From Buxus sempervirens (lineage: Eukaryota > Streptophyta > Magnoliopsida > Buxales > Buxaceae), in contig OX387184.1 of assembly GCA_947561395.2 (NCBI GenBank), positions 20,485,687 through 20,549,686 of the forward strand: DNA of 64,000 bases, in the 5' to 3' direction. Under the pieces are notes generated by a model, which was not told where the DNA came from, did no database searches, and saw nothing but the letters and a program-made list of their open reading frames with translations. Positions 1 to 64,000 of this stretch are shown here, piece after piece (position 1 is the first letter of the stretch; the number at the start of each line of letters is the position of its first letter). A program made the position numbers and the translations under genes.

Positions 1-207
1 CCGGCCCGCAGAACCTTCATCCGGACTCCGATTCCAGCAAACTCACTTGCGTTGGACTCGTGTCGGGATTCTCCATCCAATGGGATAAATCAAGGTGGCC
101 CATTATCACTTGGTCAAAAGGTCAACTTTTTGTCCCTTATGGTTTGACTTTTTATTTAGGGTTTGCATTTCCGGCTCTTTCGGAAGCGCAAAAATAAGGT
201 GCTTACA
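1..207 (-). mobile_element. LTR fragment, TGTAAGC family, cut by window edge
   Basis: Read on the minus strand, this piece starts TGTAAGCACC and matches the 5' ends of the long LTRs at 9,984 and 31,412, including the stretch that runs to the words for 'ACTCGTGTCGGGATTC'. It is the first 207 bases of such an LTR; the rest lies beyond the left window edge. The family assignment to Ty3/gypsy (perhaps Tat/Ogre) is inference from its relatives. Confidence 0.75.
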
Positions 208-478
208 CTATCCAAGCCTCTTTGATGATTGGCGAATTATATGCTGAGGTAGATTCTAGGCATCTACCGTCAATTGAGAGGCGAGTGCAGATGGATGACC
301 ACGTGGTTTAACTGATCTTACAAAAATACTAGAGATCTCTTCTAACGTCTAATCATAATGGCATCAAAGTTACCCGAACACAAAATTTCAATTTCCGGAA
401 GAACAACGACGTCGTGGTTGTTAAGAAGGAGCTCTTTCCAACCAATCGATCATCTCCTTCGTTCTCTGAGAAGAAAAC

Positions 479-590
479 ATGGATGTAAAATCAAATATTG
501 ATGCCACAACTTCCGCCTCTCAGCCTCTTTCTTCTGACAACATCAAAAGTCTCTTCGACTCTGCAGAAGACTTTCTCTTTGATTGCGATG
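479..590 (+). CDS. orphan first exon of a phosphoglycolate phosphatase-like (HAD) gene
   Basis: The reading begins MDVKSNIDAT and runs through PLSSDNIKSLFDSAEDF to LFDCDG. This resembles the N-terminus of plant phosphoglycolate/4-nitrophenyl phosphatases, where DxDG is HAD motif I and its first Asp is the nucleophile. The exon closes at a GGTCTG donor that splits the Gly codon (phase 1). A pyrimidine-rich leader of roughly 100 bases precedes the ATG. The next expected exon (VIWKGDKLI-type) is not visible in the window. The downstream sequence turns into LTR pieces at 728, so the gene was either invaded in intron 1 or only this exon survives. The family call rests on memory of the motif and needs a protein search. 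Confidence 0.5.
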
Positions 591-727
591 GTCTGTATCA
601 CATAATATCAATTAGGTTGAGAAAAGAACGAACAAAGGTTTTCAATCTCAACCAGAGCCGCGAAGAGCATAGTTGCGCGCTTTTTTAGATGGCATAAACA
701 GTAGCTGTGGTTAATAACTATAGTAGC

Positions 728-1094
728 TGTAATGCCCCAGAACCGGGTTACGTAATGAAACCATAACTCGTCCCCGAGGAGTTAGCTTTTCTATACATAA
801 TCGCTGTATCAGAGTAAGGAAAACATGAAATAGCAATAATATAATCAGAGTCAACTAAATTTTCTGCAACTCACCTGAATCAAGCATATACCCACCTGTA
901 TCGTCCTTTCTGAGATCTGAAAACAAAACAAAACGGGTGAGATATGAATATCTCAATAAGTAGCACATGCATGCTCAAATACATTTTATTTAATTTCTAA
1001 AACATGAACGATTAAAGATATAATTCAACGATTAACCACGGATAATCCGATTAATCCGGCAAACAATAACAAACCACATAGTATAGTGGGACTC
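728..1094 (-). mobile_element. 3' end fragment of a long Ty3/gypsy-type LTR
   Basis: On the minus strand it ends CCCGGTTCTGGGGCATTACA, almost the same as the 3' end of the LTR at 23,875-27,440, and shares the GCATGTGCTACTTATTGAG block seen in that LTR and in the one at 11,191. The fragment is broken off where the next LTR begins. It is a fossil and shows no coding sequence. Confidence 0.65.
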
Positions 1095-2986
1095 TGTGAG
1101 ATATGGGAAAAATCACCGGGATGATTTCCCCTCCGCCAACACACGGGCTCAACGTAAAAATGGGAGAGTCACCACCATTCAGAATTATAGGGTGAGAATG
1201 GACACCAAAAGATTAAAGATTAGCAAAAATAGCTAAAATGCAAATTCTAGAGTAAAAATAACCCTACTTGAAAATCAAATCCAGAGATGGGTAAGGAGAT
1301 TAGATTATGAACGAGGGAAGGTGTTAGGCACCCCCATTCACCCACACAAGGTGGTTGCCAAGTGTTGTTCATGCTAAGAAATAAGAAAGCTTGCTACAAA
1401 TCATTAAAACTTGGAAAAAGGACACATGTATGATATCTTCACATGAAAATCCAAATGAATTCCAGATCCTCTTTTTATGTCAATATCATTTTTGGAATAT
1501 CACAAAAAGATGGAAACCAAAACAAAAGTTGCACAAAACCAAGTTGAGGCAAATCCGGAATTTGGTAAAAAGTACTGCCATTTGTCTTGAAATCATTCAA
1601 ATCCAATTTTAAATTGAACCAAACCAAAACCATTTGAAAGATTAGGGTAAACAATAGTCTCATGCAAAATTTCAATTAAATCCGGTTGAAATTCTAAGAA
1701 TTATGGCTCTTCTAAAGTTGTTGCCGGAGAAAATCAAAAGTAACAAGTAGACAAGTTTGGAAAATCACCTAGAAAAATCGGCTTCATAAAAATCAATGAA
1801 ATTTGGTATGAATAAAGTCTGTATGGCCATCTTTCAAAAGAAACTAGCCTCATATAAAAACTCATTCGGATGTGCCTTGGGTGACTTCCTGAACAGGCCC
1901 CGAGGATCACAGATTAACCCAGAAAAGTGCCGTGGAGCAGTTCTGAGTAGATCTGCTCTCCACGACACAATATAAATCAAAAAATTATGAAACCAATTGA
2001 ATTTAAAAATAGACTCATAAGGGAGTTCCTAGAAACAAAAAGCACTCAAGTCGGATTTAAAACCAGCAGATGACGCCCATTCGAAGTGATAGGTTCAACA
2101 GTTTGACCTGAAATGACGTCTCAACTTCGGCAGAATGGTGTCAAAAATCTGCTCCATAGAAATTAATGAAATTTGGTAGGCATAAACTAGACAGCCTCAC
2201 CTTTCCCATGGTTCTAGAGTCACTCCAAAATTCATCCAGATGATGAATTTATGAGTCTCCGAAGTTGGGGTACAGTTGCTGTCAAGTAAAGCCTCTTTTG
2301 GAGAAAAACAATTCACAACTGTGACAAAGTGTGTGCAATTCGTGCAAGATGAATCCAAATCCTTTAAAAATAATTTAAAGACATTCCAGAATTGATTGAG
2401 GCCATTTATTTCAGATTTATCACAACGAATGTAATAAATCCCCAAATGTGAGCCAATCCCGCCAAAATCATGCTATGTATGTGCAAGTGTGAAAAATCAT
2501 TCAAGAACAATATAACAACATAGCATGCATTCATATTCATCAAAATAAGGTTCTAAAACAACCTAGGGTTCCGTTCCATTATCGTTTCCCTTAATTCTCT
2601 CTCCCCGTTAAACATGGTTCTTCAAGATAATCTTGGGGTACTTTGAATATGAAACGGTTTTCAATCATTCAAAAGGCTTATGCAAGATAGGTTCTAGCAC
2701 TAGGGTCAATCCCTAGTCTCGTTTCTCCTAGATCCCGCCTTCACGTTTTACGGCTAGGGGGAGTCTTGAGATACTTTGAGCCAGGGAAGGTTTTCATACA
2801 CATAGAAGGCCTTATTCTACAGAAAGGTAGAAGAAGAGATCTAGATCTAGAATATAAAATAAAGAAAATAAAGAAGAGGTTTGAGGCTTACCTGGGGTTC
2901 TGGAAGCAATCCGGCAGCGGTTCCCTTCTTCACTCGGAGCTCTTGGATCTCCAACTTCTTGGCCATTTGCTTAAGGAGGAGCCTCC

Positions 2987-2994
2987 TATTTATA
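2987..2994 (-). promoter_or_regulatory. TATA box of the solo LTR
   Basis: TATAAATA on the minus strand in the context GCCTATAAATAGGAGGC. The same context (CCTATAAATAGAG) recurs in the related LTRs at 18,266 and 35,043, which supports it as the LTR promoter. Confidence 0.6.
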
Positions 2995-3160
2995 GGCAAA
3001 GGCTAAGGTTAGGGTTTGCATGATGGTAGACACAAAATAATGTCTAGAGCCCACCAACCTTAACCCTAAGGCCATTTCCGAGATTTCCCCTCATTTAATG
3101 AAGGACATGATGGTAAAAAGTGAAAACTCTCGGAAAACCCTAATTTTGAGCAAAACTTAT

Positions 3161-3303
3161 GTATCCGGCATATCAGGCCGGATACACAAGGGCCTTAATG
3201 TATCCGGCATATGATGCCGGATACACTGAAGTCTGCTTGTATCCGGCATATTCCATCGGATATGAAGAAAGACACTTGTATCCGACCTGAGTTGCCGGAT
3301 ACA
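3161..3303. repeat. 39-bp-period array of GTATCCGGC palindromes
   Basis: Four imperfect 25-base palindromes (GTATCCGGC ... GCCGGATAC) start at 3161, 3200, 3239 and 3278. The spacing is exactly 39 bases each time, with unrelated 14-base spacers. The array lies about 170 bases upstream of the LTR's TATA box in the direction of transcription. Confidence 0.9.
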
Positions 3304-3343
3304 AGGAAAAAAGCCTTTTTTCCAAATTTTAACACAGGCAATA

Positions 3344-3425
3344 CTTATTTACATGTAATATCGTTTAAGTAAATGTCCTCGTATTTTTTAATCTCCATTT
3401 ACTTAAGATATTACATGTAAATAAG
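3344..3425. repeat. 82-base near-perfect hairpin followed by a C-run
   Basis: CTTATTTACATGTAATATCG on the left pairs with CATTTACTTAAGATATTACATG... on the right to make a stem of about 30 bp with a loop near 16 bases. A run of 13 C follows within ten bases. The same hairpin plus C-run recurs at 52,471, and a decayed version at 25,654. Confidence 0.85.
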
Positions 3426-3879
3426 CAAACACCCCCCCCCCCCCACTTGAATCCATTAAAAATAGTTCCAGAACCAAATTCCAAGTGAATAAAAAGTCAA
3501 CTTTCCAGTTCTAGGCAAAATTCCGATTTTTCAGGTCTGGAAAAAAGGTTCAATATGTTAAAACCAAGGTATTCGCCAAGATTTAAAATCTCAAAAAATT
3601 CTTTTATGCAATAACATGGCTAAAAACCTGATTACCGGGAAAAATTATCTTGAAATCTGGCTTTAAAAAATATTTCATTTTCTGGGGTCAAAAGTCAACA
3701 AAATTCAACCGGAAAAAGTTTGACTTTGCACAAAATATTGAATTCAGGCCTTTTCCTTTATGGTTTTGGATTCAAATGGGTTAAGTATCTCAAACCCAAT
3801 GCAAAGAATTGAAAATTCCCATAAAATATTTCTCTCCTTCAAGATTTATAAAAAATCGTGCAATTTTGGGGTGTCTACA

Positions 3880-4024
3880 CACCTAAGATGACATTTTCCA
3901 AAAAATCATATTTTGGAGTTCTTGCAAGTCATGATTGAATGGACATAATCTTGGGAAGCGCAATTTGTGGGTCTTTTTGATCTTCGTTGTTAATTGATTC
4001 CAATTCCAACGAAGAGGGATCAGT
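3880..4024. other. unassigned spacer
   Basis: No gene, repeat or motif recognised between the solo LTR and the foldback element. Confidence 0.5.
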
Positions 4025-4511
4025 TGTAGACACCCCAAATTGCACTTCAATATAAGAGAACAGTCAAAAGGAATTTTAAATGTTTTATTTGAGCTTTGGC
4101 ATGTGTCAAAAACTCAAAAATACTCAAAAAGGGTGCTAACCGCATTGAATGTACGGTTTTTGAGAATTTGGTCTCAACCACCCTATGTATGCGGTTGTAA
4201 CTGCACATACAGGGCGGTTCCAATTCAGTTACGCTCCTTATGATTGCTGTCGACGTGGCTCAATGGCCAAAGCTTCTAGAAGCCACGTGGCAACTCACGC
4301 AAGAAGCATGAACCTCAACCGTCCTATGTCTGCGGTCGCAACCGCATACACAGGGCGGTTGAGACCAAATTCTCAAAAACCATAAATTCAGTGCGGTTAG
4401 CACCCTTTTTGAGTATTTTTGAGTTTTTGACACATGCCAAAGCTCAAATAAAACATTTAAAATTCCTTTTGACTGTTCTCTCATATTGAAGTGCAATTTG
4501 GGGTGTCTACA
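4025..4511. repeat. LTR-derived foldback (head-to-head inverted repeat)
   Basis: The element starts TGTAGACACCCCAAATTGCA and ends with the reverse complement of that word. Arms of about 205 bases (4025-4231 and 4306-4511) agree at roughly nine positions in ten, around a 75-base centre that itself folds (GACGTGGC...GCCACGTGG). The arms are the 5' end of a TGTAGACACCCC-family LTR up to and including the AACCG/CGGTT palindromes also found in the LTR at 50,141. No target-site duplication was found. The two open frames in the arms mirror each other and are not proteins. Confidence 0.85.
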
Positions 4512-4733
4512 CTTGGTTCAAAACCCACCCTCGTTAAATGCATGACAAACAACTTAAAATAAAATGTCCAATTGTACACTTAGGAGATTTCGCAACTGTC
4601 ATCAAGTTACATTTGTTATTTTGTTATTTGTCATCGATTAGTCTTTGTTATTTTTCGTACCTATCATCAAGTTGTGTTTGTGATTCTATTATTTGTCAAT
4701 TTGTGGCGGTTAGGCATTCTTTGTAAGCTGTCT
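4512..4733. other. AT-rich spacer
   Basis: Nothing recognised. It contains short repeats of 'TTATTTGTCATC'-like text. Confidence 0.4.
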
Positions 4734-4738
4734 ATATA

Positions 4739-5205
4739 TGTTAGGATCAAGCGCTTACCACTAGACCAATAACTTAAGTTATTGGTTAAAGCGCAACTTT
4801 ATTTCCTTATACCATTGCAGGGTGCTGGACCTTGGCCCAATATCCCCAACAATCCCCCCCTCCAGCACCTGCGACCGCAAGCCAACACCTGCCAATCGGA
4901 GGCAAATCGCAGGCCACCGCTTGCGAACAGCAGGATGCCTTCTTAGGACCCCCTTGCGGGACTCAAACCCACAACCTTTCCGGGGTCCTTCCTTTACACC
5001 TGTGCAATGTAGGCTAGGAGCACACCTATATAAACCGCACACAGCATGTTCTCCGGGGGACTTGAACCCAAGACCTGAGCTCCGATACCAATTGTTAGGA
5101 TCAAGCGCTTACCACTAGACCAATAACTTAAGTTATTGGCTAGAGCGCAACTTTATTTCCTTATACCATTGCAGGGTGTCGGACCTTGGCCCAATATCCC
5201 CAACA
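4739..5205 (-). mobile_element. TRIM (terminal-repeat retrotransposon in miniature), 467 bp
   Basis: Two direct LTRs of 113 bases (4739-4851 and 5093-5205) start TGTTAGGATCAAGCG and end CCCCAACA, differing at only a handful of positions. A 5-base target-site duplication ATATA flanks the unit. The minus strand carries a primer-binding site TGGTATCGGAGC next to the right LTR and a purine run (reverse of ATCCCCCCCTCC) next to the left LTR, which fixes the orientation. There is no coding sequence, as expected for a TRIM. It looks whole and fairly young. Confidence 0.9.
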
Positions 5206-5210
5206 ATATA

Positions 5211-5598
5211 TAGCTCTTCTATTCTTCATTATAATTGTAATTTTACTTAATCAAAGGAATATACACAGAATTCTCTCCATGGCGGAAGTTCTTCTTTCCC
5301 TTCTTCCTTTTCAATTCTAAACCATTTTTTGAATATTTCCTACAAATAAGAAGATGAATATGCGCTTTTCATGGCTTCCTCAATTTGTTCTTTCCAATAA
5401 ACCCCTTCCAACGATCAAACCCAATGCCTTGGTGGGCTGGGCACACACCAAGAATAGATCAAATCCATCTCTTTGATCTATTGAGCCTCAAGATTATCTG
5501 AAACTCAGCCCATAGGCTTGGGTATGCAGCCCAATCTGGTCATTTAAAGGCTTGGGCTACTCGTGTGCCTATTACTTCAATTGGTTGAGTGAATGAGC
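5211..5598. other. gene-free stretch
   Basis: No coding potential or repeat structure recognised; low-complexity AT-rich text. Confidence 0.5.
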
Positions 5599-6046
5599 TA
5601 GGAGTGCAACTCGGGTCGGTACGGTTCAGGTTGAAGTCAACCCAAGATCAAACCGAAAATATTTTACAATCAACCCAAATTGAACCGAACATAATTGAAA
5701 ACCAAAAATATAAAACCGTAAACCGAATCGAAAATAAAAAACCCAAACCAAACCAAACCAAATTACATGAGATCAATTTAGTTCAGTTTGGTTTGGGTTA
5801 GATCAATATATGCTTGTGCTAAAATAAAGGTATCTTTTGTAATATCCTAAGTTTAAAGTAAACTTTCAAAGTTTAATATATATTATATTATATAAATATA
5901 ATATATTAGGTCAGTTCGGTTCGGTTCGGTTTAACAAAGCATCCAACTCAAAACCAAACCGAATTAGTTCGGTTTAAAGATTTTTAGACCAAAACCGAAT
6001 CGAAGTCAGTTTGAATCGGTTTTTACCGGGCCGAGTTGCACCCCGT
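5599..6046. mobile_element. hAT-like MITE with CCGAACCG-rich ends
   Basis: Terminal inverted repeats read TAGGAGTGCAACTCGGGTCG on the left and (reversed) GGGGTGCAACTCGGCCCGG on the right. Inner parts are full of GGTTCGG/CCGAACC words. The TIR style suits hAT-derived MITEs. No convincing 8-base target-site duplication was found, so the right border is approximate. A truncated right end of the same element lies in the duplicated segment at 53,520. Confidence 0.6.
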
Positions 6047-6567
6047 CGTGCTTGACATCTTCACAGATGAGGGTTTTCCCTTTTAATGAAGCTACCAGAG
6101 TATATGTAAAAACGAGCTGTAACATTAATGACTGAACCCCCAGAAATAATTGCCCCAAGCTATACAAATACAAGAACACATAGCTACAACAATGCTATTA
6201 TTATTGCTTCCATGGATGCCTAATCATGTGAACCGAACAAAAAAGAGAAAGCCCAACTATGCACGAGGCTGACACAGTGGTATGTCTCATCCCTTTCAGG
6301 TAGTGGCCTTTAAGGGATGAAACAACCCTGTCCAGTTCTCCTCTCTCTTATTCATTAATATTTTCCTTATCGATCACAACAAATGCAGTTGCCTCTTCTT
6401 CGTTTAGGTCCCCCCATCCTTTGACAACCGTAATATCTGTCTCTATATGATGAACATATACGACATCCCTCATGCAAAAGCCTTTGTCCCTTTATTCCCG
6501 TGTGTGAAATTAATTATATGATATCTTCAATACATATTTTGCTGCAGCCAATCTCAGGGAAGACCAT
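5983..6567. repeat. segmental duplication, copy 1
   Basis: About 585 bases match 53,520-54,120 in the same orientation with scattered substitutions and small indels (roughly nine positions in ten or better by eye). The copy begins inside the MITE's right end and stops where the LINE remnant starts. No open frame is shared by both copies, so any conserved content is non-coding; the hairpin at 6,268 is the most structured part. Confidence 0.85.
6268..6336. repeat. short hairpin conserved in both duplicated segments
   Basis: GGTATGTCTCATCCCTT pairs with AAGGGATGAAACAACC across a loop of about 16 bases, with one bulge and one wobble, and looser pairing outside. The size suits a small-RNA precursor, but expression is unknown and I do not recognise a known miRNA in it. 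Confidence 0.45.
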
Positions 6568-6569
6568 AT

Positions 6570-7745
6570 ATGGTTGCCTCATCATGCACGAACAATAAAC
6601 TTGACAAACTTGTAGACCTACCACCTACTTCTCAATATATTTCTCCAATTCCAAGTAATACCCTTCGGAATGTCAAAACCCCAAAGATTCCTTCCTCTAA
6701 TCAAGTTTTCATGTGCCCATGCGACCCACAGAGATTATTCCTTGAATCCACCACACATAACGGAAGGTGGCAGCCTGATTCAATGTACTCCATGGGAAAT
6801 ATGTACATATTTTGTCAATCTTATCAAGAATGGCCTTGCGAATAGAGAATACCCACAACTAAGGGTGTTCATGGGCTTGGCAACCCGCCCAGCTCACTTT
6901 TAGATGGGCTTGGTGGTCATGCAATGGTTGACCATAGGGCAGGTTGGCATTGATTTTTTATTTTTAACATTTAATTAATACTTCCTCTTATGACCTTAAA
7001 CTACTTATATCTATTCCAAAAGTCTTCATTCTTCCATCTCTTACTCAAAATGGTGATAACTTTTTGTTGGCAGGTGAAATTTCTCCCTAACATTTTTTTG
7101 AGTTATCATAAAAAAAAAAAAAGATAGTATTTTAATTTTTCCTTCTCTTAAAGTATAAAATGAAATCTCTAAATGATTGTTGGCCGGGCTTGGTTGGGCT
7201 TAGGCAGTTAAGTGTGTCACCTAAACAGGCTTGGTCATTAATCACAAGCCCGATTATTGGGCTAGGCGGGCTTAGACAAAGACAATATCATTTTTATGTG
7301 TGACCTTCGCCCGGCCCAAACCCGCTGAAGCCCACTCAATGATCAGCCCTACCCACAACAAATAGTCATTTAACACAAACAGCACATGTTTGAGAAGTTG
7401 AAGCCTACCTCCCTAAAACTTTTGCTGCCCATGGCTGAAGCCTATTGTTAGCCTTTCAAGTAATGGTTCATAGTCCTTTTGCTGCCAACTTGGATGCTAA
7501 AAATGGCAAACCAAGATGTTTAACAGGAAGCCCCTTCAGGTATTGAGAATTTTGATGATATTTCGATCTTCATTGCCTCTGGAACCACATCGTAAAATAT
7601 CTTACACTTCCTCTAGGATTTATCCTCAAACCTGTAAAATTCCCCAACACTTCAAGAGCATTGAAAAGGCATGGGATAGACTGTACTTTACCATGATTGA
7701 GATAAGGACATCATCATCAAAACAAATATGCTTGGTATAATTAGG
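6570..7745 (-). mobile_element. decayed LINE reverse-transcriptase remnant
   Basis: Read on the minus strand from about 7,740, fragments in several frames resemble plant LINE ORF2: CFDDDVLIS (the F/YADD-like active-site region), then LPVKHLGLPFLASKL, then past an inserted MITE ILDKIDKICTYFPWST and WAHENLIRGRNLWGFDIPKG...WNWRNIL, which match the C-terminal part of LINE RTs. Frames shift and stops occur, so it is dead. No poly-A tail or target-site duplication is visible. This reading is by eye and needs a profile search. Confidence 0.55.
6860..7351. mobile_element. hAT-type MITE, 492 bp, inserted in the LINE remnant
   Basis: The unit is flanked by a perfect 8-base duplication CCCACAAC, the hAT signature. 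Ends read TAAGGGTGTTCATGGGC and, reversed, TAGGGCTGATCATTGAGTGGGC. The interior repeats GGGCTTGGTTGGGCTT-type words. There is no coding sequence. It splits the LINE remnant, so it is the younger of the two. Confidence 0.85.
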
Positions 7746-9233
7746 CGCGCCTACTTCTTTCTAAAGCAGAATTAATGTAATAATGTTATATATATCTTAA
7801 TTTTTTCCTTTGTGATTTTATTGAAACAAATACTGCTACAAATTTTTCTTTTTCCTTTCAAAAATACCAAAATAAAATTTACAAGAAAACAAATAGCTAA
7901 AGTGTAGACGATTTTCCTTCTAATCATGTTCACATTGTCAAACCAAGATGCAAGTGTGTAGTGTATCCAAAACCTCATGTAGTATTTTCTTTCCATGTTT
8001 CCTTGGCTTGTGGCCCAGCTGGATTGACATTATTCAGTGATAAAATAAGTTTTTGTCGCATGGTGTTTGATTACATTTGTTCTGAAACAGGTTGCCAAAG
8101 ACTACTCCTTTCAGAGTTTCATTTTTTCTAACTTCTCTAGGCATTTGTCCCGAAGAGCGATTAGGTTGCCAGCAAGAAAATTTCATGTTATAACTTGGGG
8201 TTCAAAGGCAAGAATGAAGGTTCTAACTATTCTTGTTTTATGTTTAATAATATTTTCAACCACCCAATTTGCATATTTTCCGCTTCTGAAGCCAAAACCT
8301 CCTACAAAGGGGAGTTGCTTACCAAAAAGAAAAATTAGCTATATATATCCCAACTATTCTCATGTGTTAATGATTTATAGCTATAATTTAAAGGCCAGTT
8401 AATGACTTGATCTTCCTCACTTGTGCTGCCAAAGTTGGGGTTGACCTGGTCAGGTTTATGGCGGGTTGTGATAAACCTGAACCTTCCCCTAGCCCGCGTT
8501 TGGCAATACCAAAATTAACCATTAGGAACGGGCATGTCAAGTTACCTATTTAACCCACCCGATTGCAATCCCTAAAAGGGTTGGGTGTGTAAACCATTGC
8601 CCCTCTTTTATATCCTATACTCGAATTTGTATTCATTGTCCTTTTATTCAAACTTTTCATTAGAAAACACCTTTTAGTGACGTCGTCTACCTCCTTTGCC
8701 TCCTTGCAACTCACTATTTTCACGCCAAAACTTACCAATTTCTACTTAGTACTCTTCGAGCCTTTCCCTTCTACTTTGGAATTAATGGCCACTTTAAAAG
8801 GCAACACACAAAATAAGATATATTTACCCATAGTTAAGAACAGCTAATAAAACAGTAAATTCTACCTAGAAAAAATTTAACGGCATCAAGAAGTATCGTT
8901 GCCATTAAAAGACGTCCCGATACTATATATAAGCATTAGTAATTATTTAATAATATGGTATTTAAAAAAATGTTCCCGTGGCACGGGTACAACATTTAGT
9001 TATTAATTAATTGGCTACTTTGCTTCACCATTTTCTGGTTAGTTTATATTGCTTTTAAGCTTTAGTTTGTTGAGTTTAAAACTAAAAGTGCGCAACTGGC
9101 GCAATTGGCTCACCACTATTAGCATTTTCAATATCAAAATGTCACACACATTATAGGATGGCAAAGGAGTTTGGGCAAAAGTCAACCTACTAAAGCACAA
9201 GAAAAGCGAGCAATACACAAAGCATTTTTTTAA
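7746..9233. other. gene-free stretch with repeat debris
   Basis: No supported gene. Around 8,427-8,580 there is GGGTTGACCTGG...CCCACCCGATTGC text that may be a decayed hAT MITE. Near 8,975 there is a possible Helitron end. The open frames here have no recognisable domain. Confidence 0.5.
8975..9000 (+). mobile_element. possible Helitron 3' terminus
   Basis: A CCCGTG-G-CACGGG hairpin is followed nine bases later by TTAGT, close to the Helitron 3' layout of a GC hairpin about 10 bases before CTAG|T. The last word is off by one base, and the 5' end was not located with confidence (ATACTATATATAAG at 8,919 is a candidate). Confidence 0.35.
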
Positions 9234-9769
9234 TTAGGATGACGGCAAGTTATCGTAGCTGAATTTCATTATGGGTAGGACATTAAGTTTTCCAATCAAA
9301 TCCCTCCACATTTCATTATATCTTACATACTTCCAGTCATCCTCATTGATGTTACCATGTAAAAGGCTTCCAAGAGCACTTAACGCCAACGGCAGTCCCC
9401 CACATATTTCCCACAATTTCTTTACCAATTTTTTCAAGAGCCGGGGTTTCTTGGCCTGCTATCAAGGCACACCGCTTAAACACATACCATGAATCTTCGG
9501 GTGGTAAAACTGACAAATCATCATATGATTTTGAAGTTGGACACATGACTTTTGCAACGACTTTGTTGTGTGTGGTCACTAGGATTTTACTACCGGCCTT
9601 TTTACCACTACTCATCAACAAAAAGTCTTTCAACTCTGCCCATTTCCTAGGATCCTCATTCCATACATCGTCCAAAACAAGCAAATACATCTTCCCATCC
9701 AATTCATCAACAAGGGAATATATAAAATCCATAGTTTGGCCTACAATGTTATCCATTGATGGTATCTAA
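9234..9769 (-). pseudogene. NB-ARC (CNL-type resistance protein) relic
   Basis: The first half encodes kinase-2 LLVLDDVWNED (the Trp after DDV is typical of CC-NBS-LRR proteins), RNBS-B GSKILVTTHNKVVAKVM and an RNBS-C-like stretch ending LEKIGKEIVG. The GLPLALSALGSLL motif then follows in another frame from about 9,437 down, with KYVRYNEMWRDL...ILPIMKFSYDNLPSS-like text. The P-loop and the LRR region are missing, and there is a frameshift just before GLPLAL. NB-ARC proteins are intracellular immune receptors; this copy cannot encode one. Upstream and downstream sequence does not extend the match. Confidence 0.85.
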
Positions 9770-9978
9770 TAATATAATCATAAATTGATGAAGCAATCAC
9801 ATGAATAACACTAATGTGACAATTACCAAACAGATGATTCCGTTGGGCATTTGTCTATAACAATCCATATATACAGGTAGCTACAAGCTACGTTTGGACC
9901 ACGATTGGCAAACGAAGCACCAGTCGGGGTTTAATTCAGAATTTTAAACATTAATTACATGATTATGATGCTTTAATG
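9770..9978. other. short AT-rich spacer
   Basis: No recognised content between the NB-ARC relic and the target-site duplication of the next LTR. Confidence 0.4.
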
Positions 9979-10555
9979 ATCTGTGTAAGCAGCTCATTTT
10001 TGCGCTCCCCAAAAGAGCCGGAAATGCAAAACCCGGCTAAAAAGTCAAACCCTGAGGGGTCGAAATTTGACCTTTTGATCAAGTGATGATTGGCCACCTT
10101 GATTTATCTTAATGGATAGAGAATCCCGACACGAGTCCAACGCAACTGAGTTTGCTGGAATCGGAGTTCGGATAAAGGTTCCGTGGGCTGGTCAAACTTG
10201 AGGGTGAGCCGAAAGTTGACTTTTCCTCGAACCCCGTGCCAAGTACTTAGCCCTAGGTCATTGGATAGAGGGCTCCGATACGAGTCTAACGCAATTGAGT
10301 TTGCTCAAATCGAAGTTCGGATGAAGGAGATATGAGCTGTCAAAGTTTCCGAGCAGCAAAACCGGAAACTGCACACGTGGCGCAGGAACTGACCACGTGG
10401 CAACCAACGCAGCAAAATATCTCGGGGACAAAATCTTAAATATCCAAAAATCTCAGGGACTAAACCAAAATTCGCAGGGGGCAATCCGTAGATATCCAAA
10501 AGTGTCAAATCGGTCGAATCGGTCAAGGAGGGGCAAATCCGTAATTTTTCGATTT

Positions 10556-10800
10556 GTATCCGACCAGATATGCCGGATACACTTGCTCCTCTTCATATCC
10601 GGACTCAAATGTCGGATACAAAGATTTGCTCGGTGAGATTCGCGCCGATCGCCCAACAAATTCGCGGCGACATTTAATTTTCGAATGATTATGTTTTGTA
10701 TCCGGCATTCAATGCCGGATACAAAGAGGCACTTGTGTAACCGGCCATAGAGGCCGGCTATGAAGCAGACTTAGTGTATCCGGCCTGAGTTGCCGGATAC
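10556..10800. repeat. GTATCCGGC palindrome array, 39-bp period
   Basis: Five 25-base imperfect palindromes start at 10556, 10595, 10698, 10737 and 10776. Within each run the step is exactly 39 bases. Word and step equal those of the array at 3,161 although the two LTRs have different termini. The last unit ends 11 bases before the TATA box. Confidence 0.9.
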
Positions 10801-10811
10801 ATTAAGTTGGC

Positions 10812-10819
10812 CTATAAAA
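10812..10819 (+). promoter_or_regulatory. TATA box of the 9,984 LTR
   Basis: CCTATAAAAGG directly after the palindrome array. The related LTR at 31,412 has CTATAAAAGCC at the matching place on its own sense strand (about 33,510). Confidence 0.6.
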
Positions 10820-12782
10820 GGCCAACAGCAGCCCAGTTTCGGGGGTTGGCTTCTTTTGGTTGTCCTTCAGCTCCCTTCTCCCACTTGATCCCCTCAGAAT
10901 CCCACCTCTTTCAACTCCCTCAGCCCTCTGCCACCTCCCAAGACGAATCAAAATCACCTCCACCACTCTTTTCCTCCTTCTTCCTCCCTTGCTCCCTACC
11001 AATAGAAGGAGCCATTACTGCAGCCGGCCTGAGGGGGAGCTTCCAGCTGGTGTGTTGGTGCAAAGAGGTCATACACCTCCACAGAAAGAACCAAGAATCA
11101 CTAGGTAAGGTTCCTCGTTGTGTGATATTCATCATATATTAAACTCGAATTTTTCCGCTAATGTTCTTAGTCTTGTCTTCCTTCTTGTCATGTAAAACCC
11201 CGAATTTTCCTAAAATAAAGTAAATTAAATAAGCCTAAATATTGAGAAAATAAGTATTAATCCAAGTACATTATATGGTTAAGATTGATGAGAATTTTTG
11301 GAAAAAGATTCAAAGGTTAAGTATGGAATTCCAAGGAAAGGGTATTTTAGTCATTTCCCAATTAGCCAAATTAAGATATTGATTAAATAAATAATTATTA
11401 GACTTAAAATATTTAACTAGACTTAAATTGGGTTAGGTTTGGTTTTAAATAGCAAATTATTGCTTAAAAGTAGGAAAAAGGGTATATTGGTGATTATGGT
11501 TGATAAGGAGCCTTAAGTTTGAGGATAAGAGGTAGCTTTAGGGTGTTTTAGTAATATTTTAAAATAAGAAATTTAATTAGCACGAAAATAAATTAAAATA
11601 AATCCTTCTCTTATATAAGATACTTAAAAGAGGAATTAGAAGGAGGGTTAAGATGGGGAGGTTTCCAATTAAGAGTGAGAAGTCTAATTAGAAGGTTTCC
11701 TAAACCTAATAGGATTTTCTAATTAAGAGAGCTTATAAAAGGAGAAGTCTAGGAAAGGTTTAGGGTTTTTAGCAAGTCCAAAAATAAGGAGGAAAGAGGG
11801 GAAAATTCGTGCTTGGGCTTGGGAGAAAAAGAGAGGAGAGAAAAGAGAGGGAAGAAAGGAAAAAGGGAAGTGCTGCAGAGGTCCGACTAGCAGACTTTGA
11901 GCGACGATCCCCGGAGATCTAGTCGTTGGATCGTCATGAAATTTGGAGGTTATGCTCTATACATGAGATACTTAAATCTGAACGGTGGAGATTGGATTTG
12001 GATGAGTCTAAAATGGTGCAAATTAACCCAGAAGTTGGTGGAAAATCGGATTTTGGAAGAAAAAGGAGTTGCAGGGATGGCCGACTAATCAACTTCGAAC
12101 TGTGAGATAGAAAGATCCAACCGTTGGAATGGGCTGAAATGTTAGGGTTTTGTTCTACTCATGGAGGACTTCAAACTGAACGGTGGAGATCAAAATTTGA
12201 GAAGTTTAGAGGGGTCCGCTCGAGCTCCAAAAACGTGCACAAAAGATGTTCGGAAAAATGTGGGTTCATCAAAAAGGCAAATAGCAAACACTTGAAACTG
12301 GAGGAATTGCATATTTTCTTGTGTTTTTGATGATTGATCGTATTGGTTCTTAAATTTGATTTCATTGGAAAAGTTAGATGTTTATAAAGTTTCGATTTGG
12401 TGATTTGAATCTTTTTTTTTTGAAGCAAGAAAAATGTTATTCATGGGTGGGTTGAATTAGAAAGAAACCCTAGTTAAGTTTTAATTACCAGGATGTGAGT
12501 GGCACTGTTTTAAAACCTGGTTTATGCTATTCGTAGATTTGGTTTCAATGAATGCATGGTTATCGAATGAATTATTCACTGGTTTCTGGGCGAAGACAGT
12601 CCGAAGGGTTTCCGTACAACAAATTGGGGATAATTGAAAAGTATGTTAGATTAAATTCAAAATAGGTTTGAATGTGTTCTGGGGGTATTAGGAGACTAGA
12701 GAAGTAGTTACAGACTGGAAAAATTCGGCCAGAGTTGAAGATTTGGATTTAACAGAGACTTGAAAAACGCAGTAGGTATCTG

Positions 12783-13043
12783 CCCACTTGGCGCCCACGT
12801 GCGCCCACTTCGGGAAGTAGGCGCATAGAAAAATTGACCTGGCGCCGAGCTCGCGCCCACTTGGCGCTCAGCTCGCGCCCACTTAGATTTCTCGCGCTTT
12901 TCTCGCGCCTATCCCACGCCCTTCTCGCGCCGAGCTCGCGCCCACTTACCATCGAGTGAGCGCATACCCTAGTTTTTAATAATATATGATCCGCTCACTC
13001 GGCGCTCACCTGGCGCTCACTTCAGGAAGTGAGCGCATAGTCC
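12783..13043. repeat. GGCGC/GCGCC word array inside the 11,191 LTR
   Basis: Repeated TTGGCGCCCAC, CTCGCGCCCACTT, GGCGCTCAC and GAAGTGAGCGCATA words form many short inverted pairs over about 260 bases, in contrast with the AT-rich sequence on both sides. The dyad word GGTGAGCGCATAC recurs in the LTR at 31,412 (about 33,560). Confidence 0.75.
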
Positions 13044-13624
13044 ATTTTCTTGCTGAATCTCATAATTTAGTAAACCAATGGGGATTTGGATGCTAGAAGG
13101 TCTTTGATCACTTAGCAAAGTATTTGTTTACAACATTAGAGACAAAAATTACTTATGAGAACATTGAAGATAGATCCTGGAATTTCGTAAGAGCTTCTAA
13201 GGTAGATGTAGGGCAATATTTAGGTGATGTTCGGGATACCCAACACTGGGGCTTTTATTTTAGTTCTTTTGGATTATACACTGTACTGTACTTGATTGAG
13301 ATTTATTAAACCCTGTTTTCTTGATGGCAAGTTCTGAATTATATTGCAAAGATTATTTACTTCTTTACTTGTGAGGAATTATTTGTTCTGGTTGGAACAC
13401 TTGTAAGACGATGTTCTGGTTGGAACACTTGTGAAGAATTACTGTTCTGGTTGGAACAACTTGTGATGTGCATACTGAATGCAGTGTTTTATCGGCTATT
13501 TATCGGTTTTTGTTTAGCTTGTCCTGGATCCAGAGTCTAAGCTTAGTAATGTGATGTATATGCTTTGTTGGTGTAATGGCATGGCCATGGAGTGTTGCCA
13601 CGACCGGTGTAGAGCAGCCAGAAA

Positions 13625-13745
13625 CCCTGAGTAGGCCTGGTTGTCAGTGCCGATACCCGGAGTAGGCCGGCATTGGATGACAATACCCTGAGTAGGCCGT
13701 CATTTCAGAGTGTCCGATACCCTGAGTAGGCCGGAACTGTGTACA
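13625..13745. repeat. CCCTGAGTAGGCC short tandem words
   Basis: GTAGGCC follows ACCCTGA/ACCCGGA four times at steps of about 30-34 bases inside the same LTR. Confidence 0.7.
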
Positions 13746-16700
13746 TGGAGGTGTGGAGGTCGCTCTGGCATGATTGATTAACCAAGCTAAACAACTACAT
13801 GACATTGACCATTCGATGTTTTATCGGTATTGTTATTGAAATATGAGTTGATAATAATAATGGGATTTGATTTAAACTTTGGAATTATCCTTGTTAATGT
13901 GGTTGGTTTAATCGTACACCTCATGACTTATTTTGTAAAAATGGACTGATTTCATGCATGCACCTTGCTACTTGTTGAGATTTATTCTCACTCCAGTTTC
14001 TCCCATTTTTCAGGTACTCTTGGTGAGGACGTCAAGTTGTGGGCTAGTTGTAGCTGGGTAGTCTATATAGGTGTAGGATTGCTCATATAATTGAAACCCT
14101 TTTTATATTATAATTGTTGATTAATAAAGAGAATTTGAATTCCAGTTTCCGCTTTTACTCTGATTATAAAGTTAGAAAAAGTTTTAAATTATTCCATATT
14201 TTAGTTGCTTTTGTTGCTTATCATAACACCTCGGGTTTTGGGAATTGGACCCGGAACCGGGGCGTTACTGGCATGGGCCTATTTCCATGAAATTTTCTGC
14301 ATGCATATGATTCTTTTTCACGGCATGAAAGCCACCACAGGTAAGAAGTCCACGTTAGGTTTTTTTAGGGGAGCATGGGAGTCCACCTTTTACACTTTTT
14401 TTGTTAGTATTTTTAGTTACTGTTTTGGGTTGCATCTTCAGCAGTAGTTTAGTCCGTTAAAAGGGAGCATGTTCCCTCTAAATTTTCATCCAATGTATCC
14501 CCATGACACCCCCCCAATTCCCTTCTTCATTTTCTCCCTTTTCTCGCTTGTTTTTATAGTTTTCCTGGATGTTTTCTCCGCTGGCCATATCTCTTTGGTC
14601 TTGCTATTCTTGGCCCTAGTTGCATATATGCCTAGTTCTAAGTTGGATTTTCTGTTTGTGCATATGATTGCTGTCCTTAGTGTTCTTCTTATGTCATGTT
14701 GCTATTTCTAAGAGTCCATACAAGTTCCTTTTTTTACCACCCATGGGTTGCACGTGCCAATGCATGCCTTCTCTTCTTTTGGGGTTACAGAAATGTTGTA
14801 ATAGGTAATAAGCATGCCCCCATCCCTCTTTCCACTTGCTGTTTTACCTGTCTAAGCATGAATCTTTCCCTTTCTTTAAGTGATAATTTGTTGCTTACTG
14901 ATCTTCATAGCATGTAATAAGCCCTTGTTATGCTCCCTTCATTGTGACCAAGATGAGTGGCTGCTGGAGACAGCAGCCAACTCTCACTGTTTGCTGCTGT
15001 CCCAGCAGGTTTGGAAATCCAGGACCAAGTCCAGCCCATCAACCCTTCCATGCATGTTTCCCTTTCCTAAGTCCAACGTATTCCCACCCACCGTTGCATG
15101 CTAAACCCCCGTTTGTTTGATGCTGTAACTTCACCTACAGCAAGTTCTTTCTAGCATGACTTCTTGATGGTGCATGTTTGTTTTATCGGATCATTGTGAA
15201 CGTTCGCCCCATGTTTACTTGCTGTTTTAGGGATATGATAAACATTATTCCATTGCCATCACAACCTCCTTGCAAAGGCTCATTTAAGTTGCTGCTATCC
15301 CTTGCTTTGTGACATATTATGTTGTGATTGTTTGGTATGACATGAGAACCTAGGCATAGGCTTGGAATTCCCTTTTGATTGTGGATTAGAGTGCCCAGGG
15401 TAGGGGTTTCATAGCCCTTACAATGCTGCTAGAGTGGTTGGGAAAGGCAGGGAGGAGCAGTAGCCCCATGCCCTCCCTCTTTCCCCTTTGTCCTTGATTG
15501 AGAAACCCCAAAGGAAAAAAAGAAGCCAAGTGAGGCTTCTCCCTTGAACCTAAACCAATGGGGGCCCACCCAGGGGCCCACACAAGTCGTAGAAGGCCCT
15601 AGGAAGCCCCTGGAAACCACCCCAATGGCTAGAATTCGGAAAAAGGCTATTTTAATGTGATCCAGCAACTCAGACCGGATCACCTAGGGGTTGTGTGTAT
15701 CCGACAACTAAGGCCGGATACATGATAAAAATGCCATTTTCATGTTCTCTTTGCCCCTTGCCGAATTTTCATATTGTTTTTAACAAAACTAGACGAACCA
15801 ACAGGGTTTCCGGGTCATCCGGAAGCCCAACTTGGGACCTGGGCGACAGGCCCAACTTGGAGCATTTGCGGGCCTTCCAACGGGGCCCACCAAGCCCGAT
15901 GAATCCAAAGCATGCAAATGAATAAGTTGAGTAAAATGAACAAATTGAATCGGGCGGGCCAAACCCAATGCGGCCCACCCGAACCTTATGACGTGTGGAG
16001 TAATGTTTAAATTGCGTGGTTTGGCCGAGACCCCGGGCTAGGGCCTATCGGGCCCGCCGAAGCCCTTTAACCGAACCAAGTTAGGGTGCAAGCCCTAGAC
16101 TTCAAAGAACTGGGCTTTCAAGCCCAAACCAGGATCACAGGCCCCAAGCCCAGTGACCAGTCCATTCTTGGAAAAGCTAAATAAAACAAATCCAAAACAC
16201 CCTTGGCAACCATCATGGGGGCCCACTCAAGGCCCGCAAACCAATGCAGACTCACTTATAACATGAAAATCACTAAGCCTCCAACTTGAATAAATTAAGT
16301 AAAATCAATTCACTACACCTAAGCCAAAAGGGCCTCCTAGGCTTAGGCAGAAGCCCACCAGGGGCACATGGGCTTACCCAAGCCCACCAAGGACATTGTG
16401 GGCCTTCCAACGGGGCCCACCCGATCCGACTCAGATCATCTAAGTAAGCAAGATAAAAGCAATTAAAGGGACCCACACCACTCAGGAGGTCCCGACAAAC
16501 TTAAACAAATGGCATGCTGGATTAGGAATCGGGTGAGACCAGAGTAAACTAACTCAAACCAGGGAACCCACGGGACCCGTCATCCGACGGGGTGGACTGG
16601 GGTGTTTACGGACTTCCCCAGACCACAACCGAGACCCCAACTTAGAATCTCAAGCCGCAAACCCAAGCCCAAAATAGACTAACTTAGGCACCCAGGTGTC

Positions 16701-16770
16701 CGCCTGCACCCCATCAGGCGATGGCGACTCCGACTCTCCTGTGCCGCGTTTCCGACGCGCGCACAATCTG

Positions 16771-17003
16771 CTCTTTAATTAAAAGAAAGGAATAGAAAGG
16801 AAAATAGTAAGATATTTACAAGTCCGCAATTTGTAATATCTAATCATCCAACTAGTGCACAATGATCTTGCAGAAATTTGTCTCATGTTATCATTGAAAG
16901 AGATCTCATGTTGTCTTTGAAACATCCACCTCCTATTATTGTAACTCTGTCAAGCACGGCGTCTCCATCTTGATGCTATCATATTAATGGCACTAACAAG
17001 GCC
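16771..17003. other. spacer between two LTR elements
   Basis: About 230 bases of single-copy-looking sequence. It should be continuous with 37,855 onward, because the copia element starting at 17,009 was inserted between them. No gene recognised. Confidence 0.5.
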
Positions 17004-17008
17004 CTCTT

Positions 17009-17219
17009 TGTTAGGAATCCGACCTGATTCCTATAGATCACTAGGAACAATAATGAAAAAAAAAACGAACAGAAATACACACAGATTTTACGTGGTTCAC
17101 CCCAGAATAGGGCTACATCCACAGTCGGTGTTTTCACTATGCCACGAATAAAAGAATATAATGAATGACTACAAGAATAGGGATATACCCTAATACAAAG
17201 CGAAATACCCAAGTAGTCA
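17009..17219 (-). repeat. 3' LTR of the old copia element
   Basis: Starts TGTTAGGAATCC on the plus strand; a purine-rich stretch (reverse of TCTTCC) lies just inside. It matches the LTR at 37,640. Confidence 0.8.
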
Positions 17220-18369
17220 TCTTCCAGTAACCTTCAACTGACCATCCTGAAGCCTTAACATCAACAAGATCCTATGCGGTGGCAATCCTTCTTCTTTAAG
17301 CAAGAAGACCAGCTAAGGCAGAGCTACTCTTTTGTCACAACCTTCGTAAACATATCTGCAGGATTCTTACTTGTATGAATCTTTTCTATCTTGAAAGTTC
17401 CTCTCTCCAGATGAGAACGTATGAAGTGGTACTTCACATCAATATGCTTGGTCCTTGCATGAAATGCAGAGTTCTTTGCCAAGTGCATAGCACTTTGTTT
17501 ATCACTGTATAACTTGCAAATTTTCTACTCCATTCCTAACTCCTCTAGGAATTTTTGTAGCCAAATCATCTCCTTATTGGCTTCTGTAGTTGCTACATAT
17601 TTTGCTTCTATGGTAGATAAAGCAACAAGTTTCTACAACCTGGATACCCATGGAACAGCTCCACTTCCAAGAGTAAATATGTAGCCAATAGTACTCTTCC
17701 TTTTATTAATATCACCTGCCATGTCTGAATCAACATATCCCTACAAACAAAACTCTGATCCTCTATAGTGTAGAACATCATCCATTGTTCCCTTCAGATA
17801 CCTCAGTATCCACTTCACTACTTGCCAATGTTCTTTGCCTGGACTGTCCATATATCTACTTACAACTCCCACTGCGTGAGCAATGTCTGGCCTAGCGACA
17901 ATCATGGCATACATGAGACTCCCTATGGCTGAAGCATAAGGTACTCTTTCCATTACTTCCTTCTCTTCCATTATCTTTGGTGAATGTTGTCTTGACAACT
18001 TCTTACTTTCTGCCAAAGGGGTGCTAGTGGGCTTAGCACTCTCTATGTTGAACCTCTTCAACACCTTTGAGATATATTCTTGTTGTGATAATTTCAGCAA
18101 ACATTTCTTCCTATCTCTATAATTCTCATTCCAAGAATCTGTCTGGCAACACCCAAGTCCTTCATTGAGAATTCCTATGAAAATTGCTTTTTCAATCTTT
18201 CAATTTTAGCCATGTTAGATCCTGCAACTAACATATCATCCACATACAAAAACAATATAATATACTGTAGACACCCCAAATTGCACTACAAAATGAGAAA
18301 ATAATGAAAACATTAATTGGAATTTAAAACAGGCCAAAAATGCATGAAAATCAATAATTCAAGCCTGGA

Positions 18370-18472
18370 CCGTATTGCATCCACGGGCTAAGCGCGCCCG
18401 AATTTTATATACGGGCACGCAGCACCCGTAATACATATACGGACACCATTGGACCGTAAAGCATTTACGGGC
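18370..18472. repeat. 28-bp-period array of CCGTA/TACGG palindromes
   Basis: Four 19-base imperfect palindromes start at 18370, 18398, 18426 and 18454, exactly 28 bases apart with 9-base spacers. The centres vary (ATTGCATCC, TTTTATA and so on) while the arms are kept. The array lies about 200 bases upstream of TATAAATA at 18,673. Confidence 0.9.
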
Positions 18473-18672
18473 ACATCAGACTCGTGCGAGTTCTGTTCTT
18501 CTCTCGATTTCTGAGCCTTATCTTTAGTCCAATATCCCTTTAAATGAGCGAATTACATATTTTATTCGTGCGAAATATCTTTGTGGATAAAGGATGGGCA
18601 TGATCTTGTGTTTAACTCAAACTGAAACTCTATCTTGCCAAACCTTGGACCAACCATACCCCTGGGTTTGCC

Positions 18673-18680
18673 TATAAATA
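18673..18680 (+). promoter_or_regulatory. TATA box of the 18,266 LTR
   Basis: TATAAATA in GCCTATAAATAGAGAGCC, conserved in the sister LTR at 35,452. Confidence 0.6.
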
Positions 18681-21600
18681 GAGAGCCTTTCCTCAAGCAA
18701 AAGGCCACGAAAATTTAAAGTCCAAGGAGCTCCAAGAGAAGAGAGGAACCCCTGCTGCTCTACTTGCTCAATCCAGGTAAGTCCCTTTTCCCTTTTATTT
18801 TCTGTCTTCAATTCTAGAAGTAATAGGATTTTCTCCTTTTTTTGTAGAATAAGGCCATCTTTTGTACTTGTATTCCTAAACTTGCCACTAAGTACCTCAA
18901 GAGTCTCTCTAGCCGTAAAACGTGCAGAGAGAGCTAGGGGAAAAGAGAACAGGTGGATCCCTAGAATAGAACCCCATATATGTTTTTCTTCTTTTTTCTA
19001 GAGTAAAGCCTTTGATTGTGTTTGTATCACCAAACCTATCTCCAAGTACCTCAAGAATCCTCTCTAGCCGTAAAACGTGAAGAGAGAGCTAGGGGAAAAG
19101 AGAACAGGTGGATCCGTAGGGTAGACCCCCATGTGCTCTAATTTGTGAGATGTGGCTGTTTTGAATATCTTGATCATGTTTTAATGGTTTTTATGATGAA
19201 TCTGAATGAATAACATGAATCCATGATGTTTATAGCATGAGATCCCCACTTTTTTATAAAATTTGGATTTTTCCCACTTTTGCACCTACAGCACTGTTTT
19301 CGTGATTTTCGTGATTTTAGGCTAATATCCTAGATTTGTCATGATCAGTATGATAGATCTGGATTCAAAAGCCTGAAAATAAATTCTAGGGTTTTATGAT
19401 GTGGTTTTTGAATTGTTTTTCATTATTGAGAGAAGACCCTACGGTCTAAATTCTCCCCTTTTGATGTTCTTCATCAATGTGGGTATTTTTTGTTTTGATT
19501 TTTTGATTTAATGTGAAATTTGGGCTATATCTATGTCCTAGACTGTTCAAGTTCAATTGTGCAATATTTTATAAAAATCATATTTTTCTAGATTTCTAGA
19601 ATTTGACTTGAAACCAGATTTTTGGATTTTTCACTTTCAATTGATTTTATTGGATTTTATCTCAATTTTATTTTGATCATGAAACCCTAGGAATGGTATG
19701 ATCATATTTGAAAGTTCTGGATCAATCAGACTATTCATATGAAAAAACCATACAATTTTCTTTTTTATGTGATTTTTCATGAATTTTATAGCAAGCCTTT
19801 TTTCTTTGTAAAACATGAACAATACCTGACAACCACCTTGTGTGGATGAATAGGGGTGCCTAACACCTTCCCCTGTTCATAACCTAATCCCCCTACTCAT
19901 CTCTGGTTGTTTTTTTTAGGAGGGTTATTTTCACCCTAAAATTGCCTTTTGTGCTTATTTAATATCTTGGTGTCCATTCACACCTAAATTGAATGGTGGC
20001 GACTCTTTGTTTTATTTAATCCCGCGTGATGATAGAGAAGTCATTGGATTCTTGATTTTTTCCCATGTCTCACATATACGAATCACCCAAAAATTTAATG
20101 TAGCAGCAATGATTTGAGTTGCAACGAATGTACCCATTGCGTGCCATAAAGTTATCTAACTTCTTATACCATTGACGTGGGGCTTGTTTCAATCCATATA
20201 AACTCTTCTTGAGTTTACAAACCAGTCCCTCATTGCCTTTTTCTTCATATCCTTGAGGATGCTGCATGTAAATATCTTCCTCTAAATCCCCATGGAGGAA
20301 TGCAGTCTTCACATCTAGCTACTCTAGATGAAGATCCTGTGTTGCCACAATACTAAGCACAACTTTGATAGTTGAAAGCTTTACCATTGGGCTAAAGATC
20401 TCTGTGAAGTCAATTCTAGCCTCCTGTTGGAAGCCTTTCACCACAAGTCTGGCCTTGTATCTCTTACTTCCATCATGTTCATTTTCAGCCTATAAACCCA
20501 CTTATTCTATAATGCTTTCTTGCCTTTAGGTAATTCCACCAAATCCCATGTGTTGTTGGATTCCAATGATCTCATCTCGTCATCCATAGCCTTCTCCCAC
20601 TTAACCTTTGTCTCAACCTGCAATGCTTCATCGTAACATTCAAGTTCACCATTGTCAGACAACAATAAATAAGAAAATGAAGGAGAATATCTGGATGGAG
20701 GCCTGGTAACCCTGCTCGATCTCCTAACTGTGGTAGGAGGTGATTGTGGATCAACATGCTGCACATCTGATTCTGACACAACTTCTTCTTGCTGTACTTG
20801 AGTGTTCTTGGATGGAGTATCATCCAACTCTGCAAACTCAGGCTCTAGTTTTTCTTACTTTTCTACCTGTTTAGCCATGTCTTTGAACATAACATTCTCA
20901 TTAAAAATAACATTCCTAATTCTAATGACTTTTCTATTTTCATGATCCAAAAGACAATATCCAAACTCATTTACTCCATACCCAATAAAATTTCATATCT
21001 TAGATTTAGCATCAAGTTTGGATCTATTTTCTTTTTTAATGTACACATAACAAGTGCAACCAAAAGTTCTAAGATGAGATAGATTTACCTCCTTTCTAGT
21101 CCAAACTTCCTCTGACAATCTACAATCCAGTGATGTAGATGGTCCTCTATTGATCAAATAAGCAGCGGTATTGACTGCATCTGCCCAAACCTACTTAGGT
21201 AGACCGGCATTGATTCTCATGCTTCTTACTCATTCTGCTGGAGTCATGTTCATTCTCTCTGCTACACCGTTCTGTTGTGGTGTCCATGGAACCGTTTTCT
21301 CTCTTCTGATTCCATTCTGAGCACAATACTCCTCAAACTCTTTGCTGCAGTATTCACCTCCATTATCTGACCTCAAGCACTTTAACTTTGATTCTGTCTC
21401 ATTTTCAACTAGAGCTTTCCACTTCTTAAACACATCAAATACATCAGATTTATGTTTCAAGAAATAAACCCATAATTTTCTAGTTGAATCATCAATGAAA
21501 GTAATATAATAAAAAGAGCCACCAACTGAAAGTACCTGTGCTGGTCCCCATACATTTGTATGAACTAGCTCCAGCCTGTTTGCTTTAGGATTCCTTCTTG

Positions 21601-22142
21601 CCATTGAGAAACTAACCCTTTTCTGCTTTCCAAAGACACAATCCTCACAAAAGTCCATGTCAACTGAACGCAGTCCTTCAAGCTTTCCCTTTTCCAACAT
21701 TACCTTCATTCCTTTCTGACTCATATGCCCAAGTCTCCTATGCCAAGTCTTAGCATCAATAGAGTTTGATGCTACAGATATTCTGTTGCTGCCAGATGCC
21801 ATATACAAGGTTCCTTCTCTCTTGCAACGAGCTACAAACATAGACCCCTTGGTTATTTTCCATGAATCATCTGTAAATGTGATGTTGTGCCCCAAGTCTG
21901 ATAATTGACTTATCGAAATCAAATTTCTTGCTAATCTGGATACATGTCTCACATTCTTTAACACCAACTCTATGTTGTTTGATGTGACAAGGTTCACATC
22001 ACCTTTCCCAACAATGTCACAGGGTTCATCATCACCAAGATACACCTTTCCAAGTAGTCCCTTCACATAGTTAGAAAACATATCTACATTTGATGTAGCA
22101 TGAAAAGAGGCACCAGGGTCCAAAATCCATGATTCATTCTTA

Positions 22143-23039
22143 GGGGGCGTTTGCTGGGCATTATAGAATTTAGATTCTAGTAGAATCCGATTCCATAATC
22201 CAAAAGGTGTGTTTGGTTCAGATAATAAGGCCGGATTCTACTATCTGATTGTTTAATCAAGCCCATAATCAGAATCTACTTTTTTGGTGACTATAGGGAT
22301 TATGAACATTTGTGCTTATATGTCCAAAACCTGTGATTCTAAAGATTATGTATAATATATTATTATAAATAATAACATTATAAGTATTATAATATAATAT
22401 ATTCTATTATATGATATATAATTGATAATACAATATTATATTATATTACATGTAATATAAATATCATTAATATAATAATATTATATATATTAATACATAT
22501 TATATTATAATTTATATTATAATTTATTATTAATATAATATTATATATATTATAAATTATTATTATTGTAATATAAATTATAATATAACTTATATTATAT
22601 TACAAATTATAATTCTATTATAACTATTATATATTATACGTTGTTATAATATTATTAAAATAATAATAGTGTTATTGTATTACACATAGTTTAAATAATA
22701 ATATTATTATATAATATATAATAGTATTATATATAAATTTATATATTATATAAAAATATACATATTATGTAATAATATATATGATTTTAAATAAGACTTT
22801 AATTTTTCTATATACATTATATTATTTTTACGCAATTTTTAATACAAAAAGTCCAGATTTAATCTGGATGATCAGTTTCAACCAAACAAGATTCCAAATT
22901 CTAGTTTAAAAATCTGAATTCATAATCCAACTTATCCAAATAGGATATTGGATTCTAAATTCAAGGCAATATAATCTTGGTTATAGAATCTAGGATTATA
23001 ATCTGAATCTAGATTCTATAATACCCACCAAACACCACC
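22143..23039. mobile_element. PIF/Harbinger-type MITE, 897 bp, in the copia
   Basis: It is flanked by the 3-base duplication TTA. Terminal inverted repeats read GGGGGCGTTTGCTGGGCATT and, reversed, AGGTGGTGTTTGGTGGGTAT, both continuing into TATAGAAT(C/T)TAGATTC. The centre (about 22,320-22,800) is almost pure A+T with ATATTATA words. There is no transposase. The TTA duplication suits PIF/Harbinger, but the length and AT core leave a little doubt. Confidence 0.8.
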
Positions 23040-24094
23040 TTAGTATCACAGGAAAGAATTAAAGCATCATCAAAATTAAATCCTTCAAAATATTTACCGA
23101 GCCTTCAACACGGTTGTCACTTTGTTCTTGCTTGTTAAGAAACCTGCAATCGCGTTTGAAGTGCAATTTCTTTCCACAATTCCAGCATCCATCACCTTTG
23201 CCTTGTGGAGATCTCAAACCACTCTTTCGTGACTTCAATTGTCCCTTTCCTCTGTCTATTCTCCTATGTGATCTTCCTCTGCCTTCAACACATAAGACAT
23301 TTCCAGACAATTCAGATGTGGAGGACATTTTTCTTGTGGTTTCTTCACTAAGAAGCATTCCGACAACATCTTCAAACTTCATCTCCCCCAACCCTGAAGA
23401 GTTGCTTACAGCCATAACGAAACTATCCCAACTATCTGGCAAACTACACATGATCGCCAACGCCAATATTTCCGAAGCAAACACGATTCCCACCGATTCC
23501 AATTGACTTATGGTTGTGTTGAAATCGTTCAGATGTTCCGTCATGCTTGTGTGATTGGATAGCTTCATGTTGAACAGCTTCTTCATCAAAAAAACCTTAT
23601 TTGATGCAGAGGGTTTTTTGTACATCCTTGCCAAAGTTCACATCAGGCCTTATGTTGTCTTCTCCTTCGTGATGTTGAAAGCTACCTTCGATGCAAGTGT
23701 GAGACAGATCACTCCAAGTGCTTTGTGATCTAGCAGTTACCACTCTTCATCCTTCATATCATTAGGTTTTTTCTCAATCCCCCGTAAAGGTAAATAGAGA
23801 TCCTTCTAATATAAGTAGTCCTCTATATGCATCCTCCAAAGAGCGAAATTAGTTCCATCGAACTTCTCAATCCGTGTAAAACCCCGACCCGGATTATACC
23901 TTAATTATTAAATTTAATTACTTAAAGTGTGATTATTAGACTAATTAAGTACTTGTGTTATGAAGGTGAGGTGGATGTGGATCATGCTTAAGGATTTGAG
24001 GGAAATCAAATTGATTTTTATTGAAGGTTATTAAGGTAAGCTTAGTTAAGATTATTTCTCAATTTCAATTGACTAAGATACCCTCCAATTAGTT

Positions 24095-24740
24095 TAAGTG
24101 TACCTAAAATACCTTCAAAATATACTCAAGGTACTACCTAAGTACACCTAAAGTACACCCAAGTATTACCCAAGGTACCACCCAAGTACATCTAAAGTAC
24201 ACCCAAGTATTACCAAGGTACCACCAAAGTATACCTAAAGTACACCCAAGTATTATCCGAGGTACCATCCAAGTACACCTAAAGTACCCTCTAAAGTATA
24301 CCTAAGGTACCCCCATATATTGCCCAAGGTACCCCATTTGAATACCTAAAGTACCCCCTTGTTTTACCTAAAGTACCCTCCTTGATTTATCTAAGGTATT
24401 CCCATGTGTTTGCCTAAAGTACCCCACTTGTATTGCCTAAGTTACCCCTTGTTTTGCCTAAGATACCCCCTGGTTTCACCTAAGGTACACCCCCCTTATA
24501 TAGCTAAGGTACCCCTTTTGTATAACTAAAGTACCCCCTTATGTAAGTAAAGCACCCCTTGTATAACTAAGGTACCCCCTCCTATAACTAAGGTACCCCC
24601 TCTTGTATAACTAAAGTACCGCCAAGCATCCCTAAAGTATACCCCTTGAATTACTTAAGGAAAAACCCCTTGAAACACCAAGGTACCCCCTCAAATAACA
24701 CTAAGGTACACCCCCCCCCCCCCCAACACTTAACAGTAAG
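24095..24740. repeat. degenerate CTAAAGTACCCC minisatellite
   Basis: About 650 bases of loosely repeated ACCTAAAGTACACCC / CTAAGGTACCCCC units, step roughly 15-25 bases, with many GGTACC palindromes. The unit drifts along the array from CAAGTATTACC-rich to C-rich forms. Confidence 0.8.
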
Positions 24741-25389
24741 GTAACCCCCTTAGTATGTCTTAGATACCCCTCGGGTTTTAGTTGAATAAAAGCTTTGTTT
24801 AGGAACAGATTTTAAAGACCAAAGTTGGGCATATGTAAGGATGCCCTAATTCAAATTTTAAGAGTTTTGAACCTACTTTCTCTTGTATTGAACGTATAGA
24901 ATAAGAGAAGGAGATTGTGAGCTTACTTGAAAGCTTCAAGAAGAAGGAGAAGGAGAGGAGAGCTTGAAGAGAAGTTGTGCTTCTCCATTAAACAAGTAGC
25001 AAATCCTTCAAAACAAAATGTATTACAAAATTCATATTCTTTCTCTAGGGTTTGATTTATTTTGAAGAAATGATCTTGCATGTTGGTATTTGCTTCTAAA
25101 AGTCATAGGTTTTGGTTTTATAACACTCTTGTTTAGTTTTCTATTGATTTGGTATGGGACTACAATCTAGATTGATCATATTTTAGATTTGGGTTTGAGT
25201 TTTGTGTTTTGAATGAGGTTTCATGTGTTGAATTTGTGCTCATATGGATTTGGGATGAATCTTTGTTTTGGAATATGTTTTTAAGTGTGTTGGGATGATT
25301 TATGATCATCCCATTTGGTTTTGGAAAATTTAGGCATGATTGTATGAGTTTTGTATTGAAAAAAGCCAAAAATATTTGAAAACCCAACC

Positions 25390-25580
25390 TGGCGATTAAT
25401 CTTGAGCCAAAACCCCAAAAAAATAAGTTCCTGTTAAGGACAAGATTAGTCTCGTGATTAATCGCGAGCCTCAACACGCGAACGTTGGCTTTGTTGTAGC
25501 TTGGACGCGGGAAAGTCCAACCTCAACGCACACACGTCAAGGCTAATCGCCAGTGATTAATCTGGAGACTAATCGTGGAC
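25390..25580. repeat. GATTAATCGC palindrome cluster
   Basis: CTGGCGATTAATC, GTGATTAATCGCGAG, GGCTAATCGCCAGTGATTAATC and similar words with inverted partners, placed next to the hairpin/C-run as in the other LTRs, but with its own word and no strict period. Confidence 0.7.
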
Positions 25581-25653
25581 CATTTTTTTAGAGTTGTTCA
25601 CCCTTTTTCTCCCCAACCCTTTCCCAAACAACCTAAGCATCCTACACAGCACC

Positions 25654-25732
25654 CTTATTACACGAAAAACATTTAAGTACATATTCTGTATATTTATTGC
25701 TCCATTTACTTAAGTCTTTACATGTAAATAAG
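25654..25732. repeat. decayed copy of the LTR hairpin with C-run
   Basis: The right arm (CCATTTACTTAAGTCTTTACATG) is kept and the left arm is eroded. A 13-C run follows seven bases on, as at 3,432. Confidence 0.6.
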
Positions 25733-27458
25733 GTTTTACCCCCCCCCCCCCATTTGGAACCAATAAAATTACTCCCAAGACCCAATTCCCAACCAATAAA
25801 AAGTCAACTTTCCAATTCATGCCTAAATTTCCAGTTTTCCCGATTTTCATCAAAAACCACTTTTGAGTTTGGTACCCAAATGAGTGATTTAGAAGCCCAT
25901 AAAATTTCAAAATAGTTGTTTACCCTTCATTAAACTACAACCAGAAATTGAGCCCAAAACTCCTTGTGGATTTGTCTAGAAAAATTATATACCCAAAATT
26001 CAACGTTTTTTAACCAAACTTGGAATACTTTTGAGGTCCAAAACTTTTTGTCTCAGAATCCATTGCTTTTTGGTATGGTGACTTATTTGAGAATCCAAAG
26101 ACTATCCCACTCATCCAAAATGTGTTTTGAGGATTTTATAATATTCGTTTTGATCGATTTGGATTTATGAAAGCAAGATTGAAAAACTCTTATATGATTT
26201 GACAAAGCTTTTGGCTTATTGTTTTATTGACAGTGGATGAGGAATTTCACTTGGCCTCAGTTGATTTGATAGTAAATAAGGAATTCCACTTGGCTTATGA
26301 TGTGATTTGGCGGTGGATGGGAAATTCCACTTGGCCTTAGTTAAGCACCGGTTTTACTCATTGATTTGATTGGTTTGGTTTTGAATCGTGAGTCGTCTAA
26401 TTGGATGTTGTTCTTAGTGTGGATCTACTGTGAGTCTAGTCAGTGTGTTGGTGTTGGCTTGTTAGCGTTAATTTCCTTGTCCATATAGCTTTCCACTGTG
26501 GGGTATCAGTGAGGCCCTCTTGGGGTATAAAGGTGCTGCGGCAACCACCCACCGTGTGGTATCGGTGGGATGTTCTTGTGATTCATTTGGTTTGGTTTAG
26601 CAGTGGATGGAGTATTCCACTTGGCCTTGATTATTGGTTTGGTTGTTACTTGCCAGCCCATATGTGGGTGCTCCGCTTGCTGAGATGTCCCTAGCTAAGC
26701 TTCTCTCTGTAAGTCGTGTAGGTGGCAAATGGACAATGGTAATTAATCTAACTTAAAGAAACGCCAACCCACGAGTCTTAACAAGACATGCTTGCAATAT
26801 TTGATTGCTTTTATTGAACTGATTTTATGTGTTATCCGATTGAGTTGTTTTGGTTTACGTTTGGTACTTTATAATTGTGAATATTATCATGATATTATAA
26901 AACTGCATAAATTGTTTCTATACATGCATGTTTGCTACTTACTGGGACTTTAAGTCTCACGCGTGTTTTGTTTTACCGGATTTGTTTTTAGATCCTCCTG
27001 GTGAGTTACGCACTGGGGCAAAGATTTAGGGAGATCCAGATTATAGCCCCGAGGACTACTACTACCACCCATAATAGGACTCTCTTTATGATGTTGTATT
27101 TTGTTTAGAGAGTTGTAAATGGGATGTAAATAACATTTGTGGACTTATACTCTTAGAAGATATCTTTTGTATATGTCTGTATATTTGGGAAAAAACTTGT
27201 GAGCAATTAGATGCCTTAGTTGTATTTTGTATACACAGATATCATGTTTAGAGATTATAACACAAATGATCTTTGTTAGATGAAAAATTTTTATTCCATT
27301 CTTCTTTAGCTTATGCAATTTAATGATTACTTTGTAATTGCCCAGGTTAATTGTGTTTATTAGGTTTTTTTGGACCCATAAGTAGGTCTCAGGAACGGGT
27401 TGGTGCCGTGATAGGGCAGACCCGGTTCTGGGGCGCTACAATCCGCACTTTCCCTTCT

Positions 27459-27961
27459 TGATACCAATCCCTTGCAGATCAAGGGTTAAACCTGTACAAG
27501 TGCTGAGTTAATGGCTTTCTTAAAGTTTCAATTTATTCTTGGAACTAGGTGGTCAATGTGCTAATTTAAGTTTGCTGTTTAGGAAGTTGTTTTCTGGAAT
27601 ATGAGCAGTCAAGTTTGTTTTGAGTGGGATTTTTGAAAGCTGTAACGGCCCATGCTTGGAGGGTTGTTCCAAGTATTACTTAGGTAATCTATCTTAGGAA
27701 GAGGAGGAGGTTTTTTTGGCATTGTTCATGAAAGAAGTCTTTCTTTGCTCTAAACTTTTGGTGGATTCCATTAGTGGAAGAGTTTTCTGCTCTGTATCTC
27801 TTGTGAGTTTATCTTTGGGTGGTGTTTCTGTATCCCATTGCCTTCTTACTTGAGTGGTGAGCTAAATTATCCTTTTAAATGGTGATTACTATATCTCATT
27901 AGAACCATATTCTTTTCTTATTTTCTTTGTCTCTAATTTCTCCTCCACATTTCCAGTATCA
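27459..27961 (+). repeat. 5' LTR of the gypsy element
   Basis: 503 bases, TGATACC...GTATCA, matching 37,086-37,588 at about 98 positions in 100 by eye. Confidence 0.9.
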
Positions 27962-30900
27962 AATTTGGTATCAAAGCCTTGGTTATCATGGCCAATCGAG
28001 GTCAAGGTCGACGTGGTCCGGAAGTTGAATCGAATCCAACTCGTGAAAGAAATCTTCGTGATATTGAGCTGGACGAGTTAAGAAGACAAATACAGCAACC
28101 TCAACAACGTTTAGAACATTATGAACCTTTAGAACGCGATGCATCTCATCATGATTCAAAGGATAGGTCTTCTAATGATGATAATGAAAATCTGAATCCA
28201 TTTCATCGTGCTCGAAATGAAGAAGATGTTCTTCCTTGTCGTTGTCTTCCGCGTAATCAAGGGTTCCAACATGATAGACTAAATGTGAAAGTTGACATTC
28301 CAGAGTTTGAAGGGAAGATGCAACCAGAAGAGTTTATCGATTGGTTATACTCAGTTGATCAAGTCTTTGATTACAAAGAAATTCCAGATCATCGCAAGGT
28401 AAAGCTTGTGGCCATCAAACTTAAAAAGTATGCTTCCTTATGGTGGGAAAATATGAAGAAGCAAAGAGCACGTGAAGGGAGAAGCCGTGTTGTTACATGG
28501 GAGAAGATGAAGAAAGAGCTTAAGAGAAAGTTTTTGCCAAAAAATTACCGACAAGATCTTTACCTTAAGTTCCACAATTTCAAGCAAAAAGATGTTTCTG
28601 TGGAGGACTACACTGCAGAATTTCACCATCTTATGATGAAATGTGATGTTGCTAAACTGGAGGAACAAACTATAGCTCGCTATCTTGGTGGGTTGAAAAC
28701 GGAAGTTAGCAATGTTGTACAGTTACAACCATATTGGAGCTATGCTAATGTTGTCAAACTTGCGATAAAGGTGGAGAAGCAACTAAAAGAGACTCGTGGT
28801 GGTAGCCAAAGGTTCGTGACAAGAAATGGGTATTCCAACTGGGGGAGTATTTCAACTACCAAGCAAGCTTCAGCAAGTAAGCCTACAAATCCCAAGTTCT
28901 CAAAGAAGGAAGTGGGAGCTAGCTCAAGTCTTCCCACTGTTGACTCCCGCAAGTGTTTCAAGTGCCAAGGATTTGGCCATATAGCCGCTGATTGTCCAAA
29001 TCGTAGAGTGGTGACTCTCATTGAAGAAGATTTGAGTGAAGGAAATGATGGAGAGGATGAAAAGAAGTTAGAAGAAGAAGCAGAAAACATCACCTATGCT
29101 GATGATGGAGAATCCCTTTTTGTTCGACGAAGTTTGAACGTAGAACGCAAGGATCATGATGATTGGCTCCGCACCAACATTTTTCACACAAGGTGTACTT
29201 CTCATTGCAAAGTATGCACTGTCATAATTGGAGGAAGCTGCGAAAATGTGGTGGCTGAAAATATGGTGGGAGATTGAAACTCAAGATGGAACCACACCCT
29301 CATCCGTACAAACTCTCATGGCTTCGCAAAGGTAACGAGGTAAAAGTTAACAAGCGTTGTCTTGTTGTTTTTTCTATTGGCAAGAACTACAATGATGAGG
29401 TAATATGTGACGTAGTACCTATGGATGCTTGTCATTTACTTCTTGGTAGGCCATGGCAATATGACAGAAAAACTATCCATGATGAGTTTAGAAATACTTA
29501 TGCTTTTGTCAAGGATGGAGTGAAGGTAACCTTGGCTCCATTTCGGTTAGAGATAGATCCTAAACCGGACAAAGGGAAGGGAAGCAACCTACTCTCTAAA
29601 TCTGATCTTGAGAAAGTGTTGGTAGATTCTACAGAAGCTTGTGCTCTTGTGGTGTTAGAAGAAAATGGAGAAAGGCATGAACCACCTCCTATATTGCAAC
29701 CCCTTCTTGCTGAATTTTAGGATGTCATTCCTGAAGCCATTCCACCTGGTCTTCCTCCTATGAGAGATATTCAACACTATATTGATCTTGTATCTGGTTC
29801 GGTTATTCCTAACAAGGCAGCCTACAGGATGAGTCCTAAGGAGAATGAAGAGCTACGAAGGCAAGTAGAGGAGCTTCTAGCTAAAGGCTTGGTGAAGGAA
29901 AGTATGAGCCCATGTGCTGTCCCAGCTCTTCTTGTTCCAAAGAAAGATGGAACATGGCGCATGTGTGTTGACAGTAGGATGATGAATAAGATTACTATAA
30001 AGTACCGCTTTCCAATTCCTCGTCTTGATGATCTTCTTGACCAACTTCATGGTGCCACTATCTTTTCAAAGATAGATTTACGAAGTGGATATCATCAAAT
30101 CCGAATGAGGCCTGGTGATGAACGGAAAACGGCCTTCAAAACTCGGGATGGTCTCTATGAATGGATGGTTATGCCTTTTGGGCTTTCTAATGCTCCTAGT
30201 ACCTTAATGCATCTTATGAATCATGTCTTTAGACCTTTCATTGGGCATTTTATTGTTGTCTATTTTGATGACATTTTGGTATACAGCAAGCATAAAGAGC
30301 AACACTTGGAGCATTTGCGTCAAGTATTCAACACTTTAAGAGCACAGAAGCTATATGCAAATTTGAAAAAGTGTCACTTTTTCACTAACAGCCTTATTTT
30401 TTTGGGCTATGTTGTTTCCAGCAAAGGCATAGAAATGGATCCTAGCAAGATTGAAGCAATTACCAACTAGCCTACTCCAATGTCACTCCATGATATTCGA
30501 AGCTTTCATGGTCTTGCATCATTTTATCGACGATTCATCAAAGGATTCAGCACTCTTATATCTCCTATTACTGAATGTTTGAAAGGTGGTACATTCAAAT
30601 GAACCAGCGAAGCTGAGAAGAGCTTTGAATTATTGAAGAAGAAGGTGACTGAAGCTCCACTTCTTTCCTTACCAAATTTCGAGAAGCTATTTGAAGTTGA
30701 CTGTGACGCTTCCAATATGGGCATTAGTGCTGTTCTTAGCCAAGAAGGAAAACCCATTGCCTTTTTCAGTGAAAAGTTGAATGAATCTCGAAAGAAATAC
30801 TCAACTTATGATAAGGAATTCTATGCCATTGTTTGGGCATTGCATCATTGGAGTCACTACCTTCTCCCCAAAGATTTCATTCTATTTTCTGATCATGAAG

Positions 30901-31411
30901 CATTGAAGTACTTGAATAGTCAACAGAAACTCAATAGTCGGCATGCCAAGTGGAGTGAGTTCTTACAATCTTTTTCTTTTGTTCTTAAGCATAAAGCAGG
31001 TGCTCAAAATCAAGTAGCTGATGCATTAAGTCGTAGGCATTTCTTGCTTTCTACTATGCAAGTAAATATCTTTGGCTTTGAAGTAGTAAAAGAATTGTAC
31101 AAAGAGGATCCGTACTTTGCAAAGGTATAGGAAGAATCTGCAAAAGGCCCTTATCAGCAATTTTTGTTACAAAATGGCTATCTATTCAAAGGTAACCAGC
31201 TATGTGTTCCACAATGTTCTTTAAGGAATGCCATTATTATTGAAGCTCATGGTGGAGGACTTGCTGGACATTTTGGGAGAGATAAAACACTTGCTCTTGT
31301 GAAAGAAAATTTCTATTGGCCAAGGATGGAACGGGATATTATACGTCATTTGGAACGATGTCAAACTTGTCATATTGCTAAGAGCCATGGCCAAAATACA
31401 GGATTGTACAC

Positions 31412-34363
31412 TGTGCGCACCCGATTTTGGTCGCACGACGAGGCGCACGCGTAATGACGCGTGCCTCAGGGTTTGTTTGGAGTCGCCACTGCCTGATGGG
31501 GTGCAGGCAAACACCTGGGTGCCTAAGTTTTTCTACTAAGGCTTTTGGTCTGCGGCTTTGAGATTCTAAGTAGGGGCTCAGTTGCGGTCTGAGGAAGTCC
31601 GTAGACACCCCAGTCCACCCCGTCAAGTGACGGGTCCCATAGGTTTCCCTGGTTTGAGTCAACTTTGGTCTCTCACTCACCCGATTCCTATTCCAGCATG
31701 CAACTTTGATTAAGTCTGGCGGGACCGCCAAAGTGGTGTGGGTCCCTTTACTTGATTTTATCTTTTTAATTAAGATGATCTGGGCCTGGTGGGGTGGGCC
31801 CCGTTGGAAGGTCCACGGTATCCCTTGGTGGGCCAAGTGTGGCCCGCATGTTCCTTGGTGGGCCAAGTATGGCCCTTTGGACTTTGGCTCACTTTGAATT
31901 GATTTTATTTTAGAGTTCAAGTTGGATTAGTTAGGTGGATTTCATGCCAAAAGTGGGCCGGGATTGCTTTGTGGGCCCTTGAGTGGGCCCCACAAATGGT
32001 TGCCAAGTGATTTTGATTTTATCTTTCTTATCTGTGTCAAAATGGGCCAAGCATTGGGCTTGGGGCCCTTTACCTGGGCTTGGGCTTGAAAGCCCAAGGC
32101 TTCCTGAATTAGGGTTTGGAAACCCTAAGTTGGTCGGGTTCATGGGCTTAGTGGGCCCGATAGGCCCTACCCGTGGTCTCGGCCAAACCACATCCTACTT
32201 TAATCATGCATGGCCCAATTAGGGCTTGGGTGGGCCTCAAGTGGTCTGGCCCACTCAAATCTTTTATTATCTTAGTTAAGCAAAATGAATTGGTCGGGCT
32301 TGGTGGGCCCCGTTGGAAGGCCCACTGGAAACCAAGTTGGATCAAGGGTCCAAGTCCCATGTTGGGTTTCCGGGTGACCCGGAAACCCTATTGGTTTGTC
32401 CGGTTCGGAAATGGCATTAACATTTAGCAATAATCATAGAAAAAACACAAGATGAACACTTTGTCAGAAAAGAAACTGGCTCAATGTGCTGGGTCCAAGG
32501 GGAGGTACCCGGGGGCCCTGTGGGCGAAGCGAAGCCCATGGGGTGGGGTACCTCCCCGTACCAGTACAGTAAAGGGCATTTTCGGAAATTTTCAAAAATA
32601 TAGCATTTCGGCAGGCTTTTAGGGGTATGCGCCGACCTCGGGCGCTAGGCGCGAGGTCGGCGCGGGCCGGGCGGACCAAAAAACCCGCGAAGCGCGAAAA
32701 GCGCTCGTGCGAGATTCGCGCGAGCTTCGCGCGAGGTTCGCGCGAGCTTCGCGCGAGGTTCACGCGAGGTTCGCGCGAGCTTCGCGCGAGGTTCACGCGA
32801 GGTTCACGCGAAGTCTTCGCGCGAGCTTCGCGCGAGCCTCGCGGACCCTCGATGCTCTTGGTTTTCATTCAATCTCCCTTCCTTAGCTGATTTTAAGCTC
32901 TGTAATCGTTTTTTTTGGCTCTGTAAGCCCTCCCAGGGCTTGGACCACTCCCCAGAAGACACTTTAACTTTTATTGGAATTGATCTAACCTAAGTTGTGA
33001 GGGTCAACCCTCTCTGCAAACCTACAAATCCGAACACCCAAACACCCAAACACTAACAGAACATACAAGGGAAGGGAACTGGGGGCTTTATCGGGATACA
33101 ACAGAGAGGGAGAACTCATAGGGGGAACATGCTCCCCCTTCGAATCAATCAAAACAGAACATAAATAGCATGTTGAGATGGAAAACTTGCTCACTTTCTA
33201 CATGTTAAAACAATAACTGAGAGAGAGAATCACCTTGGTTCCAAACCTTTGCAAAGCAGGCCGGAGGTTCCCTGGAGCTCACAAGCTGCTGCGGAAGGCT
33301 CCTTCTTCTCACACCAAGAGCACGGCCTCCTTCGGATTTGACGAGGAAGAAGAGGAAGGGAGGGGACCTGTGTGTATGTTCTTTTTCTTCAAAATCCCGA
33401 GCCCAAAAAAACAATGCCGAAACCAAAAAAAAAGTCCAGAACCCTGGAACTCTCCCACCAAAATTTCCGAACCCCCACCAAAATTTTTGAACCCTTGGAA
33501 ATGAAACCCTGCGCGGCTTTTATAGAAGAGTACAGAGGGTATCCGCCGAGTTTGGCGCTCACCTCAAGGTGAGCGCATACCCCCTGCCACATTCGCGCAA
33601 GCGACCTAATCATTTCAAAATAATAAATGCCGCCGCTCGTTTGTTTTAAAAATCTGAAAATTAGGATATGGTCCCTAGGATATTTAGGTTTAATATTATT
33701 TTATTCAGATATTTTCAAATACTTTCAGATTGGTCCCTGGGATATTTTGAATGTTTGGATATTTATGGATTTGATCCCCGAGATATTTTTCTGCGCAACT
33801 CGCCACGTGTGCAGCTTTTTGCCACGTGCGCAGTTCGCCGGTTTTGCTGCTCGGGAACTTCGCCAGCTCATATTTTCTTCACCCGGGCTCCGATCTGGGC
33901 AAACTCAGTGGCGTTAGAATCGTATCGGAGCTCTCTATCCCATGACCTAGGGGTAGGCCTCCGGATCGGATTTTACCAGAAAGTCAACTTTTGGCTTCGC
34001 CCAAGTTTGACCGCCCGCAGAACCTTCATCCGGACTCCGATTCCTGCAAACTCAGTTGTGCTGGAATCGTGTCGAGATTCTCTATCCAATGATATAAACC
34101 AAGGCCTCTAGATCGGATTTTAGCAGAAAGTCAACTTTTGGCTCTGCCCAAGTTTGACCGCCCACAGAACCTTCCCCCGGACTCCGATTCCTGCAAACTC
34201 AGTTGCGCTGGAATCGTGTCGAGATTCTCTATCCAATGATATAAAGCAAGGCCTCTAAATATCACTTAATCAAAAATTCAACTTTTTGTCCCTTCGGGGT
34301 TTGACTTTCTACCAGGGTTTTCATTTTTAGCAATTTCAGGGGTGCAAAAATAAGGTGCTTACA
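31412..34363 (-). mobile_element. solo LTR, TGTAAGC/GTGCGCACA family, 2.95 kb, in the gypsy integrase
   Basis: On the minus strand it runs TGTAAGCACC to GTGCGCACA, with the duplication TACAC at both sides (31407-31411, 34364-34368). It holds a GCGCGAG(C/G)TTC array, a GGTGAGCGC dyad just upstream of the minus-strand TATA box CTATAAAAGCC, and near its 5' end a tandem duplication of about 147 bases (33,958-34,255). The GGAGTCGCC word near its 3' end matches the 9,984 copy. It must be younger than the gypsy element. Confidence 0.88.
32640..32850. repeat. GCGCGAGCTTC / GCGCGAGGTTC tandem array
   Basis: Alternating GCGCGAGCTTC and GCGCGAGGTTC/ACGCGAGGTTC units of about 10-11 bases over some 150 bases, preceded by a GCGCCGACCTCGGGCGC dyad. 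The block is far richer in CpG than its surroundings. The two open frames over it are repeat products. Confidence 0.8.
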
Positions 34364-35148
34364 TACACACCACTTCCTATTCCTAAGTCCCCATGGGAAG
34401 ATGTTAGTATGGATTTTGTGGTGGGTTTGCCAAAGACTCAAAGGAACAAAGATTAAGTTATGGTAGTTGTTGATCGTTACTCAAAGATGGCTCATTTTGT
34501 TCCATGTAGCAAGACTCTTGATGCCTCTCATGTAGCTGATCTTTATTTTCGAGAGATAGTCAAGCTTCATGGTATTCCAAGGACAATCACTTCAGATCGA
34601 GACACCAAATTCATGAGCCATTTTTGGCACACACTTTGGAGGAAACTTGGTACTAATCTTCACTTTAGTTCAACTTGTCATCCTCAAAGTGATGGTCAAA
34701 CCGAGGTGGTCAACAGAAGTTTGGGAAATTTGTTAAGAAGTTATGTGGGAAAAAATATTCGGCAATGGGATCTCTTGCTTGCACAAGCTGAGTTTGGTTA
34801 TAATCGATCTACTAGTCAAACTACTGGCCATAGTCCATTTGAAGTTGTATATGGACAAAATCCCATTAGCCCATTGGATTTAGCACCACTCCCTACTACT
34901 CATCATTTTAGTGGAGACGCAGAGGAAAGGGTGAAGTACATCAAAAAGTTACATGAACAGGTTCGTGAGCATATTCTCAAGCAAACTGAAAAGTATAAAA
35001 AGCAAGCCAACAAGCATCGAAAACCAACAGCTTTCAAAGAGGTGTAGACACCCCAAATTGCACTACAAAATGAGAAAATAATTGAAAACATGTAATTGGG
35101 ATTTGAAACAGGTCAAAAAAGTGTAAAATCTGGCCAAACTAGTCATGA

Positions 35149-35251
35149 CCATATTTTGTTTACGGTCTGGTCATGCCTGTAGTTGATATACGGGCACGGT
35201 GTGCCCGTATTAATAATACGGGCAGGGCGTAACCGTAATATATATACGGGC
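35149..35251. repeat. 28-bp-period array of CCGTA/TACGG palindromes
   Basis: Four 19-base units start at 35149, 35177, 35205 and 35233, again exactly 28 bases apart. Outer units are less perfect than inner ones. TATAAATA follows at 35,452, the same distance as in the sister LTR. Confidence 0.9.
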
Positions 35252-35451
35252 ACGGGGGTTTTGTGCGAATTTTGCCTTTTTCGATTTCTGAGCCTTATCT
35301 GCATCCAAATATCTCTCTATGAATTTCGAATTATCTTATTTATCCTTTCGAATTATCCTATTTGGCAATGGATTGGCATTATCCCTGTTTTCAATTCAAT
35401 CTGGAAGATCTCGGTATATCCCTCTAGACCAACCATACCCCTAGGTTTGCC

Positions 35452-35459
35452 TATAAATA
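35452..35459 (+). promoter_or_regulatory. TATA box of the 35,043 LTR
   Basis: TATAAATA in GCCTATAAATAGAGGGCC, aligned with the box at 18,673. Confidence 0.6.
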
Positions 35460-37085
35460 GAGGGCCTCTCCTCAAGCAAAAGGCCACGAAATTTGAAGTC
35501 TAAGGAGCTCCATGTGAAGAGAGGAATCCCTGCTACTCTGCTTGCTCAATCCAGGTAAGTCCCTTTTCCCTTTTATTTTCTGTCTTCAATTCTAGAGATA
35601 ATCAGATCTTCTCCATTGCTGTAGAATAAGGCCTGGTTTATACTTGTATTCCTAAACCTGCCTCTAAGTACCTCAAGAATACTCTCTAGCCGTAAAAGGT
35701 GAAGAGAGAGCTAGGGGAAAGGGGAACAGGTAAATCCCTAGAATAGAACCCCATAATCTGTTTTTCTCCTTTTTTCTAGAATAAAGCCTTTGATTGGAGT
35801 TTGTATACCCAAACCTGTCTCTAAGTACCTCAAGAATCCTCTCTAGCCGTAAAACGTGAAGAGAGAGCTAGGGGAAAAGAGAACAGGTGGATCCGTAAGG
35901 TAGACCCCCATGTGCTCTAATCTGTGAGATATGGCTGCTTTGAATATCCTGTTCATGTTTTAATGGTTTTATTTTGAATCTGAATGAATCTCATGAATCC
36001 ATGATGTTTATAGCATGAGATCCCCACTTTTTTCTAAAATTTGGATTTTTCACACCTTTGCACCTACAGCACTGTTTTTGTGATATTAGGCTAAGATCTT
36101 GGATCTATCATGATCTATGTGATAGATCTGGATTCAGAAGCCTAAAAGTAACTTCTAGGGTTTCATGATGTGGTTTTTGAGTCATTTTTCATTTTTGAGA
36201 GAAGACCCTACAGTCTAAGTTCTCCCCTTTTGATGTTCTTCATCAACGTGGGTATTTTTTGTTTTGATTTCTTGATCTAATGTGAAATATGGGCTATATC
36301 TATATCCTGGATTGTTCAAGTTCAATTCTGCGATATTTTATAAAAATCATATTTTTCTAGATTTCCAGAATTTAACTTAAAGCCAGATTTTTTAAGTTTT
36401 CACTTTAGATTGGTTTTATTTGATTTTATCTCAATTTTATTTTAATCATGAAACCCTAGGAATGGTATGATCATATTTGAAAGTTCTGAATCAATCAGGC
36501 TGTTCGTATGAAAAGACCATACACTTTTGTCTTTTTGTGATTTTTATGATTTTTGTAGCAAACCTTCTTTATTCTTAACATGAACAATGCCTGGCAACCA
36601 CCTGGTGTGGATGAATAGGGGTGCTTAACACCTTCCCCTATTCATAACCTAATCCCCTTACCCATCTCTGGTTGTTTTTTTAATAGGGTTATTTTTACTC
36701 TAAATTTGCCTTTTTGTGGTTATTTGATATTTTGGTGTCCATTCACACCTAAACAGAATGGTGGCGACTCTTTGTTTTTAACCAATCCCGTGTGATGATC
36801 AGGAAGTCATTGAATTGATTTTTCCATGTCTCACAAGAGGGTGATTTGGCATGGATTCATCTGCGAAAAGAACGCTTTCCAGGAGGGCGTCATGCCAAGC
36901 TCATGCCTAAAGCTGATGGACCATTCAAGGTGCTTAGACGCATTGGGGAGAATACTTACAAGATTGAGCTACCAGGTGATTATGGTGTTTCAGCAACTTT
37001 CAATGTCTCTGATCTTTCCCCATACTATGAAGAAGATGAGGATCAAGACTCGAGGACGAGTCTTTTCCAACTAGCTAGGGGAGTA

Positions 37086-37588
37086 TGATACCAATCCCTT
37101 GCAGATCAAGGGTTAAACCTGTACAAGTGCTGAGTTAATGGCTTTCTTAAAGTTTCAATGTATTCTTGGAACTAGGTGGTCAATGTGCTTATTTAAGTTT
37201 GCTGTTTAGGAAGTTGTTTTCTGGAATATGAGCAGTCAAGTTTGTTTTGAGTGGGATTTTTGAAAGCTGTAACGGCCCATGCTTGGAAGGTTGTTCCAAG
37301 TATTACTTAGGTAACCTATCTTAGGAAGAGGAGGAGGTTTTTTTGGCATTGTTCATAAAAGAAGTCTTTCTTTGCTCTAAACTTTTGGTGGATTCCATTA
37401 GTGGAAGAGTTTTCTGCTCTGTATCTCTTGTGAGTTTATCTTTGGGTGGTGTTTCTGTATCCCATTGCCTTCTTACTTGAGTGGTGAGCTGAATTATCTT
37501 TTTGAATGGTGATTACTATATCTCATTAGAACCGTATTCTTTTCTTATTTTCTTTGTCTCTAATTTCTCCTCCACATTTCCGGTATCA
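37086..37588 (+). repeat. 3' LTR of the gypsy element
   Basis: Same length as the 5' LTR and almost the same sequence; followed by the duplication CTTCT. Confidence 0.9.
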
Positions 37589-37639
37589 CTTCTTTTGCCA
37601 TTGCTCCCACTTGAACCAAACCACGGCTCTGATACCAAT

Positions 37640-37849
37640 TTTTAGGAATCCAACCTGATTCCTATAGATTGCTAGGAGCAATAATGAAGAAAAACGAATA
37701 GAAATACACAGAGATTTTACATGGTACACCCCAGAATAGGGCTACATCCACGGCCGCCGTTTTCACTATGTCACAAATTGAAGAATACAATGAATGACTA
37801 CAAGAATAGGGATATACCCTAATACAAAGCGAAATATACCCAAAATAAC
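37640..37849 (-). repeat. 5' LTR of the old copia element
   Basis: Matches 17,009-17,219; the primer-binding site (GCTCTGATACCA on the plus strand) abuts its left end, which fixes the minus orientation. The CTCTT duplication follows. Confidence 0.8.
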
Positions 37850-37854
37850 CTCTT

Positions 37855-38802
<948 letters not shown>

Positions 38803-39150
38803 CTTTTTTTTTTTTTGGCTCATGAAAACGGAGAAGCAAAATGCATTAAGAGTTTATGATTCTAGTACAGGTACCTCTCAAGTAGTCCTCACGGAGGACA
38901 TCAGACAGAACTTCGGAGGCTTAGTCTTCCATGAAGCTAAATAGTCATGCAAATTAAGCAAAATTAGCAATCCTATCAGCAGCCCAATTGGCTTCCCGAA
39001 AAACATGTGAAATAGACATGAAATCAAAACATCTAAATAGCTCAAAGGCTTCCCAGCGTAAACGTGCAACATACTGCCAAATATCTTGAGTAGAAGATTT
39101 CAAGCTGCCAACCAATATCAGAGGATGTGAAGGCCACCCTTTCAATTCTC
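38803..39150 (-). mobile_element. 5'-truncated LINE end with RNase H domain
   Basis: The minus strand encodes SLKSSTQDIWQYVARLRWEAF ELFRCFDFMSISHVFREANWAADRIANFA-like text (split here for length), the end of the RVT_3/RNase H domain found at the C-terminus of plant LINE ORF2. A T-run of about 13 on the plus strand at 38,804 is the poly-A tail in the element's sense. A 5' truncation is usual for LINE insertions. No clear target-site duplication was found. A cellular RNase H-like gene fragment is a less likely reading. Confidence 0.7.
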
Positions 39151-39455
39151 CTATGTTTTCTTATTCTCTTCTTTCAAGAATAATCAAATGGCAGACTGAC
39201 TTTGGACGAAAATTACACAAAACATTTACTCGAAACATCCTACTTACTTCTACTTGAACAAGATGATATCAAAAATTCATATGCTGATTGCAAAACTAGT
39301 CTGAAAGAGAGTGAATTCAGCTAATAGAGTATCAAAAGATCATGGCATGCTGCATTGAATCATTTCCTACCAAGACTACATTAATTAAGGTTTGACGTTT
39401 CTTATGATTTAATCTATGGTTAACAATTTAACAGTACAATTAGACCACTAAAAGT

Positions 39456-40197
39456 TGTTGTATTTTTAATGGTTTTTTAAGGGCTCAAAATTTCCTCTTG
39501 GTGTTTTGTCTTTTAGTGTTTGTCTCTTGTGGGATGAATAGTCCCACATTGGAAGTTTATGAGAACTTCTAATGGTTTATATTGAATAGTGGGAACTAAA
39601 GGGGTGCAACCCCTAAAGTGAGACACTGTTCCTTGTTGTCGGGGTTTCTTTGAATCGCGCGTGCCGCCGCCGCCGCCGTCCGTCCGGTCGGTCGTGGTGG
39701 GAACGTTTTATTTTTCCTTTCTAAAACGTTTTCCAATCGTTTGGGTTTTATAACCGTTGGGTTAACGTTAATTAATTTTAATTAACGTTATTTGTGTGAA
39801 CGTGTGCCTCTTAAGAGTGACACTGCTACACGGGTTCGATTTGTCCAGTATTTTTGTGCGGATTACTGGAGAGACATTGTTGTCGTTGAATGCTGGAAGT
39901 CATAGCGTCGAGCAACCCTTCACACTGGAGATTCGTTCTACAGGGGACGCTTAAGGCTTTAAGCACAGAGATTTCTGAATCTCGCCTCGACTGTTAAATC
40001 TGATAAGTTCATTCCAATCCTGCTTATATTTGTTTCTACTTAAATCGTCTATTTCGATCTGTTAGTCTTTTTCTGTCTTGATTGTTCTCCTCAAACATTC
40101 GTGCATCTGATACTGTTTTAATTGTTTACCCAATTCCATTCGTATTCTGATACCTGTTTGATAATACAGAACAGTATTTCCCCTAAATATAACAAAA
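39456..40197 (+). repeat. 5' LTR of the young copia element
   Basis: TGTTGTATTTTTAATGG to CTAAATATAACA; matches the 3' LTR closely over its length. Confidence 0.85.
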
Positions 40198-40261
40198 ATC
40201 TTAAAGCCTTATTCATAATCTGTTCTGTGTTTTTCGGATCAGTCTTTAATCATCCGAATTT

Positions 40262-43200
40262 TTGTTTTGCTTGTCTGTGATGGATACTGTCAAACCCTTG
40301 AACCCTGCTGTACCCCATTCTGTTGATCTTACGAAAGTTGAACCACTGATTGGTGAAAACTTCAAGAGATGGAAACAGAAAATCTCTTATCTGTTTGAAA
40401 CCCTAGAAATCTTTTTTGTGCTTAATACTCCTAGACCCGAGGCTCCTAATGATGGGTCTGAATCTGTTGAACTGAATGCTTGGGTGAAAGCAAACCGAAT
40501 TTGCAAACACTATCTCCTGAATTCATTATCCAATGATTTATTTGATCTATACTGTGGATATGAGTCTGCTAAAGATGTATGGGATGCTCTGCATAAAAAA
40601 TATGTAACTGAGGATGCTGGGGTGAAGAAATTTGCCATAGGAAAATTTCTAGAGTATGTCATGATTGATGGGAAATCCATTTCTGATCAAATAAATGAAT
40701 TTCAGAAGACTGTGAAAGACTTGACTAGTGAGGGAATTATACTACCTGAACTGTTTGTGGCAGGAGCTCTTATTGAGAAACTGCCTCCCTCCTGGAAAGT
40801 CTATAAGACCAACCTGAAACATAAGAGGAAAGACATGTCCCTGGAAGAGCTGATAGTTCATATCAGGATAGAAGAACAAGCCCAGGTCAGAGAGAAGACC
40901 CAGAAACCCAATGCCTTTATTCCAGTCAGCAAAGCCAATATGATTGAGGATGGTTCTAGGAAGAAGAAAAGGTGGGATTTTCAGAAACCTAGAAAACTAG
41001 ACTTTAAGAAGGACTCAATGAAGAAAGGGAACTGTTTTGTCTGTGGCAAACCAGGCCATCATGCTGCTCAGTGCAGGCATAGGAAAAACAGAGACAAGAC
41101 CCATGTGAATCTAACTGAGTCTGATGTGATTGTGGCTGTGATTTCAGAAGTTAATCTGATCAGCAACCCTAAGGAGTGGGTGGTGGACACTGGGGCCACC
41201 AAGCACATATGTGGAGACCGTGCTTTGTTCACGACCTACCAGCCTGTGGGAGAGGGCGAGCAGGTGTACCTGGCTGACTCTCGTACTTCTCCAGTTGCTG
41301 GAAAGGGAAAGGTGCAGATGAAGCTCACTTCTGGGAAGCAGTTGGCTTTGACTGATGTATTGCATGTTCCAGGCATTAGGAGAAACTTAGTGTCTGGATA
41401 CTTGTTGAACAAGGCTGGGATTAAGTTAGTCTTTGAGGGGGATAAGTTAGTTTTGACTAAGAATGGGGTTTTCCTGGGAAAAGGATATTGTAACCATGGT
41501 CTGTTTGTTTTGAACATTTCTGATGAAATAAATGAAATCTCCACTTCTGCTTATATTGATTCTCTTACTTTGTGGCATGCTAGATTAGGACATGCAAATA
41601 TTTCCTATGTTAAGAGAATGCATAGTGTAGGCTTAATTAAAAATATATCAAATAACAATTTTGACAAATGTGAATGCTGTTCAGAAGCAAAATTTACTAA
41701 TAAATCTCATAAGTCTGTTACTAGAGAATCAGAACTTTTAAGCTTAATTCATAGTGATCTAGCAGATATGAAAAGTAATATGTCTAGAGGAGGAAATAAA
41801 TATTTTATTACCTTCATAGATGATTATAGTAGATATACAAAGGTGTATTTACTAAAAAGTAAAGATGAAGCTGAACAAGCTTTTATAAAATATAAAAATG
41901 AGATAGAAAATCAGCTTGAAAAGAAAATTAAGAGATTGAGAACTGATAGAGGTGGAGAGTATGAATCAAATTCCTTCAAAGAATTATGTGAAGGAAATGG
42001 TATTATCCATGAGGTGACTGCTCCATACTCCCCTGAGTCAAATGGAGTAGCTGAGAGGAAGAACAGAACCTTTAAGGAGATGATGAACTCCATGTTGATT
42101 GGTTCTGGTTCACCCTCTAACTTGTGGGGGGAAGCTATTTTATCTGCATGTTTTATTTCAAATAGAATACCCCACAAGAAAACTGGTAAGACCCCTTATG
42201 AGCTTTGGAGAGGGCATATTCCCAACCTTAGTTATGTTAAGGTTTGGGGTTGCTTAGCTAAGGTAGGTCTTCCAGAAATTAAAAGGAAGAGGATAGGTCC
42301 TAAGACTGTAGACTGTGCATTTATAGGGTATGCTGAACACAGTGCTGCCTACAGATTTCTTGTTCTAAGAACTGTGGATGATAATATAGTGTCAGCTAAT
42401 TCTATAATAGAGTCTAGAGATGCAGACTTTTTTGAGTCTAATTTCCCACTTAGACCAAAGTCTGTGAGAGGTTCAGATGAGGCTTCTTCAAGCCAACCTA
42501 GAGATGATGTTCTTGAACATGTTCCTGGAACTGTTCCTGAATATGTTCCTGAACCTAGTCCTCAACCTGAAATTGAACCTAGAAGAAGTAAAAGAGCAAG
42601 AAAAGCAACTAACATAGGTGATGATTTTTATACCTTTATGGTTGATGGTGATCCATTGACTTATGGTGAGGCTATGTCTTCTCCAGATGCAGTATTTTGG
42701 AGAGAAGCCATAATGAGTGAGTTGGATTCTATTTTGGCTAATCATACTTGGGAGTTGGTTGATTTGCCTCCTGGGAATAAGCCCATAGGTTGCAAGTGGA
42801 TCTTTAAAAGAAAACTTAAAACTGATGGTTCAATTGACAAATATAAAGCAAGATTGGTGGCTAAAGGGTTTAGTCAACAAAAAGATATTGACTATTTTGA
42901 TACTTATTCTCCTGTTGCTAGAATAACTACTATCAGAATTTTAATTGCATTAGCTTCAATTAATAATTTAATAATTCACCAAATGGATGTTAAAACAGCC
43001 TTTTTAAATGGTGAATTAGAAGAAGAAATTTATATGAAACAACCAGAAGGATTTATAGCACTAGGTAAAGAAAATAAAGTATGTAGGCTAGTTAAATCCT
43101 TATATGGTTTAAAACAAGCTCCTAAGCAGTGGCATGAGAAATTTGATAACATACTTGTTGAAAATGGATATCATATAAATGATTCTGATAGATGTGTGTA

Positions 43201-44203
43201 TCATAAATTTAATAACAATGTTGGTGTGATTATCTGTTTGTATGTTGATGATATGCTTATTATGGGTACTAATTTAGAAGTAGTAACTCATACTAAGAAA
43301 TTTTTATCTTCTAAATTTGATATGAAAGATTTAGGAGAAGCTGATGTAATTTTAGGCATCAAAATAACTAAGGAGTCGGGCAGTATTACATTAACCCAAT
43401 CACATTATGTAGAAAATATATTAAAGAAGTTTGGACACTTTGAGTCTGATCCGTTGTCCTCACCTTATGATGCTAGTATACATTTAAAGAAACACACTGG
43501 TGAAAGTGTTTCACAAATTGAGTATGCTAGAGTGATTGGTTCCTTAATGTACTTAATGAACTGCACCAGACCTGATATTGCTTATGCTGTAGGGAGACTG
43601 AGTAGATACACCCATTGTCCCAACTATGAGCACTGGAGTGCATTAGTTAGGGTGTTGAGGTACTTAAAGGGTACAATTAATTATGGGTTGTGTTATTCAG
43701 GGTATCCTACAGTGTTGGAGGGCTATTGTGATGCCAACTGGGTAACTGGGCATGATGAGTCTAACTCTACTAGTGGCTATGTTTTTACCTTAGGAGGTGG
43801 GGCTGTTTCATGGAAATCATGTAAACAGTCTTGTAATGCGAAATCCACCATGGAATCTGAATTTGTAGCTTTAGAGCTAGCTGGTGGAGAGGCAGAGTGG
43901 TTGAGAAACCTTCTGCATGATATCCCTTTATGGACGAAACCAGCACCTCCTATTACCATTTTATGTGATAGCCAGGCAGCAATAGCTAAAGCCCAGAATA
44001 AAATTTATAATGGTAAAAGGAGACATATCAGATTGAGGCATAATATAATTAGACAATTACTCAGTGATGGGGTAATTGCATTGACTTTTGTGAGGTCAGT
44101 TGGAAATCTGGCAGATCCACTGACAAAGCCTCTGAGCAAGAAGCTCGTTATTAGCACATCGAGGGGGATGGGTCTAAAGCCCATGGATATAAACAACCCG
44201 TGA
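40262..44203 (+). CDS. copia gag-pol polyprotein, uninterrupted, 1,313 aa
   Basis: A single frame in the Ty1/copia order: gag (UBN2-like) in the first 250 residues, zinc knuckle [14 protein letters not shown] near residue 258, aspartic protease [13 protein letters not shown] near 305, GAG-pre-integrase [15 protein letters not shown], integrase core with [12 protein letters not shown] and [11 protein letters not shown] near 560, reverse transcriptase [19 protein letters not shown] to YVDDM near 993, and RNase H YCDANW near 1,154. The second Met (MDTVKPLNP, six residues in) is the likelier start, since copia gag proteins of this group begin there. The length is usual for the family. Confidence 0.92.
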
Positions 44204-44763
44204 TAGTAACCCAACCTACGTGAATGGCGATCCCAGGAAGTAGGTTCAATGGGAATAACAAGTCACCTGAGTTGTTTGTGAAGCACTACAAGTTCTATAC
44301 TTTGTGAGAAATCTATCCCTATGATGTGAGTAGTGCAAAACTGCAACGTATGTGAGGTTGAGTCATTGAACTCTTAATAGTTTCCATATTCTTTATAGAT
44401 GGTGTGTTTTAGTTGCGGTTTACACACTTGATGGAAATTACCTATGTGAGTGTAGAGGTGGAGCCGCCTCTGTTGAGAATTAGGGCTAATTCTCTAGAGC
44501 TCTCACGAGACCAGCAGGCGCATGGCCGTATAGGCGCCAACCCGGTTAGAACCTAAAAGCAGGTATTCTAGTGTGTGGACTGCAGAGGTAGTTGTTTCAC
44601 ATTAAAGAGATTAGGTTTAAGAATTTATTCCACCGAATCTCTGTGAAGTCTATTCTGCAAGTTCTAAGTGTCGGTTCAAGTCCAAAAGACACCGGCATTA
44701 ATGCACATTAGAATTTTGGTCACTCTGTCTATTCTCTAGAATTTTGGGCCCTGTGGGGGGAAT

Positions 44764-45682
44764 TGTTGTATTTTTAATGGTTTTTTAAGGGCTCAAAATT
44801 TCCTCTTGGTGTTTTGTCTTTTAGTGTTTGTCTCTTGTGGGATGAATAGTCCCACATTGGAAGTTTATGAGAACTTCTAATGGTTTATATTGAATAGTGG
44901 GAACTAAAGGGGTGCAACCCCTAAAGTGAGACACTGTTCCTTGTTGTCGGGGTTTCTTTGAATCACGCGCGCGCGCCGCCGCCGCCGTCCGTCCGGTCGT
45001 GGCGTGGTGTGTGTGATGATGCTATCTTTTTATGCTAAATATTAATCGTTTTTTCTTTTGCTTTCTAAAACGTTTTATTTTTTCTTTCTAAAACGTTTTC
45101 CAATCGTTTGGGTTTTATAACCATTGGGTTAACGTTAACTAATTTTAATTAACGTTATTTGTGTGAACGTGTGCCTCTTAAGAGACACAAACGTTCGTTT
45201 CCTCTCTTATATATAGAAGAGAGAGATTAGGGTTTTGCAACACACGAAAATCACAGCCTCTGTTGGACGCCTGTGTTTTTCTTCTCTGTTCTGAAAGTAA
45301 GAGTGACACTGCTACACGGGTTCGATTTGTCCAGTATTTCTGTGCGGATTACTGGAGAGACTTGTTGTCGTTGAATGCTGGAAGTCATAGCGTCGAGCAA
45401 CCCTTCACACTGGAGATTCGTTCTACAGGGGACGCTTAAGGCTTTAAGCACAGAGATTTCTGAATCTCGCCTCGACTGTTAAATCTGATAAGTTCATTCC
45501 AATCCTGCTTATATTTGTTTCTACTTAAATCGTCTATTTCGATCTGTTAGTCTTTTTCTGTCTTGATTGTTCTCCTCAAACATTCGTGCATCTGATACTG
45601 TTTTAATTGTTTACCCAATTCCATTCGTATTCTGATACCTGTTTGATAATACAGAACAGTATTTCCCCTAAATATAACAACA
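44764..45682 (+). repeat. 3' LTR of the young copia element
   Basis: Starts TGTTGTATTT after a purine run and ends ATAACAACA before the AAAGT duplication. It includes TTATATATAGAAGAG, a plausible TATA region. Confidence 0.85.
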
Positions 45683-45687
45683 AAAGT

Positions 45688-45875
45688 ATCTGATAAGACT
45701 GAATTTTTACATCAAAGTTTTTTTTCCTTTTTTTTTTCTTCTTTTTCGGACAGCTAAACAATTGCCATACGTTGATATATTAAGATGCGAATAGGAAATC
45801 TCATCAAAAAAAAAAGATGCAAATAGGAAAGGTTTCCTATGCACCAAACATAAGGAACTCATGCTCCCATATGTA

Positions 45876-45942
<67 letters not shown>

Positions 45943-46109
45943 CCACATTTAGGTATAATATATGTACTTCCCCTAAGAAAAAATGTACTACCCAAGAGAT
46001 GCACTTTATGCTGCACAATCCAAGAACAACCCTTGTAGAATGCGCTTGTGTCCTATATAAAATGCGCTCGTATCCCACATAAATATCCTTGTTTTCAAGT
46101 AAAATATAC
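45688..46109. other. AT-rich spacer with a TA microsatellite
   Basis: (TA)n of about 60 bases at 45,880-45,940. Text such as GAATGCGCTTGTGTCC and GCTCGTATCCCACAT from about 46,020 is shared with the MULE-type MITE at 59,446, so a decayed relative begins here. Confidence 0.6.
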
Positions 46110-46285
46110 TCGTGTCCAAGTAAAGTGATCTTCAAATAAATTTTGAAAAGTGATCTTGTAATTTAATTATGATGACTTGTTTTTATAATTATCGATAAAA
46201 AGTGATATTTTTCTATAATTCTCAATTATTATGGACTGTTTTTATAATTGTTGTTGAAAGGGACTTTTCATAATTTTTCCAAACT
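46110..46285. mobile_element. fragment of a MULE-type MITE
   Basis: Ends GGGACTTTTCATAATTTTTCC, close to the right terminal repeat of the element at 59,446 (GTGACCTTTTTCATAATTCTCCC), with the same GTTTTTATAATTAT interior words. No target-site duplication seen. Confidence 0.5.
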
Positions 46286-46292
46286 CGTTCTC

Positions 46293-46314
46293 CACGTGAA
46301 GAACGAAACACGTG
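46293..46314. promoter_or_regulatory. pair of CACGTG G-boxes upstream of the WAK gene
   Basis: Two CACGTG palindromes (46293-46298 and 46309-46314) lie 16 bases apart, about 250 bases before the ATG. G-boxes bind bZIP and bHLH factors; their use here is inference. Confidence 0.5.
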
Positions 46315-46564
46315 TCTCACCAATATGAACACCAAAAACCGCCTAAGAAAGGGTGGAGCGTTGACCGGGGCCACCATTCATTTGAAGGCCCACCCTTCAT
46401 TTGGGAGGCCCCACACACCAAATGTGAGGGGCTGTCCACAGCAAAATGTCCATCCCTATTCGGTTTCCACCCCTATTTATTACGAAGGGGACTGTGGAAT
46501 TCTATATCCTATGCCTAGGGTTCCTCCTTTTCTTCTTCTCTGCATCAAAGTGAAGAAGTTATAT

Positions 46565-49500
46565 ATGGCTTTGCTGATCATGATGTTGGTGTGGCTCGTG
46601 AAGGCAGCAACAGCAGCTGCAGCAGTAATGGCCAAGCCTGGTTGTGATGACCACTGCGGAAACGTTAGCATCCCTTATCCATTTGGCATGAGCCGACCTG
46701 GTTGTTACTTAAACAATGACTTCTACATAACATGCAACCGCTCCTCCAACAAAGCCTTCCTAGGAGCCGAAGTTTACAATGTATGGGTCCAAGAAATATT
46801 ACTGGTTGCCGGAGAACTACGCAGTGACGGCATCCTGGCCATCGATTGTTACGACGAAAATGGGAAGACAGACCAGCTGCAGGGAGAAACCCCATACTAC
46901 AACTTGCTAGATTGGAGGGGATTTACCTTCTCAAATACCCGGAACAAGCTCACTGCTGTTGGTTGTGACACTGAAGCTTTAATTAGGGGAGCCAACACCC
47001 GTGCACAAAACTACACAGGTGGTTGTGTGTCAATGTGCAACAGCCTAGACGATGTGAGCAACCACTCTTGCACCGGATTTGGTTGCTGTCAGACCTCCAT
47101 CCCAAAGGGGCTAAAGCAATTTGATATAGAAGTTAAGAGCTTCGGCAACCACACAGGGATCTTAGGCTTCAATCCATGCAGCTATACCTTTTTAGCTGAA
47201 GAGAACTCATACGACTTCGCTTCTGTAGATCTACGGGATTTTGAGGAAAGATTTCAAGTTCCGTTGGTGATTGATTGGGCAATCGGGGAGAAGACATGCG
47301 AGGAAGCTCGAAGACTCGTTTGTGGAGAGAAGAGTTACTGCTATAACAACATCAACGGACCTGGATATCGTTGCAATTGTAGTGAAGGTTACCAAGGGAA
47401 CCCCTATCTCCCACGCGGTTGCCAAGGTCTATATATTATTCATATGGTTAATTTGGTTGCTTCTTGGATGATCTTCTTCTATATTACATGCACCTGTTAA
47501 TTGTTTTCATGTTCCTTAAACGTGTGATGGAATGGTTGACGTTTCAGATATTAACGAGTGCCTTAAGCCAGAGCTCCATCAGTGCTCAAAACAAGTTTAC
47601 TGCCATAACAAGGATGGGAGTTATTTTTGTAAGTGCCCCTGGGGACTCCGTGGTGATGGCAGAAAAGATGGAACTGGCTGTACAGTTGATTTTCTAATAA
47701 TCAAGATTTTTGTAGGTATGGATTACTATTTAACTCCTTATATAACCGGTGATTAATTACGTTTGCACAAGCTAGTCTGCTTCGGTTAGGCTCAGCCCCG
47801 CCCAAGCATGGCCCTAAACTAAAATAAAAGAAGAAAAAAGAAATTTGGGGAAATTGGATTTAAGTGATACTTTCTAAAAACAACCCAGATTTAGTCTCCT
47901 AAATCTTGGTAATTAGAAATTAATGATACTTTTTTAAAATAATTGATAATCAGTGTTGTTTTTACAAATTGTTTACAAGTCCTTTTTTTAAGAAATCCTT
48001 TGAAAATACTAATTCTCAAATATTTTAGAAAAGTATCACTACTTTCCTATAATCTGGGTTATCTTTATAAAGTATCACTAAAAACTAATTTCCTCTTCCT
48101 TTTTTTTTTTGAAATTGGGTTTATTGATAATTTTATGGGTAACGTAGATTCAATCACGCAATTTAAAGTAGTGATACTTCTTTCAAATAATTGAGAACCA
48201 GTGTCATTTTATTATTGACAGCCACAAACTTGTAAAAAATTTGTTTGTTATCATCTTTTTCTTTGAAGTTAACAAGTCTTCTAAGGGTATTTTTGGAAGA
48301 AATCTTTTTTTAAATGATACTAATTCTCAATTATTTAAAAAAAGAAATGTATAATTACTTTCCTAGTACAATAATTAGGTGGCTGAATTTGGGTTATCTT
48401 CAAATCTTAATTAATGGTGTCTCTCAAGTGCTGATTAATATCCTTCAACAGCGAGAATTGCTGGTTATATTGCGTAGATTCAAGAGTTATGTTCTTATTT
48501 TTCTGTTGTACTATTTAGCCATGGGCTCATGGAAGGAAACCGATCTGCAGATTTCCTAGTAATTTTTGCTCTTGATCGGTTCTCCTGTGTTTAATTTAAG
48601 TCTCCGCCTCCAGGTCTGTACACTTTTATGATGGACGATATGAGGGGCCTTTGTATCTTGAAAAAATAATATAGATGTTATGATCCTTACCAAAAAAAAA
48701 ACTGAATTTGGATTATTTTTAAAAAGTATCCCTGAACACCAATTTCGCACCTTTTTTTTCTTCAAATCGATCCTTACAAGATATTTATTGTTTTGAAGTG
48801 ATATTGGAAGTCTAGCTACAAAAGAGCTAAAGTTTTTCTTAGTTGTACAAATGTACATATAATGTATAAGTAAAATTCAGATCAAATCTTCACCTATACA
48901 AAAACGCATAACCATCCAAACCATCCAAGTGTGATGTTCAAGCTAGGATTTGTAAAGTTCATCCTCATAATTCAAGTCAGTAAGGAAGAAAAAAATTCTA
49001 ATGGATTTCAATGCGCGCAGGTATCGTTGCTGTGCTCATACTTCTAATTTTAGGCTGCTCCTGGTCATACTGGATGCTCCGCAAAAGAAAATCGATCAAA
49101 CTCAAGGAGAAATTCTTCCAGCAAAATGGAGGTTTATTGTTGCAACAACAACTCTCCAAGTCAAAGCTCGATGGTCACGTGGTAACGACCAAAATCTTTA
49201 CCGCCAAGGAACTGGACAAAGCAACCAAATACTACAGTGATGGTCAGATCCTGGGCCGAGGAGGCTTTGGCACTGTATATAAAGGAATTCTAGAAGACAA
49301 CAAGATAGTTGCCATTAAAAGGTCCAAAGTAATGGACAAATCCCAGATCAAGTAATTCATTAACGAGGTGGTGGTACTCTCCCAGATCAACCACAGGAAT
49401 GTGGTAAAGCTCCTGGGCTGTTGCTTGGAGATCCAAGTGCCCTTACTGGTCTATGAATTCATCAACAATAGCACACTCTCCGACCATATACACATCAAGG

Positions 49501-50084
49501 GACCCCAATACTCCATTATTTCGTGGGAAGTTCGTCTCAGGATTGCAGCAGAAACTGCTGGTGCACTTGCCTACTTGCACTCTTCTTGTTCCATACCCAT
49601 CATTCATAGAGACATCAAGTCTGCAAACATACTCTTAGATGAGCATTACACTGCAAAAGTTTCTGATTTCGGAGCTTCAAGGTTCATTCCAGTGGATCAA
49701 ACTCAACTAACCACATTAGTACAGGGGACCTTCGGATACCTAGACCCAGAGTACTTACAGACAAGCCATTTGACCGAGAAGAGCGATGTTTACAGCTTTG
49801 GAGTCGTTCTAGTTGAGCTTTTGACGGGAATGAGGGCACTTAGCTTTGAGAGACCTGAAGAAGAGAGACATCTGGCCATGTATTTCATCTTGTCAATGGA
49901 AGGGGACCGGCTTTTCCATGTCGTGGATGATGGAGTGTTGAGTGAAGCACCTACTGATCACGTTCTGCAGGTTGCTAAGATTGCCGTGAGCTGCCTGAAA
50001 CTGAAGGGTGAAGAAAGACCAACCATGAAGGAAGTAGCTCGGGTGCTAAAGGGATTAATGGGATCGTCTGGGACGCATCCGTGA
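46565..50084 (+). CDS. WAK-like receptor kinase, three exons, with one in-frame stop (possible pseudogene)
   Basis: Exons 46565-47426, 47548-47715 and 49021-50084 join in phase (GT...AG at both introns) to 697 codons, the usual WAK length. Order: signal peptide ([14 protein letters not shown], residues 1-23), GUB_WAK pectin-binding region starting [15 protein letters not shown] (27-41), an EGF-like stretch ending the first exon, calcium-binding EGF DINEC...GTGC (exon 2), transmembrane helix (345-363), then kinase with GRGGFG (422), VAIK Lys443, HRDIKSAN (539) and DFG (559). Codon 455 is TAA at 49353, where relatives have Gln or similar just before [10 protein letters not shown]. All later kinase motifs remain open. 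WAKs sit in the plasma membrane and bind wall pectin. The start chosen is the first Met before a good signal peptide; the frame runs open upstream to 46325. A base error, a recent null allele and an early pseudogene are all possible. Confidence 0.88.
47850..48093. mobile_element. small MITE in WAK intron 2
   Basis: GAAATTGGATTTAAGTGATAC...AACCCAGATT at the left pairs with AATCTGGGTT...GTATCACTAAAAACTAATTTC at the right, giving terminal inverted repeats of about 45 bases. There is no coding sequence and no clear target-site duplication. Confidence 0.6.
48111..48746. mobile_element. second, larger MITE-like unit in WAK intron 2
   Basis: Ends GAAATTGGGTTTATTGATAA and, reversed, GAAATTGGTGTTCAGGGATAC resemble those of the unit at 47,850, and the interior shares GATACT...AATAATTGAGAACCAGTGTC text. 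It is probably the same family, more decayed. Confidence 0.45.
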
Positions 50085-52159
50085 CAAGAATTGTAATTGT
50101 ACTCACAAACTGGCGAACCATCCGGCGGCTAGCTACTATATGTGAGACATGGAAATGTCATCTAGGATGACCTCCGATATCGTCACGCGGGGATCGATAA
50201 ATGTAAAGAGTCGCCACCATCCATTTTAAGGTGTGAATGGACACCAAAGGGTTCATAAGAGCCAAATAGAGCCAAAGTAGCTCTAATACAAGGAAAAATC
50301 CAGAGATCAGGTAAGGGGAATTATTTATGAGTGGGGGAAGGTGTTAGGCACCCCCACTCATCCATCTAAGACGGTTGCCACATGCTTGCTCATGCTAAGA
50401 ATTGTTTGCTAATCAAAAGGGACAAATATTGCTTAAAAGTAAGCAAAATGTGAGTGATTATTCCACATGAGTAGTCCAATAAATATGAACTCTCTCCATG
50501 GATATATCACCTCTTAGAACTTCATGAGTGAGTAAAAATCAAGGTGAAAATTGAAGTAAAACCAATTCAAGGCAAATTTGGAAAAATCAGATTATGAGAA
50601 CTTGAAAGCTTCGATTAACCATAACTCACTCAATTTAAATCCAAATCCAATGAAACAAAGCCATTTGAAAACTGGTATATAATAGAGTATACAGTAAAAA
50701 ATTCAGCTCAATCCGATTTAAAACGAGAGAGAAATCCACATCTGAAATCTGCTGTTATAACTTGGAAAAAGTGTTAAGTAGGCATTTTCAAAATCCTATC
50801 CGTGGCGTTTGGCTCAATAAAAATCCATGAAAATTGGTATGGAGGAAGTATGTGGTGCCATCTTTCCAAAGAAAAAACCTCACACCAAACTCTATCCAGA
50901 TGTGGCTTGTGTGCTCTCTTGAACAGGCCTAGAAGACCACAGATTAGCTCTGGACTATGCCAGCGAGCATCTCTGAGTCAATTGAGCACCCAAGGCACAA
51001 AACAGATCAAAATCTGCTGAAACTAGTTGGAAATGAAAATAGACTTCTCAAGGAAAACTCAGGAATTAGAATCACTCAAAAGGGATTAAAATTGAGCAAA
51101 CGGTGCACCATCAAAGCGGCGAGTTCAGCAATCTGGGCTGAACTGACTTACAAACTTTGAACAGATGGTGTCAAAAAAAAGCTACATAAAAGTGAACGAA
51201 ATTTTCCAGATATGAAGTAGGCCAACTCATCTATCACATGTCTTTGGAATCACTCAAAAATTCATCCGGAGGATGAAGTTATGAGCATTCTAAGACAGGC
51301 CACAGATGCTGCCCTGTTTTGAAGATTTTTGGATAAAAAGACCAAAATCATTGCATGTGTGCAAGTGAATTCGACCAAAACAACTGGAAATCATAAAAAA
51401 GGACTCATGAAGTTCTAAAAACTCATTCTAAGGCCAATGATCTCAGATTTTCCATATTGCATGGAAGATCAAGGATCTAGCCTATTCTTGCAAAAACAGT
51501 GAAAAGTGTGTGATAATGTGGAAATTACCTATCTAAGAGAAGATTTGAATCCCTTGCTATTGAGAGCATGGATTCTTAAATCTTCTCCTCATTCAGATAA
51601 CACAAAATGAATAACACAAATTCAACAAGCATGTTATTCAAAATAGGTTCTAGCCTAAAGGTTCCATTCCTTCTTCTTTTTCCCAAGGCTCTCTCTTCAC
51701 GTTTTACGGCTAGAGAGAAATCCCAGGTACTTTGGAAGAGGTTTGGGGTTGCAAAAATGCACAAAAGGGCCTTACACTACAGAAAGGTAGGAGATGAGAG
51801 AGTTGGAATGTAAAAAGAGTGCTGGAAAATCAAAGGAGCTTTACCTTGGTAGCTTGAACACTTGAGTAGACAATCCAGCAGAGTTTCTCCTTCTTCTTTC
51901 AGAGCTTCTAAGCCTCAAATTGTCAGCCATTTGCAAGAGGAGGACCCCTCTATTTATAGGCCAAATCAGGGGTAGAAGAGTCCCAAGGGTAGGCCTAAAA
52001 AGCCTTCTAGATTATTCTAATTCTCCTCCAAGGCTTGAATTGGAGTAATACTAGAAGTTTCGGAGGGTGAAATAGGGAGTTCAAGTCCCTAAGAGAGAGG
52101 TAATATGCGTAAATAAGGCTCAGAAATCGAGCCATTTCGCAAATCCCCGAAACAGCCAA

Positions 52160-52426
52160 AACCGTATACTCAGTGCGGTTTCTACAGAACCGTCCTATAT
52201 GTGCGGTTTCTATGCAAATTCATCTCAACCGCACATACAGGGCGGTTCCAATTCAGTTATGCTCGTCATGATTGCTGTCGACGTGTCTCAACAGCCGAAG
52301 CTTCCGGAAGCCACGTGGCAGCTCACGCAACAAGCATGAACATCAACCGTGCTGTGTATGCGGTTGCAACCGTAAATACAGGACGGTTGAGACCAAATTC
52401 TCAAAAACCGCACATATACTACGGTC
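52160..52426. repeat. AACCG/CGGTT palindrome array
   Basis: Six imperfect 21-base palindromes start at 52160, 52188, 52227, 52345, 52368 and 52406 (steps 28, 39, 118, 23, 38). Steps of 38 and 23 also separate the same words in the foldback at 4,138-4,199. A GACGTG...CACGTGG dyad sits in the long gap. Confidence 0.85.
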
Positions 52427-52470
52427 AGCACATTTTTGGTTGGTTTTGAGCCTTAGCTGCACAGGCCAGG

Positions 52471-52552
52471 CTTATTTACATATAATATCGTTTAAGTAAA
52501 TGTCCTCGTATTTTTTAATCTCCATTTACTTAAGATATTACATGTAAATAAG
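52471..52552. repeat. 82-base hairpin, second copy, with C-run
   Basis: Same length and nearly the same sequence as the hairpin at 3,344; a 7-C run follows. One T in the left arm differs, within an otherwise matched stem. Confidence 0.85.
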
Positions 52553-53005
52553 CAAACACCCCCCCATTTGAATCCATTAAAAATATTTCCAGACCCAAAT
52601 TCCAAGTGAATAAAAAGTCAACTTTCCAGTTCCAGGCTAAATTCCGGTTTTTCAGGTCCGGTAAAAAGATTCAACATGTTGATACAAAGGTATTTATCAA
52701 GATTAAAAATCTCAAAAAATTCATTTATGCAATAACATTGCTAAAAACCTAATTACGGGGAAAAATTATCTTCAAATCTTGCTTTAAAAAATATTTCATT
52801 TTCTGGGGTCAAAAGTCAACAAAATTCAACCCAAAAAAGTTTGACTTTGCATAAAATATTGAATTTGGGCCTTTTCCTTTGCGGCTTTGGATTCAAATGG
52901 GTTAAGGATCTCAAACCCAATGCTAAGAATTGAAATTCCCAATAAAATATTTCTCTCCTTCAAGATTTATCAAAAATCGTGCAATTTTGGGGTGTCTACA
53001 CTATA

Positions 53006-53519
53006 GTGATGATACAACTACTTATAGCCTAAGAAACCAGGAAGAGTCGCCACTTAAGAACAGGCTTTGATCATTTTGCATATTATGTTATTTTCATTAG
53101 ATAAAGTGCTAGATTTGCATTTTTCCGAATTTCCCCTCTTTTTTCCCCTTCTTCTCTTCCCTTTCGGTCATCATGTTATCTTGTATACACTTTCATTGCT
53201 ATTTTCACCGTAATCTTGCATTTTGTATGAATTATAATACAGACGTACACTTTATGTTCATAACTCTAGTAATAATTTCAGAATAAGCTAAGCTTAAGAA
53301 ACGTTGGTGTGAGGGTGAGGCGAGCTTGGGTCCAAAAATTTTTAAGAAGCCCAACTTCGCTCTTCTATAGCTCTACCATGAATCCATCAATGCAAATGAG
53401 GGCATAAGTGTGAAAAGCCTTAAAAGGTTTGGGAGAGTTGTCTCCAAGGCTTGGGTTCGAAGCCCATCCTCGTAACCGAGCGTTATTCATATATAACAGA
53501 AAATCCCTAAAACCCGCCC
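53006..53519. other. gene-free stretch
   Basis: Mixed sequence with a tRNA T-arm-like GGGTTCGAAGCCC at about 53,453 but no cloverleaf. Nothing else recognised. Confidence 0.5.
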
Positions 53520-54120
53520 TTTAGACCAAAACCGAACCACACTGAATCGAAGTTGGTTTAGGTCGGTTTTAACTGACCGAGTTGAACCCCTGTCGTATAG
53601 CTCCTGCTTGACATCTCAGATGAAGGTTTTCGTTTTTAATGAAGCTACCAGAGTCTGTAAAAACGAGCTGTAACATTAATGACTGACACCGGCCCCCAGA
53701 AATAATTGCCCCAAGCTATACAAATACAAGAGCACATAGCTACAAAATGCTATTATTATTGCTTCCATGGATGCCTAATCATGTGAATCGAACAAAAAAA
53801 AAGAGAAAGCCCAACTATGCACGAGGCTGACACAGTGGTATGTCTCATCTCTTTCAGATAGTGGCCTTTAAGGGATGAAACAACCCTGTCCAGTTCTCCT
53901 CTCTTATTCATTTATATGTTCCTTATCGATCACAACAAATGCAGCTGCCTCTTCTTCGTTTTGGTCCCCCCACCCTTTGACAACCGTAATATCTGTCTCT
54001 ATATGAAGAACACATACGACATCCCTCATGCAAGAGCCTTTGTCCTTCTATTCGCCCTGGGTGAAATTATTTGATATCTTCAATACATATTTTGCTGCAC
54101 CCCATCTCAGGGAAGACCAT
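53520..54120. repeat. segmental duplication, copy 2
   Basis: Matches 5,983-6,567 in the same orientation and starts with the right end of the hAT-like MITE only. It lies between the WAK and GA 20-oxidase genes. Confidence 0.85.
53826..53894. repeat. hairpin of the duplicated segment, second copy
   Basis: Same stem as at 6,268 with one extra mismatch (CATCTC in place of CATCCC). Confidence 0.4.
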
Positions 54121-55429
54121 GGTTACCTTAGTTCTCCCTTATCCGCACAAGAATAATTGAGTTACTGGGCCCATGCCATTCATGTGGTGTCTAACTCAAA
54201 GAACAAACTGCCATTGAAGCTTCTTGTTCTTTTCCTCTTGAAATGCCAAGACACCCTTAATGAGAACTGGTTTGTTTTACACTGAAATACAAGAAATATC
54301 TCAACTTGATCGATGTATGGTGGGAGTGAATATGGGTATTGTCTCCATATCCTATTCTGTGTTATTCGAAGAATCCAGAGGATCTAGAAATCTTTCGAGT
54401 TATGAGTATATATGTAATTGAGAAAGTAAGAAAACCAGGCTGGAAAACACTTGCCTATGCAGTAATTGAGAAATTGATTAGTCTTGATGCCAACCCACGT
54501 TGACATACATGTCAAATCTCAATAAGAACAAGTGTGAAAATGAAGATTATATTTTTTATAATTCATAAATTAATTTAAATTTCTCTAGAAGCATCCATAG
54601 CCTTGTTATAAAACCCAAATTAATATTTACAGTAGAACCATTATATATCAAGCATTACTGCAGATAATTAACCCTTTTCTTTTCTTTTTCTTTTTTTTTT
54701 TTTTTTGAATTAATTCATTACAAATCAATATTCATATTTATATTAAATAAACTACTATATAAAAATTCTAGAGTCCATATTGACAACTACCTAGTAAATC
54801 AAGATAAGAGTTAACAGAAGACAAACTTCAAAATGAACCTTCTTTTTTCAGTTTTGAAAACCATCTAACCAAGATAACATCTCTCTCTTTCTCTCTCTCT
54901 CTCTCTCTTTTTCTTTTCCCTATAATATTGGCAAAACAAAAACCTAGATTTTCAATCAAAGCTATTAATAAAGGGTATGAAAACTGAAAAAACAAAAAAC
55001 AAAAAACAAAAGTGATTCAGATGATTGGTGCTGCCAACATTGAATGTAACTTCATTCCGAGGAAGAACTTGTAGGGGACCATGCCATGCAGTACCATCCA
55101 TTGATTGAATTTTGTAGTGAAAAAAGGGGAAAAAGAGGGGAAAAAAAATCCGTTATTGTCTGATAAAACACTTTCGCAAGGGATATTCGAATTTTAAGAT
55201 TTTTTATAGGTTCTTGAAATGACCAAAAAAATAATAAATAAAACTAAAAATATAAACTTTTTTAGGATCCTTTTGTAAATTTACTTGAAAGTGACCAATA
55301 GAGCTGATGTCATGTAAGGCAACGAATTTATGAACATGTGGCCAGTCTCATATGATACTGTTAATCTCCTCACAGAAGAAAGCTTCCTGATTATGGCCTC
55401 ATCATTTAACTAATGTATTTGATTATATA
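54121..55429. other. gene-free stretch
   Basis: AT-rich, with a short (CT)n run near 54,886 and poly-T/poly-A tracts near 54,690. No gene, MITE or LTR recognised. Confidence 0.5.
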
Positions 55430-55434
55430 CATCT

Positions 55435-55729
55435 TGTAGAACATTGTTCCTACTAAAAGCTCAAGCTAATAGTAGAGGTGAACTTTATATATTTAATATA
55501 TTCCTTAACACTCCCCCTCACATGTGGGGCGGACTCAAACCCATTTTTTGGGGACCCAGTTTTAGGGAGGCCCTACACGTGGAATTTTTTTTTCTCAACG
55601 GGTGGAGGTTTGAACCCAGGACTCGGCGTACTTGCCTAAAGCTCTAATACCATGTAGAACAGCATTCCTACTAAAAACTTAAGCCAATAGTGGGGGCAAA
55701 CCTTATATATTTAATATATTCCTTGAACA
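55435..55729 (-). mobile_element. TRIM, 295 bp
   Basis: Direct LTRs of 76-77 bases (55435-55510, 55653-55729) start TGTAGAACA and end CCTTGAACA-like, flanked by the duplication CATCT. The minus strand has a primer-binding site TGGTATTAGAGC against the right LTR and a purine run (reverse of CTCCCCCTC) against the left one. No coding sequence. It is unusually small even for a TRIM. Confidence 0.88.
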
Positions 55730-55734
55730 CATCT

Positions 55735-56277
55735 CAGCTTTTTGTAGGTTTTCAGGCATGGCAAATAGGCCTATAAGAGTGTAGGGATGTAAGCTTATCC
55801 AAATGTACTGGACGACCCTTCATAATTATTATCACCGGCAATACTACAGATAGCACTCTTTTACCCAACTCATAATGAATCAAAACATCTCATTTCTACT
55901 TTAAGTCCATCCATTCAGCTTTTATGATCAGTACTACAATATGTTTCGCTTGGACTGATTGCAATACACTGAACAAATGGTTTTGCATTTTAATGAGCAG
56001 ATTTCCCACAAGTTCACTCTGAAATACTTGATCAATATCTTCTTAATTTGGGGTAGAACTGTGGTAGAATGGATCAAGATTTAAAGCAACAATTAGTAGC
56101 TAATACAATTTGGCGCATGTGCTGCATGCACACACACACACACAGAGAAGTTCTTGAACAGTGCAGTAAGTTGGAATGCACTTGTATTTACATTAGAACA
56201 AGGTATTACACAAAAAGCAAAGTAATAAAAGCTGATAAGGCCCTTGTTTAGATCTCAAGCTTCCAAAGAAGACTTAA
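55735..56277. other. gene-free stretch 3' of the GA 20-oxidase
   Basis: Holds a short (CA)n run at about 56,129 and presumably the 3' UTR of the minus-strand gene near 56,277. Nothing else recognised. Confidence 0.5.
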
Positions 56278-57779
56278 CTAGTTTGGAAGTTTGGAAGATG
56301 AAAACCACTGAGTGAAGCTTTGGAGTGTAGTAACATCCGCTCTGTAGTGCTTTTGGGTGAATTCAAGCAAATCTGACCATTTGAAATCGGGGTACTTTCT
56401 TGGCCCATATCTGCCCACCAGATCCTGTGGCGGTCTCACCACCTTGTCTTCTTTTGGACACAGAAAGAAAGCCAGCGATCTCCTCTCCCTGTACCTGTTC
56501 ACCACTGCCCTATGTAGGCAGCTCTTGTACCTCCCATTCGATAGCGCCTACATATCAAACACATAAATAAATAAGTAAAGGACAACATGGCCACACGAAG
56601 CGTTGGCCCATTTGGATTTCCAACACATTATACCTATACACAGCATCCTCTCTCTCTATCTCAATCATGCTAACAAGTTTAGGGCACAGACCTACATCTC
56701 TCATTTCCGAATCTTTTCCATTGATCTAGTAATGTTGTCTTGAGTACATCTTAATAAAATTTTATGTTGTTTACCAAAAAACAAAAAAAAAATTCTCAAG
56801 GACTTACCATGAAGGTATCACCAATGTTAATGACTAGGGCATCTGATCTAGGCCGGACGGATTTCCATTTGTTATGTGCGAATACTTGGAGACCTTCAAC
56901 TTGATCTTGATTCAGTATGGTTAAGGAGGTAGGATCACAGTGAGGGCCGGTGCCGAGAGTGAGGCTGGGCTCCTGGCAAGGTGGGTAATAGTTACATCTC
57001 ATTATTGAGCTACTGTCATGGAAGAATTTACTGAAGTGCAAGCGATCAACGCCCAGGCTTATCGCCAAAAGCTCAAGTATCACTTGAGATAGCTCCTTCA
57101 TTGCTTCACAGTATCTTTGGTAAAAGAGACTGCAATTAAAATGGTGTTTTTCTACTGTCAGTGGTTGTATTAAAGCTAGCTAAAGGGTGTAAAACCAAAA
57201 TACCATGTACATATATGTGAATTCACTATATTCTTACCCTGTCTGTTCATAATCTTTCCCCAAAACAGATGTGAAGTAGTCGGCTACGATGGGCTCAGCG
57301 CCATTTTCATGGTACCCGAATGACAGTGTCTCCTTCCATGGTAATTTGGAGGAGTAACGATCGGCGTGGGCACCGGAATATCCCCACACACTGCCTGGCT
57401 TCCTTCGAGCCAAGAGCTTCTTGTTGACGGGTAGCTTGAAAAAAGCATCCATGTGATCATGTGCAGAACGAATGAGCTGGTCATCAACACCATGGTTGGT
57501 AACCTGGAAAAAACCATGAGTCAAGCAAGCAGCCCTAACAAGCTCGGCAGCGTGAAGTGTTGCCAAGCCGTCGCCTTTGAGGAATCCACCGAGGTCGATT
57601 AGGGGTTCATTGAGATATTCCTTATTTTGATTCAAATCTACAGGTTGCCAAATGAATTCCCTTGGTATTTTGGTATGTGTTTTCAACAAAGAAGAGTCAA
57701 AAACTACACTCCCATTTTCTCTCTGAACCTTGACCTCTGATGGAGGGCATAGAAGAAGGGTAGGAGCACTTGATTCCAT
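56278..57779 (-). CDS. GA20ox: gibberellin 20-oxidase, three exons, intact
   Basis: Exons 57238-57779, 56808-57129 and 56278-56547 join in phase to 377 aa, the usual GA20ox length, with GT-AG introns of 108 and 260 bases at the positions typical for the family. The enzyme is a cytosolic 2-oxoglutarate/Fe(II) dioxygenase that oxidises C-20 of GA12/GA53 in steps to GA9/GA20. Visible marks: [11 protein letters not shown] (146-156, GA20ox-specific), NYYPPCQEP (227-235), iron ligands His244, Asp246 and His300, and Arg310/Ser312 for 2-oxoglutarate. The start is the ATG giving [10 protein letters not shown]; an in-frame extension upstream begins with GTG and is not used. GA20ox genes are usually feedback-regulated, but nothing here shows it directly. 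No defect is seen. Which paralogue it is cannot be told. Confidence 0.95.
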
Positions 57780-57820
57780 TGAGGCAAACACAATTCAAAG
57801 AGTAGGGGACCAAGATAAGG

Positions 57821-57828
57821 TATATATA
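57821..57828 (-). promoter_or_regulatory. TATA-like box of the GA 20-oxidase
   Basis: TATATATA about 42 bases before the ATG on the minus strand. If used, the 5' UTR would be only some 10-15 bases, so a second upstream promoter is possible. Confidence 0.35.
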
Positions 57829-57839
57829 GAATTCAATGC

Positions 57840-58640
57840 AAAAGAGAATGCAAGAAAAGAACAAAAGAGAGAAAATAGAAAGAAGTAAATGACCTACTAA
57901 TGTGTAGATTGAGAGAGTAAATAATTGGAGGGAGTGAAATGAGAAAGGCCAAGGCCGTCCATTGGAAAGGTCGTAGATAAAGATAGGAATCTTCCACAGC
58001 AGCAGCCAAAGACAGAGACGACTGACGCCCTTTAATCCTTTGGTCATTTTCTCAAAAACAATTTAAACACATAAAGATAGCTTCTCTCTCCCTTTTCTTG
58101 TCTTTGTCCACATTGAGATTGTTTGTTCCCAAGGACCCCATGTACATTGGATCCAAGTTCATCGATTTCTTTTGTTGTGGGTCATTTTCATTTCTTGCCA
58201 CCTTGCCACAAAACCACCAAATTTCATCAAACTTTTAGATAAGATTTTGATGAAGCAAAAAGAAATGTCATTAGCTGACATTAATGATGCCAAAGCTAAC
58301 TTGCTATGCTATTAAATTGAGATTCTTTGACATTACTTGTCATCATGTGGGACTTGTAAGTTTTATCAAATTTTGGATTCGACAAAAACCCCTGGCAAAT
58401 ATCTTAGCCGTTTTGTTCTCATACTAGATCTTTCCTGATCATCTAAACAAATGCCATAGAATATTATAGATGTTTCTGGAGTACTGAGTTTATATGATTA
58501 AGAACCCATTCATGTATTGCGTTCTAGTTGATTGTATGAGTTGAATCATAGCATGGCTCTGCCAAACCCTCTTGAATTATTTCATTGTTATTTATTGGAT
58601 TTGATACCTATATGAATTAGTCGGAGAAGAGATTTTCGTC
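57840..58640. other. upstream region of the GA 20-oxidase
   Basis: Pyrimidine-rich on the minus strand (CTTTCTCCC, CTCTCTCC near 57,900-58,090), as is common in plant 5' flanks. No specific site recognised with confidence. Confidence 0.4.
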
Positions 58641-58673
58641 ATGGGGAGGCCATATCCGCTGATCCCTCGCATT

Positions 58674-58941
58674 GGAAGATCTGCTGGTCTAACGGTGGAG
58701 GCCATACACATAGGTTTCATGCACCTATGTAGACACACATTTCACCGTTGGACTAGCAAATCTTCCAGCAAAGGGCTCCAGCAGATTTCAAGTCGTCATG
58801 GGAGAGGCCATATGGGGTCCAATGATGAAACCATATCACCTGGAGCCTCTGGCTGGAAGATTTGCTGTAAAGCATGTGTCCATATCGGCTTCATACACCT
58901 ATGCGGACACATACTTCACCTTTGGTTACAGCAGATCTTCC
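58674..58941. repeat. two related long hairpins (small-RNA precursor-like)
   Basis: Hairpin 1 (58674-58766) pairs GGAAGATCTGCTGGTCTAAC with GTTGGACTAGCAAATCTTCC and folds through to an ACATAGG...CCTATGT tip. Hairpin 2 (58855-58941) pairs GGAAGATTTGCTGTAA...GTGTCC with GGACAC...TTACAGCAGATCTTCC. Both share the GGAAGATYTGCTG base, so one arose from the other or both from one foldback. The open frame across them is not protein-like. They lie about 0.9-1.2 kb upstream of the GA 20-oxidase start. Confidence 0.7.
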
Positions 58942-59445
58942 AGCAGATTTCAAGTCCCCAAATAATGATGATAACTAATGGTGAGAATGAGTGTTGTCAA
59001 TCGTCAGATCCGAGATATATAAGAGATGGATCACCAGGTCCACGTACGGGTTGTCCTAGAGAAGCATGAGAGTGTTATCCATTATTACTGCCACTAGCTA
59101 GAACTACTTTGGTTAAAGAGAATGTAACTCCTTTGAGGATCAGTTGACTTCTCTTTCCCCTTTTTTTTTTCTTTAATAACAATGATAATAATCATTTTCA
59201 TGGTCATTGTTACACTTCTCACCTAATGAAAGCCTACTTGGGCTCCATTTGGGAGTGCCCTTTTGGCTTAGCTAAACTCAAAAGTTGTAGGATTTTTGAG
59301 TAGATTCTCCACCAAAAAATGCTCACAAGAAAGGACCTATATTGAGTCTAAAGGATGATCATTTCGGTTTGGTTAGGGTTGGGACTCGCATAGCCAAATA
59401 ATAGCAAATGGTAGACTGTGCAGCTAATATCTACAATTTTATTTG

Positions 59446-60071
59446 GGGAAAATTATGAAAAAGGGTCGTTGTTTAAAAATATTTAAATAAAAGAGCCCAC
59501 TAAGATGCTGAATTACAGAAAAGGGCCACTTTTTGTCGATATTATAAAAAAAAGTCCATTGAAATTAAATTATAGGATCACTCTTCAAACATAATTAAAT
59601 TTGAGGATCACTTTTCTTGGGATACAAGCTCATTATACATATGGAAATAAGCTTCTTACATGGGACACGAGCACATCATACATGAAACACAAGCATATTC
59701 TACGTGGGATACGAGCGCATCATACGTGGACACAAACTAAATTATAGGATCACTTTTCAAACATAATTAAATTTGAGGATCACTTTACTTGGGACACATG
59801 CTCATTGTAGATGGGAAACAAGCTTCATACATGGAACACAAGCACATCTTACATAAAACACAAGCATATTCTACGTGGGATACGAGCGCATTACATACGT
59901 GGACACAAGCGTGTTTTTTCTATAGTAAAATGACATTATTTTTTAATTATTTTTTAGAAGTGACCCGTCAAGTCAATTATTTTTTTAAAATGGCCCTTTT
60001 CTGCAATTCAACATCTTAGTAGACTGTTTTTATAAATATTTTTAGAAAGTGACCTTTTTCATAATTCTCCC
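59446..60071. mobile_element. MULE-type MITE, 626 bp
   Basis: A perfect 9-base duplication TTTTATTTG flanks it (59437-59445, 60072-60080), the Mutator signature. Ends read GGGAAAATTATGAAAAAGGG and, reversed, GGGAGAATTATGAAAAAGGT, and inverted pairing continues for about 130 bases. The middle is an internal tandem duplication. No transposase. A relative sits at about 46,020-46,285. Confidence 0.88.
59567..59910. repeat. 172-base tandem duplication inside the MITE
   Basis: AAATTATAGGATCAC...TACGTGGACACAA occurs twice, starting at 59567 and 59739, with a few differences. It contains repeated TACGTGG and GATACGAGCGCAT words. Confidence 0.85.
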
Positions 60072-60080
60072 TTTTATTTG

Positions 60081-63000
60081 CGACGTATAGATGTCGTTCC
60101 ACTAGAGTTCATCCATTTATTAGGTTTTTTATGTTTAATTTTTTTTGTGTAGGACCCACATTGAATGGTACTACTTCAAAGCTATAAATAAAATTGTAGA
60201 GAAGAGTTGTACAGTCCGAAAGTCAAAATAATAGAGTTACCACTGTCAGTATTTTCCTAAAGGACATTGTAGACTGGCACCTAAGTTTATCTGGTCTACG
60301 TTTAGGAGATTCTGGCTAAGTGGCCCGATTTGTTACTTGTTAGACACCCCGATGTGGGTTCCCTTAGTCATCCCAATTCGGACCATCAGGTTAGACTTGC
60401 CTTAATGCCAACATATTTTTAAACTGGGCTTGTATGAAGGTAGTGAGAAGATGTAAGAGGATATTTATTAAAAGACCACTTCACATCCTTTTGAGCCTGT
60501 ATCTACACCCTTGTTTGGAGCTTTTCATACGATTGTGCCAAGTGTTATTAAAAATTTATAGTTATACCATTCACGTAGTTTTTTAATACACGTGGCATGA
60601 TCTTATGGAGGCTTCAAATAAAAGTATAGATAGAGGCTCGAATTCCCTAGTTGAGGTAGGACATTTGGCTTTGATTGATCTATTAAACAATTATCTACAT
60701 ATATACAAGGGATTCTTGATTCACTCTACTTCTATATCCTAAGTGACAACAAAGAGAGCGGTTTCTATTATTGAGGTTCAAGCATACAAAAGATATATTT
60801 CTCCTATCCTTGTCAGCACCTTTTGACATGTGGACCATGAGACAAAAAATAGACACTCATGCTATACATGAAAAAGGAAGAAGAAGAAAAGTTGAGGGAA
60901 TTAAGGGTAGGGCAGAGAAAAAATTTGAGTGTAAAATAATTTGATTCTAAAATCCAATAATCTTGTTGTCCACTTAATATGATGTAGAGGCATGTGATCT
61001 AGCTTTATTCTGGTCATAGAATTAACTAAGAATATATTAAGGTATATATAGGTTTTTATACCAGCTCATGTTCATTTGATTTAATATATTCTTCAAAGTA
61101 AGAATTCAACAATCTATTGAGGAAGATAAAAGGTGTAATGAGATCAGAACTTAAAGTGATTCTACTACATCCAGTAGGAATAATATAGGAAGGAATATTA
61201 TAGGTAAAAAATTATTGTGTCTCAATTACTATCATAAGTAAATAGTTTTATTAACACTTTTTATAATGGTTGGTTAATTACAGTACTAAGGTTAAGGACT
61301 TATATAATAAATCCAATAGAAAGTCTAATTGTTATCTCTTCTTTTCTTGGGGGAGATAACGAAGGCTATAATAGTCATGTTCTAGTATTATGCATTTATA
61401 AATCATAAATATTATCTTGCTTGAGAAAACTCTAACCATTAAATGCTCCATGTAACGGCATCTCTCTCAAAGCGTACGTATTTGTAAGCCAAAAGTATAG
61501 TGGATGTCATCCACAGAAATTTTTTGAAGGAAGAGAGTGGATAGAAATTCTTTACCAAAAAAAAAAATGACTGGATAGAAATTTTTTGAAGGTAGAGTAG
61601 GATAACTCTAGAAGAATTATGAAGATAAAAGGTACAAATTCGCATTAAAAAGAAAGTTCTTTTAGCAAGAAATCAAAGGGCATTGGTTGGGTTTTTTTTT
61701 TTTTTTTTTTTTTTTTTTGTGTATAAAATTTCTTTCTGGAATTTTTTAATATTCAAAGGAGAGGAGGAAAAATAACCCTTAAGAAAAGTATGATTTCATC
61801 TTTCTAACAAAGAAACAAACGGGAAAAAGGGATTAGTTCTGCACTTTTTTTTTTTTTTTGTCTTTGTGCATCCAAAAGGGTAATTAAGACCCAAAATTTG
61901 TACTAATATACAGAGAATCGGACAAAGAGTCCCTTCACTTTTTCTATATTGACTTCTATATCCTAATTAATAACTTACATCGACACATTCTAAGATTTAA
62001 TTTGATGCCCAAAGAGCCTCTCTCCTTTTTCCATATTTACCTATATATCTCATTCATCCTGTGAATCAGTCCTCCACAGCAGATTTGAGGTAGATGATGG
62101 CATGTATAATGCATAAAAATTGAGAAAATGAGGGAACCAAAAATAAAAGCAGGAAAAAGGGAGGAGAAACAATGAGGGTCACTCTGTGAGGAAATGGGAC
62201 CCCACTGCCCAAAATGCCATAGAACACGATAGGAGAGAACTACAGAAGAATGATTCGTCTTTGCCCGACATTGATATCTGAACATCTTTTCTGACTATCT
62301 TCTCAGATAGCCCATTTAACCTAAACATAATAACATAGACAAGATAGAAGAGGGAAAAGAGACATAGCCCTTCACGTGGGCTTGTGATCTTATTCCTTCC
62401 AAAGGACAGCTTTGCTTTAAGGAGGGTCGAATTCTTTCAGGCTAGTGGGTGACATGTACCACGCGATTGGGACCTATAAGGGCTGTATATCTTGATGCTG
62501 CTGCTGATGGTTGTGCCGTGCACACCCTAGCAATATCATGGTCTCTTGACTTTCTCTGCAGGAAGAGAAATGGCTTAGTATATGATCATATACTTAATTT
62601 GTTAAAACCCACTGAATTTTAGGTATTTTATGCTAGGTATAAGCCTATAAAGGTAAACCCATAAAATCTTGTAAACATATCTTGGAAATTGGAATACACA
62701 GTAGATAAACCTGTCCATGAATGCTTAATCAAATGTACTTATTGGGTATGTCCTAGCTAGTGTTGTAAATCTAACTAGGACCACCCAAAGGCTGTCTGAC
62801 CCAACCCATATAAGAGCCCGAACTGAGCATTTAGTTTGTGTTTGCGCTTGGGCCAGTTTCATTTATGACTGGAAACTGAGTTTGGGTTGGATTCAAGCTC
62901 ATACTATACAACCCAAAAATCCCAGTCCAAACTAACTTATATACATAAATATATACATTTATGTGCACATATTTATCTACTTAAAAAAAATTACCTATCT

Positions 63001-63291
63001 TTTTGTGGTTAACTTCTTCAATATTTATCTACTTAGATTAAAAAGAATTTTAATGATAAAAAAAACATAAAATTAAATTACCAATCTCATAGAGTTATAT
63101 GTTTATAGTTATCTTCTTCAGTACTTATCAACTTAAAGAATTTTAATAAAAGAACATAAAATATTTTTAAAAATATGATGTAATTAATTTCGTAAGATAT
63201 TTTTATTTTGTCACAATGTATTGTTAAGTAATAACCTAAATAATTCCCTTCATAGAAAAGAAAAAAAAGGAAGTATGTTATATAATTTTTA
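60081..63291. other. long gene-free stretch
   Basis: AT-rich with homopolymer T runs (about 61,693-61,720 and 61,845-61,860). Open frames are short and without recognisable domains. No MITE or LTR termini identified. Confidence 0.5.
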
Positions 63292-63480
63292 ATATAATAA
63301 TTATGTTATTATTTTACCTTCTTATATTACTATAAGAAAATTATAAATTTAATTGGACAAGGGTTTTGGATTAAAGTAGGAGAATTATAGTATAATAATT
63401 ATGTTATTATTTTGCCTTCTTATATTAATATAAGAAAATCATAAAATTTAATTGGACAAGGGTTTTGGATTAAAGTAGGA
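63292..63480. repeat. 98-base tandem duplication
   Basis: TTATGTTATTATTTT...AAAGTAGGA occurs twice (the word at 63302 and 63400) with few differences. Confidence 0.8.
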
Positions 63481-63597
63481 TTCTCTTTTTGTTTTGATCC
63501 ATTAACATGGAAGTCAAGGTAAAAACAATTTAATATGATAAAATAATATTTATGAAAATCGTATAAAATAAAACATTTAGATAGAATTCAATGACAT

Positions 63598-64000
63598 CTA
63601 TTACTATATATTAAAGTAAACAGGTTCGGTCTGACGTGGCAACCTTGGGCAGCCTCGGGTATCCGAACCTCTACTGTTTTGCGCTCTCTTCCCCTTTCTC
63701 TCTTAAGATGGCAAACCTTTTTTTCTCCACATTTTAAGTTTTTAAATCAATAGTTTTTTTTTTTTTTTGGATTTTATCCTTTTGGTGGGGTACGTGGCAT
63801 GTAGAGAAAATTTTAAATTTTTTAATTAAAATTTTAGGTTTTTATCCTTTTAAAAATCACAAAATGGCGTTCCATATTTTAAGTTTTTAAATCAAAAGCT
63901 TTAGACCCTGATTGGTTCAATGAATTGGAATTGGAATTAAGAATTATAATTCCAATTCTAATTCATCAAGAATTGGAATTGGGTAGAATTGAAATTATTG
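63598..64000 (+). mobile_element. possible Helitron 5' end, running off the window
   Basis: TCTATTACTATATATTAAAG with CTGACGTGGCA shortly after is the kind of 5' end seen in plant non-autonomous Helitrons. From about 63,905 a palindromic AATTGGAATT-rich stretch begins that may be a separate MITE. Neither can be closed within the window. Confidence 0.35.

Follow-up and report, generated by a model that had tools for sequence, protein, structure and literature searches.

How two long terminal repeats (LTRs) with different ends and bodies come to carry the same palindromic word at the same 39-bp step is the question raised by a stretch of 64,000 nucleotides of the Buxus sempervirens genome, hereafter the window, which was analysed at its whole length. 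An initial annotation had described five dyads in the LTR that starts at 9,984 (LTR B), with steps of exactly 39 bp within each of two runs and the last dyad ending 11 bases before the TATA box, and had proposed that a regulatory module is shared or exchanged with the LTR that starts at 1,095 (LTR A). A dyad scan bore out this description. The dyads start at 10556, 10595, 10698, 10737 and 10776, with spacings between starts of 39 bp in the first run, 103 bp between the runs, and 39 and 39 bp in the second, and they show 1, 3, 0, 3 and 0 mismatches, respectively, to GTATCCGGC-N7-GCCGGATAC (out of 18), 2 of the 5 in these promoter-side runs being perfect; the last one ends at 10800 and is followed by 11 bases and then by CTATAAAAG, at 10812. 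When one mismatch at most was allowed, 19 such dyads were found in the window against 3.85 expected, a number that 0 of 100 shuffles reached. Besides the five dyads, there is a run at 15658/15697 in the same LTR, and LTRs C, E and F and a foldback bear arrays with other words, all of which the initial annotation had overlooked (Table 1).

Table 1. LTRs, dyad arrays and related features identified in the window
Feature	Position	Strand	Remarks
LTR A (family I)	1095..3879	-	no target duplication seen
LTR B (family II), solo	9984..16765	+	duplication ATCTG; nested element inserted at about 11191-14268
LTR C (family I)	18266..20074	+	duplication TATAC; CCCGTA-type CCG-N11-CGG dyads at 18370-18470, step 28
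LTR F (family I)	35043..36835	+	duplication CCTCT; identity with C 84%; two CCCGTA-type dyads (35205, 35233), step 28
LTR E (family I)	50141..53000	-	duplication TATAG; six AACCG-type dyads at 52162-52424
LTR G (family II)	31412..34363	-	duplication GTGTA; 74-77% identical to B on either side; without TATCCG array
Family II LTR 5' end, fragment	1..207	-	
Foldback formed by two head-to-head LTR 5' ends	4025..4511		arms of 195 nt, 93% complementary; AACCG-type dyads
Array 1 of LTR B, first run	10556..10619	+	two dyads, step 39
Array 1 of LTR B, second run	10698..10800	+	three dyads at 39-bp steps; linkers related to array A linkers
TATA box CTATAAAAG	10812..10820	+	11 bases past the last dyad
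Array 2 of LTR B	15658..15721	+	downstream of the TATA box; two dyads (15658, degenerate, and 15697), step 39
Array A in LTR A	3161..3302	-	four TATCCG dyads at 39-bp steps; TATA follows 166 nt downstream in the sense direction

The LTRs of the window fall into two families according to their termini, family I starting with TGTAGACACC and ending with CTCACA (A, C, F and E) and family II starting with TGTAAGCA and ending with GCGCACA (B, G and the fragment at 1-207). All of them are solo or lack a visible internal region. TG...CA ends and a 5-bp target duplication were found for B, C, E, F and G, which we regard as solo LTRs because of these duplications and of the lack of an internal region, while A shows no duplication; in A-type elements, ACTGGCGACT lies after the LTR end (4 loci). 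An E-type LTR copy in L027 matches the foldback in its 5' end and array. Two further repeats were observed in the window: stretches 5987-6567 and 53534-54120, outside the LTRs and near A and E, are 88% identical, perhaps as a result of a local duplication, and pieces of a direct repeat at 39455-40198 and 44763-45683, ca. 5 kb apart, are 96-99% identical and are probably the two LTRs of an unrelated young element.

That A and B differ in termini and body, as initially annotated, was confirmed by blastn (E<=1e-3), which among the best 14 matches per pair detected no similarity beyond the arrays and ca. 28 bp upstream of array A. The homologous flanks around the array that would place both LTRs in a single family, and make exchange unnecessary, were therefore not found. 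The ca. 28 bp upstream of array A resemble the upstream flank of array 2 of LTR B (3 of 1000 shuffles, with the dyads masked). TATA lies 155-168 nt downstream of the A-type arrays read, except in L042, where there is an insertion between them, and 12 nt downstream in 3 of 4 B-type arrays, none having been found in L026.

A scan of the window for CCG-Nk-CGG with k from 0 to 30 rendered 29 occurrences at k=11 against ca. 1.5 expected (30 Markov shuffles, maximum 4), and at most 8 at every other k. This geometry is common to three words, TATCCG, AACCG and CCCG (CCCGTA), and 25 of the 29 occurrences lie within arrays, where TATCCG accounts for 4 in A and 6 in B, AACCG for 6 in E and 3 in the foldback, and CCCGTA for 4 in C and 2 in F. 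For the U3 of each of A, B, C, E and F, and likewise for the foldback, none of 2000 shuffles attained the count observed at k=11, whereas the excess was not significant in the downstream part of B (325 of 2000 shuffles) or in G (300 of 2000). The other 56.6 kb, beyond the tested pieces of U3 and LTR, hold 2 occurrences against 1.26 expected. The remaining four are those at 10349, its homologue at 33838 (in G), 23097 and 50174; the last two, being outside arrays, are not claimed as sites. In G at 32705-32843 and in the nested element at 12778-13040, other CG-rich tandem words could be seen by eye (CTCGCGCGAA-like; GGCGCTCAC-like), and CCG-N11-CGG was not found in either stretch. The observed/expected ratio of CpG is 0.96-1.47 in the arrays against 0.33-0.52 in the parts of LTRs A, C and E outside arrays, and it is also 1.0 in B upstream of the array; the raised CpG of the arrays would fit selection or protection from methylation, either one.

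Genome-wide searches covered 676.5 Mb in 247 contigs, a perfect palindrome scoring on both strands in the counts. The dyad is present in thousands of copies: GTATCCGRC-N7-GCCGGATAC was found 7344 times in the forward and 7378 times in the reverse orientation, with 0 matches for the reversed-pattern control, and GTATCCGGC-N{0,30}-GCCGGATAC rendered 6487 matches, with 0 for the reversed control. Among the matches listed, which are the first ones on contig C1, the spacer was N7 in 100 of 100 rows, equivalent to 50 TATCCGGC places, that is, CCG-N11-CGG. CCCGTA-N{0,24}-TACGGG was matched 12680 times against 1586 for the control, the spacer again being N7 (CCG-N11-CGG) in 100 of 100 rows, or 50 places, among the matches listed, and CCGTA-N7-TACGG before TATAAA was found 1751/1795 times against 5/4. 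For the third word, AACCG-N11-CGGTT-N{4,30}-TATAAA rendered 917/986 matches against 17/17 for the control; when the spacer within the dyad was left free from 0 to 24 the figures were 1168/1201 against 306/304, so that, by subtraction, the other 24 spacers account for 251/215 against 289/287, as expected by chance.

The loci sampled were the first-listed places of one contig, mostly picked for an exact dyad. Within the first 20 of them, 67 of the 75 steps under 300 bp are of exactly 39 bp. In a sample of 36 loci plus the window, with overlaps removed, the pitch between TATCCG neighbours is 39 bp in 54 of 54 cases and that between CCCG neighbours 28 bp in 13 of 14, while AACCG neighbours show several pitches, namely 23 (13 cases), 38 (10), 39 (6) and 28 (3), together 32 of 35; where two neighbours differ in word class, the distance is 39 or 28 bp. 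The pitch is tied to the word and not to the LTR family: pitch 28 is found in CCCGTA arrays of family I and of family II relatives, and pitch 39 in TATCCG arrays of both families and before an open reading frame (ORF) at L038. The difference between both pitches is 11 bp, about one helical turn.

Conservation was evaluated in 15 arrays (14 LTR arrays and the promoter array of L038) with array A as the reference. The core CCG/CGG was changed in 14 of 360 cases (3.9%) and the outer arms GTAT/ATAC in 15 of 477 (3.1%); figures were 66 of 240 (27.5%) for the inner GC, 65 of 420 for N7 and 142 of 625 (22.7%) for the linker. Substitutions in the half-sites are about six-fold scarcer than those in the linkers (29/837 vs 142/625). 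The loci of this sample had been found by means of an exact dyad that fixes three of the four inner bases, so that the variation of the inner bases is not explained by the choice of loci. Because the inner GC is free to vary, the unit has to be redefined: the dyads of the initial annotation are real, but the conserved unit is GTATCCG-N11-CGGATAC and not GTATCCGGC-N7-GCCGGATAC, and, judging from the pattern of substitutions, this would be the functional unit in A and B, with an unconstrained inner GC. In the array of B (3 copies), 1 of 90 core positions, 38 of 165 in N11 and 83 of 427 in linker plus flank were changed; the corresponding figures for the array of E (4 copies) were 8 of 123, 47 of 223 and 92 of 602, and in the CCCG array of C, for which 1 copy only was available, 1 of 18 core and 7 of 22 outer bases were changed. 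On the other hand, the single dyad of B at 10349 (33838 in G) is not claimed as a site, since its core was changed in 7 of 30 cases; because it fits the geometry and yet is not conserved, geometry alone is no proof of function. The ratio of gap openings to mismatches was 15:341 in array A against 352:3708 in its flanks (p 0.0025), a weak difference, the ratio of the 5' module being equal to that of the array.

Beyond the dyads themselves, the linkers of array A and of the promoter array of B are related: with the dyads masked, their alignment has a score of 40, which 0 of 1000 shuffles reached (maximum 34). In an all-against-all comparison of the linkers of 15 arrays, with 300 shuffles for each pair, four copies of A and four of the B-type promoter array made up 16 pairs, in which z was 8.7 for the two window copies and 1.9 to 6.9 for the other 15, the weakest being reached by 23 of 300 shuffles. 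The linkers of the promoters at L037 and L038, which precede the ORFs described below, gave z values of 1.8 to 6.4 with the B promoter arrays and of 2.1 to 3.6 with A. Array 2 pairs, in which the dyads are the same, serve as a control for this test: no relation could be demonstrated between the linkers of array 2 and those of A or of the B promoter array (z -1.4 to 2.3), with the exception that array 2 of L036 and the promoter array of L038 gave a z of 6.8. Because the bodies of LTRs A and B are unrelated at the blastn level and yet the linkers of their arrays are related, the cassette was probably exchanged between LTR families, in agreement with the proposal of the initial annotation. The sharing is wider than that annotation had stated, as it involves three words, two LTR families and the promoters of "plant mobile domain" (PMD) ORFs.

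Exchange is also well supported by the combinations in which LTR parts and arrays appear. A and E have a 5' module that is 91% identical over 545 bp, different arrays, and downstream parts that are only 62-65% identical; A is 70-71% identical to C and F over 300-450 bp. In three other A-type LTRs, identity to A in the 5' module vs the downstream part is 97.2% vs 80-82% (L023), 95.6% vs 82-83% (L038) and 96.9% vs 83-85% (L040). L024 combines the 5' module and the TATCCG array with a downstream part that is mostly C-like, and two different 5' modules are found among E-type LTRs. On both sides of the stretch where B carries its array, B and G are 74-77% identical. Family I was found with TATCCG, AACCG and CCCGTA arrays, and all three words are also present in family II together with its 68-75% identical relatives (B-type; L051 and L052; L059, L060 and L064). 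In B and L051 a single word is used in both arrays of the LTR, only one array was found in L052, and in the CCCGTA-type relatives L059, L060 and L064 the second array is ACCG or mixed ACCG/CCCG.

Arrays also precede PMD ORFs, which are antisense wherever their orientation could be judged. Promoters of these ORFs were read at five loci (L037, L038, L057, L058 and L065). One A-type element has its ends at L036 and L037. Its LTRs share 97.06% identity (67 mismatches in 2316) and its target duplication is AGAGT; the 5' LTR is followed by ACTGGCGACTC, and a purine tract precedes the 3' LTR. At L037, two TATCCG dyads, one of them with a C-to-T change in the core, lie on the other strand ca. 580 bp before the 3' LTR, and TATAAA follows 8 nt past them and then PMD-like ORFs, whose Pfam matches (E 0.0018 and 0.0041) do not reach the curated cut-off. 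In the E-type loci L057 and L058, three AACCG dyads at 39/38 bp are found ca. 350 bp ahead of the LTR that we regard as the 3' LTR, followed by CATATAA and by antisense PMD ORFs (E 9.8e-11 and 2.2e-15, above the cut-off); no such array was found at the flank of the opposite LTR of either pair, about 21 kb off. The PMD ORF of L057, the only E-type one compared, is 49-52% identical to the A-type ORFs. A further AACCG array, with steps of 28, 41 and 28, was observed at 50-163 of L057, past the far end of the E-type antisense ORFs. L043, considered as another antisense promoter, was rejected, as it consists of two A LTRs head to head.

At L038 and L065, DUF7745/PMD ORFs lie behind arrays of different words, namely four TATCCG-type dyads at 39 bp in L038 and CCCGTA-type dyads at 28 bp in L065; L038, and only this locus, bears an integrase and an RVT_3-type RNase H (RVT_3 E 8.7e-19) on the strand opposite to the PMD ORF. 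The two ORFs are identical in 181 of 218 residues (83%), and the DNA upstream of their promoters is 70% identical over about 120 bp (E 5.8e-4), for which the simplest reading would be the replacement of a cassette in place. Within the A-type and E-type elements read, the LTR and the antisense promoter have the same word, and homologous PMD ORFs of different elements have different words.

We consider it likely that the arrays are exchangeable cassettes of putative binding sites for a dimeric factor, with half-sites CCG and CGG exactly 11 bp apart. A convergent origin, in which one host factor would have selected the same site in unrelated LTRs without any exchange of DNA, could by repeated selection also yield two LTR families with three words, and array 2 of family II, which has the word and pitch of A mostly without related linkers, would agree with it. 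It seems unlikely, however, in view of the linker relationship between array A and the promoter array of B (0/1000; z 8.7 for the window copies), of the 91% identical 5' module that A and E have next to different arrays, and of L038 and L065, where homologous ORFs and weakly homologous upstream DNA surround different cassettes. It could also be the case that the array was retained from a common ancestor of both LTR families while the rest diverged past recognition, which would be compatible with both families belonging to one broad Ty3/gypsy lineage, as they may, and with the dyad core being better conserved than its surroundings. But since the linkers are hardly constrained (22.7% changed), their similarity should have faded along with the LTR bodies, and sister LTRs (A and E; family II relatives) bear different words, so that we regard retention as quite improbable.

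A different kind of function, in which the dyads would act as RNA or DNA stem-loops or as precursors of small RNAs and not as protein sites, is suggested by their being inverted repeats that could pair, and arrays in U3 would fall in the 3' end of the genomic RNA. Nevertheless, the inner GC/GC that would extend the stem is the least conserved part (27.5% changed), the spacer is identical in all 100 rows (50 places) among the matches listed for each of the words TATCCG and CCCGTA, and the pitch of the TATCCG arrays is rigid, all of which leaves little room for such a function. The arrays are indeed tandem, and plant LTR elements often contain tandem repeats, as reported in the available text of PMC11963269, but that they are neutral satellite-like repeats that chance to sit in U3 is hardly credible when substitutions avoid the half-sites ca. 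six-fold relative to the linkers (29/837 vs 142/625) and different words have the N11 geometry in common.

If the arrays are indeed exchangeable cassettes of binding sites, a dimeric DNA-binding factor would recognise two half-sites, 5'-CCG...CGG-3', at the exact distance of 11 bp, and the bases outside CCG (TAT, AA or C) would constitute the word of the cassette and presumably its specificity. A dimer on DNA is suggested because the 11-bp spacing is fixed across words, the half-sites are conserved and the linkers are free. The pitch (39 for TATCCG, 28 for CCCG) would move together with the word, and sites might be arrayed for cooperativity. A regulatory role of the arrays is suggested by their position, conservation and rigid spacing, and an activator or an anti-silencing factor would fit because they precede TATA in the LTR and in the antisense promoter; with cassettes upstream of TATA in the LTRs and upstream of the antisense PMD ORFs, one factor could activate the genomic RNA and the antisense gene together. 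Swaps between LTR families and between homologous promoters might have taken place through template switching in reverse transcription or through gene conversion.

Regarding the protein that would read the sites, the presence of the same word in the LTR and the antisense promoter, and of different words in different elements, favours one encoded by the element. The PMD protein itself is disfavoured as the reader by the 83% identity of the L038 and L065 ORFs, which have different words, though few residues could suffice for the change, and a family of host factors with one dimer geometry would explain the data equally well. It is conceivable, though we hold this rather doubtful, that Tat-like retrotransposons possess a lock-and-key system in which a protein family reading CCG-N11-CGG plus a word controls the LTR and the antisense PMD gene, and in which elements swap whole cassettes, word and pitch, between families, the factor being perhaps encoded by the element in a VANC- or Tat-like circuit. 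A candidate for the factor, only as a lead, may be ZmLBD2, an LBD protein of maize whose binding to GCGGCG repeats in yeast is reported in the available text of PMC9612921.

The nearest known kind of array is that of the repeated-motif (RM) boxes of Sireviruses (Ty1/copia) described by Bousios et al. in 2010, which, according to the available part of PMC2829016, are palindromic, CG-rich, situated a short distance ahead of TATA in the upstream LTR half and associated with CpG islands, with extra copies before an additional gene (ENV) and a word that varies between elements. The arrays of Buxus resemble them in being palindromic, in their raised CpG, in forming a cluster before TATA in the upstream half of the LTR and in having extra copies before another ORF, which here is a PMD ORF and in Sireviruses ENV. 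However, the core of the RM boxes is CGG...CCG with short spacers in all but one element (table 3 of PMC2829016, as available), whereas that of the arrays is CCG-N11-CGG with a fixed 11 bp; furthermore, unlike in the RM boxes as described there, TATCCG and CCCG each have a fixed pitch, and LTR families that look like Ty3/gypsy have words in common. We found no CGG-CCG core in these arrays, as the inner bases that give it in TATCCGGC words are unconserved and the AACCG and CCCGTA words lack that reading. Because of the opposite polarity and the short spacers of the RM boxes, membership in that class is not claimed.

Antisense additional ORFs between pol and the 3' LTR are known in Grande, RIRE2 and Retand, and that of Grande has its own promoter and a suggested regulatory role (PMC7264820 and PMC11963269, in their available parts). 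An antisense ORF just upstream of the 3' LTR is likewise present here, in the A-type element L036/L037 and in E-type L057 and L058; the Retand ORFs are reported to be mainly TRP28 and those found here are PMD/DUF7745, and a dyad code common to the LTR and the antisense promoter is not mentioned in the available text of those two papers. Among the non-canonical domains of plant Gypsy consensuses, PMD is the commonest according to the available part of PMC9289625; the present elements have this domain too, and promoter arrays are not discussed in that part. Retand-like antisense ORFs and the targets of VANC may be regarded, by analogy, as functional parallels. VANC acts in VANDALs, which are DNA transposons. 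As stated in the available part of PMC5735166, the anti-silencing targets of VANC are often tandem repeats that vary between related elements, and a joint evolution of VANC proteins and targets has been proposed; that system has a known reading protein, while PMD ORFs were found here and the reader is only putative. The string CCG-N11-CGG, in the spellings tried, had no match among 5.39 million papers, the 30 papers listed out of 71 that matched strings of LTR termini or of words look unrelated by title, and no description of this dyad code was found in the literature searched, which covers few subscription papers. In collections of viral contigs and of genome contigs, one dyad match (a single dyad in a contig of 60% GC) and 16 stretches of prokaryotes, respectively, were found, none of the 17 resembling the window (blastn E<=1e-3), so that they were rejected as chance matches; the viral collection had no match for two LTR termini.

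The proteins that switch on abundant plant retrotransposons are mostly unknown, and a site that has a fixed geometry and occurs in thousands of copies, under three natural words, would be a ready bait for the factor, the natural swaps being built-in controls. The arrays also bear on the evolution of promoters in mobile elements, which may proceed through the exchange of cassettes between unrelated LTRs.

Some additional dyads and arrays were observed at the sampled loci. Dyads resembling AGATCCG-N11-CGGATCT, possibly another word, are located at 3341 and 3883 of L042, 1188 of L057 and 3730 of L058, and an array without recognised context is located at 2281-2359 of L039. Finally, a class AACCGAAAATTAATTTCGGTT...CTATAAA, with N11 and other inner bases, was observed on contig C1 at about 22 to 34 Mb and may belong to another element family.
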